Shown piece after piece: positions 1 to 38,249 of a DNA stretch of 38,249 nucleotides. The notes beneath the pieces are model-generated. The model saw only the letters and a list, made by a program, of their open reading frames with translations. It did not search any database and had not been told where the DNA came from. Source of the stretch: a virus. How positions within the stretch are numbered: position 1 is the stretch's first letter; each line of letters begins with the position of its first letter. Position numbers and translations under genes: made by a program. The stretch is taken from IMG/VR virus record IMGVR_UViG_3300023178_000117, positions 1 to 38,249 of that record; one strand, written 5' to 3'.

Positions 1-1212
1 AGAGAAGCTGGTATCTATTCAGTCTTTGTTTATAAAGATCCATTAGATTGTAGCGATCCTTTGAATGATGCTACTTGTCCTGGATATGCTGCAGCACTAC
101 AAGAACAACAAGAGGCAATGTTGGCCGAACAACTGGCAATGGCGGAGATGACAAATGATGACACGGGAACAATTGAAGAAGTTAATGAAACTCCACGTAC
201 TGAGGAAATTGTTGAAGAAGTCCAACCAGAACCAGAACCAGTAGCGGAGGTAGTTGAAGATGTCGTTGAAGAAGTATTGGAAGAGCCCATGGAAGTTGTT
301 GGGGATGTCGAAAGAGAAATATCAAATGACACTCCTGTGGGGGCTGGGAACAGCAGCAGGGTACGCGTCAATCCATTGGATGTGGCTAGAGGAGCTGTTG
401 CTGATGCTGCTGCAGTAGCTGGAAATGCTGTAAGCGGAGCATTAAGTTCAGCATCTCAATCTAACGAAGAAACATCATCATTTGTTATGAATCAGGCTTC
501 TCAGTCTGCATCACAGTCTGCTTCAATGGATCAACAATTAACAGACGATGTTCAATCTGCTGCTGCAGAAAGAAACCAAGAGAACCTACTAGAGTTGGAT
601 CAAACAGTAGCATCAGTTGAAGCTAATGTAGCGGCTGCACTACAGAGTGTTGAGGAAGCCAATCAGACATCTATTCAAGCAACAGATAATCTAATAGAAC
701 AAGCATTATCATCTACTGTTGTAAATCTTGAAATGCAGCAGGAACAAATAGATGCAACTTCAGATGAGAAGTTTTTAGAGATGCAGCTAGCTTCACTTGA
801 CATACCAGAAAACGTTTTACAGTTAGAAGTGATTGTCGATGATTATTCTGCTAATGTTGTTAATGAAACATTAAATAACATTATTAACACACTTACTAAT
901 CCATCATTTGAATTGCGAGTAGAAGAACAAGAAGAAGAACTAAGTGAACCACTATCTACAGGTGAGGAAGCTGATTTAGTTTCTAAGGCATTTGCTGGTA
1001 GTGATGATGAAGATGCTAGGTCAGCATTACTTGGCTACAACCCTTTGTTTAGTCAATACGAACAACCACAAATGGCAGATGCTGATTTTTATAAACCCAA
1101 GGACATATATCCTGAACAAGAAAATTACGATAACCCCAACGCTAGATTTTTTAATGGTGCCAGTGACGAAAAACATAGAGCGATGGTAAGACAACAATAC
1201 GAGAGGAACTAA
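1..1212 (+). CDS. Virion structural protein, 5'-truncated at window edge
   Basis: The reading frame is open from base 1, so the true start lies upstream of the window. The first visible residues contain a DPLDCSDPLNDATCPGY stretch, of the Cys-containing PL-D--CPGY type found as repeats in large structural proteins of marine T4-like phages. The middle is an acidic E/P/V-rich stretch followed by long Ala/Ser/Gln-rich helical segments. The C-terminus has aromatic and proline-rich FYKPKDIYPEQ, followed by MVRQQYERN. No enzyme motif is seen. It is followed one base later by a coiled-coil protein gene, which suits a virion-assembly block. The exact location in the virion is unknown. Confidence 0.75.
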   Translation, partial: REAGIYSVFVYKDPLDCSDPLNDATCPGYAAALQEQQEAMLAEQLAMAEMTNDDTGTIEEVNETPRTEEIVEEVQPEPEPVAEVVEDVVEEVLEEPMEVVGDVEREISNDTPVGAGNSSRVRVNPLDVARGAVADAAAVAGNAVSGALSSASQSNEETSSFVMNQASQSASQSASMDQQLTDDVQSAAAERNQENLLELDQTVASVEANVAAALQSVEEANQTSIQATDNLIEQALSSTVVNLEMQQEQIDATSDEKFLEMQLASLDIPENVLQLEVIVDDYSANVVNETLNNIINTLTNPSFELRVEEQEEELSEPLSTGEEADLVSKAFAGSDDEDARSALLGYNPLFSQYEQPQMADADFYKPKDIYPEQENYDNPNARFFNGASDEKHRAMVRQQYERN

Positions 1213-1213
1213 A

Positions 1214-1909
1214 ATGGCAGAATTTGAATTTGCTGGTACAACATTTAGAGGTGGCAAAATGTTTGCAGTACTGACTGCACTGTCAACTCTTGGCGGTGGA
1301 GCTTGGGCTGGTTTTGAGTTCTACAAAGACTATATGGATATGAAAGAGATTATCCAGAACATAGACATTGATGCTATTGCAGCAGAGAATGCTCTAGTAG
1401 TACAAAAGCTAGATGAATCGATGCTAAGAATTGATGAAGCTATTACTTATACTAGAGACATTAAAAATGATCTAAAAGATGATCTTCTAAAGATGGAAGG
1501 TACACTTGATCGTTTAGATGCAAAGGTTGATGAAGCTGTTGACAATACAAAGGCATCAATAGAAACTTTTGAAATCAAGACTGAGAACACAATTGATAAG
1601 TTTGAAGATAAGACAAAAGCTCAATTAGATGAAGCAGAAGCTGATCTGAAAGAAGCCCAAGATGAACTAGAAGAGATGTCAAACAATCTAAAGCTAGAGC
1701 TTGAAAAGATCAGAGACACTATGGGTGAAATCAGATCTGAAACATCTGCAACTCTAAGAGATGTTGAAATGACTATGAGAGAATCAGAAAAAGATACACG
1801 TGATGTGATGAAAGAGACCAGGGCTGATCTAGAGTTCAAGATGGATGAACTTGAAACCGATATAAAAGAAACTATAGAAGAAGCACTTGATAACCCACTC
1901 AATGACTAA
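1214..1909 (+). CDS. Membrane-anchored coiled-coil protein, probable virion component
   Basis: The protein has 231 residues. After a short N-terminus there is one hydrophobic Gly/Ala-rich segment (about residues 16-37). Nearly all the rest is charged heptad-like helix rich in Asp, Glu, Lys and Leu, typical of a long coiled coil. The start is one base after the upstream stop, so the two genes are translationally coupled. Its place beside a structural gene suggests a virion or lysis-associated role, but I recognise no named family. Its codon use looks like its neighbours. Confidence 0.7.
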   Translation: MAEFEFAGTTFRGGKMFAVLTALSTLGGGAWAGFEFYKDYMDMKEIIQNIDIDAIAAENALVVQKLDESMLRIDEAITYTRDIKNDLKDDLLKMEGTLDRLDAKVDEAVDNTKASIETFEIKTENTIDKFEDKTKAQLDEAEADLKEAQDELEEMSNNLKLELEKIRDTMGEIRSETSATLRDVEMTMRESEKDTRDVMKETRADLEFKMDELETDIKETIEEALDNPLND

Positions 1910-1914
1910 TAACT

Positions 1915-1922
1915 GATAAATA
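1915..1922 (+). promoter_or_regulatory. T4-type late promoter-like octamer (GATAAATA)
   Basis: GATAAATA differs from the T4 late consensus TATAAATA at one base. It lies 20 bases before the ATG at 1942 and is followed by a strong AAGGAGAG ribosome-binding site. The downstream gene looks structural, which fits late control. The one-base deviation and AT-richness keep confidence modest. Confidence 0.4.
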
Positions 1923-1941
1923 CCTTTGAAGGAGAGAAGGT

Positions 1942-2406
1942 ATGATTGATCCAGTTACTGCAATTGGGTTGGCTACGTCTGCGTATAATGGAATCAAGAG
2001 TGCTATAGCCACCGGTAGAGAAATTCAAGATATGGGATCACAACTTGGCCAGTGGGCCAAAGCCATAAGTGATCTTGACTATGCCCATCAAAAAGCAGAG
2101 AAGCCACCTTGGTACAAAGCTCTTGGTGGTGGTGTTCAGGCCAATGCAATGGAAGTCTGGATGCACAAGAAAAAAGCACAGGATATGAGAGAAGAGCTCC
2201 GTTCGTATATTTCTCTTTACTACGGGCCTTCGGCTTGGGACGAAATCGTATCAATAGAAGCTCAGATGCGTAAAGCCCAAAAAGAAGAAATTTATCGCAA
2301 AGAGGAATTAAAACAATCTATTATAGAGTGGTCGCTTGGTATACTTTGTTTTGTATTAGGGGTTTCAATATTAGGTGGTATTACATACTTAGCTTATATA
2401 GGATAA
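1942..2406 (+). CDS. Virion-associated protein with C-terminal membrane segment
   Basis: The protein has 154 residues and a strong AAGGAGAG site upstream. The N-terminal half is a helical region with conserved-looking MIDPVTAIGLATSAYN and PPWYKALGGG motifs. A charged helix follows, and a hydrophobic segment occupies about residues 131-152. It sits downstream of two structural-type genes and is immediately followed (TAAATG) by a tiny ORF. I associate this N-terminus with structural-region proteins of marine T4-like phages, but no biochemical function is known to me. Confidence 0.65.
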   Translation: MIDPVTAIGLATSAYNGIKSAIATGREIQDMGSQLGQWAKAISDLDYAHQKAEKPPWYKALGGGVQANAMEVWMHKKKAQDMREELRSYISLYYGPSAWDEIVSIEAQMRKAQKEEIYRKEELKQSIIEWSLGILCFVLGVSILGGITYLAYIG

Positions 2407-2544
2407 ATGGAAATAAAACAATGTAAACTTACCAGAAGATGGATTGTCTACGATGACAAGGGATACATTGTTGTGATCACTTCACACAAAAGAATTGCTG
2501 TAAATTTATTTAAAAAAGGTAAAAATGTTAGCGCTAACATTTGA
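2407..2544 (+). CDS. Small hypothetical protein, 45 aa
   Basis: The ATG directly follows the upstream TAA, so it probably depends on translational coupling. It encodes a 45-residue basic protein with a WIVYDDKGYIVVITSHKRIAVN core that could form a small beta-hairpin. The last codons lie inside a 20-bp perfect palindrome, and the TGA stop overlaps its edge. No family is recognised. Confidence 0.55.
   Translation: MEIKQCKLTRRWIVYDDKGYIVVITSHKRIAVNLFKKGKNVSANI
2523..2542. promoter_or_regulatory. 20-bp perfect palindrome, LacI/GntR-type operator or hairpin
   Basis: AAATGTTAGCGCTAACATTT is a perfect 20-bp palindrome at the end of the 45-aa gene, 41 bases before the next start codon. It matches ATGTTA-N4-TAACAT, the operator pattern known for E. 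coli GntR/IdnR (LacI family). As RNA it could form an 8-bp stem with a tetraloop, but no U-tract follows. An operator is my preferred reading; the regulator is unknown. Confidence 0.5.
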
Positions 2545-2583
2545 TATATAACGCATCCCTTCCACATAAGTTAAGGAGATGTT

Positions 2584-2832
2584 ATGTGTTCCCCATTCGT
2601 CCGTAAAGAAGCAAATCGATTAAATTGGATTATCAAAGGAAAACTTATCGACAAATCTTGGTCCGATGAAGATGTAGAAAAAACCTATCATTCATATACG
2701 AAACGATTATGGGGTAACAACGAAAACTATCTCCATGAAGGTGGTTTCGAACAGGCATGGAAGGTCAGAGAAGCAGAAATGCTACAAGAAGACGTTAAAC
2801 ATGTAGCTGTTCTTGGCGGTCACTACGACTAA
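2584..2832 (+). CDS. Hypothetical protein, 82 aa
   Basis: It is preceded by a TAAGGAGAT ribosome-binding site 4-11 bases upstream of the ATG. It encodes 82 mostly helical charged residues with many aromatic positions and a C-terminal VAVLGGHYD. No motif or family is recognised. It lies downstream of the 20-bp palindrome and upstream of a consensus promoter, at the start of the short-gene block. Confidence 0.65.
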   Translation: MCSPFVRKEANRLNWIIKGKLIDKSWSDEDVEKTYHSYTKRLWGNNENYLHEGGFEQAWKVREAEMLQEDVKHVAVLGGHYD

Positions 2833-2860
2833 AAAAAATCAAAAAAATTCATTTTCCGGG

Positions 2861-2898
2861 TTGACATCAGATCAACAATGCCCTATATTATTAATATA
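2861..2898 (+). promoter_or_regulatory. Sigma-70-like promoter with dyad over the -10
   Basis: TTGACA (2861-2866), a 17-base spacer and TATATT (2884-2889). The -10 is the left arm of a perfect 15-bp dyad TATATTA-T-TAATATA (2884-2898). A short leader with GAAGGAGA leads to the ATG at 2920. At least four similar sites occur in the window. Confidence 0.85.
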
Positions 2899-2919
2899 AG
2901 GTAATGAAGGAGATATATC

Positions 2920-3159
2920 ATGACTTACAATTGGATGGTTACGGCTACTAATGCAAAAGGCGATTTCTTTGAGGAGTATTTCGTAGAAGCTAAAGAAGCT
3001 GATATTCGTCATAAGCAACTTTATAATGAAGTTGATGATCGTGGTCTTTGGAAGTGGGGATCTATTCGTACGACTAATATGGATACAATGCGAGCTGATC
3101 TTATCACGGGTATCTTGGGTCAGTCTCGTGAAGGACAAGTTCCTAATTGTGTAGCATAG
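2920..3159 (+). CDS. Hypothetical protein, 79 aa, early-type
   Basis: It is the first gene behind a strong sigma-70-like promoter, with a GAAGGAG site upstream. It encodes 79 residues, opening MTYNWMVTATNAKGD and continuing with an EEYFVEAKEADIRHKQLYNE helix. It resembles the many small host-takeover proteins of T4-like phages in size and promoter, but no family is recognised. The stop codon immediately precedes a structured-RNA-like element. Confidence 0.65.
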   Translation: MTYNWMVTATNAKGDFFEEYFVEAKEADIRHKQLYNEVDDRGLWKWGSIRTTNMDTMRADLITGILGQSREGQVPNCVA

Positions 3160-3303
3160 GAGACTATTTACCGGATGCGTCCGTGTGGAGGACCCGGCCG
3201 GCTAAAAGCACCATTGTTAGTTTCAATCAATCTAGAGCGGCAACGTCAATAAGGCCGTGCAGGGCGATTGGAGATACTAGGGGCGTATTCGGTAAATAGT
3301 CTT
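3160..3303 (+). ncRNA. Structured RNA candidate closed by a 23-bp helix
   Basis: This 157-base gap between genes has no ORF. Bases 3160-3182 pair with 3281-3303 over 23 consecutive positions with no mismatch: 19 Watson-Crick and 4 G-U pairs (3160/3303, 3174/3289, 3177/3286, 3180/3283). Wobble pairs suggest the structure acts as RNA. Inside, 3237-3241 can pair with 3254-3258 and 3224-3228 with 3266-3270. The interior is GC-richer than the genes around it. The helix ends just before the AAGGAG of the next gene, so it could be a processed small RNA or a translation-controlling leader. It matches no RNA class I know. Confidence 0.6.
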
Positions 3304-3316
3304 GAAGGAGATTAAG

Positions 3317-3523
3317 ATGAGAACTGTACACTATGTAGGAATGGATTATGCTACCTATCAACGTGCTCGTCGCGTTTGGGGAGGTCCAGCATATTATCAC
3401 AAGTGGATGGACGATCGTGTTTGGACTGAGGTTGGTGATAGCGATGTTGTTGTCGTCGGCGATCCTACTCATCGTCAATATGTTTGGGATGCTTCTGCAG
3501 TTAGTAAGGAGTATACAGATTGA
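3317..3523 (+). CDS. Hypothetical protein, 68 aa
   Basis: I chose the ATG at 3317 because AAGGAG lies six bases upstream; an in-frame TTG at 3302 would place that site inside the gene. It encodes 68 residues rich in Tyr, Trp and Arg with a VVVVGDPTHRQYVW segment near the end. No family is recognised. It sits directly behind the 23-bp-stem RNA element and overlaps the next gene by four bases. Confidence 0.6.
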   Translation: MRTVHYVGMDYATYQRARRVWGGPAYYHKWMDDRVWTEVGDSDVVVVGDPTHRQYVWDASAVSKEYTD

Positions 3524-3753
3524 CACCTCAAGAAATACATGAATATAAACTATCATGGAGACCTGGCTATACTGTCAGGCTCCATTCTGATTTAGAATCA
3601 CAAGGCAAGGATTGGTGTAAGCATCATCTTGATAAACCTTATTGGAACTTTACAAAATGGACTGCTGTGTATGAACATACCTTTCATTTTGAAGATGAAG
3701 ACACTGCAAAACTTTTTAAAGAAAATTTTAAAAAATATGCAGATTTAGGTTGA
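3520..3753 (+). CDS. Hypothetical protein, 77 aa (TTG start)
   Basis: It starts with TTG at 3520, overlapping the upstream TGA (TTGA). An AAGGAG site lies eight bases upstream and no ATG exists in the first half of the frame. It encodes 77 residues with many aromatics and a FHFEDEDTAKLFKENFKKY helix at the end, a pattern common in small alpha/beta phage proteins. The function is unknown. Its stop codon lies within the -35 of the next promoter. Confidence 0.6.
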   Translation: MTPQEIHEYKLSWRPGYTVRLHSDLESQGKDWCKHHLDKPYWNFTKWTAVYEHTFHFEDEDTAKLFKENFKKYADLG

Positions 3754-3787
3754 CATTTGAATTCAAATGAACTATATTAATATTATG
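3750..3787 (+). promoter_or_regulatory. Sigma-70-like promoter for the DUF932 gene
   Basis: TTGACA (3750-3755), a 17-base spacer and TATATT (3773-3778), followed by an imperfect version of the dyad seen at 2884. The leader contains GAAGGAGATAT before the ATG at 3807. The spacer closely resembles that of the 28335 promoter (TTGACATTTGA/TTT-CA-ATGAAC). Confidence 0.85.
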
Positions 3788-3806
3788 ATAATGAAGGAGA
3801 TATAAA

Positions 3807-4751
3807 ATGGCACATGAAGTAGAAACAATGGCATATGCGGGTGAAGTTCCATGGCACGGTCTTGGAGTAAAAGTATCTAATGATCTTACGCCAGAACAAA
3901 TTATGGTAAAGGCTGGTTGTGATTGGGAAGTCACCAAAGAGCCTATTATGACAGAATCTGGTATTGCTATTCCGGGTAAGAATGCATTGGTGCGTTCATC
4001 AGATCAAAAGGTATTTGATATCATCGGAGATGATTGGAAACCTGTTCAGAATCGTGAAGCATTTCAATTCTTCTCAGAGTTTGTATTAGCCGGTGAAATG
4101 GAAATGCATACTGCGGGTTCATTAAAAGGTGGTAAGAATGTTTGGTGTCTTGCTAAGGTTAATGAATCTTTTTCTATCAACGGAGATGATCAGATTGATT
4201 CATATCTATTGTTCTCTAATCCACATGAGTATGGTAAAGCCATTGATGTTCGCTTTACACCTATTCGTGTTGTATGTCAAAATACTCTTACATTCTCTTT
4301 ACAGGCTGCATCTAAGAATTTTGTAAAGCTTAATCACCGTACAGTATTTGATCCTGATATGGTTAAGGAATCTCTAGGTATTGCATCTGAGAAGTTTGCA
4401 AAGTATAAAGAGATGGCTGAGTTCTTGTCTTCTCGTAAGTTCTCTACAGAAGCTCTTATTCAATACTACAATGAGGTGTTTCCCTTTACACATAAAGAGC
4501 AGACACCTGTTGAGGTTGCGGATGATCTTTCCAAGAATGCTAAAGCAGCTATGGAAGTTCTCTATACACAACCTGGTGCTCAGTATGCCGAAGGTAGCTG
4601 GTGGCAGGCTCTTAATTCTGTAACCTATCTTACAGATCATGTTATGGGTCGCCAAGCGGATACTCGTATACAGTCTTCATGGTTTGGTATTAATCAAAAC
4701 CGTAAACTTAAAGCTGTTAACAAGGCAGTAGAGTATGCCCGAGCCGCGTGA
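3807..4751 (+). CDS. DUF932 (phage/plasmid-like TIGR03299 type) protein
   Basis: The protein has 314 residues. The N-terminus MAHEVETMAYAGEVPWHGLG and the later DWKPVQNREAFQFFSEFV are hallmarks of the DUF932 / TIGR03299 phage-plasmid family, full length here. The family is widespread on phages and plasmids but has no proven biochemical role that I know. It has a strong promoter, a GAAGGAGA site and early-type position, suggesting high early expression. It is followed by a SWIM zinc-finger gene. Confidence 0.88.
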   Translation: MAHEVETMAYAGEVPWHGLGVKVSNDLTPEQIMVKAGCDWEVTKEPIMTESGIAIPGKNALVRSSDQKVFDIIGDDWKPVQNREAFQFFSEFVLAGEMEMHTAGSLKGGKNVWCLAKVNESFSINGDDQIDSYLLFSNPHEYGKAIDVRFTPIRVVCQNTLTFSLQAASKNFVKLNHRTVFDPDMVKESLGIASEKFAKYKEMAEFLSSRKFSTEALIQYYNEVFPFTHKEQTPVEVADDLSKNAKAAMEVLYTQPGAQYAEGSWWQALNSVTYLTDHVMGRQADTRIQSSWFGINQNRKLKAVNKAVEYARAA

Positions 4752-4762
4752 GGAAAGGTACC

Positions 4763-5008
4763 ATGAGTACATTCTACGGAAAACAAAAGAATGGTCCAAA
4801 AGGGAGAGTGATACCGTCCGAGGTGATTCGGACGGAGAATCACTGGCTTATTGGTACGACATGGACAAAGAATGGATCGACCGGAAATAAATATAGTATT
4901 ACAATGTTCAATAAGGGTTTTGCTTGTAGTTGTCCAGCATGGAAGAAATGCAAGCATATAACTGCTGTCGAAGAACAATTGGCTTATGAAGGAGATTATA
5001 GCACATGA
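4763..5008 (+). CDS. SWIM-type zinc-finger protein, 81 aa
   Basis: I placed the start at ATG 4763 with AGGAAAGG upstream; a GTG at 4748 is less likely. The 81-residue protein has a core FACSCPAWKKCKHI with Cys55, Cys57, Cys63 and His65 in the CxC-x(n)-CxH pattern of SWIM zinc fingers, which bind DNA or protein partners. It follows the DUF932 gene and overlaps the next gene (ATGA). The partner is unknown. Confidence 0.75.
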   Translation: MSTFYGKQKNGPKGRVIPSEVIRTENHWLIGTTWTKNGSTGNKYSITMFNKGFACSCPAWKKCKHITAVEEQLAYEGDYST

Positions 5009-5196
5009 TACCTATTAATTCAAAAAAGGAACCTACTCTATTAGGTAAAATGGAAAACATCGAAGATCTATTTAAGGTTAGTAAAATGGTTGATAATATG
5101 AACCAGGATCTTATTGATTCGGGATTTGATCAATATCAATACATAACGGTCCAACGAGGTAAGAAACTTTACATAGAACGTAAAGAAGGCCCATAG
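5005..5196 (+). CDS. Hypothetical protein, 63 aa
   Basis: It overlaps the upstream stop (ATGA), with a GAAGGAG site inside the preceding gene. The 63 residues include a helical centre (MENIEDLFKVSKMVDNMNQD) and a basic tail. Its stop codon TAG forms part of the loop of an intrinsic terminator, so it is clearly the last gene of this early unit. No family is recognised. Confidence 0.65.
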   Translation: MIPINSKKEPTLLGKMENIEDLFKVSKMVDNMNQDLIDSGFDQYQYITVQRGKKLYIERKEGP

Positions 5197-5210
5197 GGGC
5201 CTTTTTTATT
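5186..5210 (+). terminator. Rho-independent terminator
   Basis: AAGGCCC (5186-5192) pairs with GGGCCTT (5197-5203) around an ATAG loop. Six T residues run from 5202 to 5207. The upstream gene's stop codon sits in the loop. It ends the early operon just before a late promoter. Confidence 0.9.
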
Positions 5211-5212
5211 CA

Positions 5213-5220
5213 TATAAATA
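5213..5220 (+). promoter_or_regulatory. T4-type late promoter TATAAATA
   Basis: There is a perfect match to the T4 late octamer directly after an intrinsic terminator and 28 bases before the ATG at 5248. A gp33-type coactivator is encoded at 36642, so such promoters should be active in this phage. Confidence 0.75.
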
Positions 5221-5247
5221 TAGTAAAAGTTTACAAATGGTGTTTCT

Positions 5248-6201
5248 ATGAAAAGATTTGCATTACATGAAGAATTATTGTCAGAGGCTTCTAATTATGA
5301 ATTAGGCGCAGCATATGAGACTGCTACAGCTTTGCATCTTCATAATAGTACTCATTCTGAAAGAAATACTTCTCCCGAACATTTAGAACGTATTAAAAAG
5401 ATGAAACAGCTTCATGATGAAGCAATGTCTAAATTTTCTCCAGAGAAGCAAAAGGAAATTCTTCAGCGTGGAAAAGATTCTGCTAATGCCTATCTTAAAT
5501 CTTTAAAGACTAATCATGGCATTAATCCCGAAGACGTACATGAAGTTCATCATACATATGCAGGTATTGATTCTCTTGTAGGAAAGAAAGTATCTCAACA
5601 TATGAATCCACATGATGTTGCTATCAAAACAAAGAATGGTAAGCTTCATGGAGCATCTCTAAAATTCTCACCTGGTACTCTTTCTAACAATCCAACAAAA
5701 GCATTTGACAAAATGTCTGGTGAACTTGGTATTAAGACCGACACACATGGTGTTTGGGATCATCACTCCAATAAAGCCGGCCTTAGTGGTATGACTAAGA
5801 AACAAAAGAAAGAAGTAAGAGATAAACCCGAAATAAAAGATGCTAACATGGAAGCAAAGAAGCAATCAGCTTTGCACCATACAGAAGCTTGGAATAATGC
5901 CAAACACGAAGATCATAAAAGATTTTTGCAGCATATTACAAAATCGGATCCGCATATTCCATATGACTACGTTGTAGGTCATAAAGGTGGAACAGCAGAA
6001 CCCATCAAAGATAAACACATTCATAAACTTATTGCCAATGCAAAGTCTCTAAAGGCTACACATAATGGTACTAACTTAGTTCATATTCACGACCATGAAG
6101 GTAATCATGTTATGACATTTGAACATAGACCTACACATGGATCATTTATTTCAACCCAAGTAAATGCAAAGTATGGTTCAGGAAAAGCAAAGGCTAAGTA
6201 A
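5248..6201 (+). CDS. Late-block protein, 317 aa, possible packaged protein
   Basis: It lies behind a TATAAATA promoter and starts MKRFALHEELLSEAS. That N-terminus resembles a T4 capsid-targeting peptide ending in LSE before Ala. The body is unusually rich in His and Lys (HNSTHSER, HEVHHTYAG, HIHDHEGNHVM). A segment near residues 120-150 (HDVAIKTKNGKLHGASLKFSPG) is reminiscent of phage-encoded restriction-like or nuclease-fold proteins, but I cannot confirm catalytic residues. It overlaps the next structural gene by one base (TAATG). The function is unknown. Confidence 0.6.
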   Translation: MKRFALHEELLSEASNYELGAAYETATALHLHNSTHSERNTSPEHLERIKKMKQLHDEAMSKFSPEKQKEILQRGKDSANAYLKSLKTNHGINPEDVHEVHHTYAGIDSLVGKKVSQHMNPHDVAIKTKNGKLHGASLKFSPGTLSNNPTKAFDKMSGELGIKTDTHGVWDHHSNKAGLSGMTKKQKKEVRDKPEIKDANMEAKKQSALHHTEAWNNAKHEDHKRFLQHITKSDPHIPYDYVVGHKGGTAEPIKDKHIHKLIANAKSLKATHNGTNLVHIHDHEGNHVMTFEHRPTHGSFISTQVNAKYGSGKAKAK

Positions 6202-6926
6202 TGGCAACGACAAGATATTTTTCCAATACATTTTATGCTGAGGGGGTAGACATTGCCAAAGGTGTGGTGATGGACGCGTCTCAGCGTAATATATTTGGAA
6301 CGTGTGGTGACACAGCAAACATTGTTACAACTGAATTTAGAACGCCTTGGGAGTTAGCAAGCAACTATATTTTTCCAAGCGCAGCTGCTCAGATGAGTTT
6401 AGTAAGCACCAGTGCTTCAGATACAGCAGTAACTGTTTTAATCTTGGGGTTAGATGCGGATTATAATATTATTCGAGAAACCCAAACTTTAACTGGGACA
6501 ACCCCAATTACAACAGATAATACTTATTTTAGAATTAACGATATTGTTTGTGTAGCAGGAAATGCGGTTGGTGATATAACATTAAGTGTTGGCGCTAATG
6601 TATATGCAAAGATATTGGCTGGAACTGGAAGAGACCAAAAAGCTGTTTATACTGTACCTAAAGGATACTGCTTTTTTCTTCAACGTATTGATGCTTTCTG
6701 TACAGATGCAAATGGTGGTAAAGCAGCAAGATTTAGAAACTTTTTAAGATCACCCAATGGTAGAGAACTCAGAGTAGCCGATACAACATTTTTTGAGAAT
6801 ATGCAAATTCTTAGACAAACACCTTTTAAGTATGATGAAAAGACGGATATTGAAATGCAGCTAAGATCGTTATCCGGTTCAACATTTGGATCTATATTTG
6901 CAGAAGGAATATTAGTAAAACTTTAA
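6201..6926 (+). CDS. Virion structural protein, 241 aa
   Basis: The protein is beta-rich with few charges, opening MATTRYFSNTFYAEG. It contains a LGLDADYNIIRETQTLTGTT segment and a FLQRIDAFCTDANGGKA segment, of a type I recall from structural proteins of marine T4-like phages. It is coupled to the preceding late gene (TAATG). No enzymatic motif is present. It could be a head-decoration or tail-associated protein; the sequence does not say which. Confidence 0.7.
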   Translation: MATTRYFSNTFYAEGVDIAKGVVMDASQRNIFGTCGDTANIVTTEFRTPWELASNYIFPSAAAQMSLVSTSASDTAVTVLILGLDADYNIIRETQTLTGTTPITTDNTYFRINDIVCVAGNAVGDITLSVGANVYAKILAGTGRDQKAVYTVPKGYCFFLQRIDAFCTDANGGKAARFRNFLRSPNGRELRVADTTFFENMQILRQTPFKYDEKTDIEMQLRSLSGSTFGSIFAEGILVKL

Positions 6927-6935
6927 AAAATGTTG

Positions 6936-6964
6936 TTGACAATTGAAATTAAATCAAATATAAT
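6936..6964 (+). promoter_or_regulatory. Perfect-consensus sigma-70 promoter (TTGACA-17-TATAAT)
   Basis: TTGACA 6936-6941, 17-base spacer and TATAAT 6959-6964. Oddly, transcription should start near 6971, at or just after the ATG at 6970. The transcript would then be leaderless or be translated from a later ATG at 7015. Confidence 0.65.
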
Positions 6965-6969
6965 AAGAT

Positions 6970-8199
6970 ATGGAAAATTTTAGAACACATATAACAGAAC
7001 AAAAAAATACTCATATGACTCACATCGAAGATAAGGTTATCTACGGTGGTGTCAAGGGCACACGTCAAGCCATACTCGCTTTGCGAGAGCTTCGTGATAT
7101 GTTAAGAGGAGTACATGATGGTAATGTCTCTGTTAAGTGGGATGGTGCCCCTGCTATTTTTGCTGGCACTGATCCTCGCGATGGTAAATTCTTTGTCGCC
7201 AAAAAAGGAATCTTTAATAAGAATCCTAAAGTCTATAAGTCTAGTGCTGACGTGGACGCTGATACTTCTGGTGATCTGGCTGCTAAGCTTAAACTCGCAC
7301 TAAAGCATTTGCCTGCTTTGGGTATTAAAGGTGTGGTACAAGGTGACTTTTTATTTGGTCCAGGTGATATAAAGACTAAGAAAATAAAGGGATCGTCGTA
7401 TGTTACATTTCATCCTAACACTATCGTCTATGCGTTGCCTAGCGAGTCGGCTGGAGCTAAGGCTGTTAAGTCAGCAAAAATTGGAATCGTCTGGCATACA
7501 ACCTACACTGGTAATTCCTTCGAGTCAATGCGAGCTTCTTACGGAGTTGACGTCTCCAAGTTTAACACAACCAGAGCTGTGTGGTCGCAAGATGCAATGC
7601 TCCGGGATCTAAGCAAAGTTACTATGAGTAAAAAGGACACAGAGTATGTTAATGAACTTCTTTCAGAAGCTGGGTTTCTCTTCAACAAAATCGCTGGATC
7701 GACTCTTAGGCAGCTCGAGAATGAGGAAGAGCTACCGCGCCTCATTGAGCAATTCTATAATAAACATGTCAGAAAAGGAACGCTTATCGGAGATTCAGAA
7801 CGACATGTATCCAAGCTCATTCGTTGGATTAGATTACGTTACGCAAAAGAGATTGCCAAGCGCAAAACAGAAAAAGGAAAATCTGGACAAAGAACTAAAC
7901 TAGATAATATATTATCTTTCTTTTCAGAAGAAAATAAAAAATCTTTGAAATATATGTTTGACCTTCAAAAAACTATTGTGCTTGCAAAACTTAAACTTAT
8001 AAATACACTTAATAAACTAGGTAATGTAGATACATTTGTGAAAACAAGCCGAGGTTACAAAGTAACCGGAGCAGAAGGTTATGTAGCAATTGATAAACTT
8101 GGTGGTGAAGCGGTGAAGATTGTTGATCGTATGGAGTTTTCATACAACAACTTTTCACCAGATATATTAAAAGGATGGGATAAGCCAACGAGGAATTAA
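6970..8199 (+). CDS. DUF6267-type, ligase-like nucleotidyltransferase protein
   Basis: The 409-residue protein contains VKWDGAPAIFAG with Lys56-Trp-Asp-Gly59. This is the KxDG motif of the covalent nucleotidyltransferase superfamily (DNA/RNA ligases, capping enzymes), where the Lys takes the AMP or GMP. A later GVVQGDFLFGPGD (about residues 119-131) and GIVWHTTYTGNSFE could supply further active-site motifs. I assign DUF6267 from memory. The N-terminus MENFRTHITE resembles a capsid-targeting peptide ending in ITE. The start at 6970 has no ribosome-binding site, and Met16 (7015) is an alternative. No ligase activity is shown for the family as far as I know. Confidence 0.7.
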   Translation: MENFRTHITEQKNTHMTHIEDKVIYGGVKGTRQAILALRELRDMLRGVHDGNVSVKWDGAPAIFAGTDPRDGKFFVAKKGIFNKNPKVYKSSADVDADTSGDLAAKLKLALKHLPALGIKGVVQGDFLFGPGDIKTKKIKGSSYVTFHPNTIVYALPSESAGAKAVKSAKIGIVWHTTYTGNSFESMRASYGVDVSKFNTTRAVWSQDAMLRDLSKVTMSKKDTEYVNELLSEAGFLFNKIAGSTLRQLENEEELPRLIEQFYNKHVRKGTLIGDSERHVSKLIRWIRLRYAKEIAKRKTEKGKSGQRTKLDNILSFFSEENKKSLKYMFDLQKTIVLAKLKLINTLNKLGNVDTFVKTSRGYKVTGAEGYVAIDKLGGEAVKIVDRMEFSYNNFSPDILKGWDKPTRN

Positions 8200-8652
8200 A
8201 TGGCCAAAGCAGATTTTAAAACGTTTCTGAACGTAGACTATACACAAACGGGTGATCCACAACTAGCGTATAATGCTAAGAAAAGAAAAATGGACACACC
8301 TACTGGCAATACAGGTGAATCTGTAGAACCTGCAGACGAAGCTCTTTCTATGACTCAACGCAGAGCGCGTTCACGTCAGATGAAAAAGTATCAGGCTCGT
8401 CTAAAGGTTGGTCGTAAAAAAGCCTCTATGAAAGTTGCTGATGCAAAAAGATTAGCCAAGAGAGCACAGCGTACAGCACGTCTTGCATTGGCCAAAAAGA
8501 TTACCAAAGGTATTCCTAAATCTGAACTTACTCCCGCCCGCAAACAAGAGATTGAGAAGAAGCTTGATAAGATGAAGCCTCGTATTAATCGATTGGCCAA
8601 GAAGATGCTACCAAAGATTAGACAAGCAGAATTAGGCAAACGGCGCGGATAA
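8200..8652 (+). CDS. Basic late-block protein, 150 aa
   Basis: The ATG directly follows the upstream TAA. The protein is very rich in Lys and Arg, with long helices (MTQRRARSRQMKKYQARLK, KRLAKRAQRTARLALAKKI, KMKPRINRLAKKMLP). It begins MAKADFKTFLNVDY. The composition suggests nucleic-acid binding or an internal head protein. It sits between two nucleotidyltransferase-like genes. I know similar unnamed proteins from T4-like cyanophages but no function. Confidence 0.6.
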   Translation: MAKADFKTFLNVDYTQTGDPQLAYNAKKRKMDTPTGNTGESVEPADEALSMTQRRARSRQMKKYQARLKVGRKKASMKVADAKRLAKRAQRTARLALAKKITKGIPKSELTPARKQEIEKKLDKMKPRINRLAKKMLPKIRQAELGKRRG

Positions 8653-8655
8653 AAT

Positions 8656-10020
8656 ATGATTAGCAGATTTAGTCAGTTTCTCGTTGAGGAGGAAAAAACC
8701 GTTTTCTTCGGCTTCGGTCGAATGAACCCTCCTACTATTGGTCATGGAAAGTTACTAGACGTATTATCTCAAAAGTCTGGGCGTAATCCATATAGAATGT
8801 TCTTATCACAATCACAAGATAAGAATAAAAACCCTCTTGTATATAAAGAAAAAGTTAAATATGCTAGGAAAATGTTTCCTAAGCATGCTCGTTCTATTAT
8901 GCTTAATAATAAAGTAAGAACTGCTTTAGATGCTTTAGTAATTTTATATAATGAAGGTTTTGTAAACGTTGTGATGGTTGTTGGATCTGATCGTATTAAT
9001 GAGTTTAATGTATTGTTAAACAAATATAACGGCAAAGATTCACGTCATGGTTTTTACAATTTTAAATCAATCAAAATAATTTCTGCTGGTGAAAGAGATC
9101 CCGATTCAGAAGGTGCAGAGGGCGCATCTGCTACTAAACAAAGACAATATGCTAAGGATAATAACTTTACATCCTTTGCACAAGGTCTACCAGCCGCTAT
9201 GACTAATCCTGATGCTAAGAAATTATTTAATGCTGTGCGTAAGGGAATGGGTCTTAAAGAAGCAAAAGAATTTAAAAATCACATTCAACTAGAACCTGTT
9301 TCAGACATCCGTGAATCATATCTTAGAGATAATATCTTTAAGGAAGGTGAACAAGTTGTAATGACTAAACATGGTATTGTTGGTAATATCAAATACCTTG
9401 GCACAAACTATCTAATTGTTGAATCTAAAGGCGAGACATGGAGATGCTGGCTGGATGATGTATCTAAGGTAGATCCTAATGATATTCCTCCAGGACATAT
9501 AGAAGCCGATTATGGTGCTGATCCTGAACAAGGACCATATAGAAATTTATCGGAAGCAAATCAGTCTGTTAAACCTCACCCTGAGGTTGTTAAAGCTTAT
9601 AAAAAGACTTTAGATGCAGAAGATCAAGCTGGCGATTATAACTATAGAAGCAATAAAGCTAGAGTTACTAGAGCAGCAAATCATTTAAGTAAAAAAATTA
9701 AACAGCATCATCCTGATCTTGACATGAAAGATAAGATTGCTCTTCGTACACACCTGCAAAATATGAAGGAAGCAAATCAACCTGAATGGGGCACACCTGA
9801 GTCTACTGCCAAAGCAAAGAAAATTACTCCTGGGGAAGATACTGTTAAAAAATTTAAACAGCATTCAGAAGAAAAAGATACACATGTAACTAAAGACGGC
9901 AAGGTTGCTAAAAAAGGTCTTTGGTATTATATTAATAAAAGAAAGAAAAAAGGTCTACCTGCAAAGAAACCAGGTCAGAGGGGATATCCAAAGACCTTAG
10001 ACATTGAGGGCAAAAAATGA
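8656..10020 (+). CDS. Cytidylyltransferase/NMNAT-like protein with basic C-terminal extension
   Basis: The protein has 454 residues. After MISRFSQFLVEEE (capsid-targeting-like, LVE), VFFGFGRMNPPTIGH carries the TxGH version of the nucleotidylyltransferase HxGH motif (Thr27-His30). VMVVGSDR (about 107-114) and SATKQRQYA (about 159-167, matching the family's ISSTxxR motif) complete a Rossmann-like adenylyl/cytidylyltransferase domain in the first 190 residues. A KOW/SH3-like stretch (GEQVVMTKHGIVGNIKYLG) follows, then Lys-rich repeats to the end. The substrate is unknown. It overlaps the next gene (ATGA). Confidence 0.75.
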   Translation: MISRFSQFLVEEEKTVFFGFGRMNPPTIGHGKLLDVLSQKSGRNPYRMFLSQSQDKNKNPLVYKEKVKYARKMFPKHARSIMLNNKVRTALDALVILYNEGFVNVVMVVGSDRINEFNVLLNKYNGKDSRHGFYNFKSIKIISAGERDPDSEGAEGASATKQRQYAKDNNFTSFAQGLPAAMTNPDAKKLFNAVRKGMGLKEAKEFKNHIQLEPVSDIRESYLRDNIFKEGEQVVMTKHGIVGNIKYLGTNYLIVESKGETWRCWLDDVSKVDPNDIPPGHIEADYGADPEQGPYRNLSEANQSVKPHPEVVKAYKKTLDAEDQAGDYNYRSNKARVTRAANHLSKKIKQHHPDLDMKDKIALRTHLQNMKEANQPEWGTPESTAKAKKITPGEDTVKKFKQHSEEKDTHVTKDGKVAKKGLWYYINKRKKKGLPAKKPGQRGYPKTLDIEGKK

Positions 10021-10853
10021 AACAATTTAAACAACTCTTAGAAGAAGTATCTGACGTTAGATTAAAAACAAATCAAACATTGTCACGGATTGCCAGTTCT
10101 CCCGGGCATCCAATGGCAACCGCTGCTAAGGCTGAATTGGCTAGACGTAAAGAACAACAAGAAGCAAAAGAAGTTGATGAAATAAGCTTGGATGCCCTTA
10201 CCAAGAAAATTTCTAATTCTGGTCTAGACAATATTAAAAAAGCTATGAAGGCCGGCGATATTAAAAAGGATCTTGAAAAGCTAAAGTCTAAAATAGATCC
10301 TACTAAACCCGTTACTAATGAAAAGACTCTTACACCTGCTGAGAAGAAAAAGCGTGAAGAGATTGCTAAGGCTATCGAAAAAGATAATCCTGATATGCCA
10401 ATGGATAAGAAAATGGCAATTGCGACAGCACAAGCTAAGAAGGTGGCTGAAGCTCCCGATGAAGGTGCCATGAAACGTATAGCAACTACGCAATCAAATA
10501 AAGCAGATCGTATGGCGTCTACTGACAAGAAAGGTCTTGAGACATTTAAGAAAAAGGTTGCTGCGACTGAAGATGTAAATGAAATGGGTCCACGACATAC
10601 ATCTTCTCCAATGAAAGACAGATTTGGTGGGGCAGTAGATTCTAAGAAGTTTGGTACATATAAAGCTCATATGAAAAAACATAATTTAGATGAACCAACT
10701 GTACGCATGATTCATAAGAATCCCGATGCCGGGGAATCAAAGCGTATGATGAAAAATCCAAAGTATGCTCAGGCTGTTTCTCTGTATAAAAATGCTCAAA
10801 GAAAAGAATCAACAGACCTTACTAAGATTCGTACTATGTTAGATAAGGAATAG
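10017..10853 (+). CDS. Lysine-rich protein with targeting-like N-terminus and VDEIS motif
   Basis: The protein has 278 residues, starting MKQFKQLLEEVSD, another short amphipathic capsid-targeting-like peptide. Near residue 53 is EVDEISLDALTKKI, a VDEIS-xx-L motif also found in the gene at 12001. The rest is Lys/Ala/Glu-rich helix with two short domains (GAMKRIATTQSNKADRM and NLDEPTVRMIHKNPDAGE). It may be an internal head or core protein; I see no enzyme motif. Confidence 0.6.
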   Translation: MKQFKQLLEEVSDVRLKTNQTLSRIASSPGHPMATAAKAELARRKEQQEAKEVDEISLDALTKKISNSGLDNIKKAMKAGDIKKDLEKLKSKIDPTKPVTNEKTLTPAEKKKREEIAKAIEKDNPDMPMDKKMAIATAQAKKVAEAPDEGAMKRIATTQSNKADRMASTDKKGLETFKKKVAATEDVNEMGPRHTSSPMKDRFGGAVDSKKFGTYKAHMKKHNLDEPTVRMIHKNPDAGESKRMMKNPKYAQAVSLYKNAQRKESTDLTKIRTMLDKE

Positions 10854-10858
10854 AAGAT

Positions 10859-11449
10859 ATGAAAAGTTTAGTTACCTATTCAGTTGAAATGGATGAACAA
10901 GAGGTCAAAGAAGCCGTAGACTTTATGGCCGAAAAAGATATTGTGTTTACAGAGAATGTTTTTAGACCTGGTTCAGAAAAGTATTTTCTTTTCTTTAATG
11001 AAGCAAGGCGCCTAATGGATATGGATATGCTTCAGGTAGAAGGTGTTAATAAAGAGATTCTGGAAACAGACATTGGTAAATTTGATATGTATGAAAATGT
11101 GAGAGTGCCACTTGATTGTCCAATGCCCTATCTAGGTGAAGAGAATCTTGGTGAAGAAGAGAAAAAAGAAATTGGGAAACCTAAAAGAGGTGGTTCCAAA
11201 AAGTTTTATGTTTATGTTAAAAAAGGAGATTCTGTGAAGAAGATTTCCTTTGGTGATAAAGGTGGAGCGTCAGACGGCTCTACTCTTAAAACAAAAATTA
11301 ATGATCCAGAAGCTCGTAAATCATTTGCTGCCAGACATCAATGTTCAACACAAACGGATAGAACATCTGCTGCCTACTGGTCTTGCAGACTGCCAAGATA
11401 TGCTAAGTCTTTGGGCATGCAGGTCAACAATCCAGGAGCGTTCTGGTGA
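10859..11449 (+). CDS. DUF5872-type protein, 196 aa
   Basis: There are two parts. The N-terminal half, about 100 residues, is alpha/beta of unknown type. The C-terminal half, from KKFYVYVKKGDSVKKISFGD through ARKSFAARHQCSTQTDRT to AAYWSCRLPRYAKSLGM, matches the DUF5872 signature in phage proteins, with Cys and Arg positions that could bind metal or nucleic acid. It ends by overlapping the next start (GTGA). The family is common in phage structural blocks, but no activity is known to me. Confidence 0.72.
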   Translation: MKSLVTYSVEMDEQEVKEAVDFMAEKDIVFTENVFRPGSEKYFLFFNEARRLMDMDMLQVEGVNKEILETDIGKFDMYENVRVPLDCPMPYLGEENLGEEEKKEIGKPKRGGSKKFYVYVKKGDSVKKISFGDKGGASDGSTLKTKINDPEARKSFAARHQCSTQTDRTSAAYWSCRLPRYAKSLGMQVNNPGAFW

Positions 11450-11715
11450 CAATTGGTAAACCATATGTTGATATGGTATTAGGAAATAAAAAGATAAGAA
11501 CCTTTGATATGAATGCCGATCAAGATGAATATGAATGGCACCGCGATAAAATAGATAGGAATATTAAAGTATTAGAGGGTGACAATTGGCTACTACAGTT
11601 TGATAATAAAATGCCAATGCCTCTAAAGGTTGATGATGAAGTGTTTATACCTCATGGAGTATTTCATAGAGTATATAAAGGCACCACACCCTTAAAAATA
11701 GAGATAAGAGAATAA
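11446..11715 (+). CDS. Small cupin-like protein (GTG start)
   Basis: The start is GTG at 11446, overlapping the upstream TGA. The 89-residue protein shows a beta-rich pattern: DEYEWHRDKIDRNIKVLEGDNWLLQFD, then LKVDDEVFIPHGVFHRVYKGTTPLKIEI. The IPHGVFHRV turn resembles the second cupin motif. This suggests a single-domain cupin fold; a complete metal site is not obvious. It lies in the late block next to DUF5872. Confidence 0.65.
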   Translation: MTIGKPYVDMVLGNKKIRTFDMNADQDEYEWHRDKIDRNIKVLEGDNWLLQFDNKMPMPLKVDDEVFIPHGVFHRVYKGTTPLKIEIRE

Positions 11716-11716
11716 A

Positions 11717-11989
11717 ATGGATACTGATACACGTTTAGATAGAATAGAAGAAAAGCTGGATAAGCTTAGTGATGTAATAGTATCTATTGCTCGCTTTGAA
11801 GAGAAGATGGATGCTTATAATGAGTATCGTGAAAGATCATGGGATCGTATGAACAAGTTTTCTGAAAAACTTGATGATATTGAACATAAGGTAGATGATA
11901 ATTGCCGAACAGTTCATACCATAAATAAATTATTCTGGATAGCTTTAGTTGCTATAGCAGGATCAATCGCAGCTCAACTTTGGATGTAA
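11717..11989 (+). CDS. Coiled-coil protein with C-terminal transmembrane anchor, 90 aa
   Basis: MDTDTRLDRIEEKLDKLSD opens a heptad-patterned helix that runs to about residue 68. A hydrophobic segment IALVAIAGSIAAQL (about 73-88) is then followed directly by the stop. This layout (N-out coiled coil, C-tail anchor) recurs in T4-like phages as an unnamed membrane protein. A role near the envelope is inferred only. Confidence 0.65.
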   Translation: MDTDTRLDRIEEKLDKLSDVIVSIARFEEKMDAYNEYRERSWDRMNKFSEKLDDIEHKVDDNCRTVHTINKLFWIALVAIAGSIAAQLWM

Positions 11990-12000
11990 GGAGAACAATC

Positions 12001-13110
12001 ATGAGCGAATGGATCAAAAGGTTGGCTGAGAGATTTGCTGAAGTCAACGAATCAAAATTTTTAATTCCGGAAGAAATTCCAACACAAGAACGTACTGCGT
12101 TTATGGGAGCAGCAGCTGCCGCTCATAAAGCAGGTAAGACATCTTTTGAGTTTGGTGGTAAGACTCATAAGGTTACAATGAAAAAAGATACAGCCAATGC
12201 AATTGCTGATGAAAAAGAACCTACTAAAGAAGCAGTAGACCTTGATAAGGATAATGCTGATAAGGCCATTCGTCACGATTGTGCTACACATGTTAAAAGT
12301 GAATCATGGGGCTATGGTGAATGCATTAGTGGTCAACACACTATTGTAGAAACTACTGAAGGTGAAGGTTATGTTACACATTATGACGTAATGTTTGAAC
12401 ATGGCATCGAACGTAATGTACCAGTAGAAGATTTAGAAATTCTACAAGAGATGTCACATTCACATTCTAAAAAGAAAAAAGAGAACGTAGAAGTTGAAAT
12501 GAATCCTAAAAAAGAAAAGAAAAAGGATGATAAAGCATCTACTGAAACCGATATGGCAGCCGAAGCAAAGGTTGATGAAATCTCGGTAGGTAGGCTGCAG
12601 AGATGGGCTAAAGATGCTAAAAAAGACATCGAACAAAAACGTAACAAAGTAAAAGCGGCTTTAGATCAACCAGCAAGTGTAAAGCACGCAAAAGCAGGTC
12701 TTGATGCAATGAAAGGTTTGGCCAAGAGATCTAGAGGATCAGACATGTACGTTGATAAGATGACAGGTCGTTCTAAGGTAAAGCCAACTGCAGAAGAAGC
12801 TGAGGTATGGCCAATCTACAAACGTATCCAGGAAAAGGCAGATGCTGATCGTGCAAAGCATTATAAAGGTGCTGCTAAGCCCGAGGATTGGGATGAAAAG
12901 GAAAAGAATAATAAGGGCGCCATGGATATGAGAAAAGACATGAAAGCCGATGCTCCTGATGAATCCCCATACAAAGAAAAAGATGGTCATGATGATGCGT
13001 CTAAAGCAGGCCGTGTAGGACCTAATGCAAAGACAAGATCAGGTGATAATAAACAAGGTGACAAAAAAGTTATTAATCCTGTAGCAGGTGTCGTAACCAA
13101 AGAAAAATAG
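12001..13110 (+). CDS. Lysine-rich late-block protein with VDEIS motif, 369 aa
   Basis: The ATG at 12001 has TAAGGAG seven bases upstream; an upstream TTG is less likely. The N-terminus MSEWIKRLAERFAEVNE is amphipathic and has LAE and FAE, again like a capsid-targeting peptide. Residues about 90-150 form a compact domain ending YDVMFEHGIERNVPVEDLEIL. A highly charged Lys/Glu linker follows, then KVDEISVGRLQRWAKDAKKD, the motif shared with the gene at 10017. The C-terminus is low-complexity. A packaged or core protein is possible. Confidence 0.6.
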   Translation: MSEWIKRLAERFAEVNESKFLIPEEIPTQERTAFMGAAAAAHKAGKTSFEFGGKTHKVTMKKDTANAIADEKEPTKEAVDLDKDNADKAIRHDCATHVKSESWGYGECISGQHTIVETTEGEGYVTHYDVMFEHGIERNVPVEDLEILQEMSHSHSKKKKENVEVEMNPKKEKKKDDKASTETDMAAEAKVDEISVGRLQRWAKDAKKDIEQKRNKVKAALDQPASVKHAKAGLDAMKGLAKRSRGSDMYVDKMTGRSKVKPTAEEAEVWPIYKRIQEKADADRAKHYKGAAKPEDWDEKEKNNKGAMDMRKDMKADAPDESPYKEKDGHDDASKAGRVGPNAKTRSGDNKQGDKKVINPVAGVVTKEK

Positions 13111-13119
13111 GAGAAGATT

Positions 13120-13512
13120 ATGGCTATAAAACCACCCGGATGGTGTACAAACGCAGTACCAGGTAAAAATGGATGGACTGATCCAGTATCAGGTGAAGTG
13201 TATGTATCTGCAAGATTTACACAGGCAGAAATTGATGAGTATAATGGTGTTCAGATTGATCAAGCTATTCATGATGATATTCAGAATGGAAAGATTGAAG
13301 CTGCCATGGCAAATTCTGATTATGCCGAACCCATTTTTGTAGACGAAGATGATGTAATTCAAGATCTTAACGAAGATGGTGTTATTGATGATTTAGAATC
13401 AATGACCAAAAAAGAACTAGAAGATCTTGGTAGAGAGCATGGTGTTGAACTTGATCGTCGTAAGAACAAAAAGAGTTTAATTTCTACTATGAGAAATCTT
13501 TTGTCTAAATAA
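13120..13512 (+). CDS. Late-block protein with SAP-like C-terminal helix pair, 130 aa
   Basis: It starts with MAIKPPGWCTNAVPGKNGWTDPVSGE, a compact aromatic N-terminal segment. The centre is acidic. The last 40 residues (MTKKELEDLGREHGVELDRRKNKKSLISTMRNLL) have the helix-turn-helix spacing of SAP or Rho-N-like domains, which are usually nucleic-acid or protein binding. A GGAGAA site is upstream. The stop codon lies in a perfect hairpin. Confidence 0.6.
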   Translation: MAIKPPGWCTNAVPGKNGWTDPVSGEVYVSARFTQAEIDEYNGVQIDQAIHDDIQNGKIEAAMANSDYAEPIFVDEDDVIQDLNEDGVIDDLESMTKKELEDLGREHGVELDRRKNKKSLISTMRNLLSK

Positions 13513-13528
13513 AGTAAACACTTTATTT
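13507..13528 (+). other. Perfect 9-bp hairpin containing a stop codon
   Basis: AAATAAAGT (13507-13515) pairs with ACTTTATTT (13520-13528) around an AAAC tetraloop. The TAA stop of the 130-aa gene is in the left arm and the next ATG is ten bases beyond. There is no T-tract, so it is more likely an mRNA-processing or stability hairpin than a terminator. Confidence 0.5.
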
Positions 13529-13537
13529 GGATGTGAC

Positions 13538-13906
13538 ATGAAACTCTTTGAAACTTTAGACGATAAAAATATTTTGATCTTCGCTGCTAAGCATTATTAC
13601 AAACCAAATGTAATTGATGCAGAAGAATTTTATGATGACCTTAAACGGTTTATGTATATTAAAAGATTATTTAATAGGTATTCTAAATCGGGAGAGATAT
13701 CCGAAAGACTTATTTTAAATCATCTTATTGTGATATTTAATGTATTTGGTATTCAACCTAGCCTACAAATGTTGGAGTACCACATTGAACAAAAATATTG
13801 GACATCACTTAAACCGTTTTTGGTCTTTTTAAAATATATTAAAAATGATGAGTATACAAACATACCATTGGATCAACACGTGGTAGATAGATTAAGGAAA
13901 ATCTAA
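13538..13906 (+). CDS. DUF7207-type phage protein, 122 aa
   Basis: It starts MKLFETLDDKNILIFAAKHYYKP and continues with EEFYDDLKRFMYIKRLFNRY, a pattern I associate with the DUF7207 family of T4-like phages. It is helical with no catalytic motif. No good ribosome-binding site is visible (GGATGTGAC only). It is followed four bases later by another conserved late gene. The function is unknown. Confidence 0.68.
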   Translation: MKLFETLDDKNILIFAAKHYYKPNVIDAEEFYDDLKRFMYIKRLFNRYSKSGEISERLILNHLIVIFNVFGIQPSLQMLEYHIEQKYWTSLKPFLVFLKYIKNDEYTNIPLDQHVVDRLRKI

Positions 13907-13909
13907 ACT

Positions 13910-14509
13910 ATGGGCATTATTAAAAGAGCCGGTGATTTAGTATATACATTTAGATTTTTGCGTCTTCTTACTACTAGGTTTGAAGATACCAAAGCTTATG
14001 AATTGGGTATTATTGATGCTGATGGAAAAAGACTAAAGTCATATAATATGGATAGTATGCAATCTCGTGATGATTATAAAAACTACTATACACCTTTTCA
14101 TAGACTTGTTTTCAATATTAAAAAGATTATGGCAAAGGCACCTGGTGGTGGAAGTAGAATTGCAAGTTATGCTGCAGCTCTATATCTACTTAAAGAAAAG
14201 TTTTCTATTTCGGATAAAGCAATTAAAGATGCGTTACAAGAACACGATATTGATCCATTAGACTTTATGGCTGAATCAACACAATGGTTTGTATTAGAAG
14301 ATAAAAGATTATCACCAGGTGTTTATAAAATTGGATCTGATAAACTTATTAATAATACACTTGAGGAAATGGCTCACCAAAAAGATAATATAAGAGTTAA
14401 TGATAACTGTTATCCTGTAGGTGAAATATTTGGTTTAGATATTTACGAGGTGACACATATCAAAACAAAGCAACCTGTATACGTTACAGTGGGAGAACTA
14501 GCAAGATGA
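13910..14509 (+). CDS. Conserved T4-like late-block protein, 199 aa
   Basis: The protein opens MGIIKRAGDLVYTFRFLRLLTTRFEDTKAYELGIIDADGKRLK and continues with TPFHRLVFNIKKIMAKAPGGGSRIASYAAALYLLKE. I recall this type from many T4-like marine phages in the same neighbourhood. The C-terminal third (YPVGEIFGLDIYEVTHIKTKQPVYVTVGEL) is beta-rich. It ends ATGA into a small gene. No function is assigned. Confidence 0.68.
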   Translation: MGIIKRAGDLVYTFRFLRLLTTRFEDTKAYELGIIDADGKRLKSYNMDSMQSRDDYKNYYTPFHRLVFNIKKIMAKAPGGGSRIASYAAALYLLKEKFSISDKAIKDALQEHDIDPLDFMAESTQWFVLEDKRLSPGVYKIGSDKLINNTLEEMAHQKDNIRVNDNCYPVGEIFGLDIYEVTHIKTKQPVYVTVGELAR

Positions 14510-14682
14510 AAAAAGAAACAAAAGAAGATGCTATGACAACCGCAGATGCAGGTATTCCTGCTGATACTAAAGATATGGGTCCTAGATTAAAAATGGTGAA
14601 TATGACTGACCGCAGACGAAGAAAGGATAAACTTCCTGTTCTGTTAAAACGGTTCCGGAAGTATATAGAAGATAATGGCTAA
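14506..14682 (+). CDS. Small basic protein, 58 aa
   Basis: It starts in the ATGA overlap with the upstream gene. It encodes 58 residues: a polar N-terminus with a TTADAGIP motif, then a basic DRRRRKDKLPVLLKRFRKYIED tail. Its end overlaps the i-spanin start by eight bases. The organisation suggests a real coupled gene. The function is unknown. Confidence 0.6.
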   Translation: MKKETKEDAMTTADAGIPADTKDMGPRLKMVNMTDRRRRKDKLPVLLKRFRKYIEDNG

Positions 14683-15124
14683 AATATATTTATTTTTTAT
14701 CATTGTTTCTTTATTGGGTGGCGTAGGATATGGTGGCTATAGTTACTATCTTTGGTCACAAGAAACTATTGGCACTCTTAGAGAAAATAATGTAAAATTA
14801 AAAACAGCGGCTGAGACTCTACAAAACACTGTTGAGAAGATGGCAGCAGATGCAAAGAAAAACGAACAACTAAATAAAGATTTAACAAAGAGACTACAAC
14901 AGTCCCAAGAGCACCTTGATAAACTTAGAGGTGTGTTCGCTAAAATTGATTTGACTATGGAGGCATTAACAAATGCACAAGGACTTGAAGACCGAGTTAA
15001 CAATGCCGTTAACAAACTCATTGGACGTATCAAAGATGAAACTACCCCTCCTTCTGACCGGCCTGCTGATACTGACAGCGTGCGGGGCGAGACTACCGGA
15101 GAAGGAAGTAGTAGTAACAACTGA
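14675..15124 (+). CDS. i-spanin (Rz-like), inner-membrane spanin subunit
   Basis: The 149-residue protein has an N-terminal membrane segment (about residues 4-26, FFIIVSLLGGVGYGGYSYYL), then a periplasmic coiled coil (about 33-90) and a polar tail. This is the layout of Rz-type spanins, which join an outer-membrane partner to fuse the two membranes at lysis. A lipoprotein gene starts inside it in another frame, as in the classic Rz/Rz1 pair. No endolysin or holin is seen next to it. Confidence 0.82.
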   Translation: MAKIYLFFIIVSLLGGVGYGGYSYYLWSQETIGTLRENNVKLKTAAETLQNTVEKMAADAKKNEQLNKDLTKRLQQSQEHLDKLRGVFAKIDLTMEALTNAQGLEDRVNNAVNKLIGRIKDETTPPSDRPADTDSVRGETTGEGSSSNN

Positions 15125-15419
15125 ATACCAAGAACAAAATATTCCAATTCAAGAAAGACCTAAGGCTGTAGATTTTCCTCCGGTTGATTGGTTTGTTATT
15201 ACAGAACAGAATATGGAAGAAAAGATTGCCGAGATTAATTCTAAGACCGGCAATGTTGTTTTGTTTACTATTACGCCAAAAGGTTATGAGAACTTAGCTA
15301 TTGGGATCGCAGATCTTAGAAGGTATGTTAAGGATCAACAGGCGATTATTGCTTACTATGAAGAGGCATTAACACCAGATAAACCTAAGGAAGAAGTGAC
15401 CTCTACCGAAGAAAAATAA
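15036..15419 (+). CDS. o-spanin lipoprotein (Rz1-like) with extra C-terminal domain
   Basis: The start at ATG 15036 lies inside the i-spanin gene in another frame. MKLPLLLTGLLILTAC is a lipoprotein signal with lipobox LTAC and Cys16. The mature protein is long, about 111 residues against roughly 40 for lambda Rz1. After a Pro/Glu-rich linker (PIQERPKAVDFPPVDWFV) it has a folded part with FTITPKGYENLAIGIADLRRYVKDQQAIIAYYEE. It is overlapping at the start but runs 295 bases past the i-spanin stop. Confidence 0.82.
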   Translation: MKLPLLLTGLLILTACGARLPEKEVVVTTEYQEQNIPIQERPKAVDFPPVDWFVITEQNMEEKIAEINSKTGNVVLFTITPKGYENLAIGIADLRRYVKDQQAIIAYYEEALTPDKPKEEVTSTEEK

Positions 15420-15559
15420 AAAAAATATTTTTATTTAAATCGCATATATGGCCCGTTCCGAGGTCATAGAAATAATATATACTACTATCAATTCAATAAT
15501 CAACTATTAACGTCTATTGTACGGATAGGCGCTGTCATTTTTTGTCCAAGAGGTATAAT
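15420..15559. other. 140-base gap before nrdJ with no recognised element
   Basis: This AT-rich gap contains an A/T run just after the spanin stop and a TATAAT at 15554-15559 that touches the nrdJ start codon. A CTGTCA sits 16 bases before it, but that would give transcription inside the gene. I looked for a cobalamin-riboswitch-like segment and did not see one. There is no ORF. Confidence 0.4.
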
Positions 15560-17788
15560 ATGCTTAAAGCAGTTCCAAACTATAAAGATACCGACCTAAG
15601 AGGTCTAATGTCACAAACAAAATTTTATGAGGGGTATAGTAGATGGGACGAAGACAACGAGCGATATGAATCTTGGGAAGAATCTGTATCACGTGTAATG
15701 GATATGCATCGTGATTATTATAAAGATAAAATGACACCCGAACTAAGCCTTCTTATTGATGAAGCAGAAGCATCCTATAAATTAAAATATGCTTTGGGTG
15801 CACAACGCGCATTGCAATTTGGTGGCGATCAGTTAATGAAACATCAAATGAGAATGTATAATTGTACTTCTACATATGCCGATCGCCCACGCTTCTTCTC
15901 AGAACTATTTTATGTTCTACTATGTGGCGCTGGTGCTGGATTCTCAGTACAATATCATCATGTTGATAAACTACCAGATATTCAAGAACGTAAGAAGCAG
16001 GCTAAAGGATGGGTCGTTGAAGACTCAGTAGAGGGATGGGCCGATGCTCTTGGAGCTCTATTGTCATCTTACTTTGTGGGCGGTGGTCAGTTCCCAGAAA
16101 TGGAAGGTCGTAAAGTCTACTTCGACCTAAATAATGTACGTCCCAAAGGTGCTATGATTAGTGGTGGATTCAAAGCACCTGGACCAGAACCACTACGGAA
16201 AGCGTTAGATAAAATTGAACATCTCATTCAGTCTCGAGTCCTTAGTGGGCACAATCGTCTTCGACCTATTGATGTATATGATATTGCCATGCATGCTGCT
16301 GATGCTGTGCTTGCTGGTGGTGTTCGTCGTTCTGCAACTATCTGTCTCTTCAGTGCTGAAGATGAAGAAATGGTCTCAGCCAAAACAGGAAATTGGTTCA
16401 TTGATAATCCTCAGCGCGGCCGTAGCAATAACTCTGCTGTCATTGTTCGTTCCGAGATTACTAGAGAGCAATTCAAGTCAATTATGGGGTCCATCAAAGA
16501 GTTCGGTGAGCCCGGATTTTACTTCGTCGAAGATAGAGATTTCACCACTAACCCCTGTGTCGAAATAGGAATGTACCCACAGATTGATGGTAAGTCTGGG
16601 TGGCAGGGATGTAACCTAACAGAAATTAATGGAGGTAAATGTACATCATCAGCCGAATTCTATAAAGCATGTAGAGCAGCTGCTATTCTTGGAACATTAC
16701 AAGCAGGTTATACAAGCTTTAAGTATTTGGATAAAACAACCAAAGATATCTTCGAAAGAGAAGCATTGTTGGGTGTATCTATCACGGGATGGATGAATAA
16801 CCCGAGTATTCTTTTCGATGAAGAGTTTCAAACAAAAGGAGCTGAAATTGTTAAACAAGTTAATAAAACCGTTGCAGAGCTTATCGGAATTAATGCGGCA
16901 GCAAGAACAACGTGTGTTAAGCCTAGTGGAAACGCTTCCGTTCTACTCCAAACGGCGAGCGGTATACATGCTGAGCATTCTCCTCGTTATATCCGTCATA
17001 TACAACTAAACAAGGATACAGAGGTAGCTCAACTACTTGCTGAATCAAATCCATATATGGTTGAAGAGTCTGTGTGGTCATCTAACAATACAGACTACTG
17101 TGTCGGCTTTCCTATTATCTCACCAGAAGGTTCTCTATTCCGTGAAGAACTATATGGCACAGCACTATTGGAGAAAGTAAGACTAGTACAACAGAATTGG
17201 GTTGAGGCAGGTACAAACAAAGAATTATGTGCGGATTCTAGGGTCCGCCATAATGTATCCAATACTGTAACTGTAATGCCACACATGTGGTCTCAAGTGG
17301 AGGATTATGTATATGACAATCGCGATTCTTTTGCAGGTATATCGTTCTTGGCGGGCTCGGGTGACAAAGACTTTGCACAAGCGCCAATGACCGAAGTATT
17401 AACAGAAGACCAAATAGTTGAAAAATATGGTAAGGCGGCATTGTTTGCTTCTGGCCTTATTGTAGACACCCGCAAACAAGGATTTAGAGATCTATGGGAC
17501 GCAACCATGCAAGCTCAAATGCCAGAGGAATATCGTGGCGAGATCTCAGATCTAAACAAAGAATGGATTCGTAGATTCAAAAAATTTGCCGATAACTACT
17601 TTGAAGGTGATCTTAAAGAAACAGAGTATTGCCTTAAAGATGTATTCCTATTACATAAGTGGACTAAGATTCAACAAAACATTAGTCCTGTAGATTTTAA
17701 GACACAGCTTTCACAAAAGCGATTTACCGATATAGATACTATGGGTGCGATCGCATGTCAGGGCGGTGCATGCGAAATCACATTCTAG
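15560..17788 (+). CDS. nrdJ: Class II (adenosylcobalamin-dependent) ribonucleotide reductase
   Basis: The 742-residue protein reduces ribonucleotides to deoxyribonucleotides using coenzyme B12. Key residues are Cys102 (MYNCTST), Cys333 and Glu335 in NPCVE (thiyl-radical Cys and proton acceptor), Cys351 (GWQGCNL, likely redox partner of Cys102) and the C-terminal pair Cys733/Cys738 in CQGGAC. That pair is spaced as in the Lactobacillus monomeric enzyme. The start at ATG 15560 with AAGAGG upstream is preferred to a TTG 18 bases earlier. It needs host cobalamin. T4 itself uses class I NrdAB. No radical subunit gene is nearby or required. Confidence 0.93.
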   Translation: MLKAVPNYKDTDLRGLMSQTKFYEGYSRWDEDNERYESWEESVSRVMDMHRDYYKDKMTPELSLLIDEAEASYKLKYALGAQRALQFGGDQLMKHQMRMYNCTSTYADRPRFFSELFYVLLCGAGAGFSVQYHHVDKLPDIQERKKQAKGWVVEDSVEGWADALGALLSSYFVGGGQFPEMEGRKVYFDLNNVRPKGAMISGGFKAPGPEPLRKALDKIEHLIQSRVLSGHNRLRPIDVYDIAMHAADAVLAGGVRRSATICLFSAEDEEMVSAKTGNWFIDNPQRGRSNNSAVIVRSEITREQFKSIMGSIKEFGEPGFYFVEDRDFTTNPCVEIGMYPQIDGKSGWQGCNLTEINGGKCTSSAEFYKACRAAAILGTLQAGYTSFKYLDKTTKDIFEREALLGVSITGWMNNPSILFDEEFQTKGAEIVKQVNKTVAELIGINAAARTTCVKPSGNASVLLQTASGIHAEHSPRYIRHIQLNKDTEVAQLLAESNPYMVEESVWSSNNTDYCVGFPIISPEGSLFREELYGTALLEKVRLVQQNWVEAGTNKELCADSRVRHNVSNTVTVMPHMWSQVEDYVYDNRDSFAGISFLAGSGDKDFAQAPMTEVLTEDQIVEKYGKAALFASGLIVDTRKQGFRDLWDATMQAQMPEEYRGEISDLNKEWIRRFKKFADNYFEGDLKETEYCLKDVFLLHKWTKIQQNISPVDFKTQLSQKRFTDIDTMGAIACQGGACEITF

Positions 17789-17796
17789 GAGAGCAG

Positions 17797-17931
17797 ATGG
17801 AAAAAGAATATTGGGTAGAATGTCATGCCTGTGATGTAGAGACTCAGGTATTAGTAGTCGACGAAGATGAAATACCACAATATTGTCCTATGTGTGGATT
17901 TTCTGTTGAATACGAAGAATTAGAAGAGTAG
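17797..17931 (+). CDS. Zinc-ribbon mini-protein, 44 aa
   Basis: ATG at 17797 lies eight bases after the nrdJ stop, with GGAGAG upstream. The protein has two knuckles, CHAC (Cys9/Cys12) and CPMC (Cys30/Cys33), spaced as in a rubredoxin-like zinc ribbon, and an acidic tail. It ends right at a terminator and late promoter. It may be a regulator or adaptor; that is not shown. Confidence 0.68.
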   Translation: MEKEYWVECHACDVETQVLVVDEDEIPQYCPMCGFSVEYEELEE

Positions 17932-17968
17932 TATAAATAGTCCTGTAGAAATGCAGGACTATTTTTTT
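17932..17968 (+). terminator. Intrinsic terminator overlapping a TATAAATA late promoter
   Basis: ATAGTCCTG (17937-17945) pairs with CAGGACTAT (17954-17962) around an 8-base loop, followed by a T-tract (17962-17968). TATAAATA (17932-17939) overlaps the left arm. The element therefore can end the nrdJ unit and begin a late transcript of the GIY-YIG gene. Confidence 0.8.
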
Positions 17969-18394
17969 ATGTGGCTATACAATGATAAAGAGTTTGATGA
18001 GACGCCTGAAGAGTATCAGGGCTTTGTCTATATCATAACAGATCTTACAAATAATAAAAAATACTTAGGTAAGAAATTCTTTTGGAAACCCAAGACACTT
18101 CCCAAAACAAAAACTCGTAAGAGACGCGTTAAAACGCGCGTAGAAAGCGATTGGCGTACCTACTATGGTAGCAGTAAGGAAGTACAAGAACTAGTAGAAA
18201 ATAACGGCGTAGAGAGCTTTAAAAGAGAGATTCTAAGGTTATGTAAGACCAAAGGTGAATGCTCATACTTTGAGGCTAAATACCAATTTGACTTGGACGT
18301 ATTACTTCGCGATGATTTTTATAATGGAATTATAAGTTGTAGAATTCATAAAAATCACGTAAAGGAAATAAAAAATGAATACGAACGAGTATGA
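17969..18394 (+). CDS. GIY-YIG-type endonuclease-like protein (SegE-like)
   Basis: I prefer ATG 17969 (MWLYNDKEF, 141 aa); ATG 17951 lies inside the terminator stem. GFVYIITDLTNNKKYLGKKFF has the two half-motifs of the GIY-YIG fold (VYI and YLG). The later WRTYYGSSKEVQELVENNG, FKREILRLC and EAKYQF continue the family pattern. Such proteins are Seg-like homing endonucleases in T4-like phages, but many act only as phage nucleases. No ribosome-binding site is visible. It overlaps the thermonuclease gene. Confidence 0.75.
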   Translation: MWLYNDKEFDETPEEYQGFVYIITDLTNNKKYLGKKFFWKPKTLPKTKTRKRRVKTRVESDWRTYYGSSKEVQELVENNGVESFKREILRLCKTKGECSYFEAKYQFDLDVLLRDDFYNGIISCRIHKNHVKEIKNEYERV

Positions 18395-18845
18395 CGTAGT
18401 TCTATTAAAATGTGTAGATGGCGATACTGTAGACGTTGATATTAACTTGGGCTTTGGTGTTTGGTTAAAAGATGAACGTGTACGTATCATGGGCATTGAT
18501 ACACCCGAGAGCAGAACAAGTGATAAAGTAGAAAAGTTATTTGGCACAGCTGCTAAGAATAGACTAAAAGAATTATTAAGTGAGGGTGGCAAACTTATTA
18601 CCACTGAAGACAAAGATGGTGAAGACATGAAGGGTAAGTTCGGCCGAGTATTGGGAGATTTCTGGGTTGAACGTTATGAAGGTAAACGTGAGAAGGTTAC
18701 AGACATCATGATTGAAGAAGGCCATGCCGTAGCCTACTTTGGCGGTTCAAAGGAAGAGATCCAAATGAAGCATATGGCCAACAGAGAAAAACTGCTTAGA
18801 GAAGGTATTGTAGATAAAGCAGATTATGATAAATTAATGGGTTGA
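18375..18845 (+). CDS. Staphylococcal-nuclease-like (TNase) protein
   Basis: The 156-residue protein is a full single SNase domain. KCVDGDTVDVDINLG and RVRIMGIDTPES contain Asp15/Asp17, Arg37, Asp42, Thr43 and Glu45, lining up with the Ca and catalytic residues of staphylococcal nuclease. KFGRVLGDFWV gives Arg91, equivalent to Arg87. No signal peptide is seen, so it acts in the cytoplasm, probably on DNA. It starts inside the GIY-YIG gene with AAGGAAAT upstream. Confidence 0.88.
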   Translation: MNTNEYDVVLLKCVDGDTVDVDINLGFGVWLKDERVRIMGIDTPESRTSDKVEKLFGTAAKNRLKELLSEGGKLITTEDKDGEDMKGKFGRVLGDFWVERYEGKREKVTDIMIEEGHAVAYFGGSKEEIQMKHMANREKLLREGIVDKADYDKLMG

Positions 18846-18870
18846 CCTTTAAGGCGAACCGGTATATAAT
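18842..18870 (+). promoter_or_regulatory. Sigma-70-like promoter for RNase H gene
   Basis: TTGACC (18842-18847), 17-base spacer and TATAAT (18865-18870). The TTG overlaps the upstream stop. The 12-base TATAATAAATTA is shared with the promoter at 36147, suggesting a second promoter class for replication genes. Confidence 0.8.
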
Positions 18871-18904
18871 AAATTAACATTTGTTGCACCCAGGGAGATA
18901 TGGG

Positions 18905-19768
18905 ATGATTTTGATTGATTATAATGGTATCGCGGTTTCTAATGTAGTAACACAGAGGCTCGATATTGATGAAAATTTAGTGCGCCATATGATTCTTAAT
19001 AGTATTCGTATGTATCGTTCTAAGTATAAAAATAAGTATGGTGAGGTTGTCATCTGTTGTGATGGTTTCCAGAACTGGCGCAAAGACTATTATCCACAAT
19101 ATAAGTATAAGCGCAAAGCAGACCGTAAGAAATCCAATATTGATTGGAAAGAGTTGTTTCGTATTACCAATATGGTTCTTGAAGAAATAAAAGAAAATTT
19201 TCCATATAAGGTAGTAGAGCATGATAGATGTGAAGCAGATGATATCATTGCTGCTATTGTAGAAGATACTCAAGAGTTTGGTAAGTATGAACCAGTGATG
19301 ATTATATCTTCGGACAAAGATTTTGCTCAGCTGCAAAAGTATGATAATGTATCTCAGTATTCTCCTATCACAAAGAAAATGATTAAGGAAACACATCCAC
19401 GCAAACAATTAATGGAATTGATTCTTAAAGGTGATCAGGCGGATGGCATTCCTAATGTATTATCTAATGATGATGTATTTGTGGAAGGCATTCGTCAAAC
19501 ACCTCTTCGTAAGAAAGTTATGGAAGACATAATTGATAAATTATCAACCACCTACAAAGAGCCGTATGGTAAAGATGAAGAGTGGATGCGTAATTATATT
19601 CGTAATAAAACATTGATTGATCTTTCAGAAACACCGAAAGACATCAAAACAGAAATTATATATAATTATGATAACCAAGATAAATGGTCTAACAAAGGCA
19701 AAGTATTTCCCTACCTAATTGAAAAACAGTGTCGTCTACTAATGGATGACCTACAGGATTTTATTTGA
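18905..19768 (+). CDS. rnh: RNase H / 5'-3' exonuclease (T4 Rnh type)
   Basis: The 287-residue protein removes RNA primers and 5' flaps at the lagging strand. Metal-site motifs are present in order: Asp5 (LIDYNG), Asp53 (CDGFQNWRKDYYP), Glu110-x-Asp112-Asp113 (EADDII), Asp137/Asp139 (SSDKDFAQL) and Asp177/Asp180 (KGDQADGIPN). The size is close to the 305 residues of T4 Rnh. I chose ATG 18905 because AGGGAG lies seven bases upstream; the TTG at 18881 is unlikely. It has its own promoter and is coupled to DUF6433. Confidence 0.92.
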   Translation: MILIDYNGIAVSNVVTQRLDIDENLVRHMILNSIRMYRSKYKNKYGEVVICCDGFQNWRKDYYPQYKYKRKADRKKSNIDWKELFRITNMVLEEIKENFPYKVVEHDRCEADDIIAAIVEDTQEFGKYEPVMIISSDKDFAQLQKYDNVSQYSPITKKMIKETHPRKQLMELILKGDQADGIPNVLSNDDVFVEGIRQTPLRKKVMEDIIDKLSTTYKEPYGKDEEWMRNYIRNKTLIDLSETPKDIKTEIIYNYDNQDKWSNKGKVFPYLIEKQCRLLMDDLQDFI

Positions 19769-19769
19769 G

Positions 19770-20204
19770 ATGGTAAACAAAACTACATATTATACATTTG
19801 AAATTTTAGAAAAGATTTCTACGGCTAAAACAAAAGCCCAAAAAATTAAACTTCTCCAGGAACAAAATGATAACTGGGCTCTAAAGGATCTTCTTAGAGG
19901 TACCTTTGATGATGCAGTTCAATGGCTATTACCTCAGGGTAAAGTTCCATATGAACCAGCAACTCCAGAATCACATCCTTCAAACTGGACACAGCATAAT
20001 AAAAAACTAGCTTATTTTGTTAAGGGCGGTCAAGGTGAACGTATGAGCGTCGTTAAACGAGAAAAGATGTTTTTAGATATTCTCGAGACAGTGCACCCTC
20101 GAGATGCAGAACTTCTTGCTGGAATGATCAACAAGAAACTGCCAATTAAAGGTGTCACAAAAAAACTAGTACAGGAGGCTTATCCCGGTTTAATTTTACG
20201 TTAA
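19770..20204 (+). CDS. DUF6433-type protein, 144 aa
   Basis: ATG 19770 follows the rnh stop by one base; a farther upstream ATG inside rnh is less likely. TYYTFEILEKISTAKTKAQKIKLLQE opens the protein, then AVQWLLPQGKVPYEPATPE, KKLAYFVKGGQGE and KKLVQEAYPGLI at the end, as I remember for the DUF6433 family of T4-like marine phages, often near rnh. The role is unknown; replication is suggested only by neighbours. Confidence 0.72.
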   Translation: MVNKTTYYTFEILEKISTAKTKAQKIKLLQEQNDNWALKDLLRGTFDDAVQWLLPQGKVPYEPATPESHPSNWTQHNKKLAYFVKGGQGERMSVVKREKMFLDILETVHPRDAELLAGMINKKLPIKGVTKKLVQEAYPGLILR

Positions 20205-20220
20205 CAAATAAGGAGTACTT

Positions 20221-20370
20221 ATGAGTAGAATACAACTAGATAGATTAAGAAACGATTTACTTGAACTTACCAGTTATATGGAAAAAGTCAAACAAAGAGG
20301 TAATAAGGATCTTTTATCTAAGTTGAAACGTAAACATGATTTTTTAAAGTCTAAATTGGAAACCACTTAA
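20221..20370 (+). CDS. Small helical protein, 49 aa
   Basis: AAGGAGTACTT precedes the ATG. It encodes 49 residues forming two amphipathic helices (MSRIQLDRLRNDLLELTSYMEK and LLSKLKRKHDFLKSKLE). No Cys and no known motif are present. It sits in the replication block and may be a small protein-binding factor, which I cannot name. Its stop precedes the split ribosome-binding site of the next gene. Confidence 0.6.
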   Translation: MSRIQLDRLRNDLLELTSYMEKVKQRGNKDLLSKLKRKHDFLKSKLETT

Positions 20371-20372
20371 CT

Positions 20373-20414
20373 AGGAGGAGGGACTGGTGCCAAGCCAGTC
20401 CCTTAACACAAATG
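20373..20414 (+). promoter_or_regulatory. Split ribosome-binding site bridged by a hairpin
   Basis: AGGAGG (20373-20378) lies 33 bases before ATG 20412, too far to work normally. Between them AGGGACTGG (20379-20387) pairs with CCAGTCCCT (20395-20403) around a 7-base loop. Folding brings the site to about 8 bases from the ATG. The same device is known at the T4 gene 26-25 junction. Confidence 0.7.
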
Positions 20415-20639
20415 CCATCATACACAATGATAGATATAGAAACAAACGAAGAACATGAAATGGTTCTGTCTTTGGCAGAGCGAGAAGAATTATTGGCTAC
20501 AGGAAAGTATAAACAAAAACTTTCTACTGCCAAGTTTGTATCTGATACTACATCTACTCTTCGTAGAGCTGGATCAGAATGGAATAATATGTTAGGTAGA
20601 ATTAAAAAGAACAATCCTGGAAGCACGATTAATAATTAA
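20412..20639 (+). CDS. FmdB-like small protein without zinc cysteines
   Basis: The 75-residue protein MPSYTMIDIETNEEHEMVLSL resembles the N-terminal ribbon of FmdB-type proteins. It contains no cysteine at all, so no zinc ribbon can form. The C-terminus GSEWNNMLGRIKKNNPGSTI matches the conserved tail I recall from T4-like phage versions. Translation seems to depend on a hairpin that bridges a distant Shine-Dalgarno sequence. phoH follows with a TAAATG junction. Confidence 0.68.
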   Translation: MPSYTMIDIETNEEHEMVLSLAEREELLATGKYKQKLSTAKFVSDTTSTLRRAGSEWNNMLGRIKKNNPGSTINN

Positions 20640-21335
20640 ATGAAAAGAGTCAAGACTCAGAATAATTCCATGACGGTCAAATTGGATGATCTTCTTCAGT
20701 TTGACCCATTAACCAAAAATCAGGAAATTGCTTATAAAGCTTGGGATGAGGGAGACAATTTAGTATTAGCTGGAACTGCGGGTACTGGTAAAACATTTAT
20801 GGCGTTATATCTTGCATTAGAGGATATGCTTGATAAAGAAACCGAGTGGGATCAGGTTGTCATAATTCGATCAATGGTACCCACAAGAGATATGGGATTT
20901 CTGCCAGGAGCCAAAGAAGATAAAGAAGAAGCCTTCACTACACCCTATAGAGCTATCTGTGCTGAATTGTTTGGTGATAAATCATCATATAACAAATTGG
21001 TTACATCAAAACAAATAATGTTTGAATCTACATCATTTATTCGCGGGACAACATTTGATAATTCTATTATAATTGTAGATGAAATGCAGAACCTTAATTT
21101 TCATGAATTAGATTCTGTAATCACAAGAGTCGGAAGACACTCTAAAATAATTTTTTGCGGTGACTATAAACAAAGTGATTTTAAGTATGATGATGACAAA
21201 AACGGTATTATGAAATTTATGCAAATTGTTGAACAATTGAGAAATTTTACAGTCATTAATTTTGGATGGGAAGACATCGTAAGGTCAGACTTTGTAAGAG
21301 ATTATATTATGACAAAAGAAATGTTAGGCTACTAA
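20640..21335 (+). CDS. phoH: PhoH-family ATPase
   Basis: The 231-residue protein has Walker A GTAGTGKT (Lys51) and Walker B IIIVDEMQN (Asp147-Glu148). IIRSMVPTRDMGFLPG and IIFCGDYKQSD are further PhoH signatures. It is a P-loop ATPase related to superfamily 1 helicases, common in marine phages. Its role in infection is uncertain, and a phosphate link has not been shown for phage versions. Its ATG directly follows the upstream stop, so translation is probably coupled. Confidence 0.92.
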   Translation: MKRVKTQNNSMTVKLDDLLQFDPLTKNQEIAYKAWDEGDNLVLAGTAGTGKTFMALYLALEDMLDKETEWDQVVIIRSMVPTRDMGFLPGAKEDKEEAFTTPYRAICAELFGDKSSYNKLVTSKQIMFESTSFIRGTTFDNSIIIVDEMQNLNFHELDSVITRVGRHSKIIFCGDYKQSDFKYDDDKNGIMKFMQIVEQLRNFTVINFGWEDIVRSDFVRDYIMTKEMLGY

Positions 21336-21344
21336 GAGGAGAAC

Positions 21345-21530
21345 ATGGCTAAGTATTCAAGATTCGATCCACGCAATAAGAAACGTGGCAAGCATAAATC
21401 ACAATCGGAAAATAAAGACCTACGAATTCGAGAAGTGATAGACCGAGAAGAAAAACAATTGTTAAGTGAAGTAATATATGATGATGAACATGACTATGAT
21501 GAATACGAACCCCGATCATTGCACGGATAG
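21345..21530 (+). CDS. Hypothetical charged protein, 61 aa
   Basis: AAGAGGAGAAC precedes the ATG. It encodes 61 residues with a basic N-terminus (MAKYSRFDPRNKKRGKHK) and an acidic end (YDDEHDYDEYEPRSLHG). The bipolar charge and position after phoH are typical of small unnamed T4-like phage proteins. It overlaps the next gene. Confidence 0.62.
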   Translation: MAKYSRFDPRNKKRGKHKSQSENKDLRIREVIDREEKQLLSEVIYDDEHDYDEYEPRSLHG

Positions 21531-21759
21531 TATATTTACAATATTGAATTTGAGATCTCAATGGGAGGAAATCACTCTCGGTAATAGATCTACATATAAA
21601 TTAATTAATGAAGATAGTACTATTGATACCTTAAAATGGTTTGTCAATAGTGGATCTAAATCTAACCGCTTTCGTAAAAACTTTAAACAGGCATTATCAT
21701 TGGCTAATGATATAGTTAATTATTATGAAAACTCTAATTTATCAGGTATATGTCGGTAA
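21499..21759 (+). CDS. Small conserved phage protein, 86 aa
   Basis: The frame opens with several ATGs (21478, 21496, 21499); none has a good ribosome-binding site, and I chose 21499 (MNTNPDHCTDSIF). FTILNLRSQWEEITLGNRSTYKL and LKWFVNSGSKSNRFRKNFKQALSLAND form two helical blocks of the type seen beside replication genes in T4-like phages. Its function is unknown. The last 35 bases overlap the first glycosyltransferase gene. Confidence 0.6.
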   Translation: MNTNPDHCTDSIFTILNLRSQWEEITLGNRSTYKLINEDSTIDTLKWFVNSGSKSNRFRKNFKQALSLANDIVNYYENSNLSGICR

Positions 21760-22519
21760 GCGATCAGCTGTTCACGATCTATGTGTTAATTCTGTTAAAG
21801 ACTATTCAGAATGTATAGGTTCAGATTACATTTGCCAAACACAGCCGTTACTACGCATAAAACCAAATCCATTCACATCAAATAGATCTGAGAACTCATG
21901 GAAACAACATGGTGGGTTTTTGCCTATCTATGAGAAAGAAAATGTATTTAATTACATCTACGATTATGATAGGGTTTGTGTAATTGACAATGACATATGG
22001 ATTAGACCCGGCACTCCTAATATTTTTAATGAAATAAAAGACGAAGATATTGCGGCTCAGTTTGAAAGAGAACTACCTGCAGATCCATCCTATCGTAAAA
22101 GAATAAAGTTATATTCCGAACAGCAGTTGGAACCCCTCAAACAATACGATTGGGATTGGAATGAGAATGGTGGTAATTTCTTTAACTCTGGTGTCGTAAT
22201 ATATAATTCATCAATAAAGGATATTCTCAAGGGCCAGAAAGCAAAAGAGTTTATGGAGAGAGTTGACTTTCAGGACTTTATTGATGGTAAGGGTTTTTGG
22301 AAATGGCAGACAGATCAAATCATGTTGAACTATTGGGCCAAGAAAGAAAACCTTAAAGTAAAACATCTTGATTGGAAATGGAATGCTCTATATAATCCAT
22401 TCTTTGGTGGTGTAGATAAAGACAGAGTCAAAGAAGCCCATTTCGTCCATTTCTTTCAATCTGGTAGATTAGCACAATATGCAAGAGATACTAAAGATCT
22501 TTTAGAGTTAGTAAAATGA
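21725..22519 (+). CDS. Glycosyltransferase, GT-A fold (first of tandem pair)
   Basis: The 264-residue protein contains VIDNDIWIR, an Asp88-Asn-Asp90 DxD motif for metal and nucleotide-sugar binding. NFFNSGVVIYN, WQTDQIMLNYW and EAHFVHFFQSG follow in the order of GT8-like enzymes (acceptor site, Asp and final His). It starts inside the upstream gene. MKTLIYQVYVGKRS is identical to the start of the next gene, showing tandem duplication. The sugar and acceptor are unknown. No signal peptide is seen, so it acts in the cytoplasm. Confidence 0.8.
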   Translation: MKTLIYQVYVGKRSAVHDLCVNSVKDYSECIGSDYICQTQPLLRIKPNPFTSNRSENSWKQHGGFLPIYEKENVFNYIYDYDRVCVIDNDIWIRPGTPNIFNEIKDEDIAAQFERELPADPSYRKRIKLYSEQQLEPLKQYDWDWNENGGNFFNSGVVIYNSSIKDILKGQKAKEFMERVDFQDFIDGKGFWKWQTDQIMLNYWAKKENLKVKHLDWKWNALYNPFFGGVDKDRVKEAHFVHFFQSGRLAQYARDTKDLLELVK

Positions 22520-23307
22520 AAACCTTAATATATCAAGTATACGTTGGCAAACGTAGTAAACTTTATGACTTTTGCACAGAGTCAGTAAAGGCTTATGCTA
22601 AACGTATAGGCGCTGATTATCAGGTACAACGGCAACCCATACTTATGATTAAACCCGATCCCTTTATGACCAATCGTAAGGGTAAAACTGGTGGTTGGGA
22701 AAAGCTGGGTTATCTTCCAATCTTTGAAAAAGAAAATGCATTTACGTTTTTAAAGACTTATGATAGTATAGCAATTATTGATAGTGACATTTATATTAGA
22801 AATAATATGAATGAATCTATCTTTGATCAAATTGGATCAAATGACTTTGCAGGTGTACTAGAAAGAGATTTACCCATTACAAAAGAACATAAGAATAAAA
22901 TTGTAAATTATTCTCGTATGCAATATCAATCTATCCGTAATGTTAATTGGCAATGGAATGATCGTGGGGCCGCCTTCTATAATATGGGTATGATGGTTAT
23001 TAACAAATCAATCACTAAATATTTGAATGGTGAAACACCTCAACAATTTTTACGTAGACCAAACTTTAAACCCTTTATTGATGGTGTAGGTCCATGGCAA
23101 TGGTCTACAGATCAGACTTTACTTAATGTCTGGGTAAAGGAATCCGGAATGAAAACCAAGAACCTAGACTGGACCTGGAATGCTCTTTATACTGCAATTG
23201 ACGATTCAAGATTATCAGAAGCAAAGTTCATTCATTTTTATTTAAAAGACAAACTACCTGCCAATGGTGAGAATGTCGAACAACTTAGAGGTATTATAAA
23301 TGATTAA
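22516..23307 (+). CDS. Glycosyltransferase, GT-A fold (second of tandem pair)
   Basis: The 263-residue protein is a paralogue of its upstream neighbour. It shares the first 14 residues, IKP-PF, the DxD motif (IDSDIYIR, Asp89-Ser-Asp91), the FYNMGMMVIN acceptor region, WSTDQTLLNVW, LDWTWNALY and KFIHFY. The many conserved active-site positions suggest both copies are functional and have diverged in specificity. It starts in an ATGA overlap and overlaps the next gene by eight bases. Confidence 0.8.
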   Translation: MKTLIYQVYVGKRSKLYDFCTESVKAYAKRIGADYQVQRQPILMIKPDPFMTNRKGKTGGWEKLGYLPIFEKENAFTFLKTYDSIAIIDSDIYIRNNMNESIFDQIGSNDFAGVLERDLPITKEHKNKIVNYSRMQYQSIRNVNWQWNDRGAAFYNMGMMVINKSITKYLNGETPQQFLRRPNFKPFIDGVGPWQWSTDQTLLNVWVKESGMKTKNLDWTWNALYTAIDDSRLSEAKFIHFYLKDKLPANGENVEQLRGIIND

Positions 23308-23905
23308 ACCTGACCTTACGGCATCAGCAACTAATCTTGAAGAATTTTATGAACAGATCACTGCAGCACAACAGGGATCTCATGGTAAAGAATATACAGA
23401 ACATCATAAGTCACTTATAGCATGTGCTAATGATCCAGATGTAAATGTTATTAAAGAATTAGGTGTTTGTCAGGGAGCCACCTTTGCGGCACTTATGATG
23501 ACAAAGCCAAAGAAGCTTATTGGTTATGATATTGCTTCTAGATATATTGATCCCTACAAACATCTATTTGATAAGTATGCTGAGGAACATAACCTTGATT
23601 ATGAGTTTCATGAAATGAGTAGTCATGACACTAGATCGGTATCTCAGGTTGATATGTTACACATTGATAGTCTTCATACACCAGCACACCTACAACAAGA
23701 ACTTCGGATGCATGCACCAAAGGTTAGAAAGTATATTGTATTACATGATACAGCTAACTTTAAGGGTTCATCTGGGCTGTTTGTTACTATTGCTAAGTAT
23801 ATTACAGAAATGGAACAACTCTGGAAAGTCCATACACATTATATTCATCGTGTAGGATATACAGTATTGGAACGTGTAAATCGTATTCAACCCGAATGGA
23901 AGTAA
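23300..23905 (+). CDS. SAM-dependent methyltransferase-like protein
   Basis: The 201-residue protein has the class I Rossmann pattern: KELGVCQGATFAALM (motif I), LIGYDIAS (acidic end of beta2) and MLHIDSLHTPAHLQQEL (the D-x-LH--- signature of Methyltransf_24 and cephalosporin-hydroxylase-like proteins). HDTANFKGSSGLF follows. It probably modifies a sugar or glycan intermediate made by its neighbours; the substrate cannot be read from sequence. Confidence 0.72.
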   Translation: MIKPDLTASATNLEEFYEQITAAQQGSHGKEYTEHHKSLIACANDPDVNVIKELGVCQGATFAALMMTKPKKLIGYDIASRYIDPYKHLFDKYAEEHNLDYEFHEMSSHDTRSVSQVDMLHIDSLHTPAHLQQELRMHAPKVRKYIVLHDTANFKGSSGLFVTIAKYITEMEQLWKVHTHYIHRVGYTVLERVNRIQPEWK

Positions 23906-23906
23906 A

Positions 23907-24476
23907 ATGAAACTTTATGAATACAAAGATCATAATGAATATGTAAATGAACAAACTAGAGCCAATGTTGTAAAGTTACATAAGGTTTGGGTTTCTAAGC
24001 AAACTATTATTCTTATCAAATCTTTGGTCAACTATGCATCAAATGTCTTATGTCATGGTACTCGAAATGGCGCTGAACAAAATTATTTTAAAGAAGAGTA
24101 TCCTGAAGCCAATATAATTGGTACAGAGATAGCATATACGGCAACACAATTTCCAATGACAGTACAACATGACTTTCATGAAGATAGAGAAGAATGGTTT
24201 GATAAGTTTGATATTGTTTATAGCAATTCATTTGATCATTCCTATGATCCTACTAAAAGTCTTACGGCCTGGAAAAAACAAATTAATGATTCAGGAAAAA
24301 TTTTTATTGAACTTATGACAGGCGATGATCAAAAGTCAAAGAGTACAGATCCATTAGAAATATCAGAAAGTGAATTTGCGGCTTTATGTGTTGAAATTGA
24401 TTTGAAAATAGAAGGTACATATAGAACAATAGGCGGTGAAGGTCGTCATTCTATTCTATATCAATTGTCAAAATGA
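23907..24476 (+). CDS. SAM-dependent methyltransferase-like protein (divergent motif I)
   Basis: The 189-residue protein has a Rossmann order: VLCHGTRNGAEQNYFKEEYP (a divergent motif I), IIGTEI, then FDIVYSNSFDHSYDPTKSLTAWKKQINDSGKIFIEL. That last segment follows the motif IV-VI layout of small-molecule methyltransferases. The unusual CHGTRNGAEQ glycine loop is seen in phage and glycan-cluster members of this fold. It overlaps the next gene (ATGA). The role is inferred from the cluster. Confidence 0.65.
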   Translation: MKLYEYKDHNEYVNEQTRANVVKLHKVWVSKQTIILIKSLVNYASNVLCHGTRNGAEQNYFKEEYPEANIIGTEIAYTATQFPMTVQHDFHEDREEWFDKFDIVYSNSFDHSYDPTKSLTAWKKQINDSGKIFIELMTGDDQKSKSTDPLEISESEFAALCVEIDLKIEGTYRTIGGEGRHSILYQLSK

Positions 24477-25159
24477 AAGTCCAAATAATCTATATTGATA
24501 CCGAGAAGTCAAAAAAACAGGCCCAGACTTCTTTAAAGTCATTTAAGATGTATGGCTGGGATGCAGAGTTATATGAAGGTATTACTCCTTCTACTTTAGA
24601 TGAAAATGACTTTCCCTATAAAGATCTAAAGGATGGTAGATTAGAAGCCTTTAAATATAATGAGCCACATAAGTATCCCATAAAGAAAAGTTGTCTATTT
24701 AATAATTTAAAATTTGCTGAGAGAGTTATAGAAGCAAATGAACCAATGGTGTTTGCAGAACATGACTCTCTTTGCATTAGTAAACCTGAAGAATATTTCT
24801 TTACCGATTATTTGTTTTTATCTTTTGAGTATGCCTTTAGTCCCCCCACAGCATTAGCCAAAGAACCCTTTCTAAGTTATAAAACACCCTTTGGTATTGG
24901 TATATCCGATTTTCCTGGTGATTACCCGTTGCGTTATTATAGAGATACATTATATAATAATCATATTATGAGTCCGGGTACAGCATGTTATGCTTTATCT
25001 CCTACAGGTGCAAGAAAGATATTGGCCGCAGCAGAACGTAATGGTTTGGAACAATCTGATTTTATTTACAATTCATATAATGTTTCAATGCAATATGTTA
25101 ATCCAAGTCCCGTCAGATATCAAAAAGAAAACCTCAATACATCACATGTGATAATATGA
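24473..25159 (+). CDS. GT25-like glycosyltransferase (LPS type)
   Basis: The 228-residue protein contains KKSCLFNNLKFAERVIEANEPMVFAEHDSLC. This resembles the GT25 / LPS-glycosyltransferase region in which an acidic EHD motif replaces DxD. MSPGTACYALSPTGARKIL follows as the acceptor-side element. The N-terminus shows the typical KxxSLKSFKMYGWDAELYEGI opening. It is one of three consecutive GT25-like genes. The sugar is unknown. Confidence 0.72.
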   Translation: MKVQIIYIDTEKSKKQAQTSLKSFKMYGWDAELYEGITPSTLDENDFPYKDLKDGRLEAFKYNEPHKYPIKKSCLFNNLKFAERVIEANEPMVFAEHDSLCISKPEEYFFTDYLFLSFEYAFSPPTALAKEPFLSYKTPFGIGISDFPGDYPLRYYRDTLYNNHIMSPGTACYALSPTGARKILAAAERNGLEQSDFIYNSYNVSMQYVNPSPVRYQKENLNTSHVII

Positions 25160-25848
25160 AAACATATGCTATAGTCATAAAAGATTCTGAAGTATCGGAA
25201 TTTGGATACAATAACCTTTTAACTAGTTCAAAAAAGGTTAAAAACGATTTTGAAGTAAATCGATTTGATGCTATAGTTCCAAAAGACGTTGATAAACTTC
25301 TTATGATATATGGATTAAAATGGAACTATCCATGGAGTGGTGAAGTCATAGACATGCAATCCGGTTTGGTTAAAAGAGCATATGTTACCGCAAATCCTAA
25401 AGCAAGAATAGCATGTGCTCTTAGTCACTATACATTATGGAAAAAAGCGTCTATGATGGATGAACCTATTTTGATTATGGAACATGATGCATATTTTCAA
25501 AATAAAATAGATTTTGATCCTAAAGAATGTAAGGGTAACATAATTGGAATTAATAATCCTTTGGGTTGTACTCGCAGGGCCAATCTTTATTATGAATCAA
25601 TTTTATCTAAGCAAGATAAATTTCAATTGGTACCATATATTGATGATCAAAAGATACCTCAAGGCCTAGCCGGAAATTCATCATATATAATTAACAGAAA
25701 AGGCGCAGAAGATATGTTAAAATTGGTTAACGAATATGGTCTGTGGCCCAATGATGCTTTGATGTGTCGCCAACTAGTGCAGGGGTTATATGTCACTAGA
25801 AAATTTTATACTCATATTCAAAATCTAAAGAGCACCACAACGCTATGA
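25156..25848 (+). CDS. GT25-like glycosyltransferase (second of three)
   Basis: The 230-residue protein has ARIACALSHYTLWKKASMMDEPILIMEHDAYF, the GT25 core with EHDA (about residues 108-111). PQGLAGNSSYIINRKGAEDML is the second conserved block. SHYTLWKK is shared with the following gene (SHYSLWKK), so the two appear to be diverged duplicates. It starts in an ATGA overlap and is in a cytoplasmic glycan cluster. Confidence 0.75.
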   Translation: MKTYAIVIKDSEVSEFGYNNLLTSSKKVKNDFEVNRFDAIVPKDVDKLLMIYGLKWNYPWSGEVIDMQSGLVKRAYVTANPKARIACALSHYTLWKKASMMDEPILIMEHDAYFQNKIDFDPKECKGNIIGINNPLGCTRRANLYYESILSKQDKFQLVPYIDDQKIPQGLAGNSSYIINRKGAEDMLKLVNEYGLWPNDALMCRQLVQGLYVTRKFYTHIQNLKSTTTL

Positions 25849-26498
25849 AAAACTACGTAATTACAATTATGGATAATCCCAATTCTGTAGAGGTGGCCGA
25901 AAGATGTATTTCTTCGGGGCAACGTTTTGGTATGCCCATAGAAAAGTTTGAGGCCATAACTCCTAAATCTGATTTGACGGAATTAATGGCAAAGGAAAAA
26001 ATAAAAAAGGAAGGTTTTGAAGAGCGCTGGTCACGTATGCCAGAATGTATGTCAGCATTTATGTCACACTATAGTTTGTGGAAAAAATCTGTAGAATTAA
26101 ATGAAGAGATTACCATATTTGAACATGATGCTGTTATTATGGATCCTATACCATACATAAATGATTATAGAGGTTGTATATCTTTTGGTAGACCTTCTTA
26201 TGGTAGATATAATAATCCTCCCAGTCTTGGAGTCAATGGTTTAATTTCTAAACCCTACTTTCCGGGAGCTCATGCATATAGAGTCAAACCTAACATAGCA
26301 CAATTACTTATTGACGAAGCAAAGTATCATGCTCGTCCTACTGATGTATTTTTAAACATAAACACCTTTCCATTTTTAGAAGAATATTATCCATGGCCAG
26401 TAGAGGCCCATGATTCCTTTACGACCATACAAAATGAAAATGGAATTCAAGCCAAACATAATTATGTAAAATTAAAAGATAAGTATGAGATCATTTAA
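25845..26498 (+). CDS. GT25-like glycosyltransferase (third of three)
   Basis: The 217-residue protein has CMSAFMSHYSLWKKSVELNEEITIFEHDAVIM, the same GT25 core with EHDA. FPGAHAYRVKPNIAQLLIDEAK matches the second block of the upstream copies, and the C-terminus is a FTTIQN-like element. It overlaps the next gene by one base (TAATG). As with its neighbours, the acceptor is unknown. Confidence 0.75.
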   Translation: MKNYVITIMDNPNSVEVAERCISSGQRFGMPIEKFEAITPKSDLTELMAKEKIKKEGFEERWSRMPECMSAFMSHYSLWKKSVELNEEITIFEHDAVIMDPIPYINDYRGCISFGRPSYGRYNNPPSLGVNGLISKPYFPGAHAYRVKPNIAQLLIDEAKYHARPTDVFLNINTFPFLEEYYPWPVEAHDSFTTIQNENGIQAKHNYVKLKDKYEII

Positions 26499-27136
26499 TG
26501 TTGATACCAAAACAAATTGAACACTACCTTGATGTACCAGGGTTTAATAATCCTAAACATTTAGACGCACTAGCAGAAACCGCAAGTAGCATTCAACCCG
26601 GATCGAGAGTATTAGAAATAGGCCCCGCGTTTGGTTGTTCTACTTGGGTGTTGATGACAAATCTACAAAAGGGGGTTGAGTTACATACATGTGATACATT
26701 TGGTATGAACCACCCAGCTCTTAAACAAAGACATTATAATGGTGTTATGGCAAAGCATGGACACAATTCAGCCATATCATATGCTATGAATCTTTATCTT
26801 GAAAAAGATCACAGAACATTGTTTAATCATAATGTCAATCAACATCCAAGGCGTTATGAAGTACTTAAAGAAATTCATGCATATCCCAGCTTGGAATTAT
26901 TGGCTAAAGATACTAATTGGGATATGGTCTACATTGATGGTTTACATTCATATGAAAATGTATCAGCTGAATTAAACTTCTTGAAGGATGTACCACTTCT
27001 ATGTGGTGATGATTATCATCCCGCACATCCCGGTACCATGCAGGCCATTGATGAGTTTGTTGCTAAAAGAAAATTAAAATTAGTACATCACGAATTTGAT
27101 ACTGGTTCAGGATTTTGGAAGATTGATAATGCATAA
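26498..27136 (+). CDS. Class I SAM-dependent methyltransferase (Methyltransf_24-like)
   Basis: The 212-residue protein is a clear class I enzyme: VLEIGPAFGCSTWVL (motif I with GxxxG), LHTCDTFG (acidic residue after beta2), WDMVYIDGLHSYENVSAELNFLK (the DGxHxYxxxxxD/E family signature) and PLLCGDDYHPAHPGTMQAIDEF. Members often O-methylate sugars. It has better motifs than the two other methyltransferase-like genes in the cluster. Confidence 0.8.
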   Translation: MLIPKQIEHYLDVPGFNNPKHLDALAETASSIQPGSRVLEIGPAFGCSTWVLMTNLQKGVELHTCDTFGMNHPALKQRHYNGVMAKHGHNSAISYAMNLYLEKDHRTLFNHNVNQHPRRYEVLKEIHAYPSLELLAKDTNWDMVYIDGLHSYENVSAELNFLKDVPLLCGDDYHPAHPGTMQAIDEFVAKRKLKLVHHEFDTGSGFWKIDNA

Positions 27137-27740
27137 AAAATTATTCATAACGGGATGTGATAAGAAAACAAGATGGATGTTACCTTGGTTTGAACAAAAC
27201 TTTAGGAAACATAATCCCGATGCTTTGTTACATGTATATGATTTTGATAAAGAATTTTTATCCGAAAGTCATTGGTTTAAAAAACCAGCCGCCATGTTGG
27301 ATGCTACAAGACGTGCTCATAAGGTTTGTTGGCTGGATACAGATTGTCAGGTTAAAGATAATATTGAAAACATATTTGAATATACTTTACCAAATAAATT
27401 GTGTATGGTAGAAGATGTTCCGTGGTCTATACGTAGAGGAGAGACTTGGCACAACTCAGGGGTAGTAGCATTTCAAAACAGGCCTATTATATTACGAGAA
27501 TGGGTTAAGCAGATAAAGAATGTAACTGATACAACCAATCCTATGTTTGGAGATCAAGATGTACTTCATGCCATTCTCAGACAGGAAATGAATAGGTTAA
27601 TATATATTAGAGATCTTCCAAGAAAATTTAACACACTCAGATTAGATTTGCTTGATAAGTCTGCTCCCGAAAAAATTAGTATCATGCACTGGACTGGTGC
27701 AAAAGGTAAAGAATATATTAGAGAAATGATTAATGTCTAG
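27129..27740 (+). CDS. GT8-like glycosyltransferase
   Basis: I chose ATG 27129 (MHKKLFITG), overlapping the upstream stop, over an upstream in-frame start. The 203-residue protein has VCWLDTDCQVK with the DxD motif (Asp-Thr-Asp), ETWHNSGVVAFQ, FGDQDVLHAIL and MHWTGAKGKEY. These correspond in order to the acceptor-binding and final His/Gly/Lys elements of GT8 enzymes. It is the fourth GT-A-type enzyme group in the cluster. Confidence 0.78.
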   Translation: MHKKLFITGCDKKTRWMLPWFEQNFRKHNPDALLHVYDFDKEFLSESHWFKKPAAMLDATRRAHKVCWLDTDCQVKDNIENIFEYTLPNKLCMVEDVPWSIRRGETWHNSGVVAFQNRPIILREWVKQIKNVTDTTNPMFGDQDVLHAILRQEMNRLIYIRDLPRKFNTLRLDLLDKSAPEKISIMHWTGAKGKEYIREMINV

Positions 27741-28329
27741 AGTTGCTCATATTATCGGTAATGGTGATAACCATTCTTTATATAAACCCGCTAAGGGCAT
27801 TAAGATTACTTGTAATCTACCACCACAGGAAATTGCAAACACATATGCAAGCTGCATTGTAGATTTTAAAATGTGCCATGCCCTCACTGAAGGTTCTGTG
27901 CAGATTCCTGGAAATTGGGTTATGGGATATAGACCCAAGATTTGGTATGAACAAAACAAGGGTAATTTTAAGATGAGGTTTGGTCATAAGATCAGAGAGT
28001 TCTATACCGTATTGCCTGAATATGCGGGTAACTATACAAATCTTAATTGTGGTCATTTCGCCGCACACTATACAGCAAATAAACTGAGAGCCGACGAAAT
28101 ACATCTATACGGCTTCGATTCTTTGTTTGATATGAATTTAAGAAGTACCACTGATTTTATAATTAATTCAGATCGTGGAGCTACTAATAACGTGAGACTT
28201 AATGATCGTTGGCGACCTATCTGGAAAAGTATCTTTGAAGAATTTAAAAATACTCAATGGGTACTACATCACAATCATCCTAACCTTAAATTTCCAAAAG
28301 GTGATAATGTAGAAATAAAAGTGCATTGA
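27733..28329 (+). CDS. Glycan-cluster protein, possible DUF115 / GT42-like fold
   Basis: The 198-residue protein has HIIGNGDNHSLYKPAKGIKITCNLPP at the start and NCGHFAAHYTANKLRADEIHLYGFDSLFD later. GNG-S at the start and the G-AA-YxA--L-A-EIHLYGFD block resemble DUF115 or CST-I (GT42) sialyltransferase-like proteins. I see no full active site, so this is a weak guess. It is the last gene of the glycan cluster and overlaps its neighbour by eight bases. A dyad promoter follows. Confidence 0.55.
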   Translation: MSRVAHIIGNGDNHSLYKPAKGIKITCNLPPQEIANTYASCIVDFKMCHALTEGSVQIPGNWVMGYRPKIWYEQNKGNFKMRFGHKIREFYTVLPEYAGNYTNLNCGHFAAHYTANKLRADEIHLYGFDSLFDMNLRSTTDFIINSDRGATNNVRLNDRWRPIWKSIFEEFKNTQWVLHHNHPNLKFPKGDNVEIKVH

Positions 28330-28334
28330 CCCCG

Positions 28335-28372
28335 TTGACATTTGATTTCAGATGAACTATATTACTAATATA
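28335..28372 (+). promoter_or_regulatory. Sigma-70-like promoter with perfect dyad
   Basis: TTGACA (28335-28340), 17-base spacer and TATATT (28358-28363). TATATTA-C-TAATATA (28358-28372) is a perfect dyad. The leader has GAAGGAGAATC before ATG 28386. The spacer is very close to that of the 3750 promoter. Confidence 0.85.
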
Positions 28373-28385
28373 GAAGGAGAATCAA

Positions 28386-28550
28386 ATGAAAACATTTACT
28401 ATCATCATCTCAGAAGAACAACTATCTCAATTACAATCTGCTTTATGCGCAGATATCTTCTATACAGAAGAAGGTAATTATCTTATCGGTATGATTCAGG
28501 ATGTTCTAGATCAAAAAGAAGAAGATATCATCAACGATTTTACATCTTAG
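28386..28550 (+). CDS. Small early-type protein, 54 aa
   Basis: GAAGGAGA lies upstream, behind a dyad promoter. It encodes 54 residues: a beta-like MKTFTIIISEEQLSQLQSAL start, then an acidic helix LIGMIQDVLDQKEEDIINDF. The MKTFTIIISEEQLSQL pattern looks like a small DNA- or protein-binding switch of early phage genes, but no family is recognised. Confidence 0.65.
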   Translation: MKTFTIIISEEQLSQLQSALCADIFYTEEGNYLIGMIQDVLDQKEEDIINDFTS

Positions 28551-28559
28551 GATAATAAA

Positions 28560-28994
28560 TTGTTAGTCTTAGAATTCCAAACCAAAACAGCAAAGTATCG
28601 GCAGAAGGCTATTCAGCAGGCTGTCGATTTTGCTTTCTGTGAACTTATGCCTCGGGTTAGAAAGCCGATTTATATAAATATTCGTACGATACGTAAGTTA
28701 GCAGAAAAGCAAGGAGTTTACGGCGACTGTATGGATGAAGGAGATCGTGAGTTTACGATCCGCATCGATGTATCTCTTCCCCTAGATGAAATGATATCAA
28801 CAATTCTCCATGAGATGGTTCATGTGTGGCAGTACGTCTCTAAACGTATGATCCAAAATTGGGTACATGAGGTACGATTTGCAAAGCAGGTGTATAGTTC
28901 TGATATGCCGTATGATGATCGCCCCTGGGAAATAGAAGCGCATCGTGTAGAGAAAGAATTAAAGGAAAAATGGGATGGACTTAGACGGTATTGA
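28560..28994 (+). CDS. HExxH zincin-like protein (SprT-like), TTG start
   Basis: The start is TTG at 28560 with AGGA seven bases upstream; no closer ATG fits the frame. The 144-residue protein has ILHEMVHVWQY with His84-Glu85-x-x-His88, the zinc protease signature. PWEIEAHRVE (Glu124 or Glu126) could give the third ligand. It resembles phage SprT-like or minimal zincin domains. The substrate is unknown; a role in host protein cleavage is possible but not shown. Confidence 0.7.
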   Translation: MLVLEFQTKTAKYRQKAIQQAVDFAFCELMPRVRKPIYINIRTIRKLAEKQGVYGDCMDEGDREFTIRIDVSLPLDEMISTILHEMVHVWQYVSKRMIQNWVHEVRFAKQVYSSDMPYDDRPWEIEAHRVEKELKEKWDGLRRY

Positions 28995-29268
28995 AAAAGC
29001 ATGTATTGATATATGCGATGACAATCCTAATATGCTTATACCATGGTATTTAATGGCAGCCTATGCTTATTATGTTGAAGATGATCCAATATTGAGTGAT
29101 AATAGGTTTGATCAAATGGCAAAACGTATTTTGCATGTTTGGGATGATATAACACATATGCATAAAGAGTGTCTCACTCAAGATATGTTAAAGGCAGGAA
29201 CATTTATTGGTGATTACCCCTCACGTATTAAAGGAGCATTGGATGACCTCAGACACGCCTACCGATGA
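28975..29268 (+). CDS. Small protein resembling LigA N-terminal helical domain, 97 aa
   Basis: It starts inside the zincin gene with AAAGGA upstream. YAYYVEDDPILSDNRFDQMAKRIL looks like the N-terminal Ia domain of NAD-dependent DNA ligases (YYVLD-P-ISDAEYD). There is no catalytic lysine domain, so it is not a ligase. It could be an isolated NMN-binding-type domain or chance similarity. The neighbouring genes give no stronger hint. Confidence 0.58.
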   Translation: MDLDGIEKACIDICDDNPNMLIPWYLMAAYAYYVEDDPILSDNRFDQMAKRILHVWDDITHMHKECLTQDMLKAGTFIGDYPSRIKGALDDLRHAYR

Positions 29269-29416
29269 CCCTATTGACGGAATTGATTTGAACAACTTAG
29301 GTGGATGGACTAGTTATGACAGTAGTAGAATGCGCGAGAAGAATAATGGAGAAGGATTGGGAGGGGATTCAGGAGATCGATATCAAAACTCTTGGGTACG
29401 CCTTGGTGATGGTTGA
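29243..29416 (+). CDS. Small acidic protein, 57 aa
   Basis: ATG 29243 has AAGGAG six bases upstream, inside the preceding gene. It encodes 57 residues, MTSDTPTDDPIDGIDLNNLGG then a Gly/Asn/Ser-rich region and SWVRLGDG at the end. It is mostly disordered by composition. No family is recognised. Confidence 0.55.
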   Translation: MTSDTPTDDPIDGIDLNNLGGWTSYDSSRMREKNNGEGLGGDSGDRYQNSWVRLGDG

Positions 29417-29454
29417 AGCCGTAAAAAAAAGTTAATTTATTTTGAAAATAACCG

Positions 29455-29492
29455 TTGACATTTCTGGATAGATGCCCTATATTATTAACATA
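29455..29492 (+). promoter_or_regulatory. Sigma-70-like promoter with near-perfect dyad
   Basis: TTGACA (29455-29460), 17-base spacer and TATATT (29478-29483). TATATTA-T-TAACATA (29478-29492) is one base away from a perfect dyad. The leader GATGAAGGAGAATGAAA leads to ATG 29511. Confidence 0.85.
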
Positions 29493-29510
29493 GGATGAAG
29501 GAGAATGAAA

Positions 29511-29888
29511 ATGGCTTTTACTTTTGCAAATGAACTGATCTCAGATCTTCATAAAGATGCTTATGGTTTTCGCCCATCTCAACGTTTCTTTGATGATTGG
29601 AAATCATATTCTGACGAAGAGAAGCAAGAGGTTTGGGATGCTTTGATTCATACGATGGAGTATAATCAAAAAGAAGAAGCTCGTCATGAAGCTGATAACC
29701 TAAATAAGTTTCGTGAAACGGTTCGTAAAGTAATGAATACATGTGGTGTAGCATGGAACGACGCTATTGATTATCTTTGGGATGCCGAAGATGATACTAC
29801 TGATTTTGATTATTTCCTTTGGAATTATGGAATTGGTTATAACGATCGTCGCAATATACGTAAGCTATATGAGGAGGCTGCACAATGA
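29511..29888 (+). CDS. Conserved T4-like phage protein, 125 aa
   Basis: AAGGAG lies seven bases before ATG 29511; an in-frame ATG at 29505 is too close to the site. The protein starts MAFTFANELISDLHKDAYGFRPSQRFFDDWKSYSDEEKQEVWDAL. The SDLHKDA-GFRPS--F--W pattern is one I recall from many T4-like phages without known function. An acidic helical C-terminus follows (WDAEDDTTDFDYFLWNYG). It is early-type by promoter. Confidence 0.7.
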   Translation: MAFTFANELISDLHKDAYGFRPSQRFFDDWKSYSDEEKQEVWDALIHTMEYNQKEEARHEADNLNKFRETVRKVMNTCGVAWNDAIDYLWDAEDDTTDFDYFLWNYGIGYNDRRNIRKLYEEAAQ

Positions 29889-30103
29889 TGTTAAGTGGTG
29901 ATCTGCAGGGAGCAATGGTTTTACATATTCTTGAGAAAGGATGGCATCAGCCTTTCGTTGATGGTAAAGCCAATGAATATCAAATAGAAGAAGCTATTAC
30001 GGTTGGTTTGTATCAAGGAGACATACCTCCTTTAGATCAAGATGACGTTGATGTCATAATCTCTCTGGTAAATGATTTAATTAAAAATTATGGTACAGTA
30101 TGA
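29885..30103 (+). CDS. Hypothetical protein, 72 aa
   Basis: It starts in an ATGA overlap with the upstream stop, with GAGGAGG nine bases upstream. It encodes 72 mostly helical residues (MLSGDLQGAMVLHILEKGWHQPF and DDVDVIISLVNDLIKNYG). No motif is recognised. It overlaps the next gene by four bases, placing it in the same early-type unit as the 125-aa protein. Confidence 0.6.
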   Translation: MMLSGDLQGAMVLHILEKGWHQPFVDGKANEYQIEEAITVGLYQGDIPPLDQDDVDVIISLVNDLIKNYGTV

Positions 30104-30822
30104 AAAAAATTATATTAAAAGGCAATGCTCATTGGTTTGAGGCTTTTTCTAAACCCATAACAGCATTTAAAGCATTGCCTAAATGGTATAAAGATACTAA
30201 GATTGATGGACCAATTAAACAGGCAATGTTTAACACCAGAAATGATGGCACATTGAAAAAATGTGTTCCATTTCTAGATGCAATGACTGCGGGTTATGTT
30301 ATTACGGCTGCTCAGGATTTTGGTATTAAATTATATTATGATAAGGAAGGAAAACATAATTGGCATTCTGAAAGCCCTGCACCAACTCTTCCACAGATTA
30401 TTTCTTCTCATACATCACCTCAATTGGGGCCGTATTGGAAACCGTTTAAGGATTTTGTGACCTTAAAATATGATAATCCATATGTATTAAACACACCTCC
30501 TGGGTATAGTTTGCTCTATACACCTTTACTAAATAATTTTGAATTACAAAATAAAGGCATTCATTTTTTATCTGGTATAGTTGATGCTGACAGGTTCCCC
30601 ATTGCTGTTGCGCTACCTTTTATTTGTACTAATTTTGATGATGAAATAATAGTAGAAAAAGGTACACCATTGGTTCAGGCAATTCCCATTAAAAAAGAAA
30701 ATTGGGTTATGTCAGAGGCTATTATGGATTCTAATGAATATGAATCTAACTACAATAAATTAACCACAAAATTTAGGGATGCTTATAAAAATATGTTTTG
30801 GAATCAAAGCAAATATAGATAG
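30100..30822 (+). CDS. DUF6065-type protein, 240 aa
   Basis: The protein has FNTRNDGTLKKCVPFLDAMTAGYVITAAQDFGIKLYYD, then PQIISSHTSPQLGP, LNTPPGYSLLYTPLLN and FLSGIVDADRFPIAVALPFIC. I recall this order for the DUF6065 family of marine phages and bacteria. It is beta-rich with Pro/Gly turns. The Cys and Asp residues are conserved-looking, but no reaction is known to me. It starts in an ATGA overlap. Confidence 0.72.
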   Translation: MKKIILKGNAHWFEAFSKPITAFKALPKWYKDTKIDGPIKQAMFNTRNDGTLKKCVPFLDAMTAGYVITAAQDFGIKLYYDKEGKHNWHSESPAPTLPQIISSHTSPQLGPYWKPFKDFVTLKYDNPYVLNTPPGYSLLYTPLLNNFELQNKGIHFLSGIVDADRFPIAVALPFICTNFDDEIIVEKGTPLVQAIPIKKENWVMSEAIMDSNEYESNYNKLTTKFRDAYKNMFWNQSKYR

Positions 30823-30830
30823 GAAAGAAA

Positions 30831-31289
30831 ATGTTTAAATTCATTATACCATTACTTTTAGTTGCAGGGTCGGCCGCGGCAGATAATGTTGATCGCATTA
30901 AGATCTATGACCATACAACAACGGTTGTTACTCAAATCCCTACTACTCAGACCCGTTGTCAGAATGTAGAAGTACCAATCTATCAAGAAGTGCAGAGACA
31001 AGGTGATGCAGCTGGTGGTGCGTTAGCCGGTATGATTATTGGTGGTCTTCTTGGCAAAGGGGTTTCTGGTAATGATGATGGAGCTGCTGCAGGTGCTGTG
31101 ATTGGTGGTCTTATAGGGGCTGACAAAGGCTCTAAGCCTAAGACAGAGCGGCGAATAGTTGGATATGAGACTCAACGTCAATGTAGTGAAGTTGTTGTAT
31201 ATGTGGATGAGAAAGAAGAGCGTTACAGCCACTCTACAATTCGTTTCTATCTGAATGGTAAGCGTTATGTATTGGAATTTATAAAATAG
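30831..31289 (+). CDS. Secreted glycine-zipper protein, 152 aa
   Basis: MFKFIIPLLLVAGSAAAD is a signal peptide, probably cleaved near residue 17. Residues about 61-100 (GGALAGMIIGGLLGKG and GAAAGAVIGGLIGADKG) are two glycine-zipper membrane segments, as in Rick_17kDa/SlyB-type outer-membrane proteins. The flanks are beta-like with two cysteines. It probably inserts in or under the outer membrane of the host and could act in envelope remodelling or superinfection exclusion; that is inference. Confidence 0.75.
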   Translation: MFKFIIPLLLVAGSAAADNVDRIKIYDHTTTVVTQIPTTQTRCQNVEVPIYQEVQRQGDAAGGALAGMIIGGLLGKGVSGNDDGAAAGAVIGGLIGADKGSKPKTERRIVGYETQRQCSEVVVYVDEKEERYSHSTIRFYLNGKRYVLEFIK

Positions 31290-31298
31290 GAGTTTATT

Positions 31299-31511
31299 AT
31301 GGGTTTTGTAATTTTACTAACATTGTTTGCATATGATAATCAAGAGTTCTTAGAAATGGAAAAAGCTAAACGAGCTGAAGGTTATACGTGGCAACAAATC
31401 GAAGGCGGTTGTCGTGAACCATATCCTGGTTTTGTTGAGGGTAAGGATTATATTTCACAGGGGAAAACTGATACACATCCAGGATATGTTTGTCATCAGT
31501 TAACCAAATAA
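31299..31511 (+). CDS. Small hypothetical protein, 70 aa
   Basis: AGGAGTTTATT precedes the ATG. The start MGFVILLTLFAY is hydrophobic and could be a short signal or membrane anchor. The rest is polar with two cysteines (GGCREPYPGF and GYVCHQL). It may form one disulphide if exported. No family is recognised. Confidence 0.58.
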   Translation: MGFVILLTLFAYDNQEFLEMEKAKRAEGYTWQQIEGGCREPYPGFVEGKDYISQGKTDTHPGYVCHQLTK

Positions 31512-31708
31512 TGGCTTGGTTATTGGTATTCATGACATACTGGGATGGTCAGATTATGACAGTTGGTAATGGTGTGTTTGAAACTCATATAGAATGTTTT
31601 GCTGAACGTGAAAAGCTCAGTACTGAGGTTGGTGGTATGAATGGATACTTTCCACCTAACATGCAAGCCATATGTATGAAGATAGAGTTGAAAAAAGATT
31701 CTATATAG
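31511..31708 (+). CDS. Small hypothetical protein, 65 aa
   Basis: The ATG overlaps the upstream TAA (TAATG). The start MAWLLVFMTYW is hydrophobic, and FETHIECFAEREKLSTEVGG and MQAICMKIEL each hold one cysteine. The general plan (short hydrophobic start plus two Cys) recurs in unnamed T4-like phage proteins. The stop is eight bases before the tRNA. Confidence 0.58.
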   Translation: MAWLLVFMTYWDGQIMTVGNGVFETHIECFAEREKLSTEVGGMNGYFPPNMQAICMKIELKKDSI

Positions 31709-31716
31709 GTTATAAT
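31688..31716 (+). promoter_or_regulatory. Promoter-like TTGAAA-17-TATAAT abutting the tRNA
   Basis: TTGAAA (31688-31693) and TATAAT (31711-31716) are spaced 17 bases apart. The -10 ends one base before the mature tRNA 5' end, so transcription from it would begin inside the tRNA. It therefore may serve the downstream genes or be chance. Confidence 0.35.
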
Positions 31717-31793
31717 GATTCCGTAGCTCAACTGGATAGAGCAACTGACTTCTAATCAGTAGGTTGAGGGTTCGAGTCCTTCCGGAATCACCA
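31717..31793 (+). tRNA. tRNA-Arg (anticodon UCU)
   Basis: Full cloverleaf: acceptor GATTCCG / CGGAATC, D-arm with GCTC/GAGC, anticodon stem ACTGA/TCAGT with loop CTTCTAA (anticodon TCT at loop positions 3-5), variable loop AGGTT, T-stem with TTCGAGT, discriminator A and an encoded CCA. It reads AGA, a codon heavily used in this AT-rich genome. Confidence 0.95.
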
Positions 31794-31808
31794 GATAAAG
31801 GTAACGAT

Positions 31809-32024
31809 ATGCAACTAAGTTGGGAAAAAATTAGAGATCCAGAAACATGTGAATTATATCATGTTATGTGGGATCCTATTATATCAAAAGAAGTTGCATC
31901 AATACATAAGGTAAAATTTAAAAAACCTTATCAAGTAAAAATATTAGATAGAGTACCTTGGCATCGTAAAACACTTAAACAGGCTAAAGCAGATTGTGAA
32001 TGGATATATGGCAACACAAAATAG
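31809..32024 (+). CDS. Small hypothetical protein, 71 aa
   Basis: ATG 31809 has AAAGG upstream and starts 15 bases after the tRNA end; an in-frame ATG at 31764 would lie inside the tRNA. It encodes 71 residues, MQLSWEKIRDPETCELYHVMWDP then a basic KVKFKKPYQVKILDRVPWHRK. The function is unknown. It overlaps the sulfotransferase-like gene. Confidence 0.58.
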   Translation: MQLSWEKIRDPETCELYHVMWDPIISKEVASIHKVKFKKPYQVKILDRVPWHRKTLKQAKADCEWIYGNTK

Positions 32025-32622
32025 TTTTATGATCTTTGGTCTACAACGATCTGGTACAACATTTCTTGAAAAACTTATTACATATAACTATGATGCAACG
32101 GTTGCCAACGGATCTATATGGAAACATCAGTTAGAAGTTCCGGATAGTGATATACCATCTGTAGCAATTATTAAATCTCCATATACATGGGTTGAGTCTA
32201 TAGCATGGCGTGAACCAGCAGACATTGCAAAAACATATCCTGAGGTTACAGAACCCGGAAAAATAATGATAGACAATTCTTATGGTGAATGTATCTTAAA
32301 TCTTCATAATTTAATAAACCTATATTGCAAATGGTTTAATAATTGGTATGAATCAGCCACACATTTTTTTAGATATGAAGATCTTCTGGTTGCTCAAGAC
32401 CAACAAATCCAATTGGGTCGTTTAGATTTTGTAAGACCTTATGATGATTGGGAGGCTCCTGCATATGGAAGCCTGTTTATGTCTGAAGGATTTAAGGGTG
32501 AAGATCTTTTTTATTATAAAAGCCAAACGCCCAAACATCTCACAGACAACCACATTGATATTATAAATGATGTCTTGGGGAATGATTTTTTTAACGAGAC
32601 TAAGTATAAGAGGATAAGATGA
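32008..32622 (+). CDS. Sulfotransferase-like protein
   Basis: I chose ATG 32008 (204 aa); GTG 31996 is possible. FMIFGLQRSGTTFLEKLI contains the P-loop-like QRSGTT motif that binds the 5'-phosphosulfate part of PAPS in sulfotransferases. AIIKSPYTWVESIAWREP corresponds to the second (3'-phosphate) motif region, and FFRYEDLL follows. A role in sulfating a sugar or host molecule is inferred from the family. It needs host PAPS. It lies a few kilobases after the glycan cluster. Confidence 0.72.
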   Translation: MATQNSFMIFGLQRSGTTFLEKLITYNYDATVANGSIWKHQLEVPDSDIPSVAIIKSPYTWVESIAWREPADIAKTYPEVTEPGKIMIDNSYGECILNLHNLINLYCKWFNNWYESATHFFRYEDLLVAQDQQIQLGRLDFVRPYDDWEAPAYGSLFMSEGFKGEDLFYYKSQTPKHLTDNHIDIINDVLGNDFFNETKYKRIR

Positions 32623-32831
32623 CACAAGTTCTAGTATATAACACAGGACCTGGAACTGAATTCCAGAGAGTTATGATTGGCGAGACGACTCTAGAAATGG
32701 CACTCCGAAACTACCTAGATCAGGATCCTGAGCTAAGAGAAACCAAAAAAGCTGAATTTGAAGCTAATGGCCGCGCAATATTTAACCGTACTGCTGAAGA
32801 ATATGAAATAGAATTAAAAGAAAATTCTTAA
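32619..32831 (+). CDS. Hypothetical protein, 70 aa
   Basis: It starts in the ATGA overlap with the sulfotransferase gene. It encodes 70 residues: MTQVLVYNTGPGTEFQRVMIGE then a charged helix ending EEYEIELKENS. No known motif. It is the last gene of this unit and precedes a terminator-like hairpin. Confidence 0.6.
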   Translation: MTQVLVYNTGPGTEFQRVMIGETTLEMALRNYLDQDPELRETKKAEFEANGRAIFNRTAEEYEIELKENS

Positions 32832-32855
32832 AAAATTATAACCCATTGATTTTAA

Positions 32856-32892
32856 ACGAAAACAAAATGCACTTTTCTGCACTTTTTTTCGT
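32856..32892 (+). terminator. Imperfect terminator-like hairpin with T-run
   Basis: ACGAAAA pairs with TTTTCGT, then after one bulge AAA with TTT and, beyond one mismatch, TGCA with TGCA around a CTTTTC loop. The right arm holds a run of seven T. The hairpin separates the sulfotransferase unit from the next promoter. Confidence 0.45.
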
Positions 32893-32900
32893 GTGCCCGG

Positions 32901-32938
32901 GGTGAAATCTCTGAAATAATCATTATATTAATAATATA
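32901..32938 (+). promoter_or_regulatory. Weak -35 promoter with perfect dyad
   Basis: TATATT (32924-32929) begins a perfect TATATTA-A-TAATATA dyad (32924-32938). The base block 17 upstream is only GGTGAA, a poor -35. The leader AGATGAAGGAGATCAAAATG is like the other dyad promoters. Confidence 0.65.
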
Positions 32939-32955
32939 AGATGAAGGAGATCAAA

Positions 32956-33273
32956 ATGGAAATCATCGTAAAACATATGGATCGTAACGAAGTAACAGGT
33001 GATATGGAAGGATATACATCTGTAGCGAAGGTTGATGTATCTGATTTTGTTAATCATGGTACCAATGAAATGTTGGAGTATGCATTCCGTTGGACTAACA
33101 ACGTAATGGGTAGCTGGTCTAAGAAGATTGGTGAAGATGCTAATGATGATGTAACAGTTCTTGTTGAGCGTGAAGATGGTTTGGGACTTCGTTCTACATC
33201 AGTATTTGATCGTATGGAGCTTGACGGTGTTGAGTACGAAGTTGGTATGGTAGGATTCAAGGAGGTAGCATAA
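32956..33273 (+). CDS. Hypothetical early-type protein, 105 aa
   Basis: AAGGAG lies six bases before ATG 32956; an in-frame start at 32941 would precede that site. It encodes MEIIVKHMDRNEVTGDMEGY then VAKVDVSDFVNHG, with a beta-rich C-terminus (DGVEYEVGMVGFKEV). No motif. First gene of a run of nine small overlapping genes ending at the halogenase. Confidence 0.62.
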   Translation: MEIIVKHMDRNEVTGDMEGYTSVAKVDVSDFVNHGTNEMLEYAFRWTNNVMGSWSKKIGEDANDDVTVLVEREDGLGLRSTSVFDRMELDGVEYEVGMVGFKEVA

Positions 33274-33560
33274 TGTCTATTAAAGTAATGCATGAGCAAA
33301 AAGAAAATCGTCGGAATGGCAACATAGAAGGTGAGACAATTTATTTTGAATCATCAGGCTGGTGGGGTAGTGGTCCTATCTCATTCCGCCGTAGATATGG
33401 TTCTTGGTCAATGTCTACAACATCAGGTGGTCAAAGCCAAGGCATTGATGTTCTTGATCAGATTCGTGAAATGAAAGCAATGTTAGATTATGCCGAATCA
33501 GCTATCTTAGAGTATCGTGCAGTTGAGCAAGAGTATGACGGTCTGGAGATCGTGGAGTAA
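33273..33560 (+). CDS. Hypothetical protein, 95 aa
   Basis: The TAATG overlap couples it to the upstream gene, with GGAGG just before. It encodes a Gly/Ser/Trp-rich N-terminal half (ETIYFESSGWWGSGPISFRRRYGSWSMS) and a C-terminal helix (LDQIREMKAMLDYAESAILEYRAVE). The two-part layout is clear but no family is recognised. Confidence 0.6.
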   Translation: MSIKVMHEQKENRRNGNIEGETIYFESSGWWGSGPISFRRRYGSWSMSTTSGGQSQGIDVLDQIREMKAMLDYAESAILEYRAVEQEYDGLEIVE

Positions 33561-33793
33561 TGAGATATGTTGAATTCGAAGGAGAAGAATATGATGCTCG
33601 GCATGGAGGTCCTTTTGATCGCGGATCGGCTGATTCGTATTATGGTCGTCGCTTTGATCCTCATTTTTTTATCGGCGCAACTAATACTACACCTCGCGTA
33701 GATAGATCGGGAATGTCTGATCGTCAAGTGGAGGAGTATTATAAGGGTTATGCTTATAATGAATCCACTGGAGATAAAAAGGATTGGGGATGA
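33560..33793 (+). CDS. Conserved small phage protein, 77 aa
   Basis: It is coupled by TAATG. The ARHGGPFDRGSADSYYGRRFDPHFF block is one I recall from many T4-like phages, with DRG-ADSYYGR nearly invariant; the tail has EEYYKGYAYNE. The function is unknown but conservation is likely. It overlaps the next gene (ATGA). Confidence 0.7.
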   Translation: MRYVEFEGEEYDARHGGPFDRGSADSYYGRRFDPHFFIGATNTTPRVDRSGMSDRQVEEYYKGYAYNESTGDKKDWG

Positions 33794-33978
33794 AGTTCGT
33801 TCATGATAACCAGCCAGATAAGGTATACTATATCACCGAGTCTTGGCATGGTGGCGGAGCAACAATGAAAGAACACTTTAACGGTTGCTTTCGTACTAAA
33901 ATTGAGTTAAACTCTAATGAGTATAAAAAAATGTTAGAAAGGTTGGCTGAGAATGGCTGGAAAGAATCTATTCGCTAG
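33790..33978 (+). CDS. Small hypothetical protein, 62 aa
   Basis: I placed the start at ATG 33790 (ATGA overlap); an upstream TTG is less likely. MKFVHDNQPDKVYYITESWHGGGATMKEHFNG is followed by a helix KIELNSNEYKKMLERLAENGWKES. No motif is recognised. Its end overlaps the next gene by 26 bases. Confidence 0.6.
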   Translation: MKFVHDNQPDKVYYITESWHGGGATMKEHFNGCFRTKIELNSNEYKKMLERLAENGWKESIR

Positions 33979-34195
33979 TGAGTTGAAAAAAGAGCTTACA
34001 AAGTTTCGTAATGCGGAAAAGCGTAAGCAGGCTACCTTTATGAAGAAACAGGCTCGTCAGGCTAAAGTAAAGCGTGAGGATCGTTCTATGCTTCGTAAAG
34101 AAGAGATGCATTGGACTGATGCATCTAAGTATGCTAAACAATATTATGGAGAGACCTTCTATGAAACAACAAGACATGATAACGATTGGGATTAA
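33953..34195 (+). CDS. Basic hypothetical protein, 80 aa
   Basis: The ATG lies inside the upstream gene. Residues 1-50 are strongly basic and helical (ELKKELTKFRNAEKRKQATFMKKQ), then a polar tail with aromatic residues. It could bind nucleic acid, by composition only. The stop codon is inside a 12-bp inverted repeat and the next gene starts 35 bases before its end. Confidence 0.6.
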   Translation: MAGKNLFASELKKELTKFRNAEKRKQATFMKKQARQAKVKREDRSMLRKEEMHWTDASKYAKQYYGETFYETTRHDNDWD

Positions 34196-34310
34196 GGCAA
34201 TAGGTGTTATTGCCTTAATTGGATTTGGGGTTTGGTATACAATACATGTATGGTCAGATTGTCTTCAAGAAAATTCTTTTTTAACATGTGGAAGGATGTT
34301 GTATAAATGA
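34161..34310 (+). CDS. Small membrane protein, 49 aa
   Basis: GGAGAG lies seven bases before ATG 34161. A single hydrophobic segment ITIGIKAIGVIALIGFGVWYTI (about residues 7-28) is followed by a short tail with two cysteines (DCLQENSFLTCGRML). It may be a holin-like or host-envelope protein, but nothing more can be said. A perfect 12-bp hairpin overlaps its first codons. Confidence 0.58.
   Translation: MKQQDMITIGIKAIGVIALIGFGVWYTIHVWSDCLQENSFLTCGRMLYK
34191..34219 (+). other. Perfect 12-bp hairpin spanning a stop codon and a coding start
   Basis: ATTAAGGCAATA (34191-34202) pairs with TATTGCCTTAAT (34208-34219) around a GGTGT loop. It lies at the stop codon of the basic 80-aa gene and inside the membrane-protein gene, where it encodes part of the membrane segment. 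No T-tract follows. Confidence 0.5.
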
Positions 34311-34459
34311 GTGATACTCGGCAACTAGAAATGAAATTGCATGAGCAGGCTGATCAGATTGGTTACCTGCGTCATGAAGTAGCTAAGCTAAAGCAACAGC
34401 TTGAAAAGAGTGATGCTATTCTTAAGAATCTCTGTGAAAGGTTATATGTGCAGGGATGA
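34307..34459 (+). CDS. Small coiled-coil protein, 50 aa
   Basis: It starts in an ATGA overlap. The 50 residues include MSDTRQLEMKLHEQADQIGYLRHEVAKLKQQLEKSDAIL, a regular heptad pattern like a short leucine-zipper. It ends with a single Cys. Such proteins may dimerise or act as adaptors; the function is unknown. It overlaps the next gene by four bases. Confidence 0.62.
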   Translation: MSDTRQLEMKLHEQADQIGYLRHEVAKLKQQLEKSDAILKNLCERLYVQG

Positions 34460-34764
34460 CCGGAATTTTTTATGATACAAAGGAAATGGAAATGATTTTA
34501 CAAGAACAAGAGGACGGTACTATGACATATGATCGTAGCTGGATGATTCAGGAATTGCATAAGCGGGTCTGTCGTGTAATCTTTACTAAGGTTAATGGTG
34601 AAACGCGGGATATGCAATGCACTCTAATGGAATCAGCATTAACCACTGCTGGTGATAAACATGATCCTAAACGCCAGCGCAATGAAGATACAATTGCTGT
34701 TTGGGATACTCTAAAATGTGAATGGCGTTCATTCCGTGTAGATCGCGTAATTTCATTTACATAA
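34456..34764 (+). CDS. WYL_2 / DUF2693-like protein, 102 aa
   Basis: It starts in the ATGA overlap. RVIFTKVNGETRDMQCTLMESA and DTIAVWDTLKCEWRSFRVDRVISF match the SH3-like WYL_2 (DUF2693) family I know from phages. The protein is preceded by a short helical N-terminus. WYL-type domains often sense ligands or bind nucleic acid; the phage family has no known activity. Confidence 0.75.
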   Translation: MTGIFYDTKEMEMILQEQEDGTMTYDRSWMIQELHKRVCRVIFTKVNGETRDMQCTLMESALTTAGDKHDPKRQRNEDTIAVWDTLKCEWRSFRVDRVISFT

Positions 34765-34772
34765 ATATAATC

Positions 34773-34961
34773 ATGTTTGATATAATTTGGATACTTTTCG
34801 CTGCGGCTTCTTTCTGTTCCTTTATGATCGGTAGATCATGGAGTAATAGATTTCCGCCCGAATTCATCATTGAGAATACTATAGAGTATTTAATCGCCGA
34901 AGGCTATATACATGCCGAACGAACCGAAGATGGCGAATGGGAAATAAGTAAAGTAGATTAA
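34773..34961 (+). CDS. Small membrane-anchored protein, 62 aa
   Basis: I chose ATG 34773, nine bases after the upstream stop. MFDIIWILFAAASFCSFMIGRSW is a hydrophobic N-terminus followed by a soluble region IIENTIEYLIAEGYIHAERTEDGEWEISKVD. A CATAAATA octamer lies just before it but leaves no leader. It overlaps the halogenase gene by one base (TAATG). The function is unknown. Confidence 0.6.
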   Translation: MFDIIWILFAAASFCSFMIGRSWSNRFPPEFIIENTIEYLIAEGYIHAERTEDGEWEISKVD

Positions 34962-36127
34962 TGAAAAAACTTGCAATTGTCGGTAAAGGCACCATTGGCT
35001 GCCTTGCCATTAATTATTTTTTACAACGTACTGATTGGCATATTGATTGGATATTTGATAGTAGTATTCCTACTACATCAGTTGGCGAAGGAACTACATT
35101 AGCAGTTGCAAAACTTTTACAAACATTTGATTGGACCAATAATGCTATGTCGGAATTTAATGCGGTTCCTAAATTAGGCATTTATAAAAAAAATTGGACT
35201 GAGGAAACGTTTTCACACTCTTTTCCTTTTGGTGAATTTGGTATCCACATGTCCGCAGTTGATCTCCAAAATAAGATATATGATTTTGTAAAAACCTCAC
35301 CACGCATTAATATTATTAACATGTATGTAGAGAATCCAAATGATCTTGACGCTGATCATGTAATGATTTGTTCTGGCTCTCCTAAAGATTATAGTGATTA
35401 TACACCACTTGATCATGTATCGGTTGACAGTTGTTTTGTGACACAGTGTTATTGGGATCGCCCAGAATTTATGGAAACATTAACTATAGCCCGGCCCTAT
35501 GGTTGGGTGTTTGGCATCCCCATACAGAATAGATGTTCTATTGGTTATCTTTATAATTCTAATTATACTTCTCTGTCAAATATAAAGAAGGATGTACAAA
35601 GTGTATTTGAAGATTTTGGTTTGACACCAAGTGATACTACAAATCATATACAATTTAAAAGTTATTATAAAAATAATAATTTTTCAAATAAAGTTGTATA
35701 TAACGGCAATGCATCATTTTTTGTAGAACCATTAGAAGCAACAACGTCAGCTTCAGCCATTAAGATAATGAATACAGCATTAAATTTATGGCACGGTGTG
35801 TTTCCATCCGAGTTTGCACAGAACCTATATGAAAATGAAATTAATGCCGTTGAGTCAATCATATGCATGCATTATATGTCAGGCTCTACATTTAAAAACG
35901 ATTTCTGGAATGACGCAAAAAAACGTTCCACACAAAAATTACAAAAAGATTTTAAAGAAGGATCTGAGTTTAGTAACATAGTCAAATTGGTTACCAAAGA
36001 AAATATAGATCATATGGAGATGATGAACATTGAACTTGGTACATGGGAAGCCCAAAGTTATAAATTTAACATTGAAAGACTTGGTATCAAAGACACTTTA
36101 ATTGAAATGGCTAAAAATAATTCGTGA
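34961..36127 (+). CDS. Tryptophan-halogenase-like flavoprotein
   Basis: The 388-residue protein shows IVGKGTIGCLA (Gly8-x-Gly10-x-x-Gly13, FAD-binding), TTSVGEGTT, and Lys71 in PKLGIYKKNW, in the place of the catalytic Lys of PrnA-type halogenases. GWVFGIPIQNRCSIGYLY corresponds to the WxWxIP motif, but the second Trp is Phe184. FFVEPLEATTSASAI follows as the second FAD block. It is shorter than bacterial enzymes (about 510-540 aa). Halogenase activity is therefore uncertain; related proteins occur in other marine phages. A flavin reductase is not seen nearby. Confidence 0.8.
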   Translation: MKKLAIVGKGTIGCLAINYFLQRTDWHIDWIFDSSIPTTSVGEGTTLAVAKLLQTFDWTNNAMSEFNAVPKLGIYKKNWTEETFSHSFPFGEFGIHMSAVDLQNKIYDFVKTSPRINIINMYVENPNDLDADHVMICSGSPKDYSDYTPLDHVSVDSCFVTQCYWDRPEFMETLTIARPYGWVFGIPIQNRCSIGYLYNSNYTSLSNIKKDVQSVFEDFGLTPSDTTNHIQFKSYYKNNNFSNKVVYNGNASFFVEPLEATTSASAIKIMNTALNLWHGVFPSEFAQNLYENEINAVESIICMHYMSGSTFKNDFWNDAKKRSTQKLQKDFKEGSEFSNIVKLVTKENIDHMEMMNIELGTWEAQSYKFNIERLGIKDTLIEMAKNNS

Positions 36128-36152
36128 CATTTGTTTCGTTTGATGTTATAAT
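36124..36152 (+). promoter_or_regulatory. Sigma-70-like promoter for the gp33 operon
   Basis: GTGACA (36124-36129), 17-base spacer and TATAAT (36147-36152), followed by AAATTA as at 18865. The -35 overlaps the halogenase stop. The next gene has GGAGGATAC before its ATG. Confidence 0.75.
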
Positions 36153-36175
36153 AAATTATATGTTGGAGGATACAA

Positions 36176-36712
36176 ATGGTCAAACCTTTAAAGAAGAAAA
36201 GAGTTCTCACACCAAAGCAAAAAGAAGAGTTGACACTTCGTTTGGAAAAAGCACGGGCAGCTAAGGGCCCCGCTAAGAATGTCAGCGTACATGAATCCAT
36301 TAGAGATCTGACTGATGATCATCCATTATCACCTAAGAAGGTTCGTAAATGGATTAAGGATCAGCAATTGAAACTTCGGGCCATGAAGGCGTTGAAGAAT
36401 TCTAATGACCGTAAGGAAAAAGCTGCATATCATGTTGAAGAAGGTTATCTACATAATATGCAGGCCTATATTAGAACTGGTATCTGGCTTGATAATAGAG
36501 CAGGCGCTGATAGAGAACAAAAAGTAAAATTACGTTGTACACATTTAGCTTATGATAAGAATGGCAATGTAAAAAGAACATTAGGCGTCTACTATCCTGA
36601 TTTAGGAGGTGAGTGGACTTTAGAAATGGAATTAGGAAATAATGCAGGAAGAAAGATTTCTAACAAAGGCAAGGTTCACAAAGCTCGTAGAAAGAATCGT
36701 AAAAGAGCATAA
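36176..36712 (+). CDS. Basic helical protein upstream of gp33, 178 aa
   Basis: GGAGGATAC precedes the ATG. The N-terminus is very basic (MVKPLKKKRVLTPKQKEELTLRLEKARAAKG), with a helix-turn region LSPKKVRKWIKDQQLKLRAMK. The C-terminal half is beta-rich (KVKLRCTHLAYDKNGNVKRTLGVYYPDLGGEWTL), ending in a second basic tail. Proteins of this type lie before gp33 in other T4-like phages as I remember. A DNA-binding role is plausible. It overlaps gp33 by 71 bases. Confidence 0.68.
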   Translation: MVKPLKKKRVLTPKQKEELTLRLEKARAAKGPAKNVSVHESIRDLTDDHPLSPKKVRKWIKDQQLKLRAMKALKNSNDRKEKAAYHVEEGYLHNMQAYIRTGIWLDNRAGADREQKVKLRCTHLAYDKNGNVKRTLGVYYPDLGGEWTLEMELGNNAGRKISNKGKVHKARRKNRKRA

Positions 36713-36872
36713 GTCATCTTACATGGATGCAATCATACATGTTTGTGATGATGTTGATTTAGATCTAGAGGATGTTAGAAAATACATAGCCCCAGCCATA
36801 AAAGACAAACTTGAAGCTGAGGCTATGAATTTAAATTTTTTACCAAAAGGCAACACTTTGCCGATTGACTAA
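36642..36872 (+). CDS. 33: gp33-type late-transcription coactivator
   Basis: The 76-residue protein has SYMDAIIHVCDDVDLDLEDVRKYIAPAIKDKLEAEAMNLNFLPK, which matches the C-terminal helix bundle of T4 gp33, the protein that links RNA polymerase (beta flap) to the sliding clamp at late promoters. T4 gp33 is longer (112 aa), so this is a short version as in other marine T4-likes. AGGAAAT lies before the ATG. Its partner gp55 is not in the window. Its presence fits the TATAAATA promoters found here. Confidence 0.85.
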   Translation: MQEERFLTKARFTKLVERIVKEHKSSYMDAIIHVCDDVDLDLEDVRKYIAPAIKDKLEAEAMNLNFLPKGNTLPID

Positions 36873-36893
36873 TACTATATAATTCTTTATAAT
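36865..36893 (+). promoter_or_regulatory. Sigma-70-like promoter for gp32
   Basis: TTGACT (36865-36870), a 17-base spacer and TATAAT (36888-36893). The -35 overlaps the gp33 stop. A 56-base leader with CGGAGAATAC leads to the gp32 ATG. A second TATAAT at 36878-36883 is less well placed. Confidence 0.8.
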
Positions 36894-36949
36894 GATATAG
36901 TGGACAATAAAATACACAAAGATATACAATTAATATACGGAGAATACAT

Positions 36950-37879
36950 ATGAGTTTTGCAGCACTAAAACGTAACCGCACAGACCTTTCGGCTTTAGTA
37001 GAAGCAGCAGGTAATGCAGGTCCAGAAGAACAGAAGAAGCATAATGTTACTGATGATCGTTTCTGGCAACCAACTCGAGATAAGGCTGGTAATGGTTATG
37101 CTGTAATTCGTTTCCTTCCTGGAGACGCAGAAGCACCTACTCCTTGGGTGCGTTACTGGGACCATTTCTTTAAGGGCCCAACAGGTCAATGGTATGTAGA
37201 GAAATCTCTTACATCTATTGGTCAAGCCGATCCATTAGCAGAGATGAACTCTAAGCTTTGGAACCAAGATGGTTCAGAAGAAGCAAAGCGGACAGTTCGT
37301 GAACGTAAACGTAACCTACGTTATGTTGCTAATGTGTTGATTATCTCAGATCCATCTGCACCAGAGAATGAGGGTAAAGTAATGCTCTATCGCTTTGGTA
37401 AAAAGATCTTTGATAAGATTATGGATACAATGCAACCTCAGTTCCCTGACGAGAAACCTATCAATCCATTTGATATGTGGGAAGGGGCTGACTTTACATT
37501 GAAGATTCGTAAGGTAGAAGGTTATCCGAATTATGATACATCCGCCTTTAAGTCTGCATCAGCCATTCCTGGTAGTGATGAAGAACTAGAAGCAATCTAT
37601 AATCAACAACATGATCTATCAGAGTGGACAGATCCTAAGAACTATAAGACATATGATGAATTGCAATCTCGTCTGGCTGTGGTATTAGGTGAGTCTTCTA
37701 CTCCAATGACAGCAAAGGTCATGGAGAGCCTAGACGATATTGATTCTATTCCGGGCTTTGATTCTCGTCCAGCTCCTACAGCAGCTACAGCACCCGAACC
37801 AACTATTCGTACGGCTGAGTCTTCTATGGAAGAGGATGATACAATGAGTTATTTCGCTAAGCTGGCAGCGGAAGACTAA
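36950..37879 (+). CDS. 32: gp32 ssDNA-binding protein (no zinc cysteines)
   Basis: The 309-residue protein binds and protects single-stranded DNA and organises replication and repair. N-terminal MSFAALKRNRTDLSALVEA is the cooperative LAST-like region. The core YAVIRFLPGDAEAPTPWVRYWDHFFKGPTGQWYVEKSLTSIG is the OB fold. The C-terminus EEDDTMSYFAKLAAED is the acidic protein-binding tail. T4 gp32 holds zinc with one His and three Cys; here only His72 remains and the whole protein has no cysteine. It has its own promoter. Confidence 0.95.
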   Translation: MSFAALKRNRTDLSALVEAAGNAGPEEQKKHNVTDDRFWQPTRDKAGNGYAVIRFLPGDAEAPTPWVRYWDHFFKGPTGQWYVEKSLTSIGQADPLAEMNSKLWNQDGSEEAKRTVRERKRNLRYVANVLIISDPSAPENEGKVMLYRFGKKIFDKIMDTMQPQFPDEKPINPFDMWEGADFTLKIRKVEGYPNYDTSAFKSASAIPGSDEELEAIYNQQHDLSEWTDPKNYKTYDELQSRLAVVLGESSTPMTAKVMESLDDIDSIPGFDSRPAPTAATAPEPTIRTAESSMEEDDTMSYFAKLAAED

Positions 37880-37883
37880 GAAA

Positions 37884-38147
37884 ATGGATATACAAGGGGC
37901 TTCAAAGAATATGCCGTTTAATACGATCTATCCAAACTCGGAGAATATTCCGCCCCCTGTATATCCTACCAAAGAAGCCAAAAGAGTTGTTGAGCCGTCT
38001 ACTCGTGCTTCGATTAATATGGATGTTTTGAAAAAGTATTATGAAGCAAAAGACAGAATGACGGAAACTATTAATGATGAAAGATTACAGAAATACCTTA
38101 ATGCTGCGGAATATCGCCCAGGGGATGTTGTAGATATTGAGGTATAG
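37884..38147 (+). CDS. Hypothetical protein after gp32, 87 aa
   Basis: The ATG lies four bases after the gp32 stop with no clear ribosome-binding site, so coupling is likely. It encodes 87 residues, a Pro-rich N-terminal part (FNTIYPNSENIPPPVYPTKEAK) then helices (ASINMDVLKKYYEAKDRMTETINDERLQKYL). I recognise no family. It ends just before the GC-richer window end. Confidence 0.62.
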   Translation: MDIQGASKNMPFNTIYPNSENIPPPVYPTKEAKRVVEPSTRASINMDVLKKYYEAKDRMTETINDERLQKYLNAAEYRPGDVVDIEV

Positions 38148-38249
38148 AAACCCATCCCTGCAGTCTGCAGCTCAGGAATGGTCGGTGAGTCGCTGGTACC
38201 GATTGGAAAGCTAGCCGGGTGCTGTACTGCGAAACGAACAGATAGAAAG
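38148..38249 (+). ncRNA. GC-rich non-coding segment, possible RNA cut by window end
   Basis: The last 102 bases have no ORF and are visibly richer in G and C than the genes. CTGCA-GTC-TGCAG (38158-38170) is a perfect 5-bp hairpin, TCGGT (38182-38186) can pair with ACCGA (38198-38202), and GCAGT (38160-38164) with ACTGC (38226-38230). It may be the 5' part of a structured RNA, but the window ends too soon to say. Confidence 0.35.

Follow-up and report, generated by a model that had tools for sequence, protein, structure and literature searches.

The ocean holds T4-like phages in great abundance, yet a function has been assigned to only a minority of their genes. In T4 itself, the internal proteins IPII and IPIII begin with the peptide MKTYQEFIAE and are its sole carriers among the T4 proteins that we read; Alt, to which a first-pass annotation of the DNA studied here had also ascribed this peptide, begins with MELITELFDE. 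The ejection proteins of the giant phages phiKZ and SPN3US have longer propeptides with different motifs. In the accessible text of PMC9026906, residues 4 and 7 of the T4 capsid-targeting sequence (CTS) are described as important for targeting and residues 8 and 10 for processing, the T4 core proteins are likewise cut by the protease gp21, and the phiKZ and SPN3US proteins are internal proteins that a gp21-like protease cuts after Glu. The same text describes IPI and Alt as carried in the T4 head, with IPI countering a host restriction enzyme and Alt modifying the host RNA polymerase. The start of IPI is longer (19 residues) and comparable to that of gene 5248 described below.

Adenylyltransferase-like, SAM lyase and kinase-like enzymes have been reported from the virions of the cyanophages S-CREM2, S-SZBM1, S-SCSM1 and S-SM1; the adenylyltransferase-like enzyme is orthologous to one encoded at the present locus and likewise carries an N-terminal tag. 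The accessible parts of these virion reports state the presence of the enzymes and name no targeting sequence, and a literature search mostly outside subscription journals found no description of such tags in cyanophages. The mechanism of head loading is already known; the range of its cargo appears to have gone unrecognised.

The locus and its N-terminal peptides

The window, as we call the whole stretch of 38,249 nucleotides that was analysed, comes from a T4-like marine phage, of whose genome it is a part, and has a GC content of 37%. The first-pass annotation had proposed that five proteins of a late block share a capsid-targeting-like N-terminus ending in (I/L)xE and are packaged in the head and injected. 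All five ORFs (named here by their start positions 5248, 6970, 8656, 10017 and 12001) were confirmed on the plus strand with the N-termini as claimed; for 12001, the longest frame begins with a TTG at 11980, and the ATG at 12001 is preceded by an AAGGAG site.

5213..5220, plus strand: TATAAATA, octamer of the T4 late-promoter type ahead of the block (exact match)
5248..6201, plus strand: 317-aa protein, candidate cargo, rare (10 loci in viral contigs)
6970..8199, plus strand: DUF6267 protein, 409 aa, candidate cargo 1 (Pfam PF19782, 8.2e-103)
8656..10020, plus strand: HxGH-type nucleotidyltransferase ("cytidyltransferase"; PPAT/NadD/NMNAT fold), 454 aa, candidate cargo 2 (phrog_395, 4.3e-63)
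10017..10853, plus strand: 278-aa protein, candidate cargo (no Pfam or PHROG match)

The late character of the block was examined by promoter motif alone. Four exact TATAAATA octamers, which we take to be T4-type late promoters, are present in the window, all on the plus strand, and the one at 5213-5220 is suggestively placed in the 51-bp gap immediately upstream of 5248; the octamer core ATAAATA is depleted rather than enriched (9 occurrences vs. 22 expected by chance). Being a 38-kb fragment, the window contains no recognised head genes, so the phage's own gp21-type prohead protease is not seen in it. Peptidase_S77, the T4-type prohead protease, is present in all ten of the relatives' records that were searched.

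As a distinguishing signal, the bare (I/L)xE site near residues 10-13 fails: it is found in 9 of the 70 window genes scored (our own list of genes and starts) vs. a mean of 5.1 for shuffled N-termini, and 301 of 5000 shuffles equal or exceed the observed count. We therefore rejected it, since it is near the chance level and does not discriminate. A stricter pattern, M-x(0-5)-[FYW]-x2-[FYWHLMI]-[ILVMF]-x-E, was drawn up from the homologues of relatives and then applied to the window, a use that is post hoc because the pattern was written after the homologues had been inspected. T4 IPII and IPIII fit this strict pattern, Alt lies outside it, and one of 63 other listed T4 coding sequences matches it. 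Four of the 70 window genes do so (6970, 8656, 10017 and 28386); the shuffles yield a mean of 0.27, with 14 of 5000 reaching three matches and none reaching four. The match at 28386 is a 54-aa ORF outside the block and is probably due to chance. The other three (8656 shifted by one residue) have the CTS arrangement of hydrophobic positions 4 and 7, I/L at P3 and Glu at P1; 5248 and 12001 fail the strict pattern. The earlier observation of five tagged N-termini is partly confirmed: it holds for 6970, 8656 and 10017, the tag of 12001 is doubtful, and that of 5248 is a variant at best.

5248..5286, plus strand: possible longer tag MKRFALHEELLSE, putative site after E13, kept in relatives
6970..6999, plus strand: tag MENFRTHITE (F4, H7, I8, E10), matching the strict pattern
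8656..8688, plus strand: tag MISRFSQFLVE, matching the strict pattern
10017..10046, plus strand: tag MKQFKQLLEE, matching the strict pattern
12001..12030, plus strand: doubtful tag MSEWIKRLAE (W4, LAE10; residue 7 is Arg)

As in T4 IPII and IPIII, 10-residue N-terminal peptides with aromatic residues at positions 4 and 7, I/L at position 8 and Glu at position 10 are attached to unrelated proteins. The T4 proteins are small (100 and 193 aa), unlike the present candidate cargo, which includes proteins of 278-454 aa. Targeting was established experimentally in T4 (accessible text of PMC9026906), whereas here we infer it.

Conservation and modularity of the tag among relatives

Across 246 loci, the tag is present on 293 of 2395 distinct ORFs, while 50 shuffles gave a mean of 8.9 and a maximum of 15; at internal Met positions of the same loci, the pattern is found at 19 of 11804. 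The tagged ORFs form 45 body clusters, some of them clearly related to one another, and 121 of the 293 fall outside the two main clusters. Counted per genome in four near-complete relatives, the tagged ORFs number 4, 4, 2 and 1, which is inside the shuffle range.

Comparison of homologous N-termini, along the lines of the check proposed with the original claim, shows conservation among close relatives for two genes. The Glu of the 6970 tag is retained in 95 of 96 close DUF6267 relatives, which were picked via a downstream NTHMTH motif and not via the tag; in a set of 85 tagged DUF6267 proteins that the pattern itself had picked out, P7 is Phe in 84 and P3 is Ile in 81. In the 8656 family, homologues were chosen independently of the tag, by the presence of GRxNPPTxGH among the first 70 residues; 87 of these 99 carry the tag, and 11 of the 12 tagless ones start only a few residues from the domain. 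Informative homologues of 10017 are few, and those of 12001 are ambiguous.

The tag is modular, being found on unrelated proteins and missing from some orthologues. DUF6267 proteins lack it in S-CRM01, S-SZBM1, P-HM2, S-PM2, S-CREM2, S-SCSM1 and S-SM1, and also in syn9, which has a tagged 8656 homologue; therefore, head loading is not general to the DUF6267 family. The accessible parts of the virion studies do not report the tagless DUF6267 orthologues of S-CREM2, S-SZBM1 and S-SCSM1 in virions.

Candidate cargo proteins

7135..7146, plus strand: KWDG (K56-G59) of 6970, likely nucleotidyl-lysine motif I, invariant in the alignment
8716..8745, plus strand: GRMNPPTIGH active-site motif of 8656, read directly

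The 6970 product is probably a ligase-fold covalent nucleotidyltransferase, in line with the first-pass call based on KWDG. This motif is kept in 37 of 37 aligned sequences (alignment A1), and KWDG, QGDFLF and EGYVAI..VKIV correspond to motifs I, III, IV and V of covalent nucleotidyltransferases/ligases, an assignment made by eye. In six named phages, the DUF6267 protein has KxDG and EG[YF]V..KLV, and in five of the six a QGD-type motif III. The structural model (pLDDT 71.6) aligns by VIA-align with T4 RNA ligase 2 (Rnl2; Z 6.3 over 90 residues) and the tRNA ligase Trl1 (Z 6.0), weak matches whose Z is equalled by unrelated rows; Foldseek returned no match for the model at E<=0.001. VIA-align rows such as those for BAR domains and receptors were put down to the helical C-terminal part. 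Our literature search, with its scope mostly outside subscription journals, found no paper on DUF6267, and PDB sequence profiles gave no usable match for either 6970 or 8656.

The description of 8656 as a TxGH nucleotidyltransferase-like enzyme is upheld. Eight of the ten motif residues (G21, R22, M23, N24, P25, P26, G29 and H30) are invariant among 31 aligned sequences (alignment A2), and the AlphaFold2 model of residues 1-299 (pLDDT 77) aligns by VIA-align with PPAT (Z 13.9, 2.8 A, 152 residues) and an NMN adenylyltransferase (Z 13.0), all PPAT, NadD and NMNAT chains lying at Z 12-14. The protein thus combines the (H/T)xGH motif with the Rossmann-like fold of the HxGH adenylyltransferase superfamily.

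The LTPAEKKK module of 10017 recurs in differently built proteins (L044, L245) with tags of the same design. Between 10017 or 12001 and the proteins encoded in the S-SZBM1, S-CREM2, S-SCSM1 and HTVC008M neighbourhoods, no sequence link was significant. The 5248 protein has no match among 50,697 phage records and nothing convincing in Pfam, PHROGs, NCBIfam or PDB sequences; a PD-(D/E)xK nuclease, suspected by eye, found no support. Unlike T4 Alt, none of the five genes matches an ADP-ribosyltransferase in Pfam.

Tagged proteins reported from cyanophage virions

Published virion mass spectrometry covers five cyanophages that encode a tagged 8656 homologue, and in four of them it has been detected in the virion by others, according to the accessible parts of these studies: S-SM1 (MKKFSAFLNE-A), S-CREM2 (MKNFSSFLTE-A), S-SZBM1 (MRFRQFIIE-A) and S-SCSM1 (MKSFLQFLKE-A). 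The homologue of the fifth, S-CREM1 (MKRYTNFLSE-A), is absent from the 14 virion proteins described in the accessible text. S-CBWM1 is cited in the cyanophage virion literature as a further phage with an NMNAT-like virion protein.

In S-CREM2, for which four patterns were tried, tag and virion presence are associated when the annotated starts are used (proteins in the virion: 4 of 6 with a tag vs. 48 of 213 others, p=0.029) and less clearly when our own ORF caller is used (3 of 4 vs. 49 of 199, p=0.053); tagged proteins make up 4 of 28 non-structural virion proteins vs. 2 of 167 undetected ones (p=0.0043). The tagged virion proteins of this phage include a SAM lyase (family match) and ORF136, which is encoded between terminase genes. 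Virions also contain many untagged proteins. The label Cas9 given to S-CREM2 ORF12 was dropped, as the protein has neither a Pfam family nor a PDB sequence match.

Proposed route into the head

We suggest, with a probability of about 0.8, that the products of 6970, 8656 and 10017 are loaded into the head by a T4-type capsid-targeting tag for injection; 5248 probably belongs with them through its longer form, and 12001 is uncertain. The T4-type interpretation offered at the outset is thus well supported for three genes, without its Alt example and its scope of all five. That the tagged proteins are probably head-carried and injected is suggested by the T4-like peptide and by the reported presence of one protein's cousins in virions.

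In the route that we infer, the short amphipathic N-terminal peptide would bind to the scaffold core while the prohead is growing, and the protein would thereby be enclosed in the head; the phage's gp21-type prohead protease would cut after the Glu (I/L-x-E), releasing the protein within the head, and the freed protein would leave together with the DNA. The cargo would include the HxGH adenylyltransferase-like enzyme (8656) and the probable ligase-fold nucleotidyltransferase (6970), whose targets, ahead of any phage gene expression, may be nucleotides or nucleic acids of either the host or the phage.

There is an even chance, in our view, that a single exchangeable N-terminal tag for head loading serves the T4-like phages of the Kyanoviridae and their relatives as a general means of delivering clade-variable injected enzymes, and that the DUF6267 and HxGH proteins form a first-minute counter-defence pair aimed at NAD, other nucleotide cofactors or broken RNA. 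The arsenal would comprise adenylyltransferase-like, ligase-fold nucleotidyltransferase, SAM lyase, kinase-like, P-loop and perhaps metallopeptidase-like proteins, with the ligase-fold nucleotidyltransferase adjacent to or fused with the adenylyltransferase-like enzyme. If true, the tag would identify, from the letters of a genome alone, uncharacterised proteins injected ahead of gene expression, would point to possible anti-restriction and other counter-defence enzymes, and would account for cyanophage virion enzymes that their authors could not separate from contamination. It is open to direct testing on existing mass-spectrometry data.

Alternative explanations

The odds are slightly better than even that the tags are real but used by only some of the five genes, with 12001 and perhaps 5248 being chance lookalikes. 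Both lie outside the strict pattern, the bare (I/L)xE is near chance, and in seven pattern-picked relatives of 12001 conservation extends beyond the Glu (LAEAYxxVNE-like), with Asp in its place in one. The N-terminus of 5248, with F4 and an LLSE whose Glu is residue 13, also has a spacing unlike the core pattern; yet four distinct relatives with three variants (MKRFALHEELLSE, MKSFKFTESLLTE and MKSFRFTENILTE) all keep F4 and [IL]L[ST]E13 despite divergence elsewhere in the tag, and T4 IPI likewise has a longer variant. A longer tag variant is therefore plausible for 5248.

Amphipathic helices have many uses, and the N-terminal helix might be the enzymes' own binding or membrane element, the virion enzymes being contaminants. 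Two of the mass-spectrometry studies caution, in their accessible parts, that such enzymes are possibly CsCl carry-over; only one of three strictly tagged ORFs in S-SZBM1 and one of four in S-SCSM1 are reported from virions, and the S-CREM1 enzyme is missing from the accessible list. We nevertheless regard this explanation as quite improbable, given the identical spacing on many unrelated proteins, the tagless orthologues (11 of which begin at the domain), the near-invariant Glu, the association in S-CREM2 and the fit of the pattern to T4 IPII and IPIII. Also unlikely, albeit to a lesser degree, is that the peptides recruit proteins for assembly of the prohead core rather than for injection, the proteins remaining or being expelled: the cutting of T4 core proteins by gp21 (accessible text of PMC9026906) and the position of S-CREM2 ORF136 would suit it, but homology marks several of the tagged proteins as enzymes, and the virion-reported SAM lyase family match would be useful in the host only. 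A coding bias at gene starts (AT-rich DNA, starts rich in Lys, Phe and Glu) agrees with the base composition of the genome, but it is very hard to credit as the source of the resemblance, as composition-preserving shuffles give 8.9 vs. 293 tagged ORFs in the loci and 0.27 vs. 4 in the window, and the Glu shows protein-level conservation.

A tag-like start without the Glu

The gene between 6970 and 8656 has a similar N-terminus.

8200..8235, plus strand: tag-like MAKADFKTFLNV without Glu, on a 150-aa protein

Among 66 distinct homologues, 35 carry Val in place of the Glu, downstream of F-x-x-[FYML], 3 have Glu, and the F-x-x-[FYML] stretch is absent in 17. The 8200 protein is possibly targeted but left uncut.

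An N-terminal tag conserved in two putative enzyme families

The N-termini of three genes of the window (6970, 8656 and 10017, named after their start coordinates) are best explained by a T4-type capsid-targeting system, a mechanism already known from T4. The first-pass annotation had extended this account to five genes, whose ORFs and N-termini are all present exactly as it gave them; a tag of this type is plausible for 5248 but doubtful for 12001.

5248, + strand: protein with a plausible tag
6970, + strand: DUF6267 protein, MENFRTHITE
8200-8652, + strand: 150-aa protein with a tag-like start without Glu; two Phe positions are kept, with Val for Glu
8656, + strand: HxGH nucleotidyltransferase, MISRFSQFLVE
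10017-10853, + strand: MKQFKQLLEE
12001, + strand: MSEWIKRLAE

The motif originally proposed, (I/L)xE near residues 10-13, does occur but lies near chance (9 of 70 window genes; shuffle mean 5.1), and by itself it carries little information because shuffled window N-termini equal or beat the count in 301 of 5000 shuffles. A strict pattern, M-x(0-5)-[FYW]-x2-[FYWHLMI]-[ILVMF]-x-E, was derived from homologues in 80 viral contigs and then left unchanged. In the window, for which it is post hoc, as it is for the DUF6267 and 8656 families but not for T4 and the cyanophage virion lists, it marks 4 of 70 genes (6970, 8656, 10017 and a small ORF at 28386); shuffled N-termini gave a mean of 0.27, with three matches reached in 14 and four in none of 5000 shuffles.

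Homologues in the 80 contigs yield the consensus M-x-x-F-x-x-[FYH]-[IL]-[TS]-E ahead of the enzyme start for the DUF6267 family and M-I-x-x-F-x-x-[FY]-L-V-E for the 8656 family. Conservation was counted in samples chosen independently of the tag: Glu directly precedes the domain in 95 of 96 close DUF6267 relatives selected by the domain start NTHMTH(I/V)ED, and the tag is present in 87 of 99 proteins of the 8656 family selected by GRxNPPTxGH within the first 70 residues. In 11 of the 12 proteins devoid of the tag, the domain is at most a few residues from the N-terminus. Four distinct relatives of 5248 display three N-terminal variants, all with F4 and [IL]L[ST]E13, while seven pattern-picked relatives of 12001 conserve the sequence on either side of the supposed site, with Asp in one. 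At the Glu position of 8200, Val is found in 35 and Glu in 3 of 66 relatives, 17 of which have no such stretch; judged from its sequence, this start is perhaps a natural uncut variant, targeted yet not cleaved. Many phage proteins resemble the 10017 protein solely over its residues about 100-146 (LTPAEKKKREEIAKAIEKDNPDMPMDKKMAIATAQAKKVAE), with identities of up to 93%.

Breadth of the tagged proteins

Within 246 homology-fetched loci, a procedure that itself selected for two families, the strict pattern occurs in 293 of 2395 distinct ORFs (shuffle mean 8.9, maximum 15 in 50 shuffles), and 121 of these matches fall outside the clusters of those two families; internal Met positions, used as a control, match in 19 of 11804 cases. 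The bodies of the tagged proteins form 45 clusters, several plainly belonging together, and perhaps represent about 30 families by our own estimate. Counts for single genomes are low. Phage C48C1 (Kyanoviridae), the top-ranked named relative by protein (65% identity to the 6970 and 57% to the 8656 protein), has 6 matches among 199 CDS, including four in the homologous block (shuffle mean 0.73, maximum 5 in 1000); four near-complete contigs have 4, 4, 2 and 1 matching ORFs, inside the range of 500 shuffles.

The DUF6267 protein is tagged in C48C1, Stenotrophomonas phage DLP6 and methylotroph phage Melnitz-2, carries a shortened tag in HTVC008M, and is untagged in S-CRM01, S-SZBM1, P-HM2, S-PM2, S-CREM2, S-SCSM1, S-SM1 and syn9. 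In the 8656 family, the tag occurs in S-SM1, S-CREM2, S-SZBM1, S-SCSM1, S-CRM01, S-CREM1 and syn9; Melnitz-2 has a near match, and P-HM2, HTVC008M and S-PM2 lack the tag. The C48C1 homologue (L083:13448, OQ984149) is annotated from MNPPTIGH; its frame runs on upstream through the tag VIKNFSQYLLE, so that the annotated start appears too late, and it is tagged when read from the upstream start.

Several further proteins were observed. A P-loop/zeta-toxin-like protein (L345:19003-19668; AAA_33, 1.1e-11) bears a full tag, and a zeta-toxin-like protein located between the DUF6267 and HxGH enzymes of HTVC008M (L085:16563-17225; Zeta_toxin, 3.1e-13) a reduced one; a tagged small protein (L150:4428-5063 and L152:4668-5084) has very weak metallopeptidase-like matches. 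A second small module (G-H/Y-G-x-Y/W-x-D/N..-like) follows soon after the tag in several virion-linked enzymes: S-SCSM1 ORF91, S-CREM2 ORF12 and ORF14, S-SM1 ORF190, S-CREM1 ORF218 and syn9 gp184.

T4 as a control

The strict pattern matches T4 IPII and IPIII (MKTYQEFIAE-A, Ala following the tag Glu) and 1 of the 63 other CDS listed from the T4 regions retrieved, but neither IPI (MKTFKEFTSTTTPVSTITE) nor Alt. The earlier statement that Alt carries MKTYQEFIAE is wrong, since its N-terminus reads MELITELFDE. According to the accessible part of a review of Black's work (PMC9026906), residues 4 and 7 of IPIII chiefly direct targeting and residues 8 and 10 processing, and Asp at position 10 allows targeting but not cutting; these are the positions conserved in the phage tags studied here.

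Virion evidence from cyanophages

In the accessible parts of the publications cited here, the lists of virion proteins include 8656 homologues for CsCl-purified S-CREM2 (PMC10665884, Table 3; MKNFSSFLTE-A), S-SZBM1 (PMC9146016, Table 1; MRFRQFIIE-A) and S-SCSM1 (PMC9602691; MKSFLQFLKE-A), as well as for purified S-SM1 (PMC3037559; MKKFSAFLNE-A), whose entry T4-GC190 is the 8656 family. The same parts of the virion lists do not report the untagged DUF6267 proteins of S-CREM2, S-SZBM1 and S-SCSM1. S-CREM1 is a miss, though at low depth: its tagged homologue (MKRYTNFLSE-A) is absent from the 14 virion proteins, only four of them structural, described in the accessible text of PMC9964418. In S-PM2, a single untagged ORF (S-PM2p142; L358:3133-4305) joins a C-terminal portion of DUF6267 to the HxGH enzyme that follows it. 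According to what is accessible of PMC3037559, this enzyme was undetected in the virion, a weak contrast because seven true structural proteins likewise went undetected in that data set. S-CRM01 has strict matches in g127 (8656 homologue) and g130 (kinase) and loose ones in g126, g128 and g129; kinases in its virions are cited in the accessible part of PMC10665884.

For S-CREM2, with its 219 CDS read from their annotated starts and 52 proteins reported in the virion, the strict pattern marks six CDS, four of which are in the virion versus 48 of 213 unmarked ones (one-sided p=0.029); when virion proteins are restricted to the non-structural ones, 4/28 are marked versus 2/167 undetected proteins (p=0.0043). 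The p value was 0.02 and 0.038 for two looser tag patterns, 0.17 for bare (I/L)xE, and 0.053 with our own ORF caller (3/4 versus 49/199). Besides ORF154, the homologue of 8656, the marked virion proteins comprise ORF136, ORF6 (SAM lyase family PF23780, 2.3e-19) and a kinase-like protein whose Pfam Pkinase match (1.1e-5) falls short of the family's cut-off. ORF12 and ORF13, both in the virion, have near-miss tags; for ORF12 (L302:7704-10313), annotated as Cas9, searches of Pfam families and PDB sequences gave no match. Marked ORFs reported in virions number 1/3 in S-SZBM1 and 1/4 in S-SCSM1.

Protease and putative cargo functions

All ten relatives' records searched encode a prohead protease of the T4-type family PF03420 as well as gp23 (PF07068). 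The N-terminal part of six gp23 sequences has FLTE or FLAE in four and, by eye, FLGE and QLNE in the other two; T4 gp23 has FLTE at the corresponding place and S-CREM2 LLTE. One gp23 lies in pieces with in-frame stops (G001:C1:110962-112079), through an insertion, an intron or an assembly error.

The predicted structure of the 8656 protein (pLDDT 77) models as an HxGH adenylyltransferase, PPAT (VIA-align Z 13.9) and an NMN adenylyltransferase (13.0) scoring alike. In the 6970 protein, KWDG is invariant in the alignment, plausible motifs III-V were assigned by eye, and the predicted structure weakly resembles RNA ligases (Z 6.3). Both proteins are covered by a single profile, PHROG 455, and are partly fused in S-PM2; these two observations suggest that the proteins cooperate. 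Like T4 IPI and Alt, which act before phage transcription, these putative injected enzymes would act ahead of it; they might serve in NAD or cofactor supply and in RNA repair. Our literature search, in the accessible parts of its sources, found no description of this cargo range in these phages or of a link to virion-borne enzymes.

Other genes of the window

The 38,249-bp window, which constitutes a virus record of its own, encodes T4-like replication proteins, including gp32 (PF08804, 3.5e-43) and T4 RNase H; no head genes were recognised in it, and for positions 5000-25000 the phage collection contains no closely similar DNA. The first two genes of the 21725-28329 run listed below share a similar start (MKTLIYQVYVGKRS), and neither matches a Pfam family.

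3807-4751: phage/plasmid-like protein family TIGR03299 (2.6e-67)
21725-28329: gene run that includes glycosyltransferase- and methyltransferase-like members (matches to GT25 and Methyltransf_24)
34961-36127: tryptophan halogenase family protein (PF04820, 2.6e-29)
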